64,000 bases of DNA from Sinomonas humi (GTDB lineage Bacteria; Actinomycetota; Actinomycetes; Actinomycetales; Micrococcaceae), in NCBI RefSeq assembly GCF_000802235.1, contig NZ_JTDL01000145.1, forward strand, positions 1-64,000, in the 5' to 3' direction. This document shows positions 1 to 64,000 of the stretch, one piece after another. Under the pieces are notes generated by a model. The model was not told the DNA's origin and searched no databases. It worked only from the letters and a program-made list of their open reading frames with translations. Position numbers and translations under genes: made by a program. Every line of letters begins with the position of its first letter. Within the stretch, counting starts at the first letter, position 1.

Positions 1-146
1 CCCTCGTACACCGCATTCCGCCACCGCCGTATCCAGTCCGCCTTCAGGCCCCGCCCCGCCAGCCAGGCGCCCTTGTCCCCGTGCCGAACCAGCTCGTACT
101 CATGGACCAGCTCACGGACCTCCTCCACCGTCCTGCCCAGAATCAT
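1..146 (-). CDS. IS3-type transposase OrfA-like protein, N-terminal part (cut by window edge)
   Basis: Reading from the ATG at 146 down to base 1 gives 48 residues with no stop; the gene continues beyond the window. A strong ribosome-binding site (GAAGGAGGAGGT, 155-166 on the minus strand) precedes the ATG by 8 nt, which supports a real start. The peptide has the pattern EYELVRHGDKGAWLAGRG followed by a basic WIRRWRNAVYEG segment. From memory this matches small helix-turn-helix OrfA proteins of IS3-like elements in actinobacteria, which bind the element's ends before OrfB catalyses transposition. The 196-bp repeat array starts about 65 bp upstream of this start codon and may be part of the element's end. 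Other HTH proteins remain possible because only the first 48 residues are visible. Confidence 0.6.
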   Translation of the reverse strand, partial: MILGRTVEEVRELVHEYELVRHGDKGAWLAGRGLKADWIRRWRNAVYE

Positions 147-211
147 GGACACAGACCTCCTCCTTCGCCGATCGGAACTGACTCACAACCAGCTTGGCAA
201 AGAGGGGAGAG

Positions 212-665
212 GCGACTTTCTGTACCCGAGACGCAGATAGGCGTGAATATCTGTACCCGAAACGCTAGTGGGAGGGGGTGCTTTTCGTTTCGGGTACAGA
301 TAATCTCCTCTGGATCCATTTCGGGTACGCGAAATTCCCGGAAGGACGACGGCGGGTGGCCGCCGAGCAGGTGGCAGACACCCGTCGTCGTGCTTAATGC
401 CGGGGACGCGACTTTCTGTACCCGAGACGCACATAGGCGTGAATATCTGTACCAGAAACCCTGGTGGGAGGGGCCGCTTTTCGTTTCGGGTACAGATAAT
501 CTCTCCTGGATCCTTTTCGGGTACGCGAAATTCCCGGAAGGACGACGGCGGGTGGCCACCGAGCAGGTGGCAGGCGCCCGCCGTCGTGCTTAATGCCGGG
601 GACGCGACCTTCTGTACCCGAGACGCTGATAGGCGTGAATATCTGTACCCGAGACGGTGGTGGGA
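212..665. repeat. 196-bp tandem repeat array (2.3 copies) built from TGTACCCGA inverted motifs
   Basis: Units start at 212, 408 and 604, exactly 196 bp apart; the third is cut off near 665, about 10 bp from the iolB stop codon. Each full unit has two TGTACCCGA-type motifs in one orientation (221 and 252 in unit 1) and two in the other (286-298 and 321-328), forming a large dyad. The arms TGTACCCGAAACG (252-264) and CGTTTCGGGTACA (286-298) are perfect inverted repeats. Each unit also carries a long palindrome, ACGACGGCGGG...CCCGCCGTCGT (346-391 and 542-587). Nothing in the array looks coding, although several frames stay open because of the composition. Likely explanations are tandem copies of an IS end or a regulatory/recombination array. 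Confidence 0.9.
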
Positions 666-674
666 GTGGAGCGC

Positions 675-1580
675 TCAGGCGGTGAAGGGGAGGCGGGGGT
701 CGGTTTCCTGGACCCCCCAGGTGCTGCGGATCCAGCCGTGGTGCGGATCATCGCTGATGAGCCAATCACGCACCCGACCGGGCCCGGCCATGACGTTGAG
801 GTAGTAGAGGTCGTAGCCGGGGGCGGCCATGGCGGGACCGTGCCAGCCGTAGGGGACCAGGACGACGTCGCCCGTTCGGACCTCGGCGTTCACATCAATG
901 GGCCGCTCGTCAGAAGCGTAGACGCGCGCGTAGCCGACCGGGTCCTCGCCCGCGCCTTCCAGAGCGCCGACCGGGGAGTCGGGTGCGAGGCGCGTCTCGA
1001 AATAGTAGATCTCCTCGAGCGAGGTCTCGCCCTCCTTCTCCTCATCGTGCTTGTGAGGGGGATACGAGGACCAGTTGCCTGCGGGCGTGATGACCTCGCA
1101 GACAATGAACCGATCGGCCTCGAGGGCAGCCGGCGTTCCGAAGTTGTGCACTTGCCGAGAGCAGTTCCCCGCGCCGCGGAGCTCGACCGGCGTATCCTCG
1201 GCACGAATGAGCCGGGTCGGATACTCCGCCTTGGCCGGGGCAAGGGCGATAGCGACGCGGCCGCCCTGCAGGCTGGTGATCCCGACGGCCTTGCCGATCC
1301 CGGAGTAGAGGACATCGCTCGGCCCTGAGAAGACCGAGTCGCGGCCACCAAGATCGAAGATCTCGCCCTCGACGGTCACCTGGAAGGCGCCAGCCAGCGG
1401 GACGATGATGCGCTCCTCCGGGGCGGCCTCGAGTCTGATGCTCGCTCCCGGGGCCAGTTCGGCGACCTTGATGCCCGTGTGCTCCCAGCCGCTGACGCGG
1501 GTTGCGGAGTCGTGGGCGCCAAGCGAAACCTGCCACTCGCCGTCCGACGCGGAGCCGAGGGGGTAGACCCACTCTGCCAT
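675..1580 (-). CDS. iolB: 5-deoxy-glucuronate isomerase
   Basis: This 301-residue protein matches IolB in length and motifs. IolB converts 5-deoxy-D-glucuronate to 5-dehydro-2-deoxy-D-gluconate in cytosolic myo-inositol breakdown. It is a bicupin metal enzyme, and the signature SSYPPHKHDEE (around residue 170) and EIYYFE give the metal-binding His/Glu set of the C-terminal cupin. A second His lies in VPYGWHGP. The ATG at 1580 lies 50 bp after the stop of the GntR regulator gene in the same orientation, so the two probably form an operon. No other iol gene is in the window: the 196-bp repeat array begins about 10 bp beyond the stop. The remaining iol genes may lie elsewhere or have been separated by the mobile element. 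Confidence 0.95.
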   Translation of the reverse strand: MAEWVYPLGSASDGEWQVSLGAHDSATRVSGWEHTGIKVAELAPGASIRLEAAPEERIIVPLAGAFQVTVEGEIFDLGGRDSVFSGPSDVLYSGIGKAVGITSLQGGRVAIALAPAKAEYPTRLIRAEDTPVELRGAGNCSRQVHNFGTPAALEADRFIVCEVITPAGNWSSYPPHKHDEEKEGETSLEEIYYFETRLAPDSPVGALEGAGEDPVGYARVYASDERPIDVNAEVRTGDVVLVPYGWHGPAMAAPGYDLYYLNVMAGPGRVRDWLISDDPHHGWIRSTWGVQETDPRLPFTA

Positions 1581-1630
1581 AGGGTGTGTTCCTCTCTCTG
1601 GGGTGCCAGCGACAATTGGCGCTGGCGTGT

Positions 1631-2356
1631 CTAGCGCTGAACTAGCGTCATTTCAAAGCTGTAGGAGTCGGCGCGGTAGACGTGACGGCCGGTCTCGACG
1701 TTCCGCCCCGTGTCGTCGACGGCGGTGCGCTCCATCGTCACGAGCGCCGAGCCCGGCAAGGTCTGCAGCAACTCGGCTTGGTATTCATCCGCGACCGTAG
1801 CGCCGATCCGCTGATTCGCGAGCCGGAAGTTCACGCCGGCTTCGCGCAGAATCTGGTACATGCCGCGCTGGCGCAGGCCTTCCTCGGTGAGCTCGGCGAC
1901 GTCGTCCCTCACCCAGTTCTCCATGAGCGCGAGCGGCTTGTCCCCAACCGACCGGAGGCGGGTGAAGTGGTAGACGCCCGTGCCCGCTGGGAGCTGGAGC
2001 GTGTCGGCGATCTCGTCCTCCGCCGGGCCGTGGCGGAACGCGAGAACTCGTGTGGTGGGCTTTTGGCCACTTTGGGACAAGTCGTCGAAGAGGCTCGAGA
2101 GCTCGAGGTGGCGGCGCACTTGGCTCGACACCACCTGCGTCCCGACGCCGCGCTTCCGCACCAAGAGGCCTGCCCGCACGAGCTCGTCCATCGCCTTGCG
2201 CATCGTCGGGCGGGAGAGGTTGAGCTGGGAAGCAAGTTCTATTTCGTTCTCGAGCTTGGAACCGGGCTCAAGGGCTCCCGTTCGGATCATCCCCTCGATG
2301 CCCTGGACCACCTGATGATAGAGCGGAATCGGAGACGAGCGATCGATGGAGAACCC
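1631..2356 (-). CDS. GntR-family (HutC/UTRA type) transcriptional regulator
   Basis: The protein has an N-terminal winged helix ([16 protein letters not shown] through [19 protein letters not shown] and the RKRGVGTQV wing) and a C-terminal UTRA ligand domain. This is the build of HutC-type GntR repressors. It sits just upstream of iolB in the same direction and diverges from ureA, so it could control inositol or urease genes; actinobacterial IolR regulators are GntR proteins, which favours inositol. The start is odd. The conserved PLYHQ segment has no in-frame ATG, GTG or TTG before it, and the reading frame runs into the ureA start codon (2357). The first in-frame GTG (2311) would delete part of the first helix. 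I set the 5' end at the ureA boundary; a non-standard start (ATC at 2347, or CTG further up) or a sequence error is possible. Confidence 0.85.
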
Positions 2357-2659
2357 ATGAGGCTCAGTCCGCGCGAGCAGGAGAAGCTCATGATCGTCGT
2401 CGCGGCGGATCTCGCTCGGAGGCGGCAGGCCCGGGGCCTCAAGCTCAACTATCCGGAAGCTGTCGCGATCATCAGCTACGAGCTCGTTGAGGGCGCCCGC
2501 GACGGCCGGAGCGTCGCCGAGCTCATGAGCTGGGGCACCACGATCCTCAAGAGGGAGGATGTCATGGAGGGTGTGCCGGAGATGATCCACGATGTCCAGA
2601 TCGAGGCCACTTTCCCCGACGGCACGAAGCTCGTCACCGTCCACGAGCCGATCCGCTAG
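2357..2659 (+). CDS. ureA: urease gamma subunit
   Basis: The gene encodes 100 residues, the normal length for UreA, beginning [11 protein letters not shown] and containing [11 protein letters not shown] and the conserved [16 protein letters not shown] end. It is the small structural subunit of cytosolic nickel urease, which hydrolyses urea to ammonia and carbamate. The frame is open far upstream, but only the ATG at 2357 gives the family N-terminus. It is first in a compact operon with 9 bp to the next gene. Its start region overlaps the 5' coding region of the divergent GntR gene, so there is no normal promoter space between them; a promoter would have to lie inside the GntR coding sequence. 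Confidence 0.97.
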
Positions 2660-2668
2660 GAGGACCCC

Positions 2669-4819
2669 ATGAGCGAGCAGGACGAGCCCTTCATTCCTGG
2701 CCAGACCTTTCCGGCGGCCGGCGAGATCGTCCTCAACGAGGGCCGTCCCGTCACCGAACTCGAAGTCACCAACACGGGCGACCGCCCTGTCCAGGTCGGC
2801 TCCCACTACCACTTCGCGGAGACGAACCGAGCCCTCGACTTCGACCGGGACGCTGCCCACGGCCTCCGCCTCGACATTCCGGCCGGCACCGCCGTGCGCT
2901 TCGAGCCCGGCGACCGCAAGATGGTCCGCCTCGTCCCGCTCGGGGGCGCGCGCGAGGTGTACGGGCTGCGAGATCTGACCGACGGCCCGCTCGACGCCGC
3001 CCGAGCGGGCGGTGAGGCGTACGACGACGGCGGGCTGGCGCCGTCGTCCGTCCCGCCGGAGGCCCGGCCTACCGAGGCAATCCCCAACCGCACTATCCCG
3101 CGCTCGCAGTACGCCCAGCTCTACGGCCCCACGGTCGGGGACCGCGTGCGCCTCGGCGACACGGGCCTGTTCGCCGAGGTCGAGGACGACTTCACGGTGT
3201 ACGGGGACGAGGTCGTCTTCGGCGGCGGCAAGGTGCTGCGTGACGGCATGGGGCAGAACGGCCGGCTGACGAGAGGTGCGGCGGGCGGTTTGGAAGGAGT
3301 GCCGGACACCGTCATCACGAACGCCCTGATTGTCGACTACACGGGCATCTACAAGGCCGCCGTCGCGCTGCGCGACGGCCACATCCAAGCCATCGGGAAG
3401 GCCGGGAACCCGCTCCTGCAGGACGGCGTGGACATCACGGTCGGCGCGTCGACGGAGATCATCGCGGGGGAGCGGAAGATCCTCACGGCGGGCGGGATCG
3501 ACACCCACATCCATTTCATCTCCCCGGATCAGGTCCCGACGGCGCTCGCCTCCGGGATCACGACCATGATCGGTGGCGGAACCGGCCCCGCGGAGGGAAC
3601 GAAGGCGACGACGGTCACGCCCGGCGCGTGGCACATCGCCCGGATGCTCGAAGCCGTCGAGGGCCTGCCGATGAACTTCGGCTTCCTCGGCAAGGGGCAC
3701 GCGAGCCGGACCGAACCGCTTGCCGAGCAGATCGAGGCGGGCGCGATCGGGCTCAAGATCCACGAGGACTGGGGTGCGACGCACTCGTCAATCGATACGT
3801 CCCTGCGTGTTGCCGACGAGTACGACGTGCAGATCGCCATCCACACCGACACCCTCAACGAGTGCGGGTTCGTCGAGGACACAATCGCCGCGATCGGCGA
3901 CCGCGTCATCCACACGTTCCACACCGAGGGCGCGGGCGGCGGCCACGCTCCGGACATCATCGCGATCGCAGGGCGCCCCAACGTGCTCCCGGCCTCGACC
4001 AACCCCACCATCCCGTACACGAGGAACACAGCCGAGGAGCACCTCGACATGCTCATGGTGTGCCACCACCTGAGCCCCCAGATCCCGGAGGACGTCGCGT
4101 TCGCGGATTCCCGGATCCGACCCGAGACGATCGCGGCTGAGGACGTGCTCCACGATCTCGGTGTCTTCTCGATCATGTCGAGTGACTCGCAGGCGATGGG
4201 CAGAGTGGGGGAGGTCATCACCCGCACGTGGCAGCTCGCGGACAAGATGAAGGCCCAGCGGGGGCCACTCGCCCCGTCCGAGGGTGAGGCAGGGCCCGCC
4301 GACAACTTCCGCATCAAGCGCTACATCGCGAAGTACACGATCAACCCCGCCATCGCGCAGGGGATCAGCGACTTCGTCGGCTCGGTCGAGGTCGGCAAGT
4401 TCGCCGATCTCGTCCTGTGGGACCCCGCCTTCTTCGGCGTCAAACCTGACCTCGTCATCAAGGGCGGCACGATCGCGAATTCAGTCATGGGCGATCCCAA
4501 CGGGTCGATTCCGACACCGCAGCCGCAGACCCTCCGCATGGCGTTCGCCGCCTACGGTGGAAGCGTCCAGAGCTCCTCGATCACGTTCCTCTCGCGCGCG
4601 GCGGTCGATCTCGGCGTGCCAGAGCGGCTCGCGCTCAAGAAGAACATCCGCGCGGTCGGGGGCATCCGCTCCCTGCGGAAAGCCGACCTCCCGTTCAATG
4701 GCGAGACGCCCGAGATCGAGGTCGATCCGGAAACCTACGAGGTGAGGGTCGACGGCGAACTCGCCACGTGCGAGCCGGTCGAGACCTTGCCGCTCGCCCA
4801 GCGCTATTTTCTCTTCTAG
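2669..4819 (+). CDS. ureC: fused urease beta-alpha subunit (UreB-UreC)
   Basis: One 716-residue frame contains a complete UreB (about residues 8-105, opening with [17 protein letters not shown]) joined to a complete UreC (from about residue 143, [23 protein letters not shown]). These subunits are normally separate (about 100-130 and 570 residues). All nickel and catalytic residues are visible: His280 and His282 (DTHIHF), Lys363 to be carbamylated (LKIHEDWG), His392, His418, the flap Cys465-His466-His467 (VCHHL) and Asp506 (MSSDSQ). The linker, residues ~106-142, is Ala/Gly/Pro-rich. Residues ~118-127 are encoded by a perfect 10-bp-arm palindrome (3023-3048). With UreA it should form the (alpha-beta-gamma) trimer. 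The codon pattern is unbroken, so the fusion looks real and not an assembly error. Confidence 0.95.
3023..3048. repeat. palindromic element at the ureB/ureC junction
   Basis: GACGACGGCG (3023-3032), loop GGCTGG, CGCCGTCGTC (3039-3048) form a perfect 10-bp inverted repeat in the segment that links the UreB and UreC halves. The same ACGACGGC/GCCGTCGT core occurs at five other sites in this window, mostly at gene ends or between genes. In this gene it is translated as part of the linker. Confidence 0.8.
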
Positions 4820-4830
4820 GTAGGGAAGCC

Positions 4831-5313
4831 ATGATCGTCACCGAGATCCTCGGCAACATGTACGACGACGAGGCCGCCGTCGCGTACGAAGGTCGCCATC
4901 GCGAACGTGTCGTACTCCCGAGCGCGGACCTGGCAAAGCGCATCCTGCGCGCCCGCACGGACCACGGAACCGAGATCGGCATCCGGCTCCCGGCCGGCTC
5001 GCCCGACCTGCGGGACGGGGACATCCTCGCGGTCGAGCCCGGCAACGTCATCGTGGTGGCCGTCGAGCCGAGTGACGTACTCGTGATCGCGCCGAGGACC
5101 ATCGGCGAGGCCCTCTTCACCGCGCATTCGCTCGGGAACCGGCACCTTCAGGCCCAGTTCTTCGGCGCGGGCAGCGGATACGGCGAGTCCGAGGTCATGG
5201 TCTGCCAGTACGACCACACAGTGCAGGACTTCCTGGACCGCCACGGCGTCCCGTATTCGCGCGAGGAACGGGTCATGGCGGTGCCGTTCCGCCACGCCGA
5301 GCACACGCACTGA
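4831..5313 (+). CDS. ureE: urease accessory protein UreE (nickel metallochaperone)
   Basis: The gene encodes 160 residues from the ATG at 4831, which follows a TAGGGAAG ribosome-binding site 11 bp after the ureBC stop. UreE delivers nickel to the UreDFG-apourease complex in the cytosol. Family features are the N-terminal MIVTEILGNMYD, the beta-rich peptide-binding domain with RLPAGSPDLRDGDILAVEPGNVIVV, and the C-terminal metallochaperone domain containing HSLGNRHLQAQF. The C-terminus is only weakly His-rich (FRHAEHTH), enough for a terminal nickel site but not the long His tail of Klebsiella UreE. It sits in the operon between ureBC and ureF (1 bp gap). Confidence 0.95.
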   Translation: MIVTEILGNMYDDEAAVAYEGRHRERVVLPSADLAKRILRARTDHGTEIGIRLPAGSPDLRDGDILAVEPGNVIVVAVEPSDVLVIAPRTIGEALFTAHSLGNRHLQAQFFGAGSGYGESEVMVCQYDHTVQDFLDRHGVPYSREERVMAVPFRHAEHTH

Positions 5314-5314
5314 C

Positions 5315-5998
5315 ATGTCCCGGACCAGCACGCTTCTCCAGCTCACCGACTCGGCCCTGCCCACCGGCGCGTTCAGCCATTCCTTCGGGCTCGAGGCCTA
5401 TCTCGAGTCCGGCGAAGTCCGGGACGAGGCAACTCTCCTCGCGTGGCTCGAGGGCTTCCTCGCGACGCAGCTCACCCACACGGACGCGGTTGCGATCCGC
5501 CGCGCGCACGTTGCATCCCACGCCGAGGACATCGCCCAGATCGAGGCCCTCGACGCCGAACTCACCGCGCTCCTCATCCCCGTCCAGATCCGGGCGGCGA
5601 GCCTCAAGATGGGGCGCCGCCTGCTGGAGATCGCGCGGGACGCCTTCCCATCCCGGATTGTCGAGGAGTACAGCACCGCCGTTGCGGAGGGCGGGTGCCG
5701 CGGTCATTACACCATCGCATTCGCGCTCGCCGGCGGGGGCCAGGGCCTCGACGAGGAGACGCTCGTCGAGGCGTACCTCTATTCGACTCTCACCTCCCTG
5801 GCGTACAACGCCGTCCGGGCGATCCCGCTCGGCCAGCTTGCCGGCCAGCGGGTCCTCGCGACGCTCCGCACGAAGGTGCCCGCCGCCGTCGTCCGTTCCC
5901 GCGCCGCAGACCCGCGGCACTTCGGCGCCGCTGCCCCCGCCCTCGAAATCCACCAGATGCAGCACGAGCATCAACGCGCGCGGCTGTTCATGAGCTAA
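5315..5998 (+). CDS. ureF: urease accessory protein UreF
   Basis: This 227-residue all-helical protein opens with [27 protein letters not shown], the strongest UreF signature (conserved LPxGxFxHSxGLE). UreF bridges UreD and UreG on the apoenzyme and gates GTP-dependent nickel insertion. The ATG is 1 bp after the ureE stop, indicating tight translational coupling. Length and the [22 protein letters not shown] segment agree with the family. The conserved C-terminal segment is present, so it looks intact. Confidence 0.95.
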
Positions 5999-6008
5999 GG
6001 AGATTGAC

Positions 6009-6623
6009 GTGAGTGATCCAGTGATCATCGGCATCGGCGGGCCCGTTGGCGCCGGCAAGACCCAACTCGTGGAGCGCGTGACGCGGGCGCTCATCGGCGA
6101 CCTCTCGATGGCGGCCATCACGAACGACATCTACACGATCGAAGACGCCAAAATCCTGGCCCGGAACGGCGTGCTCCCAGAGGACCGCATCCTCGGCGTC
6201 GAGACTGGAGGCTGCCCGCACACCGCCATCCGCGAGGACACGTCGATGAACACCGCAGCCATCGAGGAGCTCAAGGAGCGGCACCCGGATCTCGAGCTCA
6301 TCTTTGTCGAGTCCGGCGGTGACAACCTTTCGGCGACGTTCAGCCCAGAGCTCGTGGACTTCTCGATCTACGTCATCGACGTGGCCCAAGGCGAGAAGAT
6401 CCCGCGGAAGGCTGGGCAGGGAATGATCAAGTCGGACCTGCTCGTCATCAACAAGACCGATCTCGCCCCCTTCGTCGGCGCCGACCTCGAGACCATGGAA
6501 CGCGACTCGAAGTCCTTCCGCGGGGACAAGCCGTTCTGCTTCACCAATCTGAAGACGGACGAGGGCCTTGACTACGTGATCGAATGGATCCGGCGCGACG
6601 TGCTCATGACGGACCTCGCGTGA
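6009..6623 (+). CDS. ureG: urease accessory GTPase UreG
   Basis: The gene encodes 204 residues from a GTG at 6009 with AAGGAG just upstream. It has the SIMIBI-class GTPase motifs: P-loop GPVGAGKT (about residues 11-18), the metal-binding Cys-Pro-His motif ([13 protein letters not shown]), the ESGGDNL switch and the guanine-specificity motif NKTD. UreG powers nickel loading of urease, working with UreE, UreF and UreD. Its stop overlaps the ureD start in a GTGA arrangement. Confidence 0.97.
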
Positions 6624-7498
6624 CGCTTTCGGTGCATCCCGCCGTGCCCCACACTGGCGAGCTGCGCCTTCGCGTCGCCCGCCGCGGGAGCCGGAGCACC
6701 GCCGTCGGCCAGTTCACCTCCGGATCCCTGCGGGTGCTCCGAGCCCACTATCCCGATTCTTCGGGCCAGCCCTCGTTCACTTTCGTCAATCCGGGCGGCG
6801 GCTACCTCGGCGGCGACTCGTACGCGACGCGGGTCGAGGTCGAGGAAGGGGCGTCCGTACTGCTCACGACGCAGTCCGCGACGAAGGTCTACCGGACCCC
6901 TCAGGGGCCAGTCCGCGCTGTGCAGCACCTTCATCTCGGGCCCGGCGCCCGGCTCGAGTCCGTCCCAGACCCCCTCATTGCCTATCGCGAGGCGCGGTAC
7001 CACCAGGACACGCACGTGGAGATGGCGCCAGACGCTTCGCTCGCGCTGGCCGAAATCGTCACTCAGGGCTGGTCCCCGGACCGCAAGCCGTTCCGCTTCG
7101 AGGAAGTCTCGCTCGTGACCCGCGTCCGCGTCGGGGGCCGGTTCGCGGTCGCCGACAACCTCCTCATCCAGCCCAGCGACGGTGGGACGGGGCCGCTCAT
7201 GCTCGGCGGCCGGTCACACGTGGCCTCCCTGCTCGTCGTCGACCCGAGGGCCGACGACGGAGCTGTCGCCGCCGTTCGCGCGCTGCTCGCCGAACGGTTC
7301 GAGTCGCCTGGCGGTCGGGCGGCCGCGCACTCTTCTCGTGAACCGCTCGTCGGCGTCTCGCGCCTCGCCGTGCCGGGATTCGCCCTCCGCGCGCTCGCAG
7401 ACTCCACACAGTCCGCCGAGGCCGTGATCCACACCGTGCTCAACTGGATGCGCGCCTCCTGGCACGGCCAAGCCCCGCTGGACCTGCGCAAGCTCTGA
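6620..7498 (+). CDS. ureD: urease accessory protein UreD
   Basis: UreD is the scaffold that binds apourease and, with UreF and UreG, forms the nickel-insertion complex. The frame is open further upstream, but the GTG at 6620 overlaps the ureG stop (GTGA) and gives a 292-residue protein with the family N-terminus. Diagnostic segments are [28 protein letters not shown], the [14 protein letters not shown] block and [12 protein letters not shown]. It is the last gene of the operon. No nickel transporter gene lies nearby, so nickel uptake must be encoded elsewhere. Confidence 0.95.
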
Positions 7499-7580
7499 GG
7501 CCGGACCCCTGAAACCGCGCTCCTGGCCCGGCCGCGCCGTCCGGAATCGCGGGGGCCCGGCCTGTGATAGACCGGACGGC

Positions 7581-8102
7581 ATGACGACAGCAGAACCGAT
7601 CGGTGGCTCGCTCCCGGGCGAGCCCGCAACGGGCGGCGCCGGAACTCGCCTGCGAGTGCGCGTCCCCATGCGCTGGGGCGACATGGACGCCTACGGCCAC
7701 ATCAACAACGTGCAGATCGTCCGCATGCTCGAAGAAGCGCGTATTGCGGCCTTCGGTCCTCCCGGCGGCACGGGCGCCTCGGGCGTCGACCCGATCGTTC
7801 CCCTGTTCTCAGACGTCCCGGAGGGCACGCTCGCACTCGTCGTCGAACACCGGGTGCGGTACCTCAAGCCGCTCGACTACCGGAATGTGGCTGCCGAAGT
7901 CGATGTCTGGGTGAGCGGGCTCAAAGCCGCCGCCCTCACGCTCGACTACGTGATCCACGATCCGGTCGACGGCCATGAATGCGTGCGGGCGACGACGGCG
8001 GTCGCCTTCGTCGAGGAGTCTTCCGGGCGCCTTCTGCGCCTCACCGACGAGCAACGGGGCCGCCTCGCACCGTATGTGGGGAAGGGCCTGTTCGAGCGCT
8101 GA
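7581..8102 (+). CDS. acyl-CoA thioesterase (4HBT hot-dog fold)
   Basis: This 173-residue protein carries MRWGDMDAYGHINNVQIVRMLEEARIAAF, shown here in fragments: the RWGDMDAYGHINN motif is the active-site signature of 4-hydroxybenzoyl-CoA-type thioesterases, with the Asp as the expected nucleophile or general base. The family hydrolyses fatty or aromatic acyl-CoA thioesters in the cytosol; the substrate cannot be told from sequence. The first ~25 residues are a low-complexity extension, and a later start is possible. It stands alone between the urease operon and a gene with its own promoter. Confidence 0.85.
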   Translation: MTTAEPIGGSLPGEPATGGAGTRLRVRVPMRWGDMDAYGHINNVQIVRMLEEARIAAFGPPGGTGASGVDPIVPLFSDVPEGTLALVVEHRVRYLKPLDYRNVAAEVDVWVSGLKAAALTLDYVIHDPVDGHECVRATTAVAFVEESSGRLLRLTDEQRGRLAPYVGKGLFER

Positions 8103-8124
8103 GAACTGGCGGGACGTACGGCCC

Positions 8125-8152
8125 TTGACAGGACTGCACTCCGGTCTATGCT
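8125..8152 (+). promoter_or_regulatory. sigma-70-type promoter for the PKD protein gene
   Basis: TTGACA (8125-8130) and TATGCT (8147-8152) are separated by 16 bp, close to consensus. Transcription would start near 8159, which places the ATG at 8148 inside the -10 box and supports the start at 8286. The leader would be about 125 nt. Confidence 0.7.
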
Positions 8153-8285
8153 GAACCGGTCTGCAGTGCAGCGCTACCCGGCCGGATGCTGGAGGCCGAC
8201 GGGCGGCGAACGCGCCGGCTGTGGGAGGGGTCTATCCGCCCGGCGCCATCCGTTAACCGGGCCCGCACCCCCAAAGAGGCGCACC

Positions 8286-9866
8286 ATGCCGACCAACGTC
8301 GTCACCTCCCTCACGCAATCCCTGAATCGAACAATACGTGCGTTGGGGGCCGCTGCTGCGCTTGTCCTGCCCCTCATCGTGAGCCCGTCGTTGCTGGCCG
8401 TGCCTGCGTCTGCCGTGACGTGCCAGCCCGGGACGAGCGCACCGAGCGACAGCTATCCCGGCACCGTCGTGAAGGCCGACAACTTCGAGTCCGGGAGCCT
8501 GTCAGGGTACGTCGTCCAGACCCAGGGCACCGGAACGGTGTCGGTGTCTTCGGCTCAGGCCCACGACGGTGCCTGCTCGGTCTACATCCATGCGACCACC
8601 GATTCGACCTCGCTCGCGGACATTTCAACCCCGTTGCCCACGGGCAGTCAGCAGGTCTACGCCGACGGTTGGTTCGACATCGCCCAGGCGGGTGTCTCCG
8701 GCAATGACGTCCCGTACTTCCGCTTCTTCTCAGGCAGCACGCGCTTCGTCGACGTCTACCGGTACAACAGCAATGGGCAGCTGTGGCTGCGAGTTCTCGC
8801 CCCCGACGGGACGTTCACTTACACGCGGCTGATCAGCTCCGCCATTTCGCTGAACGCCTGGCACCACGTCGTCGTGCATGTGATTCCGAACGGGGGCGCG
8901 ACCACCGTTCAGGTGTGGTTCGACGGTTCCGCGGTCTATTCCAGCTCGCAGGTCGTCACTGTTGCCTCCTCCGTCACCAGCGTGATGAGCGGTGCCGAGC
9001 ACTATCAGCAGATGGAGGACACCTACCTCGACGACCTCATCGTCAAGGCTGTTGTCCCGGCACCCGCGCCCGTTGCCTCCTTCACGGCGTCTCCTGCCTC
9101 TGGGGCGGCCCCTCTCAACGTGGCCTTCACCGACACATCTACCGGCTCGCCGACGTCGTGGGCTTGGGACTTCGGTGACGGCGGCACGTCCACTTCGCAG
9201 AACCCGACCCACACCTACGCCAGCGCCGGGACCTACACGGCCAAGCTGACTGCCACGAACGCCGCCGGGTCGAACTCGACCAGCTCGCCAATCACGGTCA
9301 ACGCCGCTCCCGCGCCCGTTGCTTCCTTCACGGCGTCTCCCACCTCGGGTGCTGCTCCGCTGAACGTGGCCTTCACGGATACATCCACGGGCTCGCCGAC
9401 GTCGTGGGCTTGGGACTTCGGCGACGGTGGCACGTCCGCTTCGCAGAACCCCAGCCACACGTATTCCGCCCCCGGGACGTACACGGCGAAGCTGACCGCC
9501 ACGAATGGCGCGGGCTCGAGCTCAGCGAGCTCGAACATCGTGGTCGGCAAGGTGCAGCCGACCGTATCGACGGCGCAGGACATGATCCCGAACGACAGCT
9601 TCGTGCTGTCAGGCGGGTCCAGCCCCACGGGAACGATCACGTTCAACCTTTACCCCCCGAGCGACTCCACATGCTCTCTCGCCCCTGCCCTGACCCAGAC
9701 GGTGCCGGTCAGTAGCGGCAACGGCACATACAGCACCACGAACACGACGTTCCACGCCGCCACCGCGGGGACCTGGCGCTGGGCCTCCAGCTACTCGGGG
9801 GACGCCAACAACCAAGCGGCCTCGTCGGCTTGCGGAGCCGAGGCGTTCACCATCGCCAACGGGTGA
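8286..9866 (+). CDS. secreted protein with LamG-like and two PKD domains
   Basis: The ATG at 8286 follows an AGAGGCG site and gives a Sec signal peptide (basic N-terminus, hydrophobic ALGAAAALVLPLIV, cleavage near ASA-VT around residue 45). The mature protein has a beta-rich concanavalin/LamG-like region (residues ~60-255). Two PKD domains follow (~260-338 and ~342-418), each with APLNVAFTDTSTGSPTSWAWDFGDGG. The C-terminal Ig-like domain (~425-526) holds two Cys that could pair. The two PKD modules are nearly identical at DNA level, indicating recent duplication. No catalytic motif is visible, so an adhesive or polysaccharide-binding role at the cell surface is the best inference. Confidence 0.85.
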   Translation: MPTNVVTSLTQSLNRTIRALGAAAALVLPLIVSPSLLAVPASAVTCQPGTSAPSDSYPGTVVKADNFESGSLSGYVVQTQGTGTVSVSSAQAHDGACSVYIHATTDSTSLADISTPLPTGSQQVYADGWFDIAQAGVSGNDVPYFRFFSGSTRFVDVYRYNSNGQLWLRVLAPDGTFTYTRLISSAISLNAWHHVVVHVIPNGGATTVQVWFDGSAVYSSSQVVTVASSVTSVMSGAEHYQQMEDTYLDDLIVKAVVPAPAPVASFTASPASGAAPLNVAFTDTSTGSPTSWAWDFGDGGTSTSQNPTHTYASAGTYTAKLTATNAAGSNSTSSPITVNAAPAPVASFTASPTSGAAPLNVAFTDTSTGSPTSWAWDFGDGGTSASQNPSHTYSAPGTYTAKLTATNGAGSSSASSNIVVGKVQPTVSTAQDMIPNDSFVLSGGSSPTGTITFNLYPPSDSTCSLAPALTQTVPVSSGNGTYSTTNTTFHAATAGTWRWASSYSGDANNQAASSACGAEAFTIANG

Positions 9867-10009
9867 TGGGGTGGTGCGACGACTCGCGTGGGCGTCACAT
9901 CGTGTTGTACACGTAAAATTGTCGGTGCCCCGTGGCACGATGATGCCGACGCCGGAGATCGTCGGTATGGGGCCGGGGACATGGCGTCCGGAATCCTCAA
10001 GGGGGAAAA

Positions 10010-10645
10010 ATGTCCACCACGCCCGGCTCGCCGACTCAGCAGCAGCCCTTCTACGGCACGCCTCAGCCTCGTCCGAGTGCAGCCCTTGCGATCGTCTCGC
10101 TTGTTCTCGGAGCGATTGCCATCCTGTTCAGCTTCATGCCCGTCGTCAACGTAGTGACCTTCATTCTCGCGGTCGCAGCCTTTGTGTGCGGGCTCATCGC
10201 GCTCATCCGCAAGCTCGGCGGCAAGGCGATGGCGATCATCGGCCTCGTCCTTGCAGCAATTGCTGTGATCATCGCGATTATCGTCGATGTGATCGTAGCC
10301 GCGGCCATCGGCTCCGCGGCCAATGAGGCCTCGAAGTCCATCGCGAGCTACTCCGCTCAGGCCAGCGCGCAGCATGCTATCGAGTACAAGATCACGACGA
10401 ACGGAGCCGCATCGGTGAACTACTGGACACCGAATGGCACGAGCCAGGCAACCGTTAGCTCGGCGTGGACGAAGGACGTCACTTCGACCGGATTCACCTC
10501 GGCGCTTGTGAGCGTCACGTCTTCTGATTTTCAGAATGCCTCGGCTTCCGTCTCGTGCGAGATCATCATCGACGGCAAGAGCGTCGCGAAGAACACCGGT
10601 AGCGGCGCGGGCGCAATGGCATCCTGCAACGCCACGGCCCAGTAA
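10010..10645 (+). CDS. DUF4190-like membrane protein with exported C-terminal domain
   Basis: The 211-residue protein has a Pro/Gln-rich cytosolic N-terminus (QQQPFYGTPQPRPS). Two or three hydrophobic helices follow (residues ~25-95, including LGAIAILFSFMPVVNVVTFILAVAAFV and a Gly/Ile/Ala-rich pair). The soluble Ser/Thr-rich C-terminus (~110-211) has two Cys (SCEII and MASCNAT) and a pattern like MmpS-type domains. Such proteins are common and uncharacterised in Actinobacteria. The ATG follows AAGGGGGAAAA. The function is unknown. Confidence 0.75.
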   Translation: MSTTPGSPTQQQPFYGTPQPRPSAALAIVSLVLGAIAILFSFMPVVNVVTFILAVAAFVCGLIALIRKLGGKAMAIIGLVLAAIAVIIAIIVDVIVAAAIGSAANEASKSIASYSAQASAQHAIEYKITTNGAASVNYWTPNGTSQATVSSAWTKDVTSTGFTSALVSVTSSDFQNASASVSCEIIIDGKSVAKNTGSGAGAMASCNATAQ

Positions 10646-10668
10646 GGACTTGTAGTCCCAGGGGTCCT

Positions 10669-10704
10669 CAGCGGCGGCCGGTCCTTCGGGACCGGCCGCC
10701 GCTG
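10669..10704. terminator. perfect 16-bp hairpin with UUCG loop between convergent genes
   Basis: CAGCGGCGGCCGGTCC, loop TTCG, GGACCGGCCGCCGCTG: a flawless 16-bp stem with a stabilising tetraloop between the stops at 10645 (+) and 10720 (-). It is symmetrical, so it can act for both genes; there is no long U tract. Confidence 0.8.
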
Positions 10705-10719
10705 GCGTCTTGATTGCGC

Positions 10720-13700
10720 TCAGCCCTCGCAAAGGCCGATGAAGGCTCCCAGATCCTCGAGCGTTGCGGGCTTTGTGGGGAGGTAGGAGGTCAGGCGAGG
10801 TGAACGGACGACGACGGCCCGCCACATCGCGCGGGAGACCGCAACGTTGATTCGGTTCCGGTTGAGGAGGAACTCCATGCCGCGTGGAGCTTCCGACGGG
10901 TCCGAACACGCCATCGAGACGATCGCGACGATCGCTTCCTGGCCCTGGAACCGGTCGACGGTTCCGACGGGGGTCGCGCGGAGCCCGGCGGCGTCGAGCT
11001 CCGAACGGATGAGGTTGACCTGCGCGTTGTATGGGGCGACGACGATAACGTCCTCCGGACCGAGTTCGCGCGTTGCGTGCCCGTCATGCCAAGCGAGGCC
11101 GAGGTGCTTGCGCACCTGCCTCACGACTTCGGCGGCTTCCTCGGCGGATGCCGTTGCGTTCCCCTCGTGGTCCACGAACACAGCTTCGAGGCCTGGCGGA
11201 ACGCCTTCAAGGGAACGCTCCCAGGCTGCTGGCGCTGATTCCAGACGGCCGGCGTAGGAGAGTCGCGAGACCTTCTCGCACAGTGCGGGCGACATGCGCC
11301 ACGACTGCGGGAGGAAGTAGCCGAAGCGTTCTGGGAGCACGGCTTCGCCCGCGGCAAGCCAGCCGAGGGCGGAGGTGTCGACCGCTTCTGGGTGCTGGCC
11401 TTGGCTCACTTGGGGAAGCTGCTGCGGATCCCCGAGGAGAAGCAACCGCGAGGCGGCCCGGCTCACAGCGATCGTGTTCGCGAGGGAGAACTGGCCTGCT
11501 TCGTCGACGACGAGAAGGTCCAGCGAACCGGCCGGAACCGATGAGCCGGTCATGGTCCACGCGGTCCCGCCGACCAGGCATCCGCCCGGAAGGCCGAGGA
11601 GGGCCGCGACGGCCTTGTCTCCGACGTGATTCCATGGGACTTGTGTTCCCGGGTCGGCGCCGTCCTTGAGCTTCTTTGCGACGCGGTCAGCTGGAACGCC
11701 GGCCTCGACGGCCCTGCACAGCACATTCTCGACCACAGCGTGAGAGTTCCCGACCACGCCGACCTTCCAGCCCGACGCGACGAGCCGCTCGATGACTTGG
11801 CTCGCTACGAACGTCTTCCCACTCCCGGGAGGTCCTTGGACCGCGAGGTAGGAGCGGTCGAGCAGTCGGACCGCGGCCTCGACAGTGGAGGACAGTTCGG
11901 CGGCCTCCGCCGCGCGCGGTAGGGCAGCCCCATTCCGCGTCCGGGGCGAAATGCGTCGCAGGAGGTCGACGGAAGGCTGCTCAAGCATTCCAGGGAGCGT
12001 CTCGGCAGCCCGGACGGCGAGCTCTCGCTGCGCCGCCTCGATGGATTTCGAATCCGGCGGAGGGTCTTCGGTCAGGGCAACGGGGAACTGCGCGTAGGGC
12101 TCCATCCCCTTCCGGGTCTTCTCGAAAATGTCCAGCACATCATCCACACCATCCGAGCCCACGCTGAGCAACACGGTTCCCGCAATGCCATTCCGACCGA
12201 GGCCCTGAGCATCCGTTGGCTGGAGGGGCGCGGGAAGCGGCTGCGAGAACTCCCGGAACCACTTGCGGCTCGTTCGGAAGTCCGAACCAGGGGCGATCTG
12301 CCCTTTGAGCCGAACCGTCCGGGCCCACGTCTGCTTGTCCGGCTTCCAGTCGTCGAGAACCTGCGCCTCGCGCACCACGAATGCGTCGCGGACGGCTTCA
12401 AGCTCGGCGAGAGGCCGTTCGAGCCGATCGAAGTGCGACCACCAATAGGACTTTCGCTCCCTCGGGTAGAAGCGCACGGCCGCGGCGAGGAGCGCGATGG
12501 CTGTGTCGTCGGCGCCCTCCTGAGCATCCTGGGTCCCAGCCTCTGTCCCGTCACTGCCACGTCCGGAGAGGTACTCGAGCAGCGGCCTCTCCGCAGGTTC
12601 CAAGTCCGGAAGGATGGGCGGCTCAACGTCCTCGCGCGTGAGAGACCGCGCGCCCGGTCGGAGGCTGGCGAGGCCGCGCAGCCAACGATCCAAACGCAGG
12701 GTCGAGACGCAGTCGTCTTGGTTGTACTCAAGGATGAGGTCGATGAGCCGCTTGGCCTCGACGTCGTCCCCGTCCGCTCGCGCCGCGCAGAACGCCGCGT
12801 ACATCTGGACTGATCCAGCCGCGCTCTGAAGCTCTGCCGTGCGCAGGTCGCTGCCCATGTAGAGCGGTTCGAGCTTCTTGATCGAGTACGAGCGCTCCGA
12901 GATCCGGATGCTGTGGCGGACGGTTTCGTAGAGGTCGACGAGCAGCCCTTCGCGAAGCCATTGGTCGATGATGCCCTCGGCAGCTGCATGCCGTTGGGAG
13001 AGGCGCCGCAAGGCGGTCTTCTCGTAGGACGCATAGTGGTAGACGTGCATCCGCGGGCGCCGCGCCCGCCGCTCCTCGATGTACTCGACGAACGCGAGGA
13101 ACGCCGCCTTCTCCTCAGCCAACGTGTGGGCGAGGAAAGGGCGGAAGCGCGGTGCGTCGTCGTCTGCTGCCGGCTCTAGGACGCCGAACAGGTACTCGAT
13201 GCCCCACAGGCCCGTCGTGGAGTCCTGCCAGAGTGGGTCCCCTTCGAAGTCGAAGTACACATCTCCGGCGTCCGACGGCGGGAGGGCGCCGATCGTGTGC
13301 TGCGGGAGTACCTTGAAGCGCACCTCGTGCGCGGGCTCGTCGCCGTGGGCGGGGGCGAGAACGCCGCCGTCGCCCGCCTCGAGGCCTGTCTGGAAGCGTG
13401 CTTGGTCCCGAAGCCGCGCGAGAGTCGGGTCGTCCGATGGTTCGGGGATGGCGGCGAGTTCGTCAATGGTTCGAATCCCACAGCTGCCCAACTTCTTCCG
13501 CCGCGCGAGATTCATGCCAGCGACGAGCAGCACGTCGCGGTGCTCGGCCACTTGGACGGTGCAGTACTCGCAGCGTCCGCATGCTGCAAGATGAGGCGAG
13601 TCCCACTGCGCGGGGGCGCCCAGCGCAAGGTGCGCCGCAGTGAGATCGGTGACCCTCCGGCGTCGTTCGCGGTAGGCGGGAAGCAGGTCGGGGAGGCTGA

Positions 13701-14259
13701 ACGATGCCTGTTCGCCCGTGCCGAGGATGAGTGCCACCTCGTCCGACGGCGGGAAGCCCGCCTGCGCAAGCTGCTCGCCGTACGCGGCCAGCTGGAGAAG
13801 CGCCTCGACTTTCGCATGACGCGCGAGCTTCGTGTCGAACACCTGGTAGCGTCCGTCTGCTTGACGGACGAGGAAGTCCGAGCGCCCATGGAAGTGCCCG
13901 TCGAAGAAGCCGGCCTGATAGACGACGTCGGCGCCGGACCTGAGGGCCTCGAGCGACTCGGCGTGCTTTGCCTCGAGGATGGTCCGCTCCATGGCTGTGG
14001 CCTCTGCAATTTCGGCCACACCGCCCTCTCGGCCAGACGACCAAGGCCCGTATTTGCGCCGGAACTCCTCCAGAATCGACTGCTCGTGGCGGTCCCCCAG
14101 AACGGCTGCGCGTTCCCGCATCGGGTCGCTCACCACGAGCCGCGGGACGAGGCCGAGCTTCTCGTCGAGCTGGCGCAGCAGCGCGAACTCGCACTTCGCC
14201 GCCGTCACGATGTCCGAGGCTGAGAACACGAGCTCGCTCTGGTCGTCGAGAAAGAACAT
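10720..14259 (-). CDS. TM0106-type RecB-like nuclease fused to a superfamily 1 helicase
   Basis: The protein is 1179 residues from the ATG at 14259 (MFFLDDQSELVFSASDI). The N-terminal ~600 residues match TM0106-family putative nucleases: KCEFALLRQLDEKLG, a PD-(D/E)XK-like core (DFLVRQADGRYQVFDTKLARHAK), a Cys cluster CGRCEYC that may bind Fe-S or zinc, and an RNase H-like block (VYFDFEGDPLW). The C-terminal half is a Dna2/Upf1-like helicase with Walker A GPPGSGKT (~residue 805), Walker B VVDEAGQ, GDPQQLPQ, VDRFQGQE and the NRNRINVAVSRA motif VI. It should unwind and cut DNA. It neighbours an HNH nuclease and McrBC, so a repair or anti-phage role is plausible. Confidence 0.9.
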   Translation of the reverse strand: MFFLDDQSELVFSASDIVTAAKCEFALLRQLDEKLGLVPRLVVSDPMRERAAVLGDRHEQSILEEFRRKYGPWSSGREGGVAEIAEATAMERTILEAKHAESLEALRSGADVVYQAGFFDGHFHGRSDFLVRQADGRYQVFDTKLARHAKVEALLQLAAYGEQLAQAGFPPSDEVALILGTGEQASFSLPDLLPAYRERRRRVTDLTAAHLALGAPAQWDSPHLAACGRCEYCTVQVAEHRDVLLVAGMNLARRKKLGSCGIRTIDELAAIPEPSDDPTLARLRDQARFQTGLEAGDGGVLAPAHGDEPAHEVRFKVLPQHTIGALPPSDAGDVYFDFEGDPLWQDSTTGLWGIEYLFGVLEPAADDDAPRFRPFLAHTLAEEKAAFLAFVEYIEERRARRPRMHVYHYASYEKTALRRLSQRHAAAEGIIDQWLREGLLVDLYETVRHSIRISERSYSIKKLEPLYMGSDLRTAELQSAAGSVQMYAAFCAARADGDDVEAKRLIDLILEYNQDDCVSTLRLDRWLRGLASLRPGARSLTREDVEPPILPDLEPAERPLLEYLSGRGSDGTEAGTQDAQEGADDTAIALLAAAVRFYPRERKSYWWSHFDRLERPLAELEAVRDAFVVREAQVLDDWKPDKQTWARTVRLKGQIAPGSDFRTSRKWFREFSQPLPAPLQPTDAQGLGRNGIAGTVLLSVGSDGVDDVLDIFEKTRKGMEPYAQFPVALTEDPPPDSKSIEAAQRELAVRAAETLPGMLEQPSVDLLRRISPRTRNGAALPRAAEAAELSSTVEAAVRLLDRSYLAVQGPPGSGKTFVASQVIERLVASGWKVGVVGNSHAVVENVLCRAVEAGVPADRVAKKLKDGADPGTQVPWNHVGDKAVAALLGLPGGCLVGGTAWTMTGSSVPAGSLDLLVVDEAGQFSLANTIAVSRAASRLLLLGDPQQLPQVSQGQHPEAVDTSALGWLAAGEAVLPERFGYFLPQSWRMSPALCEKVSRLSYAGRLESAPAAWERSLEGVPPGLEAVFVDHEGNATASAEEAAEVVRQVRKHLGLAWHDGHATRELGPEDVIVVAPYNAQVNLIRSELDAAGLRATPVGTVDRFQGQEAIVAIVSMACSDPSEAPRGMEFLLNRNRINVAVSRAMWRAVVVRSPRLTSYLPTKPATLEDLGAFIGLCEG

Positions 14260-14499
14260 GAGACCCCTTCCGTTCCCTCGACACCATGAGATCATCCCGG
14301 TCCGACATTTTTGTTCGACCCACCTGCGGCAAACCGTAGTCTGCAATTAAGATGCTGAATACCCGGAGCGTCTACTCTGGGCAGACCGGCCTGTGCGGCA
14401 CACGTGTGCGTCACAGTCGGTCACCTTGTCTCGAACCCACGAGTAACCCGCAAGCATGGGGAGGCAAGGTGTGTGATCCACGCAATGAGAGGGGATGGG

Positions 14500-15345
14500 A
14501 TGGCGAAGAACGCCTCCGAGAAGCTGGATGCTCGACTCAAGGCGGTGCTCGACGGGCTGGCCGAGGCCCGCTGGGCGGGGGAGAACCCCAACGCCGGCAC
14601 CGTTCTCGCCCAGGCTGTCGAGCTCGTCCCGTTCGATGAGAACGAGGCAACGCTGCTGTCCGGCGGGATTCCGCGCGGCCACAAGGCACTTACGACGGCC
14701 ACGGCTAAGCTCGTGAAGGCGGGCTGGATGGTCAAGGGCCGCTCGGGCTGGTCGATCACGGATGAGGGGCTCCGCGCGCTTGTGGCGTTCCCCACCGTCG
14801 ACACGCTTGCCGAGGCCCTCGCCCAGGGGACGCCGATCCCCGAGCATGTGGCCGTGCCTGCGGAGTCGCCGGTCCAGAAGAAGGCCGGCAAGAAGGCGAG
14901 CGCCAAGCGGACGACGGCGCAGAAGGTCGCCGAGAAGGTGGGAGAGGCCGCGGAGGTTGTAGCGGAAGCCGCTGAGGCGCTTGTGGAGGAGGAAGCTGCG
15001 GCCGAGTCGAACGCAGCCGAATCGAACGGGTCTCAGGCTCCCGTCCACCAGCCTGGTTCGGTTGCGATAGCAGGTGACTTCGGTGCCGCGCTGGGTGCCG
15101 AGGCTGACTGGGAGCCCAGCCTCGATGCTGTCCAGATGGGTCTTGACCAGGAGACGTCGATTTGGCGCCGTACGGTGGAGCTTCCGGCAGGAACCTACTC
15201 ATTCAAGATCGCCATCAACCGCTCGTGGGACGAGAACTACGGTGCGTTCGGCTTCCCCAACGGGGCGAACCACGAGCTCAAGCACAGCGGCGGTCCGGTC
15301 ACTATCGAGTACAACCATGCGACCAAGGATGTGGCATTCTCCTGA
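14500..15345 (+). CDS. winged-helix-like N-terminus with pullulanase X25/CBM48-like C-terminal domain
   Basis: The 281-residue protein starts at the ATG at 14500 after GAGAGGGG. Residues ~1-115 look like a winged-helix module (HKALTTATAKLVKAGWMVKGRSGWSITDEGLRALV, given here only as a location cue). Residues ~120-190 are an Ala/Glu/Lys-rich disordered linker. Residues ~200-281 form a small beta domain with VAIAGDFGAALGAEADWEP, FKIAINRSWDENYGA and TIEYNHATKDV, like the X25/CBM48-type domains attached to pullulanases. A fusion of a DNA-binding-like and a glucan-binding-like module is unusual; it could sense or regulate glycogen. There is no neighbouring glycogen gene. Confidence 0.7.
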   Translation: MAKNASEKLDARLKAVLDGLAEARWAGENPNAGTVLAQAVELVPFDENEATLLSGGIPRGHKALTTATAKLVKAGWMVKGRSGWSITDEGLRALVAFPTVDTLAEALAQGTPIPEHVAVPAESPVQKKAGKKASAKRTTAQKVAEKVGEAAEVVAEAAEALVEEEAAAESNAAESNGSQAPVHQPGSVAIAGDFGAALGAEADWEPSLDAVQMGLDQETSIWRRTVELPAGTYSFKIAINRSWDENYGAFGFPNGANHELKHSGGPVTIEYNHATKDVAFS

Positions 15346-15390
15346 GGTGATTGGGGGCGGTTATCCACATAGCCCCTGACGCAAGGAAGC

Positions 15391-15440
15391 GGTGCTGTCC
15401 CTCTCGCCTAGAGTCGAGGGACAGCACCGCTAACTTTTTT
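15391..15440 (+). terminator. rho-independent terminator
   Basis: GGTGCTGTCCCTC (15391-15403), an 11-nt loop and GAGGGACAGCACC (15415-15427) form a perfect 13-bp stem. It is followed by GCTAACTTTTTT. It should end transcription of the gene finishing at 15345 before the HNH gene, whose ribosome-binding site lies directly after the T tract. Confidence 0.85.
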
Positions 15441-15450
15441 GGGGGAGTCC

Positions 15451-16191
15451 ATGCCGCCGCCCGTCCGAGCTGCCCGTCGAGCCGGGCGGCTTCGTCGATT
15501 CGTCTCGTTCATCGTCGTCGCAGCTTCGGCTGTGCTCGCAGCGTGGCTTGGGGGACTCATCGACCCGCCGGGTCTCGCCTCACCCGCGCCATGGGCGGCC
15601 TCACAGATAGGGAGCGTCCCCGGCGAGCGACTTGCTGCTGCCAAGGCCGCGCTCGGCCACATTGGCGTCAAGGGGCGTGCGCCCAAGACGGGGTATACCC
15701 GGGAACGCTTCGGGGACGCCTGGGACGATGTCGACCGCAATGGGTGCGACACGCGCAACGATGTATTGGCTCGAGACCTCAGGGACGTCGTCTTCGCCAA
15801 GAGTTCGGCCCGATGCATCGTCTCGTCCGGGACGCTCGACGATCCGTACACGGCGAAGCACATCAGCTTTTTGCGGGGGGAGCGGTCCGCGGACGTTCAG
15901 ATCGACCATGTTGTGCCCCTTTCGGATGCGTGGCAGAAGGGTGCGCAGCAGTGGTCGGCGGAGCGACGACGCGCCTTCGCGAACGACCCAGCCAATCTTC
16001 TGGCCGTGGACGGCCCGGCGAATCAGGAGAAGGGCGACGGCGACCTAGCGACGTGGCTGCCGCCGCGGCGGACGTTCCGCTGCGAGTATGCCGTCCGGGT
16101 CGTCGAGGTCAAGGCCCGTTACGGGCTCTGGATGACCGATGCCGAACACGGCAAGGCGGCCGCCTTGCTCGGCCAGTGCAAGGTGGCCTGA
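15451..16191 (+). CDS. exported HNH-family nuclease (DUF1524/GmrSD C-terminal-like)
   Basis: The 246-residue protein starts at the ATG at 15451 after GGGGGAG. A basic N-terminus and a hydrophobic stretch (residues ~19-38) make a signal peptide or anchor. The rest matches small actinobacterial HNH endonucleases: GYTRERFGDAWDDVDRNGCDTRNDVL, the catalytic QIDHVVPLSDAW, and FANDPANLLAVDGPANQEKGD supplying the Asn/His of the fold. These enzymes act outside the cytosol as non-specific DNases, for nutrient scavenging or against foreign DNA. Its 3' end is 10 bp from the convergent mcrC end. Confidence 0.85.
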   Translation: MPPPVRAARRAGRLRRFVSFIVVAASAVLAAWLGGLIDPPGLASPAPWAASQIGSVPGERLAAAKAALGHIGVKGRAPKTGYTRERFGDAWDDVDRNGCDTRNDVLARDLRDVVFAKSSARCIVSSGTLDDPYTAKHISFLRGERSADVQIDHVVPLSDAWQKGAQQWSAERRRAFANDPANLLAVDGPANQEKGDGDLATWLPPRRTFRCEYAVRVVEVKARYGLWMTDAEHGKAAALLGQCKVA

Positions 16192-16200
16192 GCGAGGGAG

Positions 16201-17328
16201 CTAGCCGAGGTAGGGCTTGACGGCGGCGATGAGCTGGTCGCGGACCTCGACCGAGGAGAGCGAGAGGTCGACGGTGGCCGCCCCCAGACGGTGCCCTGCT
16301 GTCACGAACGACTCCGCGACCGAGCAGCCGACTGCCGGGTAGAGCAGCAACCCGCCCGCGGACGCCGCCAACCGATCCAGCGAGGCCTCCTGAGCCCGTA
16401 CGTAGGTGTAGAGCTCGTAGAGGTGGCCGCTCCGCAGCGTGACCTTCGCGAAACGGCCAGCGGTCAGCGCGGGTGCGAACTTCGTGTCGAGGATGAGCCG
16501 ACGTCCTCTGCGGTCATCCTCGATCCACACATCGGTCACCATGTGCGGCAGGAGCGCGCCCAGACCCATGGTTGCTTCGCTCGCCTTCCAGTCGACCTTC
16601 CTGCCCCGCTGCACGGTCCAGCCACGGGCCGTCCCGTGCGCGGCGTAGAAGCCGCCGACTGCTCGCTCGAACAAGTGGCGAAACTGCCGCTCGGACAGCT
16701 CCCCGCGCCCGTGGCCAGGCGTCATGTAGCCGGAGGGCAGAGCGAGCTCGAGGGCGAGCTTCGCGGCGAGCAGCACGGACCGGTCCCGGGCGTCGTTCCG
16801 AGTGATCCGCACCTGCGCGTCGCGCTCGCCCGCACGGCGGTTCAGCAGGCCGACCCCGAGCCCGGAGAGCCGCTGGGATTGCGCTCGGCAACGCCGCGAG
16901 AGCTCCTCGTCGGAGCACAGCGGCGCGACCGATTCGAGCGCGGTCCGAATCATCCGATTCCGGGGGGTGTCGGCTGTGAGCTCGTCGAATCTGCACGCGA
17001 CGAGTCCCCGGGACAGCAGCTGGTGCGATTCGGTGCGCAGGGTGTCGATCCCGCCGCGGACGCGGCTGAGGTCGCGGGACGTCCGCGCGAACGACGGCGT
17101 GAGAGGGCGCCTCAGGCGGTCCTCGGTGCTCGCCACAAGCAGTTCGGCCAGGAGTTCGGGAAGCTTCTCCGGGTACTCCTCGATCCCGTCGAATGCCTCG
17201 GGGCCCGACTGGTAGAACTCAGAAGCGTAGAGCACCAGGAGCCACACGTTCCGGACGGGTATCTCGGCTCCGCCGGCGGGGACGACGCCGGTTCCTCCCG
17301 GCGTCGTCATCCACCCCGAGCCCGTCAC
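16201..17328 (-). CDS. mcrC: McrC-like nuclease subunit of a type IV restriction system
   Basis: The 375-residue protein starts at the GTG at 17328, which overlaps the mcrB stop (GTGA). N-terminal segments IPVRNVWLLVLYASEFY and RGGIDTLRTESHQLLSRGLVACRFDELTADTPRNRMI are typical of McrC. The C-terminal PD-(D/E)XK core is visible as PHMVTDVWIED...RRLILDTKF, with catalytic Asp, Asp and Lys. McrC is recruited by the McrB GTPase ring and cuts DNA carrying modified cytosines, mostly phage DNA. It lies directly downstream of mcrB in a two-gene operon. Confidence 0.93.
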   Translation of the reverse strand: MTGSGWMTTPGGTGVVPAGGAEIPVRNVWLLVLYASEFYQSGPEAFDGIEEYPEKLPELLAELLVASTEDRLRRPLTPSFARTSRDLSRVRGGIDTLRTESHQLLSRGLVACRFDELTADTPRNRMIRTALESVAPLCSDEELSRRCRAQSQRLSGLGVGLLNRRAGERDAQVRITRNDARDRSVLLAAKLALELALPSGYMTPGHGRGELSERQFRHLFERAVGGFYAAHGTARGWTVQRGRKVDWKASEATMGLGALLPHMVTDVWIEDDRRGRRLILDTKFAPALTAGRFAKVTLRSGHLYELYTYVRAQEASLDRLAASAGGLLLYPAVGCSVAESFVTAGHRLGAATVDLSLSSVEVRDQLIAAVKPYLG

Positions 17329-19514
17329 ACGAGTCCTTCCGTCAGCGCTTCGGTCGCCGCCGCTGCCTTCGCCGGGTCGTCGAACCAGTACTCCTCGAGG
17401 GTGGGAACGATCTCGGTGTCCACGACCCCGCGGAACCAGTCTGGGAAGGAAGCCACCCGCTCCTCCGCCGGTGGCGTCACGAAGCTGTGGCCGAGGCGGA
17501 ACTCGCCGCCGAGCGCTGGGTCCTCTGCGATGCGCTCGTTGAGCGCTTGGAAGCGGGTGCGGACCAGCTCGAGGTGCTCGGGAGCCACATTGTGCCGGTT
17601 CGACATCCACTCCTGCCACGCCTCGTTGACGTTCGGCTCAAGGGAGACGAAGGCGAAGCGCCGGCGGAACGCCAGGTCCATGATGGCGAGTGAACGGTCG
17701 GCCAGGTTCATCGTTCCGATGATGTACAGATTGCTCGGCACGTGCACCGATTCCGAACCCGACCGAGGGTACGCGAGCTGGAGCGACTCGCGGGGCGAGC
17801 GCTTCCCTGCCTCGATGAGGGTCAGGAGCTCGCCGAAGACCTGCACGGGGTTCCCGCGGTTGATCTCCTCGATGAGCATGACATGAGGCACGTCGGGGTT
17901 CGCGTTGGCGCGCTCGACCATCTCGAGGAAGGGGCCATCCACAAGGGTGAGCTTGCCGTCCGAGCCGGGGCGCCAGCCACGGACGAAATCCTCGTAGCTC
18001 GAGTTGGGATGGAACTGGGTTGCCCGGAGGGCGGACTTATTGTCCTTGGTGCCTATGAGCGCGTATGCGAGCCGCCGCGCAAGCCATGTCTTGCCGGTGC
18101 CCGGGGGGCCTTGGAGGATGAGGTTCTTCTTGGACCGCCAGCGAGCGAGGTACCCGTTGAGCGCCGGCTCCGGGATGAAGCAGCCGTCGGTCACGATGTC
18201 GTGCACCGTGTAACTCGCCTGCGGGGAGACGGGCGTGGGATCGTCGTCGTCCTCGACCTCGGGCGCCTCGGCCGTCTCAGCGTGGGCGCCGCGGCCGTCG
18301 CGCTCGAGGTAGGCCGTCCACGAGAGCTCGGGGAACGAATGAACTGCGAACTGCGGATCTTCGAACTTGGACGCGAGCGTGTCGAGGAGCTGCACGTACG
18401 CGATGCCGTCGGCCGCGAAGAAGTCCTGATCGAGCATGAGCTCGGTCTTGAGGTACTGGCGCGAGCGGCCGTCGAGCGGAACGAAATTCCAGGGCCGGAT
18501 CCAGAACAGCCCCATGGTGAGCTTCGTGCCCACGCGGTAGATGTCCCGGGCCCGGCTGTAGGCGTCGGCGAAGCGGAGACGCTCGTGGTCCTCGCTCGAG
18601 TCTGCCGCCGCGAGTGCGCCTTCGAAGACGTCCCAGAGGGTGTCGATGTCGTCCTTATGCCGGGTTGCAGCAGTGGGAAAGAACCACGAGTTCTGATTGT
18701 TGAGCAGTGGGATGCCGTCAAAGCTCGTGGGTGCGGGTGTCTGCACCCCGAGGAGTTGGGCCCACCCCGCCGCGATCTCGGTGCGCTTCTCAGGCGTCGC
18801 GCCTCGGTTGAAGGTGCCCATGACAGTGAAGGGGCAGATGTCGCGGAGCGGCATGGGATTGTCGCGGCGGTCGCGGTCGACGAGGAAGCCGAGTTCCTCG
18901 TGCTTCTCCTGCATGTCCTTGAGATGAGCGAGGAGCTCGGGGCGGCGGCTGCGGTAGGCGAGCAGCGCCGTCGCCACCTCCTCGTAGAACGCCGTCCAGG
19001 CGAAGCGCTGCTCGGGCTTCGGATCCGCGTCTGCGAAGCGCTTGGCCCAGGCCGGATCGTTGCGGAACCTCTCCACGTCCTGGGGTTCCTTCCAGAACGC
19101 GAAGCGGATCAGCGCCTCGCGCATCCAGTGACTTGGGGTGACCTTCCAGATGGTGTGGCGGCCGGTGTAGAAATACCACTCGCGCGGCTTCTTGAGGCGC
19201 GTCCAGTCCACCTCAACGCGTCGGCCGTCGCCTGGATTCGCCGTCACGACGCCGATTGCCTTGATGCTCAGGACCGGTACTGCATGGCCGCGGGGGTCGA
19301 ACGGCAGCCCGTCCTTCCGGACATAGGTGGACTTGATGGCGATCTGATCGCCAGCCTTCATGGACTTGACGGTCTCGAGGTAGCGGTCTTCGAAGCCGTT
19401 CTCCCAGATGCCCTCGGCCAGGAACCGATCGGTCTGGTCCTGGGGTTCCCGGTCCGAGTAGTACGAGCCGACGAACCAGTACTGGCCTTCGGGCACGCTC
19501 GCGTCCGCCATCAT
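17325..19514 (-). CDS. mcrB: McrB-like AAA+ GTPase subunit of a type IV restriction system
   Basis: The 729-residue protein has an N-terminal reader-like region (YWFVGSYYSDREPQDQTDRF, then GDQIAIKSTYVRKDGLPFDPRG), possibly an EVE/PUA-type modified-base pocket. A helical middle region follows. The C-terminal AAA+ domain has Walker A LQGPPGTGKTWLARRLA (~residue 470), Walker B MLIEEINRGNPVQVFGE (~550) and GTMNLADRSLAIMDLAFRRRF (~605), the McrB signature where GTP specificity resides. It forms hexamers that translocate DNA and activate McrC. The N-terminal domain differs from E. coli McrB, so the recognised modification may be other than 5-methylcytosine. Confidence 0.93.
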   Translation of the reverse strand: MMADASVPEGQYWFVGSYYSDREPQDQTDRFLAEGIWENGFEDRYLETVKSMKAGDQIAIKSTYVRKDGLPFDPRGHAVPVLSIKAIGVVTANPGDGRRVEVDWTRLKKPREWYFYTGRHTIWKVTPSHWMREALIRFAFWKEPQDVERFRNDPAWAKRFADADPKPEQRFAWTAFYEEVATALLAYRSRRPELLAHLKDMQEKHEELGFLVDRDRRDNPMPLRDICPFTVMGTFNRGATPEKRTEIAAGWAQLLGVQTPAPTSFDGIPLLNNQNSWFFPTAATRHKDDIDTLWDVFEGALAAADSSEDHERLRFADAYSRARDIYRVGTKLTMGLFWIRPWNFVPLDGRSRQYLKTELMLDQDFFAADGIAYVQLLDTLASKFEDPQFAVHSFPELSWTAYLERDGRGAHAETAEAPEVEDDDDPTPVSPQASYTVHDIVTDGCFIPEPALNGYLARWRSKKNLILQGPPGTGKTWLARRLAYALIGTKDNKSALRATQFHPNSSYEDFVRGWRPGSDGKLTLVDGPFLEMVERANANPDVPHVMLIEEINRGNPVQVFGELLTLIEAGKRSPRESLQLAYPRSGSESVHVPSNLYIIGTMNLADRSLAIMDLAFRRRFAFVSLEPNVNEAWQEWMSNRHNVAPEHLELVRTRFQALNERIAEDPALGGEFRLGHSFVTPPAEERVASFPDWFRGVVDTEIVPTLEEYWFDDPAKAAAATEALTEGLV

Positions 19515-19633
19515 TCCTGCTCTCTGCGCCGTGTGCTAGGGGTGGGCACCCCCAGAATTAGATCACGGGAAGATGACGTAGCGGCTAACGGGAGAGTAGT
19601 CCAGCGGACCGGCACCCAAGTGTCAGAGAAGGA

Positions 19634-19993
19634 TCATTTCTGGGACAGTTTGGCTTCGATATCCGCCACTCTGAGCGAGATGATCTCGCGGAGCACTTCG
19701 TCCGGGACGGGGTGAGCGGCCGAGAACCGCAGGGTTCCCGTCGCCCAGTCGAAGCCCTCGAGCTTGTCAGCGATTCTGGGGAACACCTGCCCGCTGAAAG
19801 GGTAGATCGCGAGGTGCTTCTTGGTCTCGAGAGTGCTGAGAAACGCCTTGCCGTGGACCATGAGCGCGGGCATCGCGTAGCTGGTCCCCTCGGTCGCTTC
19901 AGGAACGACCTCCCGAGCGATCGCGACGACGTGCTCGAGCGCCTCGCGGTTCGGCCCGGACAAGGTCGCAAGATAGTCCGTCACGGTTCCCAT
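19634..19993 (-). CDS. DUF1801 (YdhG-like) small protein
   Basis: The 119-residue protein starts at the ATG at 19993. Segments ATEGTSYAMPALMVHGKAFLSTLETKKHLAIYPFSGQVF and FSAAHPVPDEVLREIISLRV (location cues) match the DUF1801/YdhG fold, a beta-alpha domain sometimes annotated as iron chaperone-like. The biochemical role is not established. It lies between mcrB and a dehydrogenase gene with no evident operon partner; a further upstream TTG start cannot be excluded. Confidence 0.8.
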   Translation of the reverse strand: MGTVTDYLATLSGPNREALEHVVAIAREVVPEATEGTSYAMPALMVHGKAFLSTLETKKHLAIYPFSGQVFPRIADKLEGFDWATGTLRFSAAHPVPDEVLREIISLRVADIEAKLSQK

Positions 19994-20030
19994 GAGCCAA
20001 TGATGAGCACCTTCGGGCCAGAAGCAACCC

Positions 20031-21410
20031 TCAGCCGAACACTTTGCCCGGATTGAGAATGTTCGCAGGGTCGAAGACTGCCTTGATCTGCCGCTGAAGC
20101 TCATACTGCGTCGGGCCGAGTTCATCTGCGAGCCAGGCCCGCTTGAGCACTCCTATCCCATGTTCGCCCGTGAGCGTGCCGCCGAGCTCGAGAGCATAGG
20201 TGAAGAGCTCTCCCGCCGCTACCCAGACCTGCTCTGGAACCGTCTCGCCTTGGAACACGAAAGTGGGGTGGAGATTGCCGTCTCCCGCGTGGCAGGCGGT
20301 CGGTATGACGAGCCCGTATCGCTCCTCGAGTTCTCGGATCTTGGCGAACGCCTCGCTCAAGCGATCCCGCGGCACGGCGATGTCTTCGACGAGTACATGA
20401 CCCAGCGTCTCCATCGCGGGGAAGGCCTGGCGTCGGAGGTCGACGAGGCGCTGCGACTCGGTGGGGTCGGCTGTTGCCTCGGCCCTGCCGCCGGCCGCAC
20501 GGATCGAGTCGCTGATGAGTTGCGCCGTCGTCATTGCGCCGTCGCCGTCGCACTGGATCAGCAGGTACGCATCGCCCTGACCCACCAAGTCTTCCCCGAT
20601 GAACCGGCTGACGCACTCGAGTGTACGGCGGTCCATGAGCTCCATGATTGCTGGGACATGGCCATTCCTCGTCACCTCGGACGCTGCCGCTGCGGCGGAT
20701 TCGATCGAATCGAAGAAGGCCCCGATCGTCACGATCTCGCCCCGCACGAGAGGGCGCAGTTTGAGCGTGCATTCGACGATGACGCCGAGGGTGCCCTCGG
20801 AACCGATCATGAGTGCGCACAGGTCGTATCCGGTGACTCCCTTGACGGTCCGGTGGCCGACGGAGATGAGGCGCCCGTCAGCGAGCACGACCTTCAGCGC
20901 GAGGACCGCCTCACGCGTCACGCCGTATTTCGCGCACAGCAGCCCGCCGGCGTTCATCGCGATGTTTCCGCCGACCGTGGAGATGTCCTTGCTCGCGGGG
21001 TCCGGCGCCCACCAAAGTCCGCGTGACGCGAGCGCATGGTTGAGTTCCCCGTTGAGGATTCCCGGCTGAACGACGGCAAGCCAGTTCTCCTCGGAGACCT
21101 CGAGGACTTGGTCCATATCCCGCATCGAGAGCGCGATTTCGCCCGGTCCTGCGATCGCCCCGCCTGCCAACCCGGTCCCGGCGCCACGTGTCACGATCGG
21201 GGTCCCGGACGACGACGCTATCCGGCACACCGCCTGCACGTCGTCGACGCTGCGCGGATAGACGACAGCGAGCGGAACCCCTGGGGACCTGTGACCGGAC
21301 CGGTCCGAGGTGTAGGTCAGGAGATGTTCCGCGTCGGTTTCCACCCGTCCGGGCAACGCGGCCCGCAAGTCCTCGACGACGTGAAGTGGCTTAGTCACGG
21401 CGGTTGTCAC
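20031..21410 (-). CDS. FAD-linked oxidase, GlcD/D-lactate dehydrogenase type
   Basis: The 459-residue protein starts at the GTG at 21410, preceded by AAGGAG. It has the PCMH FAD-binding domain (VTRGAGTGLAGGAI; DPASKDISTVGGNIAMNAGG; VTGYDLCALMIGSEGTLGVI) and the FAD-oxidase C-terminal domain ending CHAGDGNLHPTF and GGTLTGEHGIG, where His residues bind metal and substrate. The family oxidises glycolate, D-lactate or D-2-hydroxyglutarate and passes electrons to quinone or flavoprotein partners. No glcE/glcF partner gene is adjacent, which points to a stand-alone D-2-hydroxyacid dehydrogenase. The exact substrate is undetermined. Confidence 0.9.
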   Translation of the reverse strand: MTTAVTKPLHVVEDLRAALPGRVETDAEHLLTYTSDRSGHRSPGVPLAVVYPRSVDDVQAVCRIASSSGTPIVTRGAGTGLAGGAIAGPGEIALSMRDMDQVLEVSEENWLAVVQPGILNGELNHALASRGLWWAPDPASKDISTVGGNIAMNAGGLLCAKYGVTREAVLALKVVLADGRLISVGHRTVKGVTGYDLCALMIGSEGTLGVIVECTLKLRPLVRGEIVTIGAFFDSIESAAAAASEVTRNGHVPAIMELMDRRTLECVSRFIGEDLVGQGDAYLLIQCDGDGAMTTAQLISDSIRAAGGRAEATADPTESQRLVDLRRQAFPAMETLGHVLVEDIAVPRDRLSEAFAKIRELEERYGLVIPTACHAGDGNLHPTFVFQGETVPEQVWVAAGELFTYALELGGTLTGEHGIGVLKRAWLADELGPTQYELQRQIKAVFDPANILNPGKVFG

Positions 21411-21444
21411 GGACGCTTGGTCTCCTTCATGGCGAGGGTGGGTT

Positions 21445-22002
21445 TCATGGCCGGAGGCGATAGTGAAGGTGGGCGAAGCCGCTCGCAAACCTGCCTGCGT
21501 GGAGGAGCTCCAAGTCCACACGAAAGTCCGGCATTGCGGCCGTTCCCCCGCCGACGGACACGGGCGCAGGGAACAGATGCACCTCGTCGATGAGACCCGC
21601 GGCGAACGCCGGAGCGGCCAGAGTGGCGCCGCCGAGAACTAAGTCGGTCTCGGCCGTTTCCTTGAGCTCTCGGACCGCAGCAGGGTCGAAGCGCCTCTCG
21701 ATCCGGGTGCGGGCCGTGTCCACCTCTGACAGCGTCCCAGAGAAGACGACCTTGTCCGCCGCCCGCCATAGCTGTGAGAAATCGGCTACTGCGGGGGAAC
21801 CCTCGGCCGCGAACTTCGGGTCTTCCCACACCTTCATGACCTCGAACATGCGGCGCCCGTACAGATAGGTGCCCACCGGCCGGAGGAGGTCGTTGACGAA
21901 GGCGTGCAGTTCTTCGTCGGGGACGGCCCAGCCGAATTCAGCGTCGCGGTCGGCGATGTAGCCGTCTACCGACGTGATTGCGGAGTAGATGAGCTTGGCC
22001 AT
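21445..22002 (-). CDS. dihydrofolate reductase-like (RibD C-terminal domain) protein
   Basis: The 185-residue protein opens with the typical MAKLIYSAITSVDGYIADRDAEFGW and has YLYGRRMFEVMKVWED and the NADPH-binding LVLGGATLAAPAFAAGLIDEV. This family resembles DHFR/RibD reductases, but most members have no known substrate and are not the essential folate enzyme. It lies 35 bp upstream of the GlcD-like gene on the same strand and 30 bp downstream of an NAD(P)-binding protein gene, so the three may be co-transcribed. Confidence 0.88.
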   Translation of the reverse strand: MAKLIYSAITSVDGYIADRDAEFGWAVPDEELHAFVNDLLRPVGTYLYGRRMFEVMKVWEDPKFAAEGSPAVADFSQLWRAADKVVFSGTLSEVDTARTRIERRFDPAAVRELKETAETDLVLGGATLAAPAFAAGLIDEVHLFPAPVSVGGGTAAMPDFRVDLELLHAGRFASGFAHLHYRLRP

Positions 22003-22032
22003 GGCCTCCTCCTTGAGGGCAGCGTCGGTGAT

Positions 22033-22683
22033 TCAGAGGGATTTGAGGGCGTCGGTGATGAGCGTTTCGCCCTGGTTGAAGCCGATGAATTTGCCGACGG
22101 TATTCGGCATCTCGAGGACCGCTGCGACGACCGCCGCCACATCGTCTCGACTCACGTTGCCGGGGCCCGTGTGATCAGCGAGCTCAATCCTGCCTGTGCC
22201 CGGGCTGAGCGTGAGGGTGCTCGGTGCGACGATGGTCCATTCGAGCGAAGTGCCTCGGAGGTACTCGTCGGCGGCAGCCTTGGCCTCGGCATAGGGGAAG
22301 AAGGCGTGGTCGGGGGAGACCCCGTGATCCTTCCGCGCCCCAAGGTAGGAGACCATGACGTAGCGACGCACACCCGCGTTCGCTGCAGCGTCCATCGAGC
22401 GGATGGCTGCGTCGCGGTCCACGGCGTAGGTGCGCGCAGGGCTTCCACCGCCCGCGCCCGCGGACCACACGATCGCGTCGTGGCCGTGGAGCAGCTCAGC
22501 CAGTCGCTCGGTGTCGAGCTGCTCGACATCGGCGACGACCGGGTGCGCACCGGCCGCGGTGACATCCGTGGTCTGCTCGCGACTGCGGATCACCGCGCTC
22601 ACGAAGTCCCCTCGTCCGGCGAGCAGTGGTTCGAGCCTCAGCGCCACCTTCCCGTGCCCTCCGATGACGGCAATCCGTGCCAT
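22033..22683 (-). CDS. NAD(P)-binding SDR-like protein (NmrA/YwnB type)
   Basis: The 216-residue protein starts RIAVIGGHGKVALRLEPLL, a Rossmann GxxGxxG-like motif. It carries the SDR-a5/NAD(P)H-binding features VWSAGAGGGSPARTYAVDRDAAI, RRYVMVSYLGARKD and PYAEAKAAADEYLRGTSLEWTIVAP. Such proteins are NADPH-dependent reductases or redox sensors; the substrate is unknown. The ATG at 22683 is well placed and the length is normal for the family. Confidence 0.85.
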   Translation of the reverse strand: MARIAVIGGHGKVALRLEPLLAGRGDFVSAVIRSREQTTDVTAAGAHPVVADVEQLDTERLAELLHGHDAIVWSAGAGGGSPARTYAVDRDAAIRSMDAAANAGVRRYVMVSYLGARKDHGVSPDHAFFPYAEAKAAADEYLRGTSLEWTIVAPSTLTLSPGTGRIELADHTGPGNVSRDDVAAVVAAVLEMPNTVGKFIGFNQGETLITDALKSL

Positions 22684-22789
22684 GAACGCTCTCCTCCCGT
22701 GCCGTGTGCTCGACGACGTTCACGAGCCACGCTAGCGAGTGCGCTGTCCCGCTTCTAGAGGTGCAGAAGCCGTGTCTCGCCCGATCCGC

Positions 22790-22892
22790 TGCGCTCCGGC
22801 CCGTTTGTGAGGCGCCAGGCTCGGTGTCGAGCGAGACTCGCCGCGCTCCCGACTGATTGGGAAAACACAATCGGGCGGGAGCGCGGCGCGTC
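22790..22892. repeat. ~100-bp repeat, copy A (downstream of phospholipase C gene), hairpin-forming
   Basis: The core at 22850-22883 (starting CGACTGATTGGGAAAACACA) matches 33 of 34 bases with copy B at 25172-25205; weaker similarity extends ~60 bp to the left of each core. In this copy CCGCGCTCCCG and CGGGAGCGCGG, with an inner GATTG/CAATC, form a long stem-loop immediately beyond the phospholipase stop codon, so it can serve as its terminator. Confidence 0.75.
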
Positions 22893-22898
22893 CTCCTC

Positions 22899-24959
22899 TC
22901 AGCGGCCGAGCTGAGGGTCGCTCGTGAGCGGACGGCCGTTCTCGAGACGGCCTGCGAGCACGCGCACAAGCGCCGGGTCATCAGTCGAGGTGACGGCAAG
23001 GTCGTACCACCCGCCCTGCGTTCGAATCACGACCGCCTTCGCCTGGCCCGGATTGAGGGCAACGTTCTGTGATCCGCTCCCATACGCGTCCTGAAGCGCC
23101 AGCCGGACAGCCGTCGAACCCTTGTTCTCGAGCCGGAATTGGGCATGCGCGGCATCTCCATCACGCACGACAGTGACTCGGACATCCGCAGCCGCGGTCG
23201 TGCCCGCGAATCGGCGATACCAACCGGAAGGCCCGTGCATGTGGACGTCGTAAGTGGCGCCGAGGTCCCACGTTGCGTTGAGGGATGCACCCGCCCCGAC
23301 CGTGTACGAGTACGGTCCCGTCGCGAGGAGATTCGAACGGACCTGTACGTGCGCGCCCAAGCTGCCGGCATTCGTCCAGTGCGCTGTGAGCTTTCCCGCG
23401 TTCAACGCGGCATCGACATCCAGCGCGTAACCGAGCGGGCGGGACGGGCGGACGCCCGGCTCCTGTTTTGGCATGGAGTTGATGGGAGGCGGCGTTGGAA
23501 TGTAACTCGGGTGCCTGTTCTGGTCTGTGGGCTTGTAGGACGAGGTATCGGGCATTGCCGGAACAGCGGTGCCGGTACCCGCGAAGTCGAAGGCGCTCGT
23601 GAGATCACCGCATACGGCACGGCGCCACGCTGAGATGTTGGGCGACTCGGCCCCGAAGCGTGCCTCGAGGAAGCGGATGATCGAGGTGTGGTCGAACGTC
23701 TCCGAGCAGACCCACCCGCCCAGGCTCCAGGGAGAGGCGACGATCATGGGCACGCGGACGCCGAGGCCGAAGTGGCCGGGGACGTCGCTCTTCCCGGAGA
23801 AGGTCATACGGCCGTCGTAGTACTCATCAGCCGTCGAGACCGTCGAGGCTCCCGGGATCTGCGGTGTGTTGGGGTGTGGTGGAACGGCGTGGTCGAAGAA
23901 GCCGTCGTTCTCGTCGTACATCACGAACAAGGCGGTCTTGCTCCACACCTCAGGGTTCGACGTCAGGATGTCGAGGACGTTGGCCATGTACCAAGCGCCG
24001 AAGTTCGGGGGCCAGTTGGAGTGTTCCGAGTACGCCTCGGGCGCGACGATGTACGAGACCTGGGGCAGGTTGCCCGAGGCGACGTCATTGCGGAAGATCC
24101 GGAAGAGGTCATCTCCGCTCTTCGCGGTCGTCCCTGTGCGGGCCTTGTCGTAGAGCGGGCTCCCCGGCTGCGCGTTCTGGTACTGCTTGAAGTAGAGAAG
24201 CGAGTTGTCCCCGTAGTTTCCGATGTAGGCGTTGCTCGTCCAGCCCCAGTAGCCGGCCGCATCCAGCCCGTCGCCAGCGTCCTGATAGACCTTCCAGCTC
24301 ACGCCCGCCTTCTCGAGCTGCTCTGGGTAAGTGCTCCACGAGTAGCCGACCTCCGCGTTCCACAGATCCGGCCCCCCGCCCGTCCCATCGTTGCCGTCCC
24401 AGCCCGAGAACATGAAGTAGCGGTTGGGGTCGGTCGGGCCAAGGACCGAGCAATGATAGTCATCGCAGATCGTGAAGGCGTCTGCCAGTGCGAAGTGGAA
24501 CGGGATGTCCTTGCGCTCGTAGAACGCCATGGTGGCGTTCGACTTGGCGGGGAGCCACTTGTCGTAGTTGCCGTTGTTGAAGGCCTCATGCGTGAGCTTC
24601 CATGAGTGGTCGAGGTCCTCCATGAACTGCATTCCGAGATTCGGCGCGTCCGGGTGGTAGGGGAGAACGTCGCGGGTCCCGTTGTTCTGGTGCCACACTG
24701 TCTCTCCGCTCGGGAGGAGGGCAGGGTGCGGGTCGCCGAAGCCGCGGACGCCCTTGAGGGTTCCGAAGTAGTGGTCGAAGGCGCGGTTCTCCTGCATGAA
24801 GACGACCACGTGCTCGACATCCTTGATCGAGCCGGTTGCTCGGTTCGCTGGTATCGACGCGGCGCGGGCGATGCTCTCGCCCAGCATCTCTGAGATCGCG
24901 GTGGTCGCGGCGGCGGCCGCCGAAAGGCGAAGGAAATGACGACGGTTCAAGCCAGGCAT
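22899..24959 (-). CDS. Tat-exported phospholipase C-type phosphoesterase
   Basis: The 686-residue protein starts at the ATG at 24959 with AAGGAG upstream. A twin-arginine signal (NRRHFLRLSAAAAATTA, arginines 6-7) indicates export of a folded enzyme. The phosphoesterase domain has the family motif QENRAFDHYFGT (residues ~56-66) and FVMYDENDGFFDHAVPP, VPMIVASPWSLGGWV and TFDHTSIIRFLEARFG, the metal- and phosphate-binding blocks of non-haemolytic, phosphocholine-specific phospholipase C. C-terminal beta domains (from ~residue 510) are of the DUF756 type found in the same family. It should cleave phospholipid head groups outside the cell, for phosphate gain or membrane attack. Two ~100-bp repeats flank it. 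Confidence 0.93.
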   Translation of the reverse strand: MPGLNRRHFLRLSAAAAATTAISEMLGESIARAASIPANRATGSIKDVEHVVVFMQENRAFDHYFGTLKGVRGFGDPHPALLPSGETVWHQNNGTRDVLPYHPDAPNLGMQFMEDLDHSWKLTHEAFNNGNYDKWLPAKSNATMAFYERKDIPFHFALADAFTICDDYHCSVLGPTDPNRYFMFSGWDGNDGTGGGPDLWNAEVGYSWSTYPEQLEKAGVSWKVYQDAGDGLDAAGYWGWTSNAYIGNYGDNSLLYFKQYQNAQPGSPLYDKARTGTTAKSGDDLFRIFRNDVASGNLPQVSYIVAPEAYSEHSNWPPNFGAWYMANVLDILTSNPEVWSKTALFVMYDENDGFFDHAVPPHPNTPQIPGASTVSTADEYYDGRMTFSGKSDVPGHFGLGVRVPMIVASPWSLGGWVCSETFDHTSIIRFLEARFGAESPNISAWRRAVCGDLTSAFDFAGTGTAVPAMPDTSSYKPTDQNRHPSYIPTPPPINSMPKQEPGVRPSRPLGYALDVDAALNAGKLTAHWTNAGSLGAHVQVRSNLLATGPYSYTVGAGASLNATWDLGATYDVHMHGPSGWYRRFAGTTAAADVRVTVVRDGDAAHAQFRLENKGSTAVRLALQDAYGSGSQNVALNPGQAKAVVIRTQGGWYDLAVTSTDDPALVRVLAGRLENGRPLTSDPQLGR

Positions 24960-25111
24960 ATGCAGTGCTCCTTGTGGGTTCAGTGCTGCTGTCCCCCGCG
25001 GGGAGCCTGACATGGCTAAGTGAAGGGCGGGTTGCGTTGGGTTGAAGTCCCGCGATCAGAGCGGCCAGCGGGCGTGAGAGCGGCGTGTGCTGGCTTATCG
25101 GTCCGAACCGC

Positions 25112-25210
25112 CGCGCTCCAGCCCATTTCTCATGCCCCAAGGACGGTGTCAGACGTGACACGCCGTGGCCCCGACTGATTGGGAAAACACAACCGGGCGG
25201 GAGCGGGGCA
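25112..25210. repeat. ~100-bp repeat, copy B (upstream of phospholipase C gene)
   Basis: The core at 25172-25205 matches copy A (22850-22883) in 33 of 34 bases and in the same orientation. The outer stem here is shorter (GCCCC/GGGGC). The rest of the 24960-25276 spacer shows nothing coding. Confidence 0.75.
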
Positions 25211-25276
25211 GGAAGCCCGGCGCGAGCCCCGCCGACATGAGGCACAGGGGCCCGACGCGGGGCACGAAGGCAAGGC

Positions 25277-25741
25277 CTAGGCTTCGAGCCGGGCACTCTC
25301 CCACTCGTCGAGCAGCTCGGGCAGCCTGGCCATGAGGAACCGGTAGAACCTGCCCATCTCGTCGACGCGGCTACGCTCTGCCGAATCTTCGGGGAGCGCA
25401 GCCGCGGTTGTTTCCGCCAGATCAGCGAGCCGTTCGTACACGGGGTTCTGCCTCATCGACGCGATGTACCAAGCGTTCTCGGGGAGGGCGTAGCGGTCGC
25501 GCCGGCTGCCGGGCTGCGAGACACGGTGCACGAACCCGACGGTCTGGAGGTATCGGACCGCCCCGGACACGGCCGCGGGGCTGGCGCTGAGTATCTCGCC
25601 GAGCTCGGCTGCGGTCAGTGCCCCGTCGGGAGAAACGACGAGCGCCATCAGCGCGCGGGCAGGCATCTTGGGGAACCCCGCGGCCGTGAGGACGGCCGCG
25701 GAGGTCTCGGCAGAATCGGGCATCCTGGCGGGTTCGCTCAC
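25277..25741 (-). CDS. MarR/GbsR-type transcriptional regulator
   Basis: The 154-residue protein has a winged helix (ALTAAELGEILSASPAAVSGAVRYLQTVGFVHRVSQPGSRRDRYAL) and a helical C-terminal dimerisation part (SRVDEMGRFYRFLMARLPELLDEW), as in GbsR-like MarR proteins. Its GTG start overlaps the stop of the ABC permease gene (GTGA), so it is the last gene of an ABC exporter operon. It probably represses that operon until a toxic substrate binds; a perfect 16-bp palindrome upstream of the first gene (28366-28381) is a candidate operator. Confidence 0.88.
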   Translation of the reverse strand: MSEPARMPDSAETSAAVLTAAGFPKMPARALMALVVSPDGALTAAELGEILSASPAAVSGAVRYLQTVGFVHRVSQPGSRRDRYALPENAWYIASMRQNPVYERLADLAETTAAALPEDSAERSRVDEMGRFYRFLMARLPELLDEWESARLEA

Positions 25742-27360
25742 GCGGTGCCCACCTCCCTGCGCGGCACAGTCACGAGCGCGATCACGGCAATGACGGCCGC
25801 GATCCCCAGCATCCAGAATCCGCCGCTCCAGTCAGTGCCCGTGTCGGTGACAACAGGTGTGTGCGTGAACGGCGAGAGGTCCACGATCTTCTGGTCGAGG
25901 CCGACCATTCCGCCATACACACCGAGCACGACGCCGATTCCCAGGAGTGCCCAGCCTGCCGGGATGGTCGCGCGCGGCCACACGACGAAGACGACCGCGG
26001 GGACGGCGAGATAGATGAGCGCTGCCGGGAGCTGGGCGACTCCGGTCGCCCAGACGTCGCCGACGGCGGTCGACGTGTCGCCCGAGGCCACGAGCGAAAG
26101 CCATGCGCCGAGAGCCGTGAACGCCATCACGAGCACCACCGAGATCGCGCCGAGCCCCATGAAGCTTCCGAGCCAGCGGACGCGCCCAACCGGCTCGGAC
26201 AGCACGAACTCGGCGGTCCCCGCGGCTTCCTCCTGCCGCATCCGCAGGATGGCTTGGACGCCACAGGCGGCGGCGAGCACGCCCGCGATCTCGAAGAGCG
26301 CGGCCACGAGCAGCTGCGTCATCGAGGTGCCTTGCGCCTGGATCATTTCGCGCAGGGCAGCAGTGATCGAGGCGTTGCTGTTGAGGGTCGACTGGATGGC
26401 CGAGCCGAGCGACCCGGTGATGAGGCCGGTCGCGAAGCCTCCGGCGCACCATCCGATAATCGACCCCTGCTGGAGGCGCCACGCGAGGGCGAACGGTCCA
26501 CGCAGCCACGGCCGGGCCTCCCAGCGGCCCCGGCGCCCGACGAGGATACTCGCGCCCACATCGCGCCGCGACATAATGAGGACGACGACGGCGCCGCACA
26601 CCGTGGCGAGCCCCACCGGCAGCAGGAGCGGCCAGAGCTGGTTGCCCGTGTAGGCGAAGGTCTGCTGCCCCCACCCGATGGGCGAGATCCAGCTTGGCCA
26701 CGCGGCCGTGACCGTCATGCCGTCGGGGCTCACGCTGCCGGTTGCATCACCGAAGCCACGCAGCAGGTAGGCGACCATCACGAGCGTCGCCGAGATCCCG
26801 TTTGCGGCCCGCGACGTGCTGAAGAACTCGGCAGCGAGAAGCCCGACCCCGAGAAACGCGAGGCCAACAGCTCCGGTTGCGAGCCCGGCCACCACCGAGC
26901 CGGCCGGAGCGAGGCCGCCGCCCATGAACCCGAGCGCGACGGCCGCGGCGAGGACCAGATTCGCGACGATGCCGTGCAGCACGGTCGCGGCGAACGGAGC
27001 CCACCGGCCCGCTGCGGTGGCCGAGACGAGCTCCGCCCGCCCTGACTCCTCTTCGGCCCGCGTGTGCCGCACCGCCATGAACGTATTCATGAAGCCGGCC
27101 AGCAGCGCAAGGAACGTGAAGATCTCGAAGAACGTGAACGAATCGAGCCCCGGCCCTCGGGCCAGCCCGCGCAGTACGAGGATCGCGGGCGTCGCGGTCG
27201 CGAGCTTCAGGACCTGGGCGCGCGAGGCCTCGTCGCCGAACGTCTTCGTGATCGCTTCAACGGCGAACCACGCGAGCACACCGATAGAGAGCACCCAGCT
27301 GAGGAGCTGCCAGCGGTCCCGCCGGAGCCGCTGGCGGTAAAGGACCCAGACCGTAGGCAT
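25738..27360 (-). CDS. ABC-2 type multidrug/antibiotic exporter permease
   Basis: The 540-residue protein starts at the ATG at 27360 (MPTVWVLYRQRLRRDRWQLL). It has about 12 hydrophobic segments arranged as two similar halves, typical of single-chain permeases of the tetronasin/polyketide antibiotic exporter group. Motifs include MNTFMAVRHTRAEEESGRAELVSA and a repeat of it, ILRMRQEEAAGTAEFVLSEPVGRVRW. It pairs with the ATPase encoded immediately upstream (1-bp gap) to export a hydrophobic drug or antibiotic from the membrane. The substrate is unknown. Confidence 0.88.
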   Translation of the reverse strand: MPTVWVLYRQRLRRDRWQLLSWVLSIGVLAWFAVEAITKTFGDEASRAQVLKLATATPAILVLRGLARGPGLDSFTFFEIFTFLALLAGFMNTFMAVRHTRAEEESGRAELVSATAAGRWAPFAATVLHGIVANLVLAAAVALGFMGGGLAPAGSVVAGLATGAVGLAFLGVGLLAAEFFSTSRAANGISATLVMVAYLLRGFGDATGSVSPDGMTVTAAWPSWISPIGWGQQTFAYTGNQLWPLLLPVGLATVCGAVVVLIMSRRDVGASILVGRRGRWEARPWLRGPFALAWRLQQGSIIGWCAGGFATGLITGSLGSAIQSTLNSNASITAALREMIQAQGTSMTQLLVAALFEIAGVLAAACGVQAILRMRQEEAAGTAEFVLSEPVGRVRWLGSFMGLGAISVVLVMAFTALGAWLSLVASGDTSTAVGDVWATGVAQLPAALIYLAVPAVVFVVWPRATIPAGWALLGIGVVLGVYGGMVGLDQKIVDLSPFTHTPVVTDTGTDWSGGFWMLGIAAVIAVIALVTVPRREVGTA

Positions 27361-27361
27361 T

Positions 27362-28345
27362 TCAGGCTCCCGTCTTCGCAACGGTGCGATGACGACGGCG
27401 GTGCGGGGCGCCGTCGTGCGTAGGCTCCGGAGCGGCGGGGGCGACCTGGTCGCCGTAATGACGGAGGAAGAGTTCCTCGAGTGACGGCGGGGCCACGAGG
27501 AGACCCTTGACGCCGAGGCTGCCGAGAAGAGGCAGGACCTCGTGGACGCGGTCGGAATCGACGCCGAATTTGATCCGGCCTTCCGCAACGGCGAGGTCGT
27601 GGATCTGGCTGAGCGCGGCAAGCGCAGTCGTATCGACGCTGTCCTGCGCGAACGAAATCTCGGTGCGGGTGAGGTGACGCAGGGAATCGAGCGTGCCCCC
27701 GTCCACGATTCGTCCCGACCGGATAATGCTCACACGGTCGGCGAGCTGCTCGACCTCGGAGAGAATGTGGCTCGAGAGGAGCACGGAAGCGCCATTCTCA
27801 CGTGACAGGCGCCGCACCTCGCGCGTGAAGACCGCCTCCATGAGGGGGTCCAGGCCGCTCGTAGGCTCGTCGAGAAGGTAGACCTCGGCAGGCGTGACGA
27901 GGGCTGCGATGAGCGCAACCTTTTGTCGATTTCCCTTCGAGTACGCGCGGCCCTTCTTGCTCGGGTCGAAGTCGAAGAGCTCACAAAGCTGCTGCTTGCG
28001 CTCGCGGTACGCGGCGTCGTCCACCCCGCCGCGAAGCCTCGAGATGAGGTCGATCGCTTCGCCTCCGGAGAGGTTGGGCCAGATGCTCACGTCGCCGGGG
28101 ACGCTCGCCACACGACGGTGGAGTTCGACGGCGTCGCCCCACGGATCCTTCCCGAGGACGCTTGCGCTGCCGGATGACGCCCTCGCGAGCCCCAGGAGGA
28201 TGCGCAGCGTCGTGGACTTCCCCGCGCCATTGGGGCCGAGGAAGCCGTGGATTTCGCCCGCGTGGACCTCGAGGTCGAGGCCGTCGAGCGCCTTGACTGG
28301 GCCGAAGCTCTTGTGGAGGTCGGTCGTCTGGATGACGGTGTCCAT
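27362..28345 (-). CDS. ABC exporter ATP-binding protein (DrrA-like)
   Basis: The 327-residue protein has Walker A GPNGAGKST (residues 37-45), the signature YSKGNRQKVALIAALV, Walker B VYLLDEPTSGLDP and the H-loop SSHILSEVEQLADRV. The C-terminal extension (~residues 215-300) is typical of drug-resistance ATPases such as DrrA. It energises the downstream permease. The last ~20 residues are unusual: they are Arg/His/Pro-rich and are encoded by a palindromic element (27392-27417) like those elsewhere in the window. This suggests that the element changed the C-terminus. Confidence 0.92.
   Translation of the reverse strand: MDTVIQTTDLHKSFGPVKALDGLDLEVHAGEIHGFLGPNGAGKSTTLRILLGLARASSGSASVLGKDPWGDAVELHRRVASVPGDVSIWPNLSGGEAIDLISRLRGGVDDAAYRERKQQLCELFDFDPSKKGRAYSKGNRQKVALIAALVTPAEVYLLDEPTSGLDPLMEAVFTREVRRLSRENGASVLLSSHILSEVEQLADRVSIIRSGRIVDGGTLDSLRHLTRTEISFAQDSVDTTALAALSQIHDLAVAEGRIKFGVDSDRVHEVLPLLGSLGVKGLLVAPPSLEELFLRHYGDQVAPAAPEPTHDGAPHRRRHRTVAKTGA
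27392..27417. repeat. palindromic element in the 3' end of the ABC ATPase gene
   Basis: ACGACGGCG (27392-27400), an 8-nt loop and CGCCGTCGT (27409-27417): the same core palindrome as at 3023-3048 and 37534-37573, here translated as the end of the ATPase. Confidence 0.7.
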
Positions 28346-28365
28346 GCGCCCCAGTGTGCGCTGTT

Positions 28366-28381
28366 TTCACAAATTTGTGAA
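28366..28381. promoter_or_regulatory. candidate operator for the MarR/GbsR-type regulator
   Basis: TTCACAAATTTGTGAA is a perfect 16-bp palindrome 20 nt upstream of the exporter ATPase start, in a locally AT-rich patch. Size, symmetry and place fit an operator bound by the winged-helix regulator at the end of this operon. The remaining DNA to 28648 is gene-free and AT-rich, with a smaller palindrome CTTGTGACAAG near 28525. Confidence 0.6.
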
Positions 28382-28648
28382 TGTTCCGAAGGACCCTTGC
28401 GAGGACGGCCGCCGAGTGCTTCCCCCGGACGACGACGCCGGGTGCGGCACTGCAAAACCGTCGGGCGCATCCAGCGGGACGACGGGATGTGAAGGGAGGG
28501 TTGACGAAGCAGCTGTGGATATCTTGTGACAAGTTATTCGTTGAACCGAGAGTGTCAAATACATTTTCTAAATCCTCATTATCCGGTAAATTTCATCTCG
28601 TTGGATAAATTCAAGTCTCTTCGAAAGACTTGCGGGGAAGGGGAAATT

Positions 28649-29443
28649 ATGGGGGACAGCTCTGTCTTTTTTCGGGGCGCACGGTCAGGTCCAGTTCGTG
28701 CCGCTTTCGTATTTCTCGCGGTAGGAACTGTCCTGGCGAGTGCCGCCTGCAGTACGCCAGCCGCCGCGAGCAAGGCCGCTGCTGGAGCCAGCGCCTCAGC
28801 GACGGCCTCGCCGACTGCAACGTTTGCTTGCCCGTCGCCGGCTCCCACTGCGACGGTGACGGTAAAAGCGAGTTCAGCAGCAGACGCTGCTGCAGCGGGT
28901 TCGATCACTGAGTCGGCCACGGCGGCCGATCCCTGCCCGACGTCGACGATGAATGTTGTCGTTGCTCTCTATGCCGATGGCGATTCGTGCGTCACTGTCG
29001 GAAGCCGTTACACCCTTGCGGGAGCTGACCTGACGTGTGAGGAGGTCTCGTCGGGGAAGGACGTCTGGATGGCCAAGGCTGCGGCGGATGCATTGGAGGC
29101 GAAGAAGAAAGCTGACGCCGCGGCTGCACAGCAGGCCGCCCAGCAGGCCGCCCAGCAGCAGGCTGCTCAGCAGGCCGCCCAGCAGCAGGCTGCTCAGCAG
29201 GCCGCCCAGCAGCAGGCCGCACAGCAGGCCGCCCAGCAGCAAGCGGCCCAGCAGCAAGCCGCCGAACAGCAAGCCCAGCAGCAGGCTCAGGCCCAACAGC
29301 AAGCGCAGCCCCAGGCGCCGGCCAGTGTCTACTACGCCAACTGCACTGCGGCGAGGGCCGCGGGCGCTGCTCCGATCTATCGCGGACAACCCGGATATCG
29401 CCCGGCCTTAGACCGCGACGGAGATGGGATTGCATGCGAGTAA
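28649..29443 (+). CDS. exported protein with Gln/Ala repeat and Excalibur calcium-binding domain
   Basis: The 264-residue protein starts at the ATG at 28649 after GGGGAAGGGG. A hydrophobic export signal ends at ASAAC (Cys34), a weak lipobox. A Ser/Thr/Ala-rich region follows (~35-100). Residues ~100-145 form a small Cys-containing domain (YADGDSCVTVGSRYTLAGADLTCEE), reminiscent of LysM spacing. A low-complexity stretch of AAQQ and AAQQQ repeats spans ~155-220. The C-terminal Excalibur domain has YYANCTAARAAGAAP and the DRDGDGIACE calcium loop. The coiled Gln/Ala region may span the cell wall. A cell-envelope role is inferred; there is no enzyme motif. Confidence 0.85.
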   Translation: MGDSSVFFRGARSGPVRAAFVFLAVGTVLASAACSTPAAASKAAAGASASATASPTATFACPSPAPTATVTVKASSAADAAAAGSITESATAADPCPTSTMNVVVALYADGDSCVTVGSRYTLAGADLTCEEVSSGKDVWMAKAAADALEAKKKADAAAAQQAAQQAAQQQAAQQAAQQQAAQQAAQQQAAQQAAQQQAAQQQAAEQQAQQQAQAQQQAQPQAPASVYYANCTAARAAGAAPIYRGQPGYRPALDRDGDGIACE

Positions 29444-29463
29444 AGCGAGCAACCCCGTTCGCG

Positions 29464-29500
29464 GGCAGGGGCGTCGGCACTCGGTGCCGGCGCCCCTGCC
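29464..29500. terminator. hairpin terminator between convergent genes
   Basis: GGCAGGGGCG-t-CGGCAC, loop TCG, GTGCCG-g-CGCCCCTGCC forms a 16-bp stem with one internal mismatch. It lies between the stops at 29443 (+) and 29513 (-) and can serve both. Confidence 0.7.
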
Positions 29501-29512
29501 GCGGCGGGTGAC

Positions 29513-29860
29513 TCACTTCGGCGGCAGCGAGCTCGCGTACTCGACGCCGACCTGAACCCAGCGCCGCAGGTCGTCGTCGGAAGCGACGGCTTCCGGGGAG
29601 ACCCGCAGCCAGCCGTCCATGGGCCGCCCGCGCATGACGGCGAGTTCGACGCCGGGATGCGAGCAGAGCTCATCGCTCGCCTCGGGATCGGCGCGGAGGA
29701 GCATGCCGCCCTGCCCGCTAGCGCTCACGGCCATGTTCCCGCCGATCAGGAAGGCGAGCCCGCCGAACATCTTCTTCTCAGTGAAGCCAGCCGTGCCGGC
29801 CAGAACCTGGCCGGCCAAAACGCTGCGGATCCTGCCAGCGAGCTCCTCGTCGAATGCCAC
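29513..29860 (-). CDS. TfoX N-terminal domain protein
   Basis: The 115-residue protein starts at the GTG at 29860, which has GGAAGGA 6-8 nt upstream; the frame further upstream lacks family similarity. Motifs KKMFGGLAFLIGGNMAVSASGQGGMLLRADPE and RPMDGWLRVSPE (location cues) match stand-alone TfoX-N domains. In Proteobacteria TfoX/Sxy regulates competence; the short actinobacterial versions have no proven function. No competence genes are nearby. Confidence 0.85.
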   Translation of the reverse strand: MAFDEELAGRIRSVLAGQVLAGTAGFTEKKMFGGLAFLIGGNMAVSASGQGGMLLRADPEASDELCSHPGVELAVMRGRPMDGWLRVSPEAVASDDDLRRWVQVGVEYASSLPPK

Positions 29861-29943
29861 GATTCCATCCTTCCAACCCGCCGGTTGCGGGGGCAAGCAA
29901 CTGGGTATGGGAACGGGTGGAACAAACGAGACCTGGAGGCGCA

Positions 29944-30828
29944 ATGAGCATGTCAGTGGCAGTCCTTGGAACGGGAATCATGGGCAGCGGGATGGCGAAG
30001 AACCTCATCAAGGCGGGGTTCGACGTCACGGTTTGGAACCGCCACCGCGAGAAGGCCGAGCCGCTCGCGGAAGCAGGTGCGAAGATCGCCGGCGACCCGA
30101 AGGACGCAGTCGCGGAGGCCGACGTCGTCCTCACCATGCTCTTCGACACCGACGCTGTGGAAGGCGTCATGGGGGAGGCGCTCCCCGCAATGCGCGAGGA
30201 TGCGGTCTGGATCCAGAGCAGCACCGTCGGCCTGCCCGGCGTCGCCCGGCTCGCCGAGCGTGCGGGCTATCAGGGGATCGCGTTTGTGGACGCGCCCGTG
30301 CTCGGTACGAAGCAGCCGGCCGAGGAGGGGAAGCTCCTCGTGCTCGCGGGCGGTCCCGAGGATCTGCGAGAGAGAGTCCAGCCGGTCTTCGACGCGATCG
30401 GTTCGAAGACCGTCTGGGTCGGGGAGCTGCCCGGCGACGGGCACAAGCTCAAGCTCGTCGCCAACTCGTGGGTGCTCTCGATCGTCGGAGCGACCGCCCA
30501 GGCGATCGACCTCATGAAGCGTTTTGGCCTCGATCCGCAGCTGTACCTCGACACGATCGCGGGCGGAGTGACGGACTGCGCCTATGCCCAGCTGAAGGGC
30601 AAGGCGATGATTGCGGGCGAGTTCCCGCCGTCGTTCCCGCTCACCGGCGCCGCCAAGGACGCGCAGCTCATCGCGGAGGCGATGGACCACGTCGGGACCC
30701 GGCCGGTGATCATGGAGGCCCTCGCCGCCCAGTTCCGGGACGCGATCGACGGCGGCCACGGCTCTGAGGACATGGCGTCCGTCATCGCCGCGTTCGACGG
30801 CGGCGGTCAGGACCGCGCGAGCCTGTAG
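29944..30828 (+). CDS. NAD(P)-dependent 3-hydroxyisobutyrate dehydrogenase-like reductase
   Basis: The 294-residue protein starts at the ATG at 29944 after TGGAGG. A Rossmann motif LGTGIMGSGMAKNLIKAG binds the nucleotide. The substrate motif is FVDAPVLGTKQPAEEGKLLVLAGG, and catalytic Lys is in GDGHKLKLVANSW, the beta-hydroxyacid dehydrogenase signature. The family includes tartronate semialdehyde, 3-hydroxyisobutyrate and glyoxylate reductases; this one is closest in style to the glyoxylate/succinic semialdehyde reductase-like subgroup, but the substrate is not certain. Its 3' end overlaps the convergent gene by 22 bp. Confidence 0.9.
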   Translation: MSMSVAVLGTGIMGSGMAKNLIKAGFDVTVWNRHREKAEPLAEAGAKIAGDPKDAVAEADVVLTMLFDTDAVEGVMGEALPAMREDAVWIQSSTVGLPGVARLAERAGYQGIAFVDAPVLGTKQPAEEGKLLVLAGGPEDLRERVQPVFDAIGSKTVWVGELPGDGHKLKLVANSWVLSIVGATAQAIDLMKRFGLDPQLYLDTIAGGVTDCAYAQLKGKAMIAGEFPPSFPLTGAAKDAQLIAEAMDHVGTRPVIMEALAAQFRDAIDGGHGSEDMASVIAAFDGGGQDRASL

Positions 30829-31478
30829 GAGTGTTCGCGGAGCCGGCGCGTCCATTCGTACGTGCCGGCGCTCGGCAGGACGCTCAGGATCGGGTCGAAG
30901 CGGAGGGCCGTGTCCTGAACGCGGCCCTCGGCGTCGAGATCTGGTGCGAGGGTCAGCGAGCCGAACCTGCGCCAGGGCCCCAGCGGACTGGCCCAGAAGA
31001 GGTCGAGCTCCCACACAGCGTCAGGCCTGATGCGGCCGGGTGCCCCGGGGTCCGCGCTCGTCGTCTTCGCGCCGATCAGCACCGCGCCCGCTCGGCCGCG
31101 GTAGGGCATGAGCGAGGTGAGCCGCGCGGCCCCCGCCGTTCGATGCCACGTCAGCGCGAATCTTTCTGGAACGCGCCAGCCGGTCGAAGCGAGCAGGACA
31201 TCGCCGTCGCCGTCGTCCGTGTGCACACGGATGGCGAGCCCGATGATGTCAGGCCAGGAAATCGGGACGCCGAGGGAGCGTGAGAGCCGGGCAGTGACGG
31301 CATTCGTGCCGGCCGTGTCAAGGAATTCAATGCCCGACGCCGCCCCGCCGCCTATGCGTTCAAGCGTCCCCTTGAGCAGAACTCCCTGGGGATGGATGGG
31401 CCGGCGAGGCCGATATGTCTTGAGAACGTCGAAGGCGGCGGCGAATAGCTGTCCGAAGGAATCGGTCGGATGCATCAC
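30807..31478 (-). CDS. conserved hypothetical protein, distantly catalase-like
   Basis: The 223-residue protein has the pattern IHPQGVLLKGTLERIGG, VTARLSRSLGVPISWPDIIGLAIRV and DVLLASTGW. From memory this resembles a group of actinobacterial proteins distantly related to the catalase fold (His followed by G-x-x-x-x-G and a SRS...P...D..G.A.R block). It is far shorter than true catalases and no haem-binding Tyr motif is clear. The alternative is a phosphodiesterase-like annotation used for some relatives. The two adjacent Met codons leave a choice of start of one residue. Confidence 0.65.
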   Translation of the reverse strand: MMHPTDSFGQLFAAAFDVLKTYRPRRPIHPQGVLLKGTLERIGGGAASGIEFLDTAGTNAVTARLSRSLGVPISWPDIIGLAIRVHTDDGDGDVLLASTGWRVPERFALTWHRTAGAARLTSLMPYRGRAGAVLIGAKTTSADPGAPGRIRPDAVWELDLFWASPLGPWRRFGSLTLAPDLDAEGRVQDTALRFDPILSVLPSAGTYEWTRRLREHSYRLARS

Positions 31479-31555
31479 CCCTTGGAGTCTGCCAAAGACG
31501 AGCCGCTTGTCATAGGGTCCGTCCCGCCTTTCGTGTGGGGCCTAGGGTTGGGGTC

Positions 31556-32686
31556 ATGAGCATCTCCCGCACCATCCGCGGTGCCGTCCTGAACGCGATG
31601 GGCGCAGAAGCGCCGTACGCCGAGAGCCGCCCCATCACCATTGACGAGCTCGAGCTCGCGGGCCCAGGTCCGGGCGAGCTTCTGGTCCGGATCGAAGCGG
31701 CGGGGCTGTGCCATTCGGATCTGTCGGTCGTGAACGGCTCGCGTCCTCGCCCGCTGCCGATGCTGCTCGGGCACGAGGCCGCAGGAATCGTCGAGGAGGT
31801 CGGTCCTGGCGTTGAGTCTGTGCGTGTGGGCCAGCGAGTGGTCATGACCTTCCTGCCCCGGTGCGGCGAATGCGCGGCGTGCCGCACCGAGGGGCGCTTG
31901 CCGTGTTCGGCAGGCAGCGCCTCCAACGGGGCCGGGACCCTCCTGACCGGAACGCGGCACCTCACGAGAGGCGGCGAGCCCGTCGCCCACCACCTCGGCG
32001 TCTCCGGCTTCGCGACGTACTCCGTCGTCGACGAGCGTTCGGTCGTCCCCGTGGGCGACGACGTCCCGCCAACCCTCGCTGCCCTGCTGGGTTGCGCCGT
32101 GCTCACTGGCGGCGGCGCTCTGCTCAACGCGGGGAGGATCACCGCGGAGACGAGCGTCGCCGTCGTCGGCCTCGGCGGAGTGGGCATGGCCGGGCTCCTG
32201 ACCGCCATCGCGACTGGGTGCCGCGTCGTCGCCGTTGACGCGCAGGAGTCCAAGCTGACGACAGCGCGCGAGTGGGGAGCGTCGGAGGCGTGGACCCCCG
32301 AGGAGGCGGTCGAGCGGGGTGTCGAGGCGGATGTCGTGCTGGAGGCCGTCGGGCACCCGCGGGCGTTCGAGACGGCGTTCCGACTCCTTGGCCTGGGCGG
32401 AACGCTCGTGACGATTGGCCTGCCCGCGCCAGGTGCGACTGCGACCATCGAGCCGCTCCAGCTGACCTCACGCGCCCAGATGATTGTGGGGAGCTACCTG
32501 GGCTCGGCTGTGCCGAAGCGCGACATTCCCGTGTTCGAGGGACTTTGGCGAGAGGGCCGGCTGCCGCTCGAGCGGCTCGTCTCGCGGGAGATCGGCCTCG
32601 AGGAGATCAACGAGGGCATGGATGCTCTGGCTTCAGGTCAGGTGATCCGGCAGGTGGTGACGTTCGACGGCGGAGGGCTGGGCTAG
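31556..32686 (+). CDS. zinc-dependent alcohol dehydrogenase (MDR family)
   Basis: The 376-residue protein from the ATG at 31556 has the catalytic zinc ligands Cys in AAGLCHSDLSVV and His in LLGHEAAGIVEEVGPGV. The structural zinc lobe is CGECAACRTEGRLPC, and the nucleotide-binding motif is VVGLGGVGMAG. These place it with class III-like long-chain alcohol dehydrogenases; the order fits mycothiol/aldehyde-linked or aryl-alcohol enzymes but the substrate is not resolved. A TAGGGT hexamer ends 7 nt before the ATG, so the mRNA may be leaderless. It is transcribed divergently from the 30807-31478 gene. Confidence 0.92.
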   Translation: MSISRTIRGAVLNAMGAEAPYAESRPITIDELELAGPGPGELLVRIEAAGLCHSDLSVVNGSRPRPLPMLLGHEAAGIVEEVGPGVESVRVGQRVVMTFLPRCGECAACRTEGRLPCSAGSASNGAGTLLTGTRHLTRGGEPVAHHLGVSGFATYSVVDERSVVPVGDDVPPTLAALLGCAVLTGGGALLNAGRITAETSVAVVGLGGVGMAGLLTAIATGCRVVAVDAQESKLTTAREWGASEAWTPEEAVERGVEADVVLEAVGHPRAFETAFRLLGLGGTLVTIGLPAPGATATIEPLQLTSRAQMIVGSYLGSAVPKRDIPVFEGLWREGRLPLERLVSREIGLEEINEGMDALASGQVIRQVVTFDGGGLG

Positions 32687-32729
32687 TCGGCGAGACGCCT
32701 TACCGCATTCTTAGACCTCGACAAGCGAC

Positions 32730-32927
32730 CTAACCAGCGCTTTTACGTTTTCCGAAGGTTGCCCAAAGGATCAGCCCCAGCAGCGGAGCTGTCCAGATGA
32801 GTGCAATCCACAGGATTTTGGATTGCGAGTTCTGCCAGCTCTCCAGAATGCTTGTTGTCACCTTGAAGAGGATGGCACACCATATCAGGAAAATTGTGAC
32901 GAGGAAGGCAGCTTCGACTCCGCCCAT
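32730..32927 (-). CDS. small membrane protein, phospholipase D N-terminal (PLDc_N) type
   Basis: The 65-residue protein has a first hydrophobic helix (VEAAFLVTIFLIWCAILFKV) and a second one containing SKILWIALIWTAPLLGLILW followed by the basic end FGKRK. The WxxLxxxxPxxGxxxW-like second helix is the PLDc_N pattern, found alone in many small membrane proteins. A GAAGGA site precedes the ATG. It lies 4 bp after the stop of the gene at 32932-33117, so the two are co-transcribed. Function unknown. Confidence 0.75.
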   Translation of the reverse strand: MGGVEAAFLVTIFLIWCAILFKVTTSILESWQNSQSKILWIALIWTAPLLGLILWATFGKRKSAG

Positions 32928-32931
32928 CGCC

Positions 32932-33117
32932 TCAACTAGTCCTTCCAGTCGAATTAGTCAGCGGCTCTCGACGCCGCTTCTGATACAGAATTAGCGCGTT
33001 GAGAACGGCGAGCATGCAGGCCACGAACTGCAGGATTCCCAGCATGATGTGGGAACTAAGGCTCAACACGCCGGATGCGAGCATGAGCAGTGCCGCGATC
33101 AGGTTAAGGGCAATCAT
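32932..33117 (-). CDS. small two-helix membrane protein
   Basis: The 61-residue protein consists of two hydrophobic helices (LNLIAALLMLASGVLSL and GILQFVACMLAVLNALILY) followed by a basic tail YQKRRREPL. No family is recognised. It immediately precedes the PLDc_N-type gene and diverges from the NERD gene, leaving only ~40 bp between the two starts. Confidence 0.6.
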   Translation of the reverse strand: MIALNLIAALLMLASGVLSLSSHIMLGILQFVACMLAVLNALILYQKRRREPLTNSTGRTS

Positions 33118-33156
33118 GCTCGACCCTAACCTCGAGCCGGTCCACGCAGAGGACGC

Positions 33157-34266
33157 TTGCCCGTGATCTCAGTGGCGAAAGCTTCAGGCTTCCGTATTGC
33201 ACCCGTGCGGTCCCTGTGTAAGGGGATTTCGGTTCGGCTTCGCCGACGCTATCTGCTTCTCTGGCGGAACTTGCAGGGAAGGCCTAAACTCGCCTACCAC
33301 AGGCTTATTTGGGGGTGCAGCGTGGCTTACGACGCGTGGGCAATGGCTCGTAACGGGATCCAACCGATGAATTGGGCTTGGTATAGAGCGTTCGGCGGCG
33401 CGCATTTCAACGCGACTCCAGATGTGAAGAGAGCGAATCGGAAGATCGTCATGGTAACCGTCGCCCTTATGGCGGTGGACGTGCTTGCTGTCGCGGCGGG
33501 AAACGTCTGCATCTACTCGCTGGCGGTTCTGACGCATACGAGCCTCACGGCGTGGAGTCTCCTCACTCTGCTCGTCTTCCTGACAGGACTCGTCGCATTC
33601 ATCCGGATTCCGATCCGTGGTTCCCATAGAGTACGGGCGAACTACACGGCAGCTGCTAAAGCAGCCCGGGATGCGAGAGTCTTCGGCATCCCAGGGGGCG
33701 TTCGATCAGCGGCTGCACGGTTCGGGGCAGGGAAGGTGGAGGCTGGCGCTCAGGGCGAGGAGAGCACTGCCGCGCTATTGGAATTGCTGCTGGGAATTCC
33801 GGGCACGGCCGTTTTCCACGGACTCCAATTTCCCGGAAGCCCCGACGCCGACGTGGATCATGCTGTCTCCCACGGCAATACCGTCTTCCTGCTCGATTCC
33901 AAGCTCCTGCGCTGGGGGACCTACGAATGGCGGTCGATGGGGGACCGCGACCTTATTGTCCGATCGGACGGCTACGGGGCCCCGCGTTCTAACGCGATGC
34001 ACGTCGCCGCGGCCGGTTACCGCTACCTTCTTGGCCCTGATGTCGAGGTGATACCCGTCGTCATGATCCACGGCAGGAACACCTCGGTGGGGCCGTTCAG
34101 CATTTCCAAGCACGGTGTTCACATGGCCACCGCGGAGCAGGCCATGGAGCGGATCGGCGATACTTTCGCCTTCGCACTCGAATTCTGGCAGGACAACCCT
34201 TCGGTCCGTGCTGCATTGGCGAGCAAGCTCAAGACGTTCGGGGGAGCGGAGCAGAGCCCCACGTAG
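33157..34266 (+). CDS. membrane-anchored NERD-domain protein
   Basis: The frame gives up to 369 residues. Two hydrophobic helices (IVMVTVALMAVDVLAVAAG and WSLLTLLVFLTGLVAFI) precede a C-terminal NERD nuclease-related domain: AGAQGEESTAALLELL (the Gly-Glu), HGLQFPGSPDADVDHAVSHGNTVFLLDSKLL (the Asp-His and Asp-x-Lys). These are the PD-(D/E)XK-like core residues. NERD proteins are suspected to process DNA; the activity is unproven. The start is uncertain: TTG 33157, GTG 33163 and GTG 33322 (after GGGGG) are in frame, and a TAAACT -10-like box at 33285 would favour 33322. Confidence 0.75.
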   Translation: MPVISVAKASGFRIAPVRSLCKGISVRLRRRYLLLWRNLQGRPKLAYHRLIWGCSVAYDAWAMARNGIQPMNWAWYRAFGGAHFNATPDVKRANRKIVMVTVALMAVDVLAVAAGNVCIYSLAVLTHTSLTAWSLLTLLVFLTGLVAFIRIPIRGSHRVRANYTAAAKAARDARVFGIPGGVRSAAARFGAGKVEAGAQGEESTAALLELLLGIPGTAVFHGLQFPGSPDADVDHAVSHGNTVFLLDSKLLRWGTYEWRSMGDRDLIVRSDGYGAPRSNAMHVAAAGYRYLLGPDVEVIPVVMIHGRNTSVGPFSISKHGVHMATAEQAMERIGDTFAFALEFWQDNPSVRAALASKLKTFGGAEQSPT

Positions 34267-34310
34267 ACCGAAGGCTCACACCCACGGAGACCGGATTGGA
34301 GCCGGGCCAG

Positions 34311-34340
34311 GGAGGAGGAGTAGCCGCCTACTCCTCCTCC
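34311..34340. terminator. perfect 13-bp hairpin covering a gene's last codons
   Basis: GGAGGAGGAGTAG, loop CCGC, CTACTCCTCCTCC. The right arm is the Glu-Glu-Glu-stop end of the minus-strand gene (34328-34696) and the left arm mirrors it. It lies between convergent stops (34266 and 34328) and could end both transcripts. Confidence 0.65.
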
Positions 34341-34696
34341 GCCAGATGCAGCGCAGCAGCCTGGAGGATGCCGTCGATGTCGGCGTCCGGCACGTCCCTC
34401 CGATACGCATCGGCAACGGTTTTGAAGCCCGCGGCCATGCCGAGCACCAGCCGTGTGTAGTCAGGTGCGAGGGCCTCGATGACGCCCGCGACGATTTGGG
34501 GGAGAACGTCCCGGAGCGCTTCGATCTGCTCCTCGCTGCCGCCCGTGAAGGAAACCGACACCCCCTCGTCGAGCCGGACGAGCGACTTCAGCGATTCCTT
34601 GAACATCTTCGTCGCCGCCGGGTCGTCGGGTTCCCACGAGAGGGTCGCCGTGAGGATCCCGATGCCGCGTTGGACCATTTCCGTCTCATCGCTCAT
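34328..34696 (-). CDS. conserved hypothetical protein
   Basis: The 122-residue acidic protein starts at the ATG at 34696 (MSDETEMVQRGIG). It is helix-rich with segments TKMFKESLKSLVRLDEGVSVSFTGGSEEQIEALRDVLPQIVAGVIEALAPDY (location cue) and ends LHLAEEE. No family is recognised. Its promoter side carries one copy of the ACGACGGC palindrome (34738-34764). Confidence 0.6.
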   Translation of the reverse strand: MSDETEMVQRGIGILTATLSWEPDDPAATKMFKESLKSLVRLDEGVSVSFTGGSEEQIEALRDVLPQIVAGVIEALAPDYTRLVLGMAAGFKTVADAYRRDVPDADIDGILQAAALHLAEEE

Positions 34697-34737
34697 TAGC
34701 CCATCATTCCGCCTTGCCCCGCCGGGAGTACACCAGC

Positions 34738-34764
34738 ACGACGGCGCGGCGCGGCCGCCGTCGT
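34738..34764. repeat. palindromic element in the intergenic region upstream of katG
   Basis: ACGACGGC (34738-34745), an 11-nt GC-rich loop and GCCGTCGT (34757-34764), same core as the other elements of this kind in the window. Confidence 0.6.
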
Positions 34765-34927
34765 CGCCCGCGCCTTCGCTGCCTCTCGCCAAAGGGAAGC
34801 GTCTGAGTAGACGCTGGGGACTCGCCGTCGGGCCTTTACTGAATCCCCAGAGTGTTCAATACTCCGAAGGGTGCCGAGCGCAGCGGAGTTCAGGCGCCAT
34901 GCCGAGCGAGCTCCCGCCCCGCCCTAG

Positions 34928-37183
<2,256 letters not shown>

Positions 37184-37193
37184 CGGTCCTTCA

Positions 37194-37661
37194 GTGAAAG
37201 GCAGGCGGGCCGTGGCCATCGCAATGATGGCCACGGCCTGCCTTTTCTTGGCCGGGTGCGGCGGAGTGGGCGCGCCCAGTGGGCGGACGACGACGGCGCC
37301 GCCGAGCTCCACAGCATCGTCGCCTCCAGCGCCCACCGCCACGGGGACGACATCGGTGCCTCCTTCCGAGCCCTCATCCGGCACGGGCGCGTACGGGTTG
37401 GTGACAGCTGGACCGACTTGTCCTGTCGAGAGGGAGGACCAGCCGTGCCCGCCGCGTCCGGTCGCAACGGACGTTCAGGCGCTGACCGCGAGCGGTGTCG
37501 TCGTCTCCTCGACGCGTGGTGCCCCCTTGAGGGACGACGACGGCGCGCACCCCGGAGTGCGCGCCGTCGTCGTTCGCTACTCGGTGATCTCGCCCCAAAG
37601 GCGGGGTGTTCACATCAAGGCGAGACGTGGTCCAGGTGCCGGTTCCGGGTGTGCGGCGTGA
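37194..37661 (+). CDS. small lipoprotein with altered C-terminus
   Basis: A GTG at 37194 starts a 155-residue frame with a textbook lipoprotein signal (LFLAGCGG, lipidated Cys22), a Ser/Thr/Pro linker (~25-65) and a conserved GLVTAGPTCPVEREDQPCPPRPV motif. In relatives known to me the last motif begins a beta-sandwich of the carboxypeptidase-regulatory type that continues for ~40 residues. Here that fold breaks off after ASGVVVSS, and the rest is encoded by a perfect 17-bp palindrome (37534-37573) and following DNA. The gene is therefore probably truncated or remodelled. Its 3' end overlaps the convergent MFS gene by 47 bp. The signal-peptide codons also form the katG terminator. Confidence 0.6.
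   Translation: MKGRRAVAIAMMATACLFLAGCGGVGAPSGRTTTAPPSSTASSPPAPTATGTTSVPPSEPSSGTGAYGLVTAGPTCPVEREDQPCPPRPVATDVQALTASGVVVSSTRGAPLRDDDGAHPGVRAVVVRYSVISPQRRGVHIKARRGPGAGSGCAA
37197..37247 (+). terminator. katG terminator embedded in a signal-peptide coding sequence
   Basis: AAAGGCAGG + bulge + CCGTGGCCATC, loop GCAAT, GATGGCCACGG + CCTGCCTTT, followed by TCTT. This is a 20-bp stem with a small bulge and a T-rich end, 14 bp past the katG stop. The same bases encode residues ~2-17 of the lipoprotein starting at 37194. Confidence 0.75.
37534..37573. repeat. perfect 17-bp-arm palindrome inside the lipoprotein gene 3' end
   Basis: ACGACGACGGCGCGCAC (37534-37550), loop CCCGGA, GTGCGCGCCGTCGTCGT (37557-37573). 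It is the longest copy of the ACGACGGC palindrome family in the window and a potential terminator hairpin for both convergent genes. Confidence 0.8.
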
Positions 37662-39078
37662 ACTGGACGATCACCGCCGAGACGACCATGAACGAGGTGA
37701 TGAGGAGCAGCGCCCACAGTACGGAGAGGTGCGGCAGCAGGGGAGCGATCGCAAGGACGCCGATGCCGCCTCCGATGTGCCCCACACCGTCGACGAGCGC
37801 GAAGCCTGTGGTTCGTGCGCGGGTCGGGAACAGTTCGGCGGTGAGGGCGTAGGTGGGGGAGACCCACATGTTGAAGCCGGCGAAGATCAGCGCCGCGCCG
37901 ATGAACGCGATCACGATGTCGGTGCCCGCGAGAGCCACCGTGAACGCGCCCGCGAGGGTCACGACCGCGGCGATCGGAAGCCAGACCCGCCGCTCGAGCT
38001 TTTCGACGATGAAGGACATGATCACCGCCTCTGCGACGAAGCCGAGCGTTCCGACGGCGGCGATGACGCCAGCCTCCGGCGGGGCGTAATGCAGCGACGT
38101 GAGCACAGCGGTGAACCCGGCCGCGAACGAGTACACCGTGATGTACCCGATGAACCACATGACCAACAGCAGGAGGATTCGCTTGAGGTAGAAGCGGTTC
38201 CCGAACAGTTCGCGGTATGGCGAGGACGACGACGACCGGTCGCCTTCCGCTGCCAAGGCGGCTTCGGCGTCGGACGTTTCAGGTGCAGCGGCAACCTCGG
38301 GGAGCGGGCCCTTCTTGAGGGCGCGCTGCTCCAGGTCGGCGACAGTCTTGTCTGCTTCCTGGAGCCGTCCCCGCTGGGCGAGCCATCTTGCCGACTCAGG
38401 GAGTTCGAACCGGAGCAGGATCGCGACGACGGCCAGGATCGCGCCGATGCCGTACATCCAGCGCCAGCCATCCTCGAAACCGGGGCCCGCGGCGGCGAAC
38501 GGGAGGCCGAGGGGCCACGGCGTCGCCGGGGTCGTGAGCCAGAGGCCGAGCCAGATCCCGAAGAACGCGCCGAGGGCGGACATGATGAAGATGACGGTGG
38601 TGAACTTCGCGCGCGAACGCCTCGGTGCCACCTCGCTGATGTAGGTGTTGACGATCGCGAGGTCGGCGCCGATGCCGATACCCGTCACGATGCGGGAGAT
38701 GGTGAAGTTCAGGTAGTCCGTCGAGAACGCCGTGTACAGGGAGCCCAAGCCGGTGATGAGCATGGTGAACAGCAGCATGTTGCGCCGTCCGATGCGGTCG
38801 GCGACGGGGCTGAGAACGAGCGTGCCCACCACGTAGCCGGCGAGGTTGAGTACCACCGGTAGGGGCAGGGCGTCGAGCGCCGTCTCGGGTGTGCAGCCCT
38901 TCTGGAGGCTCACGCACGTCTGGATGAACGAGACGTTGATGTCGAAGATGTCGTAGAAGGTGAACAGGAACCCCAGGCCGATGATGGCGATGAACGACGG
39001 CGAGAGCGACCAGACCTGGAGACGGTCGAGCCGGGCGTTGATGCTGCGCGCTGAGACCGCGGTCGGTGTGGCGCTCAC
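37615..39078 (-). CDS. MFS transporter (sugar/metabolite porter type)
   Basis: The protein is 487 residues from a GTG at 39078 that overlaps the stop of a 16-codon leader ORF (GTGA). It has about 12 transmembrane helices with a Ser/Glu-rich loop between helices 6 and 7 (~residues 255-300). Motifs LSPVADRIGRRNML and ESARWLAQRGR place it in the sugar-porter/aromatic acid-type metabolite:H+ symporters; the long first extracellular loop with two Cys (IQTCVSLQKGCTP) is distinctive. The substrate is unknown. An in-frame TTG at 39138 would add 20 poorly conserved residues. Confidence 0.88.
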   Translation of the reverse strand: MSATPTAVSARSINARLDRLQVWSLSPSFIAIIGLGFLFTFYDIFDINVSFIQTCVSLQKGCTPETALDALPLPVVLNLAGYVVGTLVLSPVADRIGRRNMLLFTMLITGLGSLYTAFSTDYLNFTISRIVTGIGIGADLAIVNTYISEVAPRRSRAKFTTVIFIMSALGAFFGIWLGLWLTTPATPWPLGLPFAAAGPGFEDGWRWMYGIGAILAVVAILLRFELPESARWLAQRGRLQEADKTVADLEQRALKKGPLPEVAAAPETSDAEAALAAEGDRSSSSSPYRELFGNRFYLKRILLLLVMWFIGYITVYSFAAGFTAVLTSLHYAPPEAGVIAAVGTLGFVAEAVIMSFIVEKLERRVWLPIAAVVTLAGAFTVALAGTDIVIAFIGAALIFAGFNMWVSPTYALTAELFPTRARTTGFALVDGVGHIGGGIGVLAIAPLLPHLSVLWALLLITSFMVVSAVIVQFTPHTRNRHLDHVSP

Positions 39079-39125
39079 CGGAGGCTGTTCTCCGGTGGGA
39101 TGGACGCGAGGACCGGAAGAGACAT
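39075..39125 (-). CDS. 16-residue leader ORF coupled to the MFS gene
   Basis: An ATG at 39125 with GAGGGA 5 nt upstream opens a short frame (MSLPVLASIPPENSLR). Its TGA stop overlaps the GTG start of the MFS gene by the usual GTGA arrangement. Inside it, GGAGAA lies at the right distance to act as the ribosome-binding site for the MFS gene. Translation of the leader could couple or gate transporter synthesis. Confidence 0.45.
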   Translation of the reverse strand: MSLPVLASIPPENSLR

Positions 39126-39562
39126 GAGCTTCCCTCAATTCACATCGTTGTGACTGGCACTGGATCGGTGTTCGATATTAGAACTGGGTGTTCCCATATC
39201 GCCTAGACGATAGTAGGGGGTGCTCCCTTGACGGTTCAAGTGTTTTCTGGGGGCCAGAATCCTGGTGCTTGTCGAGGGGGCATCGGACAGGCGCTCCCCA
39301 GGGTGGCGTGCTCTTGTGACGGCTTGTACTTGTCGCGGTAGGGGGCCCTTACGGTAGCGACTGGGACAAGGCTGATGCCTTGAAGGGGCTGCCTGTCGCG
39401 CTTGGGCGGAAGGCTTGGCTCGATCGGCCCACTTGTATTTCTGACTTCTTCCGGCGCTCTCAGGGGAGGCTCGGCCTCCTCAATTCGTGGACGCTTTGAG
39501 CAAGGCCGCGGCTAGGGCCGTGGACGTCAAGAGCAATGAACAGACATGGAATGGGGGCAGGG
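39126..39562. other. intergenic region, no gene found
   Basis: About 430 bp between the divergent MFS leader and the efflux operon. It must hold both promoters; a TTGACG hexamer at ~39228 is the only -35-like box noted and its -10 is unconvincing. No hairpin or repeat was seen. Confidence 0.5.
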
Positions 39563-39640
39563 ATGAAGCTCTGGAAACGGGCTGCGGGGACAATGGCTGC
39601 GGCCGCGGCGGCTGGTGTCCTGGCGGTCCGCATCTTCTAG
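39563..39640 (+). CDS. 25-residue basic-hydrophobic peptide at head of efflux operon
   Basis: ATG at 39563 follows GGGGGCAGGG and runs 25 codons to a TAG at 39638. The peptide starts MKLWKRAAGTM, continues as an Ala-rich hydrophobic run and ends VLAVRIF, like a signal peptide or a single short membrane helix without a mature part. It lies 17 bp before the lipoprotein start, so it could be translationally coupled, or be a small membrane peptide. It may also be the decayed 5' end of a larger exported protein. Confidence 0.4.
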   Translation: MKLWKRAAGTMAAAAAAGVLAVRIF

Positions 39641-39657
39641 GGGCGTTTGAAGGCGGC

Positions 39658-40590
39658 ATGAAGAAGATCATCGCGAGAGCGTCCCTAGTGTTCGTCGGGA
39701 TGGCCTCAGTTGGGTGCGGGGCCAAGACTGTGCCCAGCAGTTCGTTGCCTATGGCGGACCCCAGCGAGCCGTATAGCGCGTATCTGGCCGACGATCTATT
39801 GAGCATTAACTCGGCAACCAGAGAGCTCGAGTACCGATGCTACGCGGAAAATGGATACCCCGAGTTTCTTGAGGTTTTATCTGAACAAAAGGCTAACGAG
39901 TTCCGATCTTCGGCCGCGACTCCAGATTTCAAGACGACTTTTAGGTCGTTTTCTAAATCGCCATGGTTTTCCTCTGAGCAGGATGCCCGAACGAGAGGCT
40001 ACGGGAATACTATTCCCGGGTTGGATGCACAAGTCGTCACTATGGACGATTCGTTCGGCAAGACAGCCGACGCCTGTCGTGAAGCGACCCTGAAACGGAC
40101 CTCAGGCAATGAGGATGTGCTCCAGGAGTATATCCAAGTGGGAAACGCGCTCGCTGAAGCCCTCGCGGTCATTCCGAATCAGGCCAAGGACTCTGGGACA
40201 CAAAAAGTCTTCGCATGTATGAATAAAGGCGGATACCCCGTAGACCCAAACGGTCCTAATAAGTCAATGGGCTGGAACGTGGATTTTGGCGTCCCCCTCG
40301 GTGTCGAACCTCGGATGCCTCAGGCAGAGGATCTGACCAAGGGAGCAGTGACGAAGGTGATCCCTGCCGAGCCTGCTCTAGAGTATGTCCCCACGGCCAA
40401 GGAATCAGAGTCGGCGGCTGCGATGTACCGGTGTTCGGTCGAAACCGGAGCACATGACGACTGGCTGAAAATCGTCAATGATGCCAAGAACGCTGCGCTG
40501 GCGAAGAACGAGGCAGCCCTGATTGAGCTGAACCCGAAGATCAAAGAGTTGGCAAAGTCTGCAGCCCGCGCCTTGCAGGAGAAATCGTAA
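39658..40590 (+). CDS. lipoprotein of unknown function, first large gene of efflux operon
   Basis: The 310-residue protein starts at the ATG at 39658 (GAAGG upstream) with signal MKKIIARASLVFVGMASVGC, lipidated Cys21. The mature part has three Cys-containing segments of similar style (LEYRCYAENGYPEFLE, KVFACMNKGGYPVD, AMYRCSVETGAHDDWL), suggesting an internally repeated helical unit. GC content is visibly lower than in neighbouring genes at its start. It is followed after 4 bp by the membrane-fusion protein gene, so it is likely an envelope accessory factor of this transporter. No known family is recognised. Confidence 0.75.
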   Translation: MKKIIARASLVFVGMASVGCGAKTVPSSSLPMADPSEPYSAYLADDLLSINSATRELEYRCYAENGYPEFLEVLSEQKANEFRSSAATPDFKTTFRSFSKSPWFSSEQDARTRGYGNTIPGLDAQVVTMDDSFGKTADACREATLKRTSGNEDVLQEYIQVGNALAEALAVIPNQAKDSGTQKVFACMNKGGYPVDPNGPNKSMGWNVDFGVPLGVEPRMPQAEDLTKGAVTKVIPAEPALEYVPTAKESESAAAMYRCSVETGAHDDWLKIVNDAKNAALAKNEAALIELNPKIKELAKSAARALQEKS

Positions 40591-40594
40591 GCCA

Positions 40595-41800
40595 GTGGGG
40601 CAGAGTAAAAGGAAACGACTTTGGGTAGCTGGGGGAGTGGCCGTCGTCGTTATTGCCCTCGTTGCGGGTCTGGCGCTGTTCGTCTTCCCGCAAGTCCGCA
40701 CGCCACAGCAAATGGCTGCGGAGGCGGCACCGCCCCCGCCGTCACTGATAACGGCGGTGGTGGAAAGGCGTGCGCTGAGTGCGAAAGTTGTCATGCGGGC
40801 CACCGTCGCCCCTGGTCCAGCCTTTGATCTCAAACCATCCGATGCACTGGCGACGGCAGGAATGATCGTCACTTCGATTCCGGCGGCATCCGCAACGACG
40901 GTGGCATCTGGAACGGTGGTCGTCGAGGCAAATGGAGAGCCGCTCATTGCGATGAACTGGGCCTTCCCTGCCTATCGTGACATTCGAGCGGGTGACGCAG
41001 GCCCTGACGTCGTCCAGCTGCAGAAGACTCTCGCGCGCCTCGGCTATGCCACTGGCGGTACCGGAATTTTCGACGCTAGCACCCGCAGGGGCCTCCAACA
41101 GCTCTATTCTGACCGCGGCTATAAGGCTCCCGCTGGGCAGGCGTCGTCTGGACAAGGAACGGGCCAAGGTTCCGCAAGTGGGGATCGAGGAAGCAGTTCG
41201 TCCGCTGTGTCGATCGGCTCCAACGAGGTGTACTTGGCAGCACGTCAGGTTTTAGTCATCCCTAAGCCAAGCAGCGCGGTGACGACGATACCCATCAAGG
41301 TCGGTGAAAGGATCGCGGCCGAGACAGTGCTTGCCAAGCTCGACGGGCAAGCCAGCAGCGTCGTGGCATCAACCACGCCCGAGCGGGCTTCGAAAGTCAA
41401 GGCCGGGGCGATCGGGAGGCTCACGAGCGCCGGCGGCGAACAATACGAAGTGAAGGTGACCGCGGTTGCTTCCACCGTTGCCGAGGTCTCCGGGCTGGGA
41501 CAAGGCGTGAAGATCGACCTGGCGTTTGGGGACTCGGCAAGGGCCGCGCCAGTTTCGGCTGAAGGCACCACCTCGAGACTTGAAATTTCCACAGGATCGA
41601 CCGCGGAAGGGCTCGTCGTGCCGGTGACCGCGATCTACTCAATGGAGGATGGATCGAGCTACGTGGTTCCCCGCTCGGATGCGAACAAGCGGATAGCGGT
41701 GACAGTCGGAGCGAACATTGATGGATCAGTCGAAATTAAGCCCGGCTCAGAACTCAAAGAAGGCGACGTCGTCGTTCTTGGAACAATGCCGTCCCGATGA
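40595..41800 (+). CDS. membrane-fusion/adaptor protein with peptidoglycan-binding domain
   Basis: The 401-residue protein starts at a GTG at 40595. An N-terminal membrane anchor (VAGGVAVVVIALVAGLALFVF) is followed by a beta region. A PG_binding_1 motif (AGDAGPDVVQLQKTLARLGYATGG...FDASTRRGLQQLY, residues ~130-170) is inserted where MacA/HlyD adaptors have the hairpin. A Gly/Ser-rich linker and barrel domains lead to VPVTAIYSMEDGSSYVVP and the end domain. In Gram-positive bacteria such adaptors link a MacB-type ABC transporter to the cell wall. It overlaps the ATPase start by 4 bp. Confidence 0.85.
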   Translation: MGQSKRKRLWVAGGVAVVVIALVAGLALFVFPQVRTPQQMAAEAAPPPPSLITAVVERRALSAKVVMRATVAPGPAFDLKPSDALATAGMIVTSIPAASATTVASGTVVVEANGEPLIAMNWAFPAYRDIRAGDAGPDVVQLQKTLARLGYATGGTGIFDASTRRGLQQLYSDRGYKAPAGQASSGQGTGQGSASGDRGSSSSAVSIGSNEVYLAARQVLVIPKPSSAVTTIPIKVGERIAAETVLAKLDGQASSVVASTTPERASKVKAGAIGRLTSAGGEQYEVKVTAVASTVAEVSGLGQGVKIDLAFGDSARAAPVSAEGTTSRLEISTGSTAEGLVVPVTAIYSMEDGSSYVVPRSDANKRIAVTVGANIDGSVEIKPGSELKEGDVVVLGTMPSR

Positions 41801-42501
41801 AAGGCGCGGCTTGTTCTGATCCAGTCATTGAACTGCGAGACGTGACGAAGAGGTATCCGGGCCGTATCGCCGTTCACGCCCTTCAACCCACTAACCTCGC
41901 AATAGGACGAGGCGAATCTCTCGCCGTCGTCGGGCCCTCGGGCTCCGGGAAATCCACGCTACTGAACATTCTCGGGTTGCTCGACGCTCCCACTCATGGA
42001 ACCTACCTTCTGGAAGGGGTGGATATCACGGCGGCTGACGAAGCCGTGCGCGGTGTTGTTCGCGGGCAAATGTTCGGTTTCGTCTTCCAAGCGTTCCACC
42101 TCCTGCCTCACCGAACCGTGGTTGAGAACGTCGAACTTGCCATGATGTACGCCACGGTCACCGTCAAGGACCGGCGCGAGCGGGCTCTGGAAGCGCTCGA
42201 AGCCCTTGGCCTCATGCATCGTCGAGACGCCGATCCTCGTGACCTTTCCGGAGGCGAGCGTCAGCGGACGGCGATTGCACGGGCCATCTGCCTCAGACCC
42301 AAGGTTCTCTTCTGCGACGAACCCACGGGCAATCTTGACACCCGCAACAGCGCGATCGTTATGGATGTCCTGGCGGACCTGAACGAGAAGGGACAGACGC
42401 TCGTTATGGTTACGCACAATTTGAGTCTTGCGAGTTCGTTGCTGCGGACGGTCACGGTCGAAGACGGAATAGTCGCGGACGGCGCAAGGCCACCGGCATG
42501 A
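41797..42501 (+). CDS. MacB/LolD-type ABC transporter ATPase
   Basis: The 234-residue protein carries Walker A GPSGSGKST (~residues 46-54), Q-loop FVFQAFHLLPHRTVVENV, signature LSGGERQRTAIARAI, Walker B VLFCDEPTGNLD and H-loop VTHN. The LLPHRTVVENVELAM style is that of the MacB/FtsE/LolD group, which pumps or extrudes substrates with a MacB-like permease. Stop-start overlaps (ATGA) on both sides tie it to the adaptor and the permease. Confidence 0.93.
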   Translation: MKGAACSDPVIELRDVTKRYPGRIAVHALQPTNLAIGRGESLAVVGPSGSGKSTLLNILGLLDAPTHGTYLLEGVDITAADEAVRGVVRGQMFGFVFQAFHLLPHRTVVENVELAMMYATVTVKDRRERALEALEALGLMHRRDADPRDLSGGERQRTAIARAICLRPKVLFCDEPTGNLDTRNSAIVMDVLADLNEKGQTLVMVTHNLSLASSLLRTVTVEDGIVADGARPPA

Positions 42502-43769
42502 AAGAGAACCGTCGAAGAAGCCGGAGGCATGAGCGGGAAGTCCTGACGCGCCTCGGACTGCGGAAGAGCCGTCTTGGGATTACAGATCTTCTTCGGGAAT
42601 CGTGGCGGTCCGTGACAAGGGATTTCGGCCGATCGGTGGTCTCGGCGCTAGGGGCACTCTTGGGCTCCGCAGCCTTTGTTGTGACTCTCGGCCTCACGGG
42701 GACTGCCAGCCATCAGGTGTCCGCTGCCTTCGATATCCGCCGAGCCACCGAGGTAAGCGTGACGGAACGCGATACGGGCAGGGCTTCAAGCGAGGCGGCC
42801 GAGACGACGCCGCGATGGTTTACGCCCCTGGCGGCCCAAAGAGCGGGCGACATGGCCGGCGTCGTTCATGCTGGCCGCATCGCAACCGTGAAAGCGGTCG
42901 ACGTCCGGCGGTTTTATCTGGCTGCCGGCGATGAGGTCCCGACTGACGTGTACGCCGTCGACCGCGAGAGCCTGGCGGCGATTGAGCCTCAAGGCATTGT
43001 GGGCAGGACGTTTGACGGCGGCCATGTGCTCCGCGCGGACGCCGTCGTGTTGCTCTCGAAGTCCGTCGCAGCCCGGCTCGGTGTGGTCCAACCTGGCGCT
43101 GCGGTGTTCATCGGAGACCTCGGCCTAACGGTCATCGGTATCTACAGTGACGTCGCCCGCGTACCGGGTGCAGCCGGAGGAATCATCCTTCCGATAACCG
43201 TCCAGGAAAATGCCAAGGCCTTCGATAAGCAGATGCCCAGCCGTCAGATCTTCTTCGAGACGGTCCCTGGTGCCGCCTCTCAGCTTGGTCTGCAAGCCGC
43301 CCTTGCGGTGTCACCCGCCCAACCGGACCTCGTCGAGGTCAATGCGCCACCAGATCCCAAAACCCTCAGGCAAGAAGTCGAAAGCAGTGTCCTTCAGCTG
43401 AGCGTTATTGTCAGCCTTGTCATCCTCGCTCTCGGTGCGATTTCCATCGGAAACACCACCGCCGTCCGAGTCGTGCTCCGCACCGGCGAAATCGGTCTTC
43501 GCCGAGCCCTTGGGGCACGCCGGACCGATATCTTCTGTCAGGTCCTCGGGGAGACCGCAGCACTCGGCCTTCTCGGGGGCACTCTGGGGACCGTAATAGG
43601 TGTCCTTGTCACCGTCGCGGTATCGCTCGGGAACCGATGGATACCAGTCCTCGACCCTACGATTCCAGCTCTTGCGATCATCGCTGGCGCGGCTGCGGGA
43701 GTCATTGCTGGTGCGTATCCAGCAATCCGAGCCACCAGAATCACTCCTGCCCAGGCGCTCAGCCGCTAG
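42498..43769 (+). CDS. MacB-like ABC permease
   Basis: The 423-residue protein has an N-terminal basic region and one helix (SALGALLGSAAFVVTLGLT). A large extracytoplasmic domain (~80-300) follows, then three C-terminal helices with the FtsX-like motif AISIGNTTAVRVVLRTGEIGLRRALGARRTDIF and the ending IRATRITPAQALSR. This is the MacB topology without a fused ATPase. With the adaptor and ATPase it should export peptides, toxins or antibiotics. The last 49 bp are partly duplicated at 44061-44108. Confidence 0.92.
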   Translation: MKENRRRSRRHEREVLTRLGLRKSRLGITDLLRESWRSVTRDFGRSVVSALGALLGSAAFVVTLGLTGTASHQVSAAFDIRRATEVSVTERDTGRASSEAAETTPRWFTPLAAQRAGDMAGVVHAGRIATVKAVDVRRFYLAAGDEVPTDVYAVDRESLAAIEPQGIVGRTFDGGHVLRADAVVLLSKSVAARLGVVQPGAAVFIGDLGLTVIGIYSDVARVPGAAGGIILPITVQENAKAFDKQMPSRQIFFETVPGAASQLGLQAALAVSPAQPDLVEVNAPPDPKTLRQEVESSVLQLSVIVSLVILALGAISIGNTTAVRVVLRTGEIGLRRALGARRTDIFCQVLGETAALGLLGGTLGTVIGVLVTVAVSLGNRWIPVLDPTIPALAIIAGAAAGVIAGAYPAIRATRITPAQALSR

Positions 43770-44108
43770 CTGGGGTAGGCACTGAGATTTTCTGCTCATG
43801 CTCAACCCGATTCGACCCACTGAAGGAAAATGCCGTGAATCGCAGTTCCACCATCTGGCTTTTACTGGCACTCGTACTTGGCTTCTACTCTCTCTACGTA
43901 TTCTCTTCCGGGCCCCGAGAATCACTTTGGGTAGCGGTTTCGGGAGGTGTCCTCGCCGTCGCCTCCGTAGCGGCGCTGGCAAGCTTCGTGCGCTCCATCA
44001 AGTCTCGGGACTAGTGCGTCGGCTCCGGGGTCTATTTCGCGCGCTCCTTGAGCTGCCGTCAGCACTCCGAGCCATCAGAATCACTCCTGCCCAGGGCTCA
44101 GCCGCTAG
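43721..44108 (+). repeat. duplicated 3' end of the permease gene (43721-43769 and 44061-44108)
   Basis: The last 49 bp of the permease gene (through its TAG) reappear ~340 bp downstream with two substitutions and one deleted base. A shorter match to the same sequence (GCCACCAGAATCACTCCT) occurs at 47594-47611. The second copy reads as a broken RAIRITPAQ end, so it may be the remnant of another MacB-like permease gene. Confidence 0.7.
43835..44014 (+). CDS. small two-helix membrane protein
   Basis: A GTG at 43835 with GAAGGAAAA upstream opens a 59-residue protein with two hydrophobic helices (IWLLLALVLGFYSLYVF and VAVSGGVLAVASVAALASFV) and a short basic end (RSIKSRD). It lies 65 bp after the permease gene and may belong to the efflux operon. 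No family recognised. Confidence 0.6.
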   Translation: MNRSSTIWLLLALVLGFYSLYVFSSGPRESLWVAVSGGVLAVASVAALASFVRSIKSRD

Positions 44109-44160
44109 ATGCCTACGTCACCTTCCCCTCCCGGATCACTGCTACCGATATTCGGCCCCG

Positions 44161-45474
44161 TCATTTCATCGTCGAGACGAGCGTGGACTGCAGGGTGCTG
44201 AGGGCCTCGGTCGGGGTGGCCTTGAGGGAGAGCAGACTCTGGGCGAACGTCGTCATTGCTGGCGTGCTGTCCACCGTTGAGACATTGGCGAAGAGAGCAC
44301 TTCCTCCCGGAGCAGCCCAGGTCTTGCAGATCGGCTGCCAGACATTGACCATCTTGACCGCGTTGGGATCTGACTTGAATTCAGGTGTTGAGGCGATTGA
44401 TTTGAGAACGGGAAGCCCTGGTCCTGTCTTCTTGGTCCACAGCGGGCTCATGTTCTTGTAGTAGTAGGTCAGGAATGCTTCCGAGCCCCGCTGGCTGGAG
44501 GTGTTCTTGTACATCATGATGTTGTTCGGGAAGTACAGCGCGCCCTTGGTGCCCCTAGCACTGACCAGTGGATCACCGATCATCATGTCGTTAGCGACGG
44601 TTCCACTGAGTTGCTGGGCCAGGCCAGGACTTTCAAAGCCCATGGCGAACCTGTCGTTCTTCCATTGAGACTGGGCGTTGGTGGTCGAGTAACCGACACT
44701 GCCCGGATCCATATACCCCTTGCGGACCATTTCTACGATGTAGTCGAGGGCCTGAATGTTCTCCGGCGTGACGCAATTCGGCTTCTGGTTCTCGTCGAAC
44801 AGCCCGCCGCCGTTGTTGATCATCAGTCCGACGATCACTTGGAACCCGTTGCCCTGTGCTCCAGCAGCGATCCCGAATCCGAACATGCCAGCCTTCTTGA
44901 GCGCCTCGCATACGTCGAGGTGGGACTGCCAGTCAGTGGGCGGCTCCACGCCGGCCTTCTCAAGCAGTGACTTCCGGTACCACAGGGCTCGCATGTCCAG
45001 GTTGTAGGGCACGGCTACGTGACCTTGCGAGGTCTTCATCGTGTCAATCAGACCGGGGAGGAAGTCATCGTAGAGGCCGGAGGACTTCCAAGACTCGAGC
45101 AGGTTGTCCGCCATCGCAATTTGGTTCTGCTCCGCGAACTGGAACGCCTGAGTACCGCTCCCGCTGCTAACGGCCGGTCCTGTGTTCGAAGCGACCGCCG
45201 AGGCGAAGGTGCTGGTGAAGTTGGCCCACTGGACGGACTGGTAGGAGGCCGCCGGCAGACCCTGGGCCGGTGCGTACTTGAGGGTGATCTCCTTGTCGAG
45301 CTGAGTGAACTCCGTATTTCCCCACGGCATGTTCCAGAACTTGAGCGTCCCAGAGCTTCCAGAGGCCCCTCCGCTCGGCCCGCACGCCGTCAGTGCGGCG
45401 AGGGCAGCAAGTCCTCCTGCGCCGGCGAGCAGTCCTCTCCGCGAGATCGTTGCCGCGTGATCGACGGGGGTCAT
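44161..45474 (-). CDS. ABC transporter sugar-binding lipoprotein (extracellular solute-binding family 1)
   Basis: The 437-residue protein starts at the ATG at 45474, which has GGAGGAACG directly upstream; earlier in-frame Met codons lack such a site. The signal carries twin arginines and a lipobox (SRRGLLAGAGG ... LTACGPS). The mature protein has the family-1 binding-protein fold: VPYNLDMRALWYRKSLLEKAGVEPPTDW and a C-terminal Trp-rich hinge. It would capture an oligosaccharide for an ABC importer. No permease or ATPase genes are next to it, so it is an orphan. It is divergent from a LacI regulator that probably controls it. Confidence 0.92.
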   Translation of the reverse strand: MTPVDHAATISRRGLLAGAGGLAALAALTACGPSGGASGSSGTLKFWNMPWGNTEFTQLDKEITLKYAPAQGLPAASYQSVQWANFTSTFASAVASNTGPAVSSGSGTQAFQFAEQNQIAMADNLLESWKSSGLYDDFLPGLIDTMKTSQGHVAVPYNLDMRALWYRKSLLEKAGVEPPTDWQSHLDVCEALKKAGMFGFGIAAGAQGNGFQVIVGLMINNGGGLFDENQKPNCVTPENIQALDYIVEMVRKGYMDPGSVGYSTTNAQSQWKNDRFAMGFESPGLAQQLSGTVANDMMIGDPLVSARGTKGALYFPNNIMMYKNTSSQRGSEAFLTYYYKNMSPLWTKKTGPGLPVLKSIASTPEFKSDPNAVKMVNVWQPICKTWAAPGGSALFANVSTVDSTPAMTTFAQSLLSLKATPTEALSTLQSTLVSTMK

Positions 45475-45554
45475 CGTTCCTCCATTCCCGGCGTCGCCGG
45501 TGGTCGTCGTTGAGTGCATGGAGCTGTCATGAGGAGTGGAGCTTGGCAAAGAAA

Positions 45555-45658
45555 TTTGCGCAAACTTGTCGTTAGAGCCGTTCAACTTGCCGATCTTGAC
45601 AGAGCAAATATTGCGGAAACAAGGGAACCGACCAACGAAACTTTTTCGAAATCGAAAC
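45555..45658. promoter_or_regulatory. candidate LacI-family operators between divergent genes
   Basis: A perfect TTTGCGCAAA palindrome with central CG (45555-45564) lies ~80 bp upstream of the binding-protein gene. A second site, CGAAACTTTTTCGAAATCGAAAC (45636-45658; written here in outline, with repeated TTTCGAAA-like arms), lies ~20 bp upstream of the regulator gene. Both have the form expected for LacI/GalR regulators, suggesting autoregulation plus control of the binding-protein gene. Confidence 0.5.
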
Positions 45659-45675
45659 TAGGGTATCCTCACCTC

Positions 45676-46740
45676 ATGCCGTCTCCTGGACCTGTGCGCG
45701 CGAAGCAGCCGACGCTCTCGGACGTTGCCGCCGTAGCCGGCACAAGCGTGCCCACAGTCTCGAAGGTGCTCAGAGGCGGGACAGACGTTTCTCCTGCCAC
45801 TCGGGAGCGGGTGATGGACGCTGTCCGCGAGGTGGGGTACGCCAAAGGGGGCTCGCGCCCACGCGCAAAGGTGTCCGTCTCGGAAACCCCGCCCCTCATA
45901 CACCTGGTCGTCAATCACGTTGACGGAAGCTGGGCCAACCGCGTTCTCGTCGGCGTGGAGCAGGCAGCGACGGCAGCCAATGTCGACGTCGTCATCACCA
46001 TTGCCCGGGGCGACGGGGAGTGGGTGTCGCGCCTCCTTCGCCGCCCGTCGCAAGGGGCCGTCGTCGTCCTCGTCGATCCCACCAGCGTTCAGCTCGCCGT
46101 ACTCTCTGCCGCTCGAATCCCTGTCGTGCTCGTTACACCGATGAGTCGGCCCGCTGCGGCGGTCCCGAGCGTCGGGGTGACCAACTGGGAGGGCGGACGC
46201 TCGGCGGCCGAGCACCTGCTTGGTCTTGGCCACCGTCGGTTCGGTGTCATTGGCGGCGGGCGGGAGCACCTCTACAGCACCGCGCGCATCGACGGGTTTC
46301 GCTCGGCCCTCCGTGAGGCTGGGGTGGAAGACTGCGAGGTCGCGTACGCAGACTGGAGCAGGGAGCAAGCCGCCCAGCAGGCGGCGGCGATGCTGTCAGC
46401 AGATGACCGGCCCACTGCCGTTTTCGCGTGCTCAGATGTCATGGCCCTTGGTGTTGTAGATGCCGCCTCCGAAGCAGGCCTTGGCATCCCAACTGAATTG
46501 AGCGTCGTCGGGTTTGACGATGTGCCGGAGGCGGAGTGGGCGAGCCCGCCGTTGACGACGGTGCACCAGCCGATCGCAGAGATGGGTGCAGAGGCGGTCG
46601 GCCTGCTCTTTCGGTCCCGGGCGTGGCTAGGAAGGCCAGAATCCAAATCGGCTCCGCCCCGCGTCGACTTGTCGACAAATCTGGTGGTGAGGCGCTCCAC
46701 CGGCCCCGCGTCGACCGACAGGATCGCTGCTTCCTCATGA
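45676..46740 (+). CDS. LacI-family transcriptional regulator
   Basis: The 354-residue protein has the LacI DNA-binding head (TLSDVAAVAGTSVPTVSKVL, residues ~12-31; hinge helix RERVMDAVREVGY) and a periplasmic-binding-like sensor with VIGGG, FACSDVMALGVVDAASEAGLGIPTELSVVGFDDVPEAEW and the PPLTTVHQPIAEMG end. It likely senses the sugar captured by the divergently encoded binding protein. The ATG at 45676 is close to a TAGGGTAT -10-like box, so the mRNA may have a very short leader. Its stop overlaps the start of the NERD gene (ATGA). Confidence 0.93.
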   Translation: MPSPGPVRAKQPTLSDVAAVAGTSVPTVSKVLRGGTDVSPATRERVMDAVREVGYAKGGSRPRAKVSVSETPPLIHLVVNHVDGSWANRVLVGVEQAATAANVDVVITIARGDGEWVSRLLRRPSQGAVVVLVDPTSVQLAVLSAARIPVVLVTPMSRPAAAVPSVGVTNWEGGRSAAEHLLGLGHRRFGVIGGGREHLYSTARIDGFRSALREAGVEDCEVAYADWSREQAAQQAAAMLSADDRPTAVFACSDVMALGVVDAASEAGLGIPTELSVVGFDDVPEAEWASPPLTTVHQPIAEMGAEAVGLLFRSRAWLGRPESKSAPPRVDLSTNLVVRRSTGPASTDRIAASS

Positions 46741-47561
46741 AGAAGATGAAGCTCCGCTACGCCGGAACGTGTCGGATGTGCAGCCAGCCGCTTCCCGCCA
46801 AAACCGAAGCGATGTATGAGAGCGAGACAAAGACGGTCCTCTGCTTGAAGTGTGCCGACGAGACGGGGCTGGTGATTCCGCAGGACCTCGAACCACCGGT
46901 GGCCGAGGAGCCCGCATCCATTGCTTCCGGGGTTGCCGGGTCGTCGGCACGGCGTGAATACGAGCGCCGGAAGGCCAAAGACGAGGAGAGGCTGCGGGAG
47001 AAGTGGGGCCGACTGGGAGGCTTGGCCGTCGCGCTCTCCGATGAGCGGCAGAGCACCAAAGCCTGGGAGCGCGGTGCGGTCGGCGAAGAGCGCCTGGGCG
47101 CGAGGCTGGACTCCCTCGTCGGCGATGGAATTGCCGTGCTGCACGACCGGCGGATTCCCGGCTCGAAGGCCAACATTGACCACATCGCCATAACGCGCGC
47201 TGGCATCTGGGTGATCGATGCCAAGCGTTACCAGGGGCGGCCTGAGCTGAAGATCGAGGGCGGTTTCCTGCGGCCGCGCGTCGAGAAGCTTCTGGTGGGT
47301 CGCCGCGACTGCACGAAATTGGTCGACGGCGTGCTGAAGCAGGTCGAGGTGCTGCGGGACGTGATGCCGGATGTGCCCCTCACGGGGGCACTCTGCTTCG
47401 TCGAGGCCGACTGGCCGCTGATCGGCGGCTTCTTCGCGACCCGGGGAGTTCACGTGCTCTCGCCGAGGCGGTTGGCCAAACGGCTCGAGCAGGAGCAGAC
47501 CGGCGAGATCGATGTCCCTGCGGTGCTCGAGGTGGTGGCTTCTCGGTTCAAGCCGGCCTAA
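46737..47561 (+). CDS. zinc-ribbon and NERD-domain protein
   Basis: The 274-residue protein starts at the ATG at 46737, overlapping the LacI gene stop. An N-terminal zinc ribbon (CRMCSQPL ... VLCLKC, residues ~11-45) and a charged helical stretch (~70-100) precede a NERD domain: AVGEERLGARLDSL, DRRIPGSKANIDHIAITRAGIWVIDAKRYQG, with the Glu, Asp-His and Asp-x-Lys of a PD-(D/E)XK-type core. The domain pairing suggests nucleic-acid binding and possible cleavage. Being coupled to a sugar regulator gene is probably accidental. Confidence 0.87.
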   Translation: MKKMKLRYAGTCRMCSQPLPAKTEAMYESETKTVLCLKCADETGLVIPQDLEPPVAEEPASIASGVAGSSARREYERRKAKDEERLREKWGRLGGLAVALSDERQSTKAWERGAVGEERLGARLDSLVGDGIAVLHDRRIPGSKANIDHIAITRAGIWVIDAKRYQGRPELKIEGGFLRPRVEKLLVGRRDCTKLVDGVLKQVEVLRDVMPDVPLTGALCFVEADWPLIGGFFATRGVHVLSPRRLAKRLEQEQTGEIDVPAVLEVVASRFKPA

Positions 47562-48082
47562 GGCGCTAGCCGTCGGGGCGCGTGCGGCTCCAAGCCACCA
47601 GAATCACTCCTCAGGCACCCAAGGTCCTCAACCCTCCGGAAGCGCCGAGTCTCTCGCTTGCGGAAGCCCGCTTCTCGGCCCAAGCAGCAAGTTCTTTTGA
47701 TCCCGGCCGTGCTGTTAGGTAGAAGAATCCTTGGGAACGAGGTTTGGTGTCTCCGCCCCACCCAACCAGACCGGCGCAGAATGAGAGGATGTCGCGGACC
47801 GCACGTACTTCGTGATCGAACATTCCGTTGTCGGCGCCTCGAGGGAAGAAGCCGGGAAGGATGTTGATGGCGGTTCCGGACGCGCAATTGCCGAACGGAC
47901 CCGCGCCTCGAACAGTCGAATTGAAGCCGACGAGGGCGCACCTCGAGATCGGAGTTTTCTTCCGTGAAGCTCGTAGTGGCTCCATCGATGGGTAAAGGGA
48001 CGGCGGCAGCGACGGGAGTCGTGATTCGGATCATCGTTCGGCGGGAAATGGATCGATTAGTGGAGACAACTAACTCTCCTGA
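47562..48082. other. gene-poor segment; one doubtful small ORF
   Basis: No known gene. A minus-strand frame at 47611-47823 could encode 70 residues (starting MFDHEVRAVRDILSF) and stays open upstream as far as 47985, but it has no ribosome-binding site or recognised motif. The 18-bp match to the permease gene end (47594-47611) suggests rearranged DNA. Confidence 0.4.
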
Positions 48083-48451
48083 TCAGAAATTGGATTGAAT
48101 AAAGAGGATGCTGGGCGCGGCCACTCCGATGGCTCCGAGGATCCAGACCAGCCATGGGGCGGGAGAGCGGCGGGCGAGGGATCGTATGATCAGGAACCAT
48201 ACGAGAAGCAGGACGAGGGGTGGGACAAATCCCAAGAGCGCGAGGGAAGTGGCCCCCTGCACCCCTTCCCAGTCTCTTCTGAAGGTTGTGTCGAGCTTGG
48301 CGAGCCCGAGGTGGACCAGCACCAACTGTGTGAAGACTAGGGTGGCCATTCCAGTGGGCACTATCTCGAGCACGCCGATCGCGACGGAGGCGCCTGCAGA
48401 AGCGAGCGCAGTCCAGAACGTCCGTGCGGCGTGGGAGCGTTCGTGCGACAT
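48083..48451 (-). CDS. hypothetical membrane protein
   Basis: The 122-residue protein starts at the ATG at 48451. Four hydrophobic helices are predicted by eye (ALASAGASVAIGVLEIV, TLVFTQLVLVHLGLA, LALLGFVPPLVLLLVWFLI, WLVWILGAIGVAAPSILF). No conserved family was recognised. It begins directly after the decayed hydrolase remnant at 48453-48795. Confidence 0.6.
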   Translation of the reverse strand: MSHERSHAARTFWTALASAGASVAIGVLEIVPTGMATLVFTQLVLVHLGLAKLDTTFRRDWEGVQGATSLALLGFVPPLVLLLVWFLIIRSLARRSPAPWLVWILGAIGVAAPSILFIQSNF

Positions 48452-48452
48452 C

Positions 48453-48795
48453 TCAGCGTTCCCGCAGCATACGGTGGTATTTCTCGAAGACCCGATAGAC
48501 GCCAAGAAGCTCGTAGCCGTACTCTATGGCTGCGTTGCCGATGCCGTTGTACCGCTCGAGCGTGCGGCGGGTGACATCATCGTTGGCGTCCAATCCCGGT
48601 CGGCCGAGCCCCTGCCATTTTTGCAGTATGCAGAAGGACTCGTGGCACGGTCTCGACATTCTTGTCATCCTGATTGTGCAGAAGCTGCTAACCCCAGCGA
48701 CCAGGTGGTACGGCCGTTCTCCTCAACCTTGGTATCGCGCTGGCGTTGTAGGAATTGATCCACCGCTGCGCGCGCAGCACCATCTCGTCGGTCAT
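48453..48795 (-). pseudogene. remnant of a peptidoglycan-binding/DUF1906 glycoside hydrolase-like gene
   Basis: From an ATG at 48795 the frame reads TDEMVLRAQRWINSYNASAIP, the start of a known exported peptidoglycan-binding, glycoside hydrolase-like family (recalled pattern: (T/S)DEMVL..Q.W.N.TY......VEENGRTGW). The matching next part, KVEENGRTTW, is in another frame, so there is a frameshift near 48735, followed by a stop at 48665. A further piece (48453-48668, LDANDDVTRRTLER ... AAIEYGYELLGVYR) resembles the start of the DUF1906 domain. Most of the gene is gone. The assignment rests on remembered family patterns. Confidence 0.5.
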
Positions 48796-49548
48796 GGTTT
48801 TCCCTGTTGCCTCTTGCCTTGGTTGAGTTGCAAACGTAACTGTGGAGGGTGGACACGGAGGCGCCGCAGGCTCGGGAGGATCCGTGCGCGGGGTCTCGCT
48901 CAACCCGTGATGAGGAAAATCTAAGTGGCGCGGCGTGGACTCGGTGTCGACTTGGAGGAACTCGACCTGCACTGGCCCGAACGTCGAAGGAGGGCACACA
49001 GGCGGACTCGTAGGCGCAGACCTGTGGCTCAAGCAATGGATGCCCCTGATCCTCAACTCCCGGCCTAGCGGAAGGGGCAGATGCTCGTCGTTGTCACCTG
49101 TTCGAGATGTGGAGGGTGGAAAGCCTCGGAATCCGAGGAGGATTGTCTATGAGAGTCGTGGTCCTGCCGCGGGCGATCTTAAGTGGTCGTCGGCCCTCCT
49201 CCGGGCGGAATTCAGCTGTGCGCGATCCGCGACGTGACGCATCCCTTCACTGGGCCGGGCGGCTGGACGAAAGCAGTTCGAGGCGGCGCTCGCCGCGGCC
49301 GAGTAGCGCGCCTCGACGCCCATCGCGCTTCGTCGCACGACGGATTTGAGTCACCCCCAGCCTCCCTTTGACAGGATCACGGCCTCTGCCACTTTTGCCC
49401 CGCCATTTGAGCTTCGGTGCGGTTCAAGTTGCGGAGCCGGAGGAAGGCGACGACGGTGGACCCCAAGATCAGGGTGCCGGACCCACTGTCGGGCCAATCT
49501 CGCCAGCACCAAGACCAGCAACTGGCCGGAATGAGGCCGCCATGGATG
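48796..49548. other. gene-poor segment
   Basis: About 750 bp without a supported gene. Frames are short and lack ribosome-binding sites. A small palindrome, CCTCGGAATCCGAGG (~49125-49139), is present. The minus-strand frame ending at 49377 has one hydrophobic stretch (GTLILGSTVVAFLRLRNLN), possibly a fragment of a membrane protein gene. Confidence 0.5.
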
Positions 49549-50136
49549 CTAGCGGTGATCGAAATCGGTGGGCTCTTTCTGCGTAGGAAGCGCAGGGTCC
49601 GGCGAGTTTCTTGGCGAGATCTGCCGCTTGATCTGATCAAGCTCTTCTTTGAGCTCCTCAACGGTCGCACTGTACCTTGCAAAGTCTGCGCTTCTCCGCT
49701 TGGCAGCGGCGAAATTAATAATAGCTGCGAGAACGGCAATCGGGAAAGCGAGCAGCAAGGCCCAGCCCGAGGCCGCAAGGAAATCCATCGCCGTGGGAAG
49801 AGCTTGTTTGAAGGCCAAGAACTCGTTCACCCCGCCGACCAGATTGTTAAGAGCGGAGTCTAGGGGCTTCAGGTATTGACCTATGAGAGGCGTCCCGGAA
49901 AACGATGGGGCGCTCAGCGGCGGCTCGCTCCCTGATGTCCAGCGTGAGTCAGCGAAATGGTTCAGAACATAGACCCCGGCCCCCGCATTCAGGGCTGCGA
50001 AGAGCAGGACGGCGCCAAGCGCGGCCCAATGAAATTGGCGCGGGCGCCAAAGCCCGGCCGCCAGCGCGAAGGCGGCGGGAACTATCCAAGTGAAGATGTG
50101 GAGTTGATCGCGGCTGATTCCAGCTAGCAGATCCAA
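49549..50136 (-). CDS. hypothetical membrane protein with C-terminal coiled coil
   Basis: The 195-residue frame begins with a TTG at 50136 preceded by a GGGGCGGGA stretch. Predicted helices: FTWIVPAAFALAAGLW, WAALGAVLLFAALNAGAGVYVL and WALLLAFPIAVLAAIINFAAA; the C-terminus (ATVEELKEELDQIKRQI) is a likely coiled coil. No family recognised. Its neighbour at 50229-51560 is transcribed in the same direction. Confidence 0.6.
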   Translation of the reverse strand: MDLLAGISRDQLHIFTWIVPAAFALAAGLWRPRQFHWAALGAVLLFAALNAGAGVYVLNHFADSRWTSGSEPPLSAPSFSGTPLIGQYLKPLDSALNNLVGGVNEFLAFKQALPTAMDFLAASGWALLLAFPIAVLAAIINFAAAKRRSADFARYSATVEELKEELDQIKRQISPRNSPDPALPTQKEPTDFDHR

Positions 50137-50228
50137 AGGAGTTCCCGCCCCTTCCTATTGGAGTGAATGAGGTTCGGGTATCGAGGACATTGTCAGAGCG
50201 CGACTACGAACTGCTAGGAAATGCTCTG

Positions 50229-51560
50229 TCAAACGGTCTTGGGGTCGCCGTGCTGTAGCTCGGCGGCGTCGTCGATATCGCTCGCTGCCGGCTCTCCGTT
50301 CTTGCCGCGCTTCTTCGACTTGAAGAGGCCCACAACACTTCCGCCAACCGCGTCTGCCGCACCTGCGATGGCACCGCCGACCCCCTTGACCTTCGTGAGG
50401 GCCTGCGGTTCATCGGGGACTCCGTCACCGTCGATGTCGACCCTCCGGAAGGGGCGCGTCACAGTATCGGCTGCGCTCGTGACACCTGTGCCGACTGCGA
50501 GGGCGCCCGTGGCGACGCCGCCGCTGACAGTGCTTGCGGTATCGGCGATCCAGTTTCCAGTGGCCTTCGCCGCATCCTCCAAGGCAGCAAGAGCCGGGTT
50601 CAGCTCAGCCTCGGTATCGTCGGCTCCTGGCTTTTCCTTCAGTGGAACGGCCAGATGCGGAGGGAACACTTCTGGGGCATCGGCAAACGCAGCCCGGGCG
50701 GACTCGATGACCTCTCGGCCGAACACGAACCGGGCGACTCCTCCGGCCAGAGCTCCGACCCCATATTCAATCGCGGTCTGTTGCTTCCCGCTTAGGTTCT
50801 CGCGCACCGTGTCCAACTGTCCTGTCTGGATGGTTCGCACAAGACTCTGCGCCGCCCCTCCGGGGAGCGTGTCTGCAAGTGTATTCGCCCAATGTGACCA
50901 GTCCGCGCGACCGGTCACAATGCTCTGGCCAACGCCGACTGCGCCTGCTGAAGACACGCTCGCGAGGTCCGTAGCCATAGTCGCGATCTGCTGCTGGCTG
51001 ACGCGTTCGTTCGTTAGTCCATAGACCAGAGCGTGGGCCTGGTCCTGATCGAGGTCCATTCCATGAATATCGGCAATGGCTAGTCCGAAGATCGCGGTGA
51101 TCTCGAACTGCAGTTGCTGGTCACCCGCAGGCAGGAGCCCAGCGATGCGCTGGGCACCAGTCTTGGCCGCTCCCAACGCCACTCCCTTGGCCGCAACCTT
51201 CACGGCCTTCTTTGCAGCTTCCTTGCCAGCCTTCTTCGCAGCTTGACGGCCTGCGCTCTTCACACCCGCCGCCGCTGCACCGACACCCGGGATCATTCCG
51301 ATCGCGACATCAGCCGCGATCACACTGGCGCTGATGACGGCACCTGCGGCGCTGATGGCGGCACCATAATGGCGCTCCAGTATCTTGATGACCTCGGCTG
51401 GCGTAGCGTCGGGGTGCCCGCGCCGAACCCGCATGACGTATTTGCGAGCGACCGAGCGACGACCGCTGACGGCGTGCGCGATGTCCCGCGCTGCCTCCTC
51501 ATCCACGAGCTCGGCCTCAAGGGTGATGCCTTCAACGTCGCTAATCATTTCTTCAGGCAC
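50229..51560 (-). CDS. EcsC-like hypothetical protein
   Basis: The protein is 443 residues from a GTG at 51560 (GGGGGGAT upstream; an ATG at 51548 is also possible). Residues ~70-140 are Ala/Gly/Lys-rich with hydrophobic patches (AISAAGAVISASVIAADVAIGMIPGVGAAAAGV). A block around 150-200 (FEITAIFGLAIADIHGMDLDQDQAHALVYGL) resembles EcsC-family proteins. The C-terminus has a dockerin/thrombospondin-3-like DIDGDGVPDEP loop that could bind calcium. Its function is unknown. It lies next to the lantibiotic genes on the same strand as lanM, but the 250-bp gap argues against a shared operon. Confidence 0.65.
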   Translation of the reverse strand: MPEEMISDVEGITLEAELVDEEAARDIAHAVSGRRSVARKYVMRVRRGHPDATPAEVIKILERHYGAAISAAGAVISASVIAADVAIGMIPGVGAAAAGVKSAGRQAAKKAGKEAAKKAVKVAAKGVALGAAKTGAQRIAGLLPAGDQQLQFEITAIFGLAIADIHGMDLDQDQAHALVYGLTNERVSQQQIATMATDLASVSSAGAVGVGQSIVTGRADWSHWANTLADTLPGGAAQSLVRTIQTGQLDTVRENLSGKQQTAIEYGVGALAGGVARFVFGREVIESARAAFADAPEVFPPHLAVPLKEKPGADDTEAELNPALAALEDAAKATGNWIADTASTVSGGVATGALAVGTGVTSAADTVTRPFRRVDIDGDGVPDEPQALTKVKGVGGAIAGAADAVGGSVVGLFKSKKRGKNGEPAASDIDDAAELQHGDPKTV

Positions 51561-51809
51561 GACGGCGTGATCCCCCCATGTGCTTAGGTGCGTCCCATCT
51601 GTTTGGACCCCTCGGATGGCTGATAGAGCCCGGCGCTCCCCAGCGTCGGGTCAGGGATTTCCAGCCAAATATGCAGATCCAATGCATTTTTATCACAGGG
51701 CGTGGCGGCGTGGTGGGCGAATCGGCGAACATGACCCCACGCAGCTTCCGTTCTTATAGATCGGCGACTTGTCGCCACCGGAGATCGTGGACGACTTTGG
51801 ATGGGAGGG

Positions 51810-54800
51810 CTATGTCTTCGGGGGAGTCGCATGAGGCCGCGGGGCCAATTTAAGTGGCGGGACTGGGGAAATCAGTGGTTGCTTCGAGTGGGCATCCGTG
51901 TCTAGAGCCGCGCCGCTGACCACCGTCTTGGTATGCCCCTCCAGAAGGAGGACGTTCGGGATGCCGGGGTTCAGGGCATGGCATAGGCCATACAGTGAGC
52001 CGGCTGTCCCGAGCATGAGACCTCGGACGGTGGTGATTCCCTGCGGGAGCCCGCTGCGTGGCTGCGATCTTTGAATACGGCTGATCACCCGGTTCCGGAA
52101 ATCGTCCAGGCAGATGTTGGATCCCGCATATTCTGCAACTGGTTGTGAGGCCATCAGATTGCCGAGGCTGCCGTGGCACAGGGAGTCGTCCGATGGAAGC
52201 TCATCTCGGCTCGCCTCCCGGGCGCCGATGACGGCCAGGCCTAAGAGTTCAGGTGCTCCGAGAAGCGGGGCTGCGGAGGCGCGAGCCATTGCGATACCCG
52301 CCGCGCCATGGCACCAATGGGCAGGGAACATCTCGCCCACCATGAGCGACTCGGGTCGCGCGTCAAGCCATCTTTGCTTGGACGGACGGAACATCGCGTC
52401 GTCGAATCGGAGGGCCTCCATAGCGGCGGATGCGATCCTGTCGTCGTCGAGGGCGGAGGCCGCCCGGGCTAAGGCCCAACCGATGCCGGTCGCCCCGTGG
52501 GAGAACCCTCCTAGCTGAGCTTTGGCCGCCCCGGTCCGCCATACACGACTGTCGTCGTCGAGGAGCACGCTGCGGCTGATCAGGTGGGCAGTGACGGCCT
52601 GGAGGGCACTGCGGCCTTGGGGAGTGTGGGCCTCGGGCATCGAAGCGATGACGGCGCATGCGCCAGCAGCCCCGGCCATGACGTCGAAGTAGGTGTCCTG
52701 ATCGACGGCTTGTTCCACGCGGGTGATCGCTTTGAGGCGGAGCTCTTGGTAGCGGTTGCCGCTCAGGATCCCGTCATAGTGCGAGAGCGCGTAGAGGAGT
52801 CCTGCGGCGCCGCTGTACGCGCCGATGGGAAGCGTTAGCCGCTCCTTGGTCCAGTCGTCGAGGATCGAAGCAATGGCGTGAGCCGTCCGATGCGCGAGGT
52901 CGTCGAGGCCGAGATTTGGAAGGAGCCCGTGCGCGTGTGTCGCTGCAAAACTGATTCCCGCGAGTCCGTCATAGAGCGTCGGGCCAATCGGTCGGTACTC
53001 AAGTCCGCTGCTGTCATTGCCGCTGCAGACGCTTATCCATGTCGCGTCGTGGTCGCCGAGGATCGCGGACTCGAGTAGAACCCTGGCCTGCTCGCGGGCC
53101 AGGGCGGTGATCGCGGATCCTATCTTCTCTGGTGCAATATGAGCCTGACTATCCTCCCGTCTCATCTCAGATTCGCCGGCTCGTGGTGCGGCGGCGAGGA
53201 TCGACTCGTCAATGAGGCGCAGCGACTCGCGCATTCGCTCTGGGTCAAGGGAGTTCAGCCGCTCGGCGGCATCTTGGAGCGTGGTCTTCTCGAAGTAGTC
53301 CGGGATCACTTCGCGTCCGCTGGCGAACAGGCCGCGCTGATCCATGCGGGCGGTGAAGAGCGGGACGTCAAGTTGCCACAGGGATTCTTCCTCTGCGCTG
53401 ACCAGAGAACTCTCGCCAGGGTGCTCGTCGATGTGTGCCCAGAGGCTGCGCAGAAGGTGGTCGCGATCGATGCCGCTGCGGAGCCGGCTCGGCTGCCGCA
53501 TCTCAACCAGTAACAGCGAATATGAACGTGTAGCGCGGATGATGTGCCGCAACTCCATCTCAGGCACGGACGCCAGAATCGACTGGATCTGGGGTATGGA
53601 CGCCATCACTGAAAGGTGGGCCTGCCTGTAGCCCTCGCCGATTTCTGCGCGTTGCTCGCGCACGAGGTCGAGGGTCATTCCACCAGGTTGGTTCTTGGCG
53701 CGACCGACCGGCATCTCGACAGCAGCGATACGCATGCCGTCGGTGAAAGGGAAGACGACCTGGTGGACAGTCGCATACTGGGTGGTGCGCTGTAGCCCGC
53801 CCGTGGCCACGCTCACGTCGATGCTGGTGGCCTCTCCGGCTGTGAGCTGGACAGGGAGAATTCCTGCTCCAAGCACCGATGCATTCAAATGTTCGATCGC
53901 CCTCCGGGTTGCGACCACGTCGGCGCCAGCTCGGCTTCTGTTTTGGATCAGTGTCTCCATGTCGATCGGCACTGGCCCCGCGGCTGAAGCGATGACGTTC
54001 TCGAGGTGCAGGTCGGATGCTCCGAGGATATGGGCGATGGCAAGGAACGAACCCAGCCGACGCAGATACGTCTTCGGGTCTAGCTTCCCTGCGGCATCGT
54101 GGTCGATGAACTCCACCCAGCCGTATCCGTCGCGAGCCAGCGAGGACGGAGCATAAAGTCGAGCGAGCGAGGGGAGCGCTTCGTTAAGGACATCGACGAG
54201 CCGACGGTAAACGGTGAAGGGGCTGCAGTCGCGCGGCTTATAAACCAGTCGGTGGTGGTGCGCGAATCGGAGGACGGCCACGGACTGACCTGCATCGTGG
54301 CTATCGCCCGAGCCGAGCTCCACGGCCTGCAGAGAGGCGGCGCCGTGCGGTAGGAGACCATTGTCAGCCAATTCCTCCTCGTCGTCGATGAGCCGGTCGA
54401 GAACTCGCCCAACGTTCGTCCGCCAGTTTTTCAGATAGACGGTCAGGTCGCGGGCCAAGACGGGGTACTTCGTGTAGAAGCCGATGCGCTTGAGCGGCTC
54501 TGATAGGGCCGCATTGAGTCGGTCATACGAACCGGGGGACGACTCGTGCGCGAGCTCGGAGAGAATGCATCGCAGTGACATCGACGCAAGCCGCCCGGCC
54601 AACCCGTCGAGGAGGCTGGCGCGCGCGCTGTCGCTCAGCCAAGGCCAACCGTCGAGGTGTTTACCTTGGTTGCTGACCACATCGGCCAGCAAGCCAGGGA
54701 AAGGAAGTCCGCTTAGAAGGGTTCCTTCGACGACGAGTCCTCCGTTTCCGGGCGTGTACCCGCGGGCGGTGGGCCTCGGAGGCAGGAGCCAATGTTGGAC

Positions 54801-55049
54801 GTCTACGATCCAGCCCAACGCTCCGTGCTGTGGAGTCCAAGGCACGCCTGCGAGGAGAGCTCCTAGGTCTTTTGCCCCCATTGAATGCTCATCCAAATAA
54901 CGGCCGAACACTTCTGCCTGGAGCAAGGCCCGGTTCCTCCATGCATCTACCGCCGAGGGATCATGAGCAGAACCGAGATCGCCGTCGGGAACACGTTCCT
55001 GGAGAGAAGCTGCCTGGGCCAATGAGACGATCTCGTTCTGTGAGAACAT
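51810..55049 (-). CDS. lanM: class II lanthipeptide synthetase LanM
   Basis: The 1079-residue bifunctional enzyme starts at the ATG at 55049 after AAGGAGGG. The N-terminal dehydratase domain (DUF4135) has HHHRLVYKPRDCS with the ATP-binding Lys, and a kinase-like active site DLHLEN (~residue 341) and PIDMETL (~356). It phosphorylates and eliminates Ser/Thr of the precursor. The C-terminal LanC-like cyclase has GLAGISF, the active-site SHGATG (~849) and the zinc ligands in WCHGAAG (Cys ~912) and LCHGSLG (Cys-His ~957), which guide Cys addition to make (methyl)lanthionine. All expected motifs are intact. It lies downstream of the precursor gene, separated by a hairpin. Confidence 0.97.
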   Translation of the reverse strand: MFSQNEIVSLAQAASLQERVPDGDLGSAHDPSAVDAWRNRALLQAEVFGRYLDEHSMGAKDLGALLAGVPWTPQHGALGWIVDVQHWLLPPRPTARGYTPGNGGLVVEGTLLSGLPFPGLLADVVSNQGKHLDGWPWLSDSARASLLDGLAGRLASMSLRCILSELAHESSPGSYDRLNAALSEPLKRIGFYTKYPVLARDLTVYLKNWRTNVGRVLDRLIDDEEELADNGLLPHGAASLQAVELGSGDSHDAGQSVAVLRFAHHHRLVYKPRDCSPFTVYRRLVDVLNEALPSLARLYAPSSLARDGYGWVEFIDHDAAGKLDPKTYLRRLGSFLAIAHILGASDLHLENVIASAAGPVPIDMETLIQNRSRAGADVVATRRAIEHLNASVLGAGILPVQLTAGEATSIDVSVATGGLQRTTQYATVHQVVFPFTDGMRIAAVEMPVGRAKNQPGGMTLDLVREQRAEIGEGYRQAHLSVMASIPQIQSILASVPEMELRHIIRATRSYSLLLVEMRQPSRLRSGIDRDHLLRSLWAHIDEHPGESSLVSAEEESLWQLDVPLFTARMDQRGLFASGREVIPDYFEKTTLQDAAERLNSLDPERMRESLRLIDESILAAAPRAGESEMRREDSQAHIAPEKIGSAITALAREQARVLLESAILGDHDATWISVCSGNDSSGLEYRPIGPTLYDGLAGISFAATHAHGLLPNLGLDDLAHRTAHAIASILDDWTKERLTLPIGAYSGAAGLLYALSHYDGILSGNRYQELRLKAITRVEQAVDQDTYFDVMAGAAGACAVIASMPEAHTPQGRSALQAVTAHLISRSVLLDDDSRVWRTGAAKAQLGGFSHGATGIGWALARAASALDDDRIASAAMEALRFDDAMFRPSKQRWLDARPESLMVGEMFPAHWCHGAAGIAMARASAAPLLGAPELLGLAVIGAREASRDELPSDDSLCHGSLGNLMASQPVAEYAGSNICLDDFRNRVISRIQRSQPRSGLPQGITTVRGLMLGTAGSLYGLCHALNPGIPNVLLLEGHTKTVVSGAALDTDAHSKQPLISPVPPLKLAPRPHATPPKT

Positions 55050-55075
55050 CGGGGACCAGCCCTCCTTCTAGACAC

Positions 55076-55115
55076 CGGCGGACGGCTCAGGCATCGAAAC
55101 CTGAACCGTCCGCCG
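55076..55115 (-). terminator. attenuator hairpin between lanA and lanM
   Basis: A 16-bp stem (left arm 55076-55091, 8-nt loop, right arm 55100-55115) whose single plus-strand mismatch becomes a G-U pair in the lanA transcript. It sits 6 bp past the lanA stop and ends 26 bp before lanM. There is no U tract, so partial termination is likely, giving more precursor than enzyme. Confidence 0.75.
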
Positions 55116-55121
55116 AGGGTG

Positions 55122-55331
55122 CTATCGGCACGCACAAATGAACGTGCCGCACTCGATGGTGAGCGTACAGATCCAGCCGCTGCTGGCCATGTATGGGCTC
55201 GCGATCCGTTCGAACTCCGAGTCGATCTGCGCCTGTAGCGACGGAGTGCTGCCGTCAGTGGCGCGGGCATCGGTGTCCCATTGCGGGCTGACGATTGCCC
55301 CGAGTTCCTGCTGTTCAAGGATGTTGGCCAT
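55122..55331 (-). CDS. lanA: lantibiotic precursor peptide, actagardine/michiganin type
   Basis: The 69-residue peptide starts at the ATG at 55331, with a near-perfect AAAGGAGGAAA site upstream. The leader (~1-49: [17 protein letters not shown] ... [10 protein letters not shown]) is acidic and amphipathic, as LanM leaders are. The C-terminal core [20 protein letters not shown] (50-69) matches actagardine ([19 protein letters not shown]) at 17 of 19 positions, with Ile for Val and Phe for Val plus an extra Arg. Michiganin A shares the final Arg. Its three Thr and four Cys can form the four-ring type B (mersacidin-like) scaffold that binds lipid II. Cleavage after Ala49 is inferred. Confidence 0.96.
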
Positions 55332-55666
55332 GTTCTTTCCTCCTTTCTGAGAATCGTGGGCGGTCGCGCATCGTGTGGGGGCCCGGGAGAAGATTCGTCT
55401 CGGCGACGATTCGTGAGTGTTGGGGAAGTAACGCCGGTGAAAGTCCGCTTCTATCTGCTCGTTTTCCTCGATATGAGATCCTCGAGACGCTCTCAGCCTA
55501 GGAACGCGAGACGGCGCCCACATCATGCTTGATAGGGATCTTTGACGTGACCCTCCCCCCTTGATCGCGGCCTCCTCCACCACTCGTATTGCCACCTTGG
55601 GAGGAGGGCACTGAGCTGAAGCCTGTAGTTGCACGGAGCGGGATCCTCCGCCACTACGCTGAACCC
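55332..55666. promoter_or_regulatory. divergent promoter region of the lantibiotic locus
   Basis: 335 bp between lanA (-) and the kinase gene (+). CGAGACG occurs at 55484-55490 and 55507-55513, direct repeats 23 bp apart, a spacing (two helical turns) often used by NarL-type response regulators. A TACGCT hexamer (55654-55659) ends 7 nt before the kinase ATG and could be the -10 of a leaderless mRNA. These are candidates only. Confidence 0.4.
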
Positions 55667-56803
55667 ATGTCACAGCCTGGGGGGACACGGCGACGCACTG
55701 ATTCACGCGTCGCCGCCTGCAGCGTCCTCGCCTGTGCCGGGATGGGCTTGGTGGGCCAGCCCGATTGGATGTGGTCCGCTGCGATGGCGGCGTGCCTCAT
55801 TCTGCGAAGATCCGCTCCTGGGGGGTTCGCGGTCCTTGTCACAGTGATTTCAGGCGCTCACTTCGTTGCTGATGCAGCGCTGCTAATGCCCGGCGACCTC
55901 GTCCTTCTGACGGCTGTCTACTCGGTTGCTGCGTATGCCTCGGAACCACTGCGCAACTTGGGCCTGTTTCTCGGCGGAGCCTTCGTGGCACTGCTCGCGT
56001 GCAGGGCTCTTGTCGGCGACAGCGCCCGCGACCTTCGCTCAATTGTGCTACCGGTGGCTCTTGTCTTGGTCAGCATCATCGCCGCGTGGGCCCTCGGCCA
56101 TCTCGAACGGCGCAAGGCAGGCGCCTTTCGCGACCTTGAACAGCGGCAGATACTCGCCGAGCGCCATGCGGAGGCCAACGCCCGGCTTGCTGCCTACGAG
56201 GAGCGAGAACGTATTAGCGACGATATGCACGACGTCCTTGCCCACACGCTGACTGCCATAGTCGTGCAGGCCGAAAGCGGCGGCACTGTCGCCCAGAACC
56301 GGGAGACTACTGAGCTGTTCGCTAGCATCTCCACGACCAGCCGGGCGGCACTCCGAGAAGTCCGAAGCTTGCTCTCTCCCGACGCTGGGCCCAAAACCCG
56401 CCCGACCCCTGGCATCGAGGATCTCGAGGACCTCATCGAGGGCTTCGCCCTAACTGGACTGAAAATCGATCTGACTCAGACAGGGAAGGCTTCCTCTCTC
56501 ACTCCTGGAATGGGCGTCGCCGTCTATCGGGTCGTTCAAGAGTCGCTGACGAACGCGCTGCGGCATGGAGCCGAGAGAACGGTACGCCTGGCGATGGTCT
56601 GGTCGATGGATGAACTTTCGGTCTCTAGCGCGAATCCCCTCGACGAGCCCGCGCGGCACCGTCCTGTGCAGGAGCATCGCGGCCTTGCAAGCATCCGCCG
56701 TCGTTGCGAGCTCTACGGAGGACGGGTGCTGATAGAAGCAGGCTACGACTTCACTGTGAATGCAGCGTGGCCGTTGAGGCCGAAGAGCAGCCGGACGGCA
56801 TGA
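55667..56803 (+). CDS. sensor histidine kinase (NarL/DesK-type) of the lantibiotic locus
   Basis: The 378-residue protein starts at the ATG at 55667. Four to five hydrophobic helices (residues ~15-145) form a membrane sensor with little extracellular sequence. The HisKA_3 dimer/phospho-acceptor motif [17 protein letters not shown] has His188. The HATPase domain keeps the N-box ([13 protein letters not shown]), but the G-boxes are short, as usual in this family. It is divergent from lanA and coupled by ATGA to its response regulator. It likely senses the lantibiotic or cell-wall stress. A related pair (GarR/GarK type) accompanies the actagardine genes. Confidence 0.92.
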
Positions 56804-57513
56804 TCAATCTGCCCCATCAGATCACCGTCCTCGTGGTGGACGATCAGTCTCTCGTCCGCGATGGGTTCACTCGGATCGTCAACTCGCAGCCGGACATGAC
56901 CACGGTCGGAGTCGCCGCGGACGGCAAGGAGGCGATCGCACGGGCGCGTGAGCTGCATCCCGACGTCGTACTCATGGACATTCGCATGCCTGTGCTCGAT
57001 GGGATCGAAGCAACACGGACCATCGTCTCAGAAGGGGCCAGCCGGGGCACCCGCGTACTCGGATTGACCACCTACGACGCCGACGCCTACGCCATCCGCA
57101 TTGTCAAGGCCGGAGCGATCGGATTCATCCTGAAGGACAGCACAGCCGCCCAGCTGGTTGGCGCCATCCGCTCCGCACATTGCGGCACGTTCACCGCTGC
57201 AGTCAGCACCAGCCGTCGGCTAATCGCCAGACTTACTGAGCGCCCAGCCGCATCGGCGTCGAATCCTTCCGCCTTGAGCGGCCTGACGAAACGAGAGATG
57301 GCGGTTTTCGATCACCTTGTCTCAGGAGCATCCAACCTGGAGATCGCCCGCGAGTTCGGAGTCGCCGAGGTAACCATCAAGACTCACGTTGGACACATCC
57401 TGTCCAAGCTAGGTGCCCGGGACCGTGTCCAACTGGTGGTCTGGGCCCACCGGCAAGGACTGGCAGACAGGGGTCCCGACGGTGAGGTTGATGGGAGAAC
57501 TCCAGACGTATGA
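56800..57513 (+). CDS. LuxR/NarL-type response regulator of the lantibiotic locus
   Basis: The 237-residue protein starts at the ATG at 56800, overlapping the kinase stop. The receiver domain (VLVVDDQSLVRDG, phospho-acceptor Asp60 in VVLMDIRMPVLDG, conserved Lys in FILKDS) is followed by a LuxR helix-turn-helix (LTKREMAVFDHLVSGASNLEIAREFGVAEVTIKTHVGHILSKL; location cue). It should activate lanA and/or the ABC immunity genes when phosphorylated. A 127-bp gap separates it from the ABC genes. Confidence 0.94.
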   Translation: MINLPHQITVLVVDDQSLVRDGFTRIVNSQPDMTTVGVAADGKEAIARARELHPDVVLMDIRMPVLDGIEATRTIVSEGASRGTRVLGLTTYDADAYAIRIVKAGAIGFILKDSTAAQLVGAIRSAHCGTFTAAVSTSRRLIARLTERPAASASNPSALSGLTKREMAVFDHLVSGASNLEIAREFGVAEVTIKTHVGHILSKLGARDRVQLVVWAHRQGLADRGPDGEVDGRTPDV

Positions 57514-57640
57514 CGAGCGCGGGCCGCTACGCTGCCTCCTGCGAAGGTAGGAGCTGAAGTTCAGTCCTGAGCGCGATTCGCGCTTTGCGTCACGTGGGCA
57601 TTATGAGAAGCATGTTGCCGCCGTGCGAAACGAGACTTCG

Positions 57641-58540
57641 ATGAACAATGTCATCGCGACAATGGATCTGACGAAACGCTTCAAAGAGCACACCGTTGTC
57701 GATGGGCTGGACCTGCTCGTGCCGCAAGGAACGGTCTATGGCTTCCTCGGCCCAAATGGATCAGGGAAGTCGACGACCATGAAGATGCTCCTCGGCCTCA
57801 CACGGCCGACAAAGGGCGAGATCGAGCTGTTCGGACGGCCTCTCACGCCTGTCTCGCGAGCGGAGATCCTGCCCTCCATCGGGTCGATGATAGAGGAGCC
57901 ACCTGGCTATGGGCATCTCACCGGCGCAGAGAACATGCGCATCGTCGGGGACATGCTGGGCCTAGTCGACAGACAGATCGAACGGGCGCTGGCCACGGTC
58001 CGTCTGACCGAGCATAAGGACAAGCTCGTCCGGAACTACTCCCTAGGGATGAAGCAGCGTCTCGGCATTGCAATGGCCCTTGCCCGCGACCCCTCCCTGC
58101 TCGTGCTCGACGAGCCAACGAACGGCCTAGACCCTGCCGGTATCGAAGAGATCCGCACCCTGCTGATCGAGCTGGCAGGGCAGGGCATTACGGTGATGGT
58201 CTCCAGCCATCTGCTCGACGAGATCGACAAGATGGCCAGCGTCCTGGGCATCCTCGCGAACGGCAGGATGATCTTCCAGGGCACTCGAGAACGGCTGTTC
58301 AATCAATCGATTCCAGACCTGATCATCGAGACGTCCGCGCCCGATGTCGCGCTCGGACACGTGGAGGGTGCAACAGTAGTGCCCGAGGGGATCCGGCTCA
58401 GCGGCATTGAGAGAGACGCCGCCGCCCATTTAGTCAAGCGGCTTGCGACAGCAGATGTGCCCATTTACGGAGTCCGCCGCGCCCAGCAGAGCTTGGAAGA
58501 CGTGTTCATGGACCTCACCGGACGAGGAGGTCTGCTGTGA
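57641..58540 (+). CDS. ABC transporter ATPase, LanF/BcrA-like (lantibiotic immunity)
   Basis: The ATG at 57641 gives 299 residues (MNNVIATMDLTKRF); an in-frame GTG at 57623 would add six. It has Walker A GPNGSGKST (~37-45), Q-loop region EEPPGYGHLTGAENM, signature YSLGMKQRLGIAMAL, Walker B LLVLDEPTNGLDP and VSSHLLDEIDK. The modified Q-loop carries Glu (IEEPPGY) where most ABC proteins have Gln. That E-loop is a hallmark of lantibiotic immunity and BcrA-type ATPases. With the two permeases it should expel the lantibiotic from the membrane to protect the producer. Confidence 0.93.
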   Translation: MNNVIATMDLTKRFKEHTVVDGLDLLVPQGTVYGFLGPNGSGKSTTMKMLLGLTRPTKGEIELFGRPLTPVSRAEILPSIGSMIEEPPGYGHLTGAENMRIVGDMLGLVDRQIERALATVRLTEHKDKLVRNYSLGMKQRLGIAMALARDPSLLVLDEPTNGLDPAGIEEIRTLLIELAGQGITVMVSSHLLDEIDKMASVLGILANGRMIFQGTRERLFNQSIPDLIIETSAPDVALGHVEGATVVPEGIRLSGIERDAAAHLVKRLATADVPIYGVRRAQQSLEDVFMDLTGRGGLL

Positions 58541-59289
58541 CGCGCGGGGTGCTTCTGGAATTCCGGAAGATGCACAGGCTTCGCACGCTCCCCCTCCTGA
58601 TCGTGCTCGTCGTGGCGGTGGCTGCCCTCAGCTCGGCCTCGCTGTTCTCCCGTGGAGCGCATGCGACACTGAATGACTCTTCAGCCCGCCCCTGGGCCGC
58701 GCTGCTGCTCAGTTACACCATGATCGCGGCGATGACTTCTCCGATCCTCACTGCAGTCCTGGCCAGCAGGCAGACCGATATCGAGCATTCCGGTGCAGGC
58801 TGGACGCTCTCTGCTACGGCGGGACATTCGCCTAGTCGGCTCTGCTGGGCAAAACTCGCAGCACTCGCTTTGCTTCTCCTGCCCGCAACCGGTGTGCAGT
58901 CGCTGCTCGTTCTGGGCGCCGGCACGCTCGCAGGAATCACCGTCCGCGTCGACCCAGCTCCATGGGCTCTATACACCGCGCTGCTTTATCTGGTCAATGT
59001 TGCCTTCTGCGCGCTGTACATCTGGTTGGCGGCGCGCGTCGAGAACCAACTGATTAGCGTCGGCGTCGGCATGCTCGGCGCGTTCCTGGCTGTGTTCGCA
59101 TTGCTCATACCGTCTGAGCTCAGCAGGCTCATCCCTTGGGGCTATTACGCGGTGATCTCGCATGCAGGCCAGAACGGTGGAGAGGTCACCTACGTGAGTC
59201 CTCCTTACGGCTGGATCCTTGGATTCTTCGTCCTTGTCGGGTCGGCCTTCACCTTGGCCACTCGCCACCTCGACCGCGCCGAGAGGTAA
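58537..59289 (+). CDS. ABC permease, LanE/LanG-like
   Basis: The 250-residue protein starts at a GTG at 58537 overlapping the ATPase stop (GTGA). It has six hydrophobic helices (e.g. TLPLLIVLVVAVAALSSASLF, AALALLLLPATGVQSLLVLGAG, LIPWGYYAVIS) in the compact ABC-2 immunity-permease topology, and begins with a basic amphipathic segment (LLEFRKMHRL). The LanEG subunits act as a heterodimer with LanF. Confidence 0.88.
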   Translation: MTRGVLLEFRKMHRLRTLPLLIVLVVAVAALSSASLFSRGAHATLNDSSARPWAALLLSYTMIAAMTSPILTAVLASRQTDIEHSGAGWTLSATAGHSPSRLCWAKLAALALLLLPATGVQSLLVLGAGTLAGITVRVDPAPWALYTALLYLVNVAFCALYIWLAARVENQLISVGVGMLGAFLAVFALLIPSELSRLIPWGYYAVISHAGQNGGEVTYVSPPYGWILGFFVLVGSAFTLATRHLDRAER

Positions 59290-59294
59290 CTCAC

Positions 59295-60041
59295 GTGTTC
59301 CGAGCAGAATTCACTAAGCTCAAGCGCTCCAGCACTTGGATCATCGCCGTCGTCCTTCCATTGCTCGCCGTGGTGACGGGAACCATCAACCTTGCCAACA
59401 ACACGGAAACCCTCGATGCGGGCTGGTCCTCGTTCACATCTCAAGTCGTCCTGTTCTACGGCCTGCTTTTTTACTCGATGGGCATAAGCCTGCTAGCGGC
59501 TGCCGTCTGGAGGATCGAACATCGCGGCACGAACTGGAATCTTCTGCTCACCAGCACTGAAAAGTCGATTCGGCTCGTGCTTGCCAAACTTGCCGCGATC
59601 CTCGTGCCTGTTGCTCTTATGCAGGTGGTACTCATCGTCGGAACGGCCGTCTCCGGGCTGTTCATGCTCCGGCTCGACGGCGGCTTCCCTTGGCAGTTCG
59701 CGCTGGTTAGCCTCATCGCGATCGTGGCTGCACTTCCTCTTATAGCGGTGCAGTCTCTGCTGTCCCTGCTGGCGAAGTCCTTCGCGGCGCCGGTCGCGCT
59801 TTGCCTGCTTGGCTGCGTCATCGGCGTCGCCTCAGTCACCTCCAGCGCACTCCGCCCGCTCGGCTACGTGCTTCCGCAGGCGATCAACACACGCGCGCTT
59901 AATCTCGGTTCCACCGCAATCGCCGAGTCTGGGAGACTAACCGTCGTCGATATCATTCCGATGATGTCGACCAGCCTCGGCATAGCCGCCGCGATTGTAG
60001 TTTTGACAGTTGGCGCGATCCGGGCGATCAAACTTCGCTGA
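59295..60041 (+). CDS. ABC permease, LanG/LanE-like
   Basis: The 248-residue protein starts at a GTG at 59295, 5 bp after the previous stop, with GAGAGG upstream. The N-terminus FRAEFTKLKRSSTWIIAVVLPLLAVVTG and six helices match the partner permease and the LanG/SpaG/MutG group. It completes an F-E-G set. The following 60042-60286 spacer shows no gene. Confidence 0.88.
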   Translation: MFRAEFTKLKRSSTWIIAVVLPLLAVVTGTINLANNTETLDAGWSSFTSQVVLFYGLLFYSMGISLLAAAVWRIEHRGTNWNLLLTSTEKSIRLVLAKLAAILVPVALMQVVLIVGTAVSGLFMLRLDGGFPWQFALVSLIAIVAALPLIAVQSLLSLLAKSFAAPVALCLLGCVIGVASVTSSALRPLGYVLPQAINTRALNLGSTAIAESGRLTVVDIIPMMSTSLGIAAAIVVLTVGAIRAIKLR

Positions 60042-60286
60042 CGCCGAGGCTCGGCGGCGTTCGAGAGCCCGCAGGCGCCGGTCTGATCGCTTCGATCACC
60101 GATAAAAGGTGCAGCCGGACGAGCTATAGGCCAGAGTGCGGTCCCGCCAGTCGGCTCCACCTTTGGCCGCTCAGCTGACGCGATTGTCGTTGTCACAAGC
60201 TGCACTCCGAGACATCTCGCCCCTGTTCGTCCACAATTTCAGGCTGAGAGTGGAAGGAGATGATCTGCCTTGTTGAGCCTCCGCCC

Positions 60287-60652
60287 TCATCTCGGCGGGG
60301 AGCCTGAGTAGAACCGGCCAAACTTGTTCAAGAACAAGAACATGACGGCAAACCCCACGACGCTCAACAGAGGGCCAGCCCAGTACATCGCGTCCGAACC
60401 GCGCAGCAGGATCGCGATCGCGCCGCCCGTCATAGCGAGAGCACCTACGCCTGGCGCCGCCGTTGCGAAGGTGCTCTGTATTTTCCAGTGGATTTGCCCG
60501 TAATAGGCGGCTTGAAGAACAAGGAAGAGGATGGCCCCTGGCACGAACACCAAAGGCCATAAGCCCGGTGTCAGGGCGAGAACACTTAGCGATACTCCAT
60601 AAACCAGGGAGATACCTAACCAATATGCTCGCGGTGACTTTCTCGGCTCCAC
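60287..60652 (-). CDS. small four-helix membrane protein
   Basis: The 121-residue protein starts at a GTG at 60652 with AAGGAAC upstream. Helices: WLGISLVYGVSLSVLAL, LWPLVFVPGAILFLVLQAAYY, GVGALAMTGGAIAILL and YWAGPLLSVVGFAVMFLFL. Its place beside the lantibiotic immunity genes makes an immunity or unrelated membrane role possible, but no family is recognised. It faces the ABC operon tail to tail. Confidence 0.6.
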   Translation of the reverse strand: MEPRKSPRAYWLGISLVYGVSLSVLALTPGLWPLVFVPGAILFLVLQAAYYGQIHWKIQSTFATAAPGVGALAMTGGAIAILLRGSDAMYWAGPLLSVVGFAVMFLFLNKFGRFYSGSPPR

Positions 60653-60673
60653 GTCAGTCTCGTTCCTTCTTGA

Positions 60674-60778
60674 TTAGCAGCTCATATTAAAGTCGATCAC
60701 CATCCCGCCCAGTGCAAGTGCGAGAAAGCAGCCCACCGCAGTCCAAGGGCCGAAGAACTCCCAGACTTCACACTCCAC
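60674..60778 (-). CDS. possible 34-residue membrane peptide
   Basis: A GTG at 60778 opens a short frame with ECEVWEFFGPWTAVGCFLAL and a second part ending DFNMSC, a single hydrophobic helix with several Cys, stopping 22 bp before the next start (60652). A GGGAG lies 13 bp upstream of the GTG, which is far. It could be a small membrane protein co-transcribed with the 60287-60652 gene or the tail of a decayed gene. Confidence 0.3.
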   Translation of the reverse strand: MECEVWEFFGPWTAVGCFLALALGGMVIDFNMSC

Positions 60779-61039
60779 GCTACTGTTGGCATATCACTCC
60801 CAGAGGCGGCCCACGTAGACGGGGACTGCGGTAGCCCGTGAGCATTCTCATCCACTTTGCGAACCCGACAGGATCGAGGGGTCCTTGCCTTGTCCAGTCT
60901 CGATATGGCTACTGCTCGTTGTTCAGGAGTGGGCTCAGCAATTGTCGCGCCAGAGGCAAGGTCTTGGCTCTTCGCCGAGGCTGCCGTAGCAGGAGTTAGC
61001 GACACTGCAAGAAGCGCTAACGCTGACAGTGAGCGACGA

Positions 61040-61170
61040 CAAGGTAGGCCATTCCGACCGGGGCAGGGCCTCGGCGACGGCGACGGGCAGGTCACCGATC
61101 GTGGCGGGATGGTCCACGACCATCAGCGCGGGCCGTGGACGGTGAGGCCTTCGAGGATTGCCCTGAGCTT
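61040..61170 (-). pseudogene. IS110-family transposase remnant
   Basis: Three pieces in three frames line up with the remembered IS110 (DEDD transposase) pattern: KLRAILEGLTVHGPR, then VVDHPATIGDLPVAVAEA (typical VVDQPATIGALPVAVA), then GMAYL (typical VAYLPGL). At least two frameshifts and loss of both ends leave ~130 bp of debris. It marks past insertion near the lantibiotic locus. Confidence 0.5.
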
Positions 61171-61252
61171 TGCCCGTCGTGGGGCAGGGCCCGGTCCAGA
61201 AAGCGGGGACTCGCTCTTCTAGCTCGGTTCGTGGTGCGGGTGAATCATTTCG

Positions 61253-61603
61253 CTATTTTGTCGGCCGCCACGTCGGCGGTATTGGTAGCGGTTCCTTTGG
61301 GCCGATCCCTACCGTCCACGCTATTCCAAATTGGTCACGCCGAATCTGGTTAGTTAGGTTGCCAAGCGGCTCTAAGAGACCGAGGGCCCAAGCTTCGCCA
61401 GTAGACCTGGGTTCTCCCTCAACGGCGTACGGAGGAAAGGCTACTCGGTACCCGGTAGGCCCAAAAACGCCGTTGGTGTGTTCAAACACGACGCACGCGC
61501 TGGAGGGCGAGTCGGCCCACACTTCGTGGACCAACACGTCATGACCCTCCCAGGTCGCGAGTGTTCGCAGTAGGGCTTTGATGACTGTCGATGCTTCGTC
61601 CAT
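61253..61603 (-). CDS. hypothetical small cytosolic protein
   Basis: The ATG at 61603 gives 116 residues (MDEASTVIKALLRTLATWEGHDVL) with segments SSACVVFEHTNGVFGPTGYRVAFPPY and QIRRDQFGIAWTVGIGP. The mixed hydrophobic/polar pattern looks like a folded alpha/beta protein. Its size and position, near mobile debris with no partner, resemble immunity-type proteins, but no family is recognised. Confidence 0.5.
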   Translation of the reverse strand: MDEASTVIKALLRTLATWEGHDVLVHEVWADSPSSACVVFEHTNGVFGPTGYRVAFPPYAVEGEPRSTGEAWALGLLEPLGNLTNQIRRDQFGIAWTVGIGPKEPLPIPPTWRPTK

Positions 61604-61671
61604 GGTCCTGGCTCCGCTGTTGTTCGTCCAAGAAAGGGGTGATGCTCGCATCTAAGGACCGGGGGATCAAA

Positions 61672-61908
61672 ATGAGGAAGCTCAGGAGTGTTGTCGCGGT
61701 GATGATTGCCGCACTGATGACCGTCATTTCGGCTGGGGCCACCACCGGAGGCCAACCACCGCCAGGCCGCGCAGGTCCTGGCGACGGCAAACCACGCCAT
61801 GCTCGGTCCAGTCCCCCTTCACACGGGTTTTGCACTCGGCAGCAGAGCGGGGATTCGGTTTCGACAAGCGTGGAACAAGCGGGCAACATTTGGCCGTGGA
61901 AGCCATGA
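61672..61908 (+). CDS. possible small exported protein
   Basis: An ATG at 61672 opens 78 residues with a clear signal peptide (MRKLRSVVAVMIAALMTVIS, cleavage near SAGA). The rest is Pro/Gly/Arg-rich and low in structure, so either the mature part has decayed or the protein is a short secreted peptide. It has only a weak GGGGG ribosome-binding site. Confidence 0.3.
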   Translation: MRKLRSVVAVMIAALMTVISAGATTGGQPPPGRAGPGDGKPRHARSSPPSHGFCTRQQSGDSVSTSVEQAGNIWPWKP

Positions 61909-62200
61909 GAAAGCTGATGGTGTCCCCGAACTGGTGGACGTAGGCCAACGGAAACTACGGTTGGGCCGTCGTACCCCGCAGGACCGCGATAAAGGCCCGG
62001 TTCGGCCGGGCATCCGGCAGCACCCTCTGCACCTCGGCGAGCGCCTCGAGCCCCGACAGTCCACGCACCTTCGCGCCGTACAGCCCCGCAACCCCGGCTT
62101 CGGGAGCCGCAGTTTTGTCGGCAGAAGGCTATATCTTGTCTCGCAGATGCTTCGTTTGAGGCGCTGGCCGAGAGCGGGCGTCGGATGGGGGGAAGACCCA
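61909..62200. other. fragment-like region, no intact gene
   Basis: On the minus strand, 61960-62105 can be read as VAGLYGAKVRGLSGLEALAEV...RPNRAFIAVLRGT, which looks like coding sequence but has no start and stops at both sides, so it is probably a gene fragment. The family was not recognised. Confidence 0.35.
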
Positions 62201-64000
62201 ATGTCGGGTGTTGTCGAATATGCAGATTGGAACCGCGCGATCGGTGAGGCGTTCTTCGGACCTCATGCAGAGGGCGAGCTCGTCTACCTTGATTCCGATG
62301 CTGATGCCTTCAGAGAAGCTTGCCGCCGAGTGGGCGTTGCCGAAGACGAGGCAGGCGATTCGCTGGGCTCAAGCGTCCGCTCCCTGCTGAATCTGAGGGG
62401 GTCGCACAGGGCAACCTTCGCCAACTTCGATCAGATGACTACCCAATGGGCCCGTCGTCGAAGGAAGGCTGTCCGCGAAGGCGAGAGGACTCCGTTGCCG
62501 CCCGTTATTGGGCTGCTCATGATCTTCTCGATGGCGGCGGAGCGAATGGGCGCTCGTGATCCCGGAACCGTTAAGACCGAGGCGGGCTATTACGCGCAAC
62601 TGGAGAGGCTCCTCCGGATCCCGGTACCGGATTCAACGAGAATCAGGGCCAGCTTTCGTGCCACTTCCGAGACGTATTGGGAAGCGCTCAGCCTGTGGTT
62701 GGAGGATCTGGACGGAGCCTATGGTCTACCGAGCGCTCATGCCCTGACTCACCGATACGTGGGTCTGCCGATTTCGCAGGCCCTGATTCGCGACACCGAG
62801 CGTCGCCACATGCATTCGATGTTTGTCGATCAGGGTTTCGTTGTGGGCGTCCCGGTCTCCCATGAGGAGATGCGCGACGCAATCGAGAACTGGATTCATT
62901 CCCCTTCGGCCGCCCCCAATGCCGCCTTCCGAAAGATGTGGGCGTCGGAGGAGACGCGGCCGAAGATTGCGGACGCTGCCATAGCTGAGCTGCTTGCATG
63001 GGATGGTGGCGGCATCATTGCGGGTCGGGGTCCGGACGCTAAAACTGGCGCTGCCCAAGGACGTTGCTTCCTCACAGTGAGGGAACGCCGCAAGGCTCTA
63101 AAACGAAGTTATGCGCTCGGCCTCGCGGTTAAGCAGGTGAGAGGTGTGGCTGGCGACGCCAGGATCAAGCTTGCGGGAAATGAGACTGCAACCGTTGATG
63201 TTTCCCCCTTCTCTTCGGGCCTGGCTGACTTGAGGACTCCGGCAGAGATAGCGCCCGATAGTCTGCTTGAAGGCGAAGTGATCATCGAGTGGGCAGACGG
63301 ATCTCGTGCTCAACGTTCTCCAAAGCGAGTCGTGGTCTTTGGCCAGGACGCGGCCACGGGCAGCTATATCGAGATTGACCGTATCGTTCCTTCACTGGGG
63401 AGCAGACTCCTCGTGAAGGACGAGGGGGACCTTGTAGCCGCAGCCGAGGCCATTCTCAAGGATGCTGCCGCTCCTGGATTCAAGCGAATCGATGGCCCGG
63501 GCTACGACTTGCCAGTTGGATGGGCCCTTTTCTCAGACGTTCAGTTGCTCCGAGCGCCTCGCAGCGACGAGATTCAGCGGCACCGGGATCTTTCTTGCCT
63601 TGAGCCGCGGATGAGTACGCAGCTTGCCATTCAAGGCGGTCTGAGGCTGCCGGGAAGGATTCCCAAGTGGGTGGCCGGGCGCGGGATGCACGTGGTGGTA
63701 ACGGCAGAGGGTGAGACGCCAGTAGATCTCGTCGCATCTCTACGAATCCTGAGACGCTTCAGGCCGAGGAGCGCTGGCTGGCGCGTGAAGTTGTTCCCCC
63801 TGCGTCCGTGCCTTTACTTGTGAGTGAGGAGGGCGAAGATATCGTCCTGTCGCTACGTCGGGGCAACAGCGTGCTTCAGGAACTTAAGGTTCGTGTCCGA
63901 TCATCTGATTCGCCCCGCGATGCGACCCTCCCCGATTTTGCTTCTCTTTGTCACGATGCTGAGGATCGTCTTTGGCCATTGACAGCTGTGCCGTTCGCAG
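62201..64000 (+). CDS. large uncharacterised protein, frameshifted and cut by window end
   Basis: The ATG at 62201 follows GGGGGGAAG. The first frame runs 540 residues to 63823. It is mixed helical with motifs SSVRSLLNLRGSHRATFANFDQM, HALTHRYVGLPISQALIRDTERR and, later, beta-rich parts (GEVIIEWADGSRAQRSPKRVVVFG). Around 63740 the coding signal moves to the -1 frame: from 63745 it reads NPETLQAEERWLAREVV ... SEEGEDIVLSLRRGNSVLQELKVRV and stays open to base 64000. One base appears to be missing at 63740-63741, so this is a pseudogene, a phase variant or a sequence error. No family is recognised. The size and style recall proteins of multi-gene defence systems, but this is not evidence of function. 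Confidence 0.6.

What the first reader, a model, noticed from the sequence alone, without database searches (positions are those of the whole stretch)
51810..60041. A lantibiotic locus making a new actagardine/michiganin variant
Precursor (55122-55331), LanM, kinase/regulator and LanFEG-like transporter sit together. The core [20 protein letters not shown] differs from actagardine at two positions (Val to Ile, Val to Phe) and carries the extra Arg of michiganin A. The ring-forming Thr and Cys are all kept, so a lipid II-binding type B lantibiotic is expected with a more hydrophobic ring region. The comparison is from remembered core sequences.
Basis: partly seen in the sequence, partly recalled or inferred. 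Interest (0 to 1): 0.92.

Follow-up and report, generated by a model that had tools for sequence, protein, structure and literature searches.

The report
Michiganin-type lantibiotic gene cluster, new variant
An actinobacterium carries a small gene cluster that very likely makes a close relative of the known antibacterial peptides michiganin A and actagardine; it is a new member of a known group rather than something new in kind.

Summary
Confirmed. On the minus strand, 55122-55331 encodes a 69-aa precursor ending [20 protein letters not shown] with the group's ring residues. Beside it lie a class II LanM and, divergent, a kinase, a regulator and a LanFEG-like transporter. Clavibacter, Microbacterium and Actinomyces gerencseriae loci share this seven-gene cassette, so it is michiganin-type; the luciferase-like monooxygenase seen in one Actinoplanes and one Salinispora cluster is absent from this contig. 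By homology to the michiganin leader the product is probably the 21-mer [21 protein letters not shown], 2161.96 Da after four dehydrations. No identical core was found, but a Propionicimonas core differs only in its last residue and Phe15 occurs in 4 of 11 cores. Extras: a strong lanA-lanM hairpin in 5 of 5 loci folded; no C39 peptidase found in the assembly; a ~34 kb low-GC region absent from the one congener inspected, shared with a Druantia-like operon; a near-constant core beside LanMs only about 30% identical. Product untested. New member of a known kind.

The parts
55122..55331 (-). lanA: 69-aa precursor peptide
   Evidence: translation; homologues at 10 genome-contig loci
55125..55187 (-). 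predicted 21-aa core [21 protein letters not shown]
   Evidence: leader end SPYM matches the michiganin A leader end RRVVSPYM listed in PMC3930743; position inferred by homology
55188..55331 (-). 48-aa leader peptide ending ERIASPYM
   Evidence: alignment A2
51810..55049 (-). lanM: class II lanthipeptide synthetase, 1079 aa
   Evidence: TIGR03897 E 1.4e-193; Pfam; LicM2 and CylM alignments; seven motif blocks shared with relatives (catalytic roles recalled)
55050..55124 (-). lanA stop codon and lanA-lanM gap with a hairpin: an uninterrupted 16-pair stem (two pairs G-U); possible mRNA-stabilising, processing or partly terminating element
   Evidence: MFE -45 kcal/mol, z -5.70; hairpins in the same gap of the 4 relatives folded out of 10; not listed as terminator-like by the scan, no T run
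55589..56803 (+). histidine kinase (HisKA_3 type; start may be the ATG at 55667)
   Evidence: 51-53% identical to kinases of L005, L006, L007
56800..57513 (+). NarL/LuxR-type response regulator; ORF listed from 56704, likely start ATG 56800 overlapping the kinase stop
   Evidence: homology begins at residues 35 and 40 of the long ORF in L007 and L006, but at residue 1 in L005, so the start is inferred
57623..58540 (+). LanF-like ABC ATPase (immunity)
   Evidence: TIGR03740 best NCBIfam hit, under cut-off; 75-79% identical in L005, L006, L007, L009
58537..59289 (+). LanE/G-like ABC-2 permease 1
   Evidence: PF12730; 64-72% identical in L005, L006, L007, L009
59286..60041 (+). LanE/G-like ABC-2 permease 2; ORF listed from 59136, likely start GTG 59286
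   Evidence: PF12730, TIGR03732 weak; homology begins at residues 50 and 54 in L007 and L009, at 39 in L006 and at 1 in L005, so the start is inferred
39344..64000 (.). part in the window of a ~34 kb low-GC variable region that holds the cassette (continues to about 73656 on the contig)

Best explanation
The locus is a complete michiganin-type class II lantibiotic cassette. LanM dehydrates Ser/Thr of the core and closes four thioether rings (Ser-Cys ring A, then three interlocked Thr-Cys rings); the leader is removed after SPYM to give a globular 21-mer with N-terminal Ala and C-terminal Arg that binds lipid II through the CTLTIEC ring and blocks cell-wall synthesis in Gram-positive competitors. 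The LanFEG-like transporter protects the producer, and the kinase/regulator pair, divergent from lanA, probably senses peptide or wall stress. A hairpin after lanA may keep precursor mRNA above lanM mRNA. Gene identity, synteny and residue conservation are shown; ring pattern, cleavage site, export route, regulation, hairpin role and activity are inferred.
For: Precursor; LanM family and motif blocks; seven-gene divergent cassette shared with L005, L006 and L007; ring residues and the Glu invariant in 11 of 11 precursor rows, 9 of them distinct; [quoted passage not shown] Ala substitution of the matching Glu in mersacidin and actagardine abolishes activity, per PMC3918158 (passages); bridge pattern of mersacidin conserved in actagardine and michiganin A per PMC2706954 (passages); michiganin leader end RRVVSPYM and measured mass 2145.0 (PMC3930743, passages), which fits the 21-mer that I recall for michiganin A minus four waters, 2145.56.
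Against: No expression data. No C39 peptidase domain was found in the assembly (control rings in 8 of 14 genomes), and Pfam shows no protease or ABC_membrane-type exporter among the seven cassette ORFs, so export and leader removal are unassigned. NCBIfam hits of the transporter genes are below cut-off or absent. [quoted passage not shown] The hairpin has no T run and is not scored as a terminator.
Confidence: 0.92

Rival explanations
1. It is an actagardine-type locus whose product carries a sulfoxide like actagardine.
For: Core differs from actagardine at only two positions plus Arg; six luciferase-like monooxygenase matches exist elsewhere in the genome.
Against: A luciferase-like monooxygenase lies in the clusters of L012 (next to lanM) and L013 (two genes on) (the other actagardine-type loci were not scanned), but none of the six PF00296 matches is on the contig of this locus, C52; LanM is 52-56% identical to L005, L006, L007 and 32-33% to L010, L012, L014, which form their own clade (100/100), the window's group with L008 having 96/96.
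Confidence: 0.05
2. The cassette is silent or decayed and makes no peptide.
For: LanM is in 1 of 15 genomes of the genus searched, its own, and the cassette lies inside a low-GC region absent from the congener inspected.
Against: All seven reading frames are open, the LanM motif blocks are kept, a ribosome site precedes lanA and a hairpin lies in the same gap as in four relatives.
Confidence: 0.08
3. The transporter and two-component genes belong to a separate peptide-sensing unit that merely neighbours lanAM.
For: They are divergent from lanAM, and A. gerencseriae L005 has a second, less similar transporter and kinase/regulator set.
Against: The same divergent arrangement is kept in Clavibacter, Microbacterium and Actinomyces loci.
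Confidence: 0.06

Closest known systems
Michiganin A (Clavibacter michiganensis)
   Same: Leader ending SPYM, C-terminal Arg (recalled), identical ring residues; the seven-gene divergent cassette is that of Clavibacter sp. VKM Ac-2872. The michiganin cluster itself was not fetched.
   Different: In 21-mer numbering Ser1 to Ala, Leu6 to Ile, Ile16 to Phe (michiganin residue 1 is recalled and fits its mass; residues 5/15 of the actagardine numbering from PMC10676316).
Actagardine / deoxyactagardine B (Actinoplanes)
   Same: Ser/Thr/Cys ring residues and CTLTIEC.
   Different: V5I, V15F, extra Arg against actagardine; leader alike in only a few columns; LanM of A. cyaneus 31.7% identical; no luciferase-like monooxygenase on this contig.
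Propionicimonas MAG locus L009 (uncharacterised)
   Same: 20-residue core identical except final Gln for Arg; LanFEG-like ATPase 79% identical.
   Different: LanM 30.2% and kinase 28% identical; its VYKP block reads VYRP.
Mersacidin
   Same: Class II, TxTxEC motif, type B (recalled).
   Different: Leader listed as ending in GA (PMC3930743 passage); ring B of nine residues against six in actagardine (PMC2706954 passage).

Membership tests
Class II lanthipeptide (LanM type) | Bifunctional LanM with DUF4135 and LanC domains | tested here: met
Class II lanthipeptide (LanM type) | Adjacent short precursor with Ser/Thr/Cys-rich C-terminus | tested here: met
Michiganin/actagardine group | Core residues S2, C6, T7, T9, E11, C12, T14, C17, C19 (ring assignment recalled) | tested here: met
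   invariant in 11 of 11 precursor rows, 9 distinct
Michiganin/actagardine group | Four thioether rings in the actagardine pattern | not testable with these tools
   needs MS/MS or NMR of the product; sources disagree on michiganin itself
Michiganin sub-group | Divergent lanAM / kinase-regulator-LanFEG cassette and SPYM leader end | tested here: met
Actagardine sub-group | Luciferase-like monooxygenase in the cluster (sulfoxide) | tested here: not met
   present in L012 and L013, the two such loci scanned; none of six genome matches on contig C52
Lantibiotics with LanT export | ABC exporter with C39 peptidase cleaving the leader | tested here: not met
   0 matches in the assembly; control rings in 8 of 14
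Lipid II-binding type B lantibiotic | Binding of lipid II | not testable with these tools
   only the TxTxEC motif is seen

The most novel reading that the evidence does not exclude
The group is mosaic: an almost fixed lipid II-binding core travels between clusters with very different LanM enzymes (about 30% identity) and is exported and trimmed without a C39 transporter (none found), by an unlinked protease that cuts after SPYM, with the LanFEG-like or the nearby MacB-like transporter (39487-43769) acting as exporter.
Probability: 0.3. Interest if true: 0.5.

Novelty: new member of a known kind. Interest (0 to 1): 0.3.

Why it matters
It adds a natural Ile5/Phe15/Arg20 member to a small group of lipid II-binding antibiotics, one semisynthetic derivative of which (NVB-302) completed phase I trials (PMC10676316, section read). 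Across natural cores residue 15 occurs as Val, Leu, Phe and even Arg, and as Ile in michiganin, while the ring scaffold is invariant; and the same scaffold sits beside LanMs of very different lineages. That is a natural guide for analogue work and for the open question of how leaders of this group are cut and exported.

Tried and rejected
Actagardine-type assignment rejected on monooxygenase, leader and LanM grounds. Plasmid origin: no match in 72,556 plasmid records for the precursor or, in near mode, for window 40001-64000. Viral contigs: 16 stretches matched a pattern, none encodes a relative. Border repeats or tRNA at the insertion: no shared 12-mer between the two border stretches compared, no tRNA in window, L004, L017 or L018. 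Organism name not established; the 16S search found none in the assembly. Promoter scan: one sigma-70-like site against a shuffle mean of 1.8. Terminator scan: 5 sites against a shuffle mean of 4.9, the lanA-lanM hairpin not among them. Literature: no held paper has the core strings searched or CTLTIECGT in its text, which says little because sequences are often only in figures and many primary papers are not held, the michiganin one among them. That V15F of actagardine is an improved engineered variant is recalled (Boakes 2012, seen only as a reference in PMC10676316) and not confirmed: none of the 14 papers listed has both 'actagardine' and 'V15F'.
Full report
The observation. Window 55122-55331, read on the minus strand, encodes [69 protein letters not shown]. 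Downstream of it on the same strand is a 1079-aa LanM (TIGR03897, 645 bits, cut-off 304; DUF4135 and LANC_like). It aligns with the solved LicM2 and CylM, and seven motif blocks picked from it are shared with the relatives (catalytic roles recalled; the Propionicimonas LanM departs most, VYRP for VYKP). Divergent from them lie a histidine kinase, a NarL/LuxR-type regulator, an ABC ATPase whose best NCBIfam hit is the lantibiotic-protection subunit TIGR03740 (below cut-off), and two ABC-2 permeases. One LanM match was found in the 4.4 Mb assembly, this one. The finding is confirmed.

What it is. A scan of genome contigs with a two-row precursor alignment gave 10 loci (29 stretches matched the two peptide patterns used, so cores that fit neither pattern could be missed). 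At 10 of 10 a LanM match follows the precursor. In three of them, Clavibacter sp. VKM Ac-2872 (L007), Microbacterium sp. AG238 (L006) and Actinomyces gerencseriae (L005), the whole divergent seven-gene cassette is kept with 51-78% protein identity. Outside the cassette, (output cut in the middle, the window's own rows shown) found matches of the window's ABC/FtsX pair at 41797-43769 to ABC and FtsX genes near the clusters of L008, L010 and L012 (34-40% identity; for L013 the ABC only), generic ABC-ATPase matches, and, of the contig right of the window, transport-permease ORFs matching L006 at 26-31%; apart from these it showed mostly frames overlapping the cassette. In a tree of 9 of the 11 LanMs (L011 left out because its match came in pieces, L013 because its match came in two pieces) the four LanMs of window, L005, L006 and L007 group (100/99), with MAG L008 next (96/96), and the Micromonospora/Actinoplanes/Salinispora LanMs form another clade (100/100); Propionicimonas is a long branch of unsure place, and the program flagged unlike letter make-up for it, Clavibacter and the window. 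L012 and L013 carry a luciferase-like monooxygenase in the cluster; here none of the six genome matches is on this contig. So this is the michiganin branch, and a sulfoxide is not expected.

The core. In 11 of 11 precursor rows (9 distinct) [13 protein letters not shown] (preceded by that C) and CAC are invariant; within the 20-residue core only residues 5, 15, 16 and the tail vary. Residue 5/15/tail: window I/F/R; A. gerencseriae F/F/R; Microbacterium L/L/R; Clavibacter L/F/R; MAG L008 V/R/R; Propionicimonas I/F/Q; Micromonospora V/V/R; two Actinoplanes V/L/none; two Salinispora V/V/Q. Phe15 is thus in 4 of 11 (4 of 9 distinct), and the window core differs from that of Propionicimonas only in the last residue. 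PMC10676316 (section 9 read) says michiganin A has 21 residues and differs from actagardine at residues 5 and 15, Leu and Ile for Val and Val; [quoted passage not shown] The latter lists the michiganin leader end as RRVVSPYM and the measured mass as 2145.0. The 21-mer that I recall for michiganin A minus four waters gives 2145.56. By that homology the window's mature peptide is [21 protein letters not shown], 2161.957 Da monoisotopic after four dehydrations.

How it probably works. [quoted passage not shown] Ala for the equivalent Glu abolishes activity of actagardine and mersacidin (PMC3918158, passages). Immunity by the LanFEG-like transporter and control by the two-component pair are inferred from family and synteny. 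Between lanA and lanM lies a gap with an uninterrupted 16-pair stem, two pairs being G-U (stretch of 75 nt with the lanA stop: -45 kcal/mol, z -5.70); hairpins in the same gap occur in the four relatives folded, L005-L008, z -3.05 to -3.91 (six other relatives not folded). There is no T run and the terminator scan does not list it, so a stabilising or processing role is at least as likely as partial termination; all of this is inferred.

What is missing. No C39 peptidase domain was found in the assembly (control rings in 8 of 14 genomes), and Pfam shows no protease or ABC_membrane-type exporter among the seven cassette ORFs. L008 and L013 do have an ABC_membrane exporter nearby. Of the flanks of L005, L006 and L007 only ten ORFs were scanned, none of them a C39 transporter or an evident leader protease. 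Export and trimming are therefore unexplained here.

Where it sits. LanM is in 1 of 15 genomes of the genus, its own. The precursor is in 2 of 98 genomes in the relatives search, its own and one that is evidently the MAG of L008, and in 1 of 396 genomes drawn across the phylum, its own. In the one congener inspected, chosen because its left-flank gene matches best (95%), a 1.8 kb left block (86% DNA identity; no match further left within the stretch fetched) and a right block (89% over 6.3 kb, then 81-85%) are in the same order, but 1.7 kb separates them against 34.3 kb here (window 39344 to about contig 73656). The region has GC 0.605 against 0.664 and 0.678 in the flanks. It also holds a MacB-like transporter unit and, right of the cassette, DruF-like genes of Druantia type II, a DEAD-box helicase and McrB/McrC-like genes. 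The cassette is thus an accessory, probably horizontally acquired element (inference).

Novelty. No identical precursor was found among 10 genome contigs relatives (the tool may leave out records of the window's own genome), 72,556 plasmids, or the 98 and 396 genomes other than its own, and the core strings are in no held paper text. NCBI nr, BAGEL and antiSMASH were not available. It is a new member of a known kind. The more curious side observation is that nearly one core is paired with LanMs as different as 30% identity while the immunity ATPase stays 79% identical (window and Propionicimonas).

Noticed in passing
window 61799-63823 and L004:31-9644 (contig about 64030-73643): Druantia type II-like defence genes: DruF homology is split over two reading frames, followed by a 1777-aa DEAD-box/MrfA-like helicase (Pfam only, not scanned with PADLOC), an McrB-like AAA protein and McrC.
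   Followed up: partly
window 39344 to contig about 73656: A ~34 kb low-GC variable region stands where the congener G009 has 1.7 kb, which holds a helicase-like C-terminal ORF by eye; no tRNA or border repeat seen.
   Followed up: partly
window 39487-43769: An ORF without Pfam hit, a peptidoglycan-binding-domain protein, an ABC ATPase and a MacB/FtsX-like permease in a row, a possible peptide exporter 8 kb from lanM; the ATPase and permease have 34-40% identical counterparts near the clusters of L008, L010 and L012.
   Followed up: partly
L009:1499-4129 and 10237-13353: The Propionicimonas MAG locus has a second LanM-like gene and pairs a core nearly identical to the window's with a very distant LanM.
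   Followed up: partly
L008:8251-8448: MAG precursor with Arg at core residue 15 and Arg in place of the N-terminal Ala, a natural charged variant.
   Followed up: no
L005:13539-19392: A. gerencseriae has a second LanFEG-like transporter and kinase/regulator set beyond its lanM.
   Followed up: no
window 46536-47561: Protein with a NERD nuclease-related domain inside the insertion.
   Followed up: no
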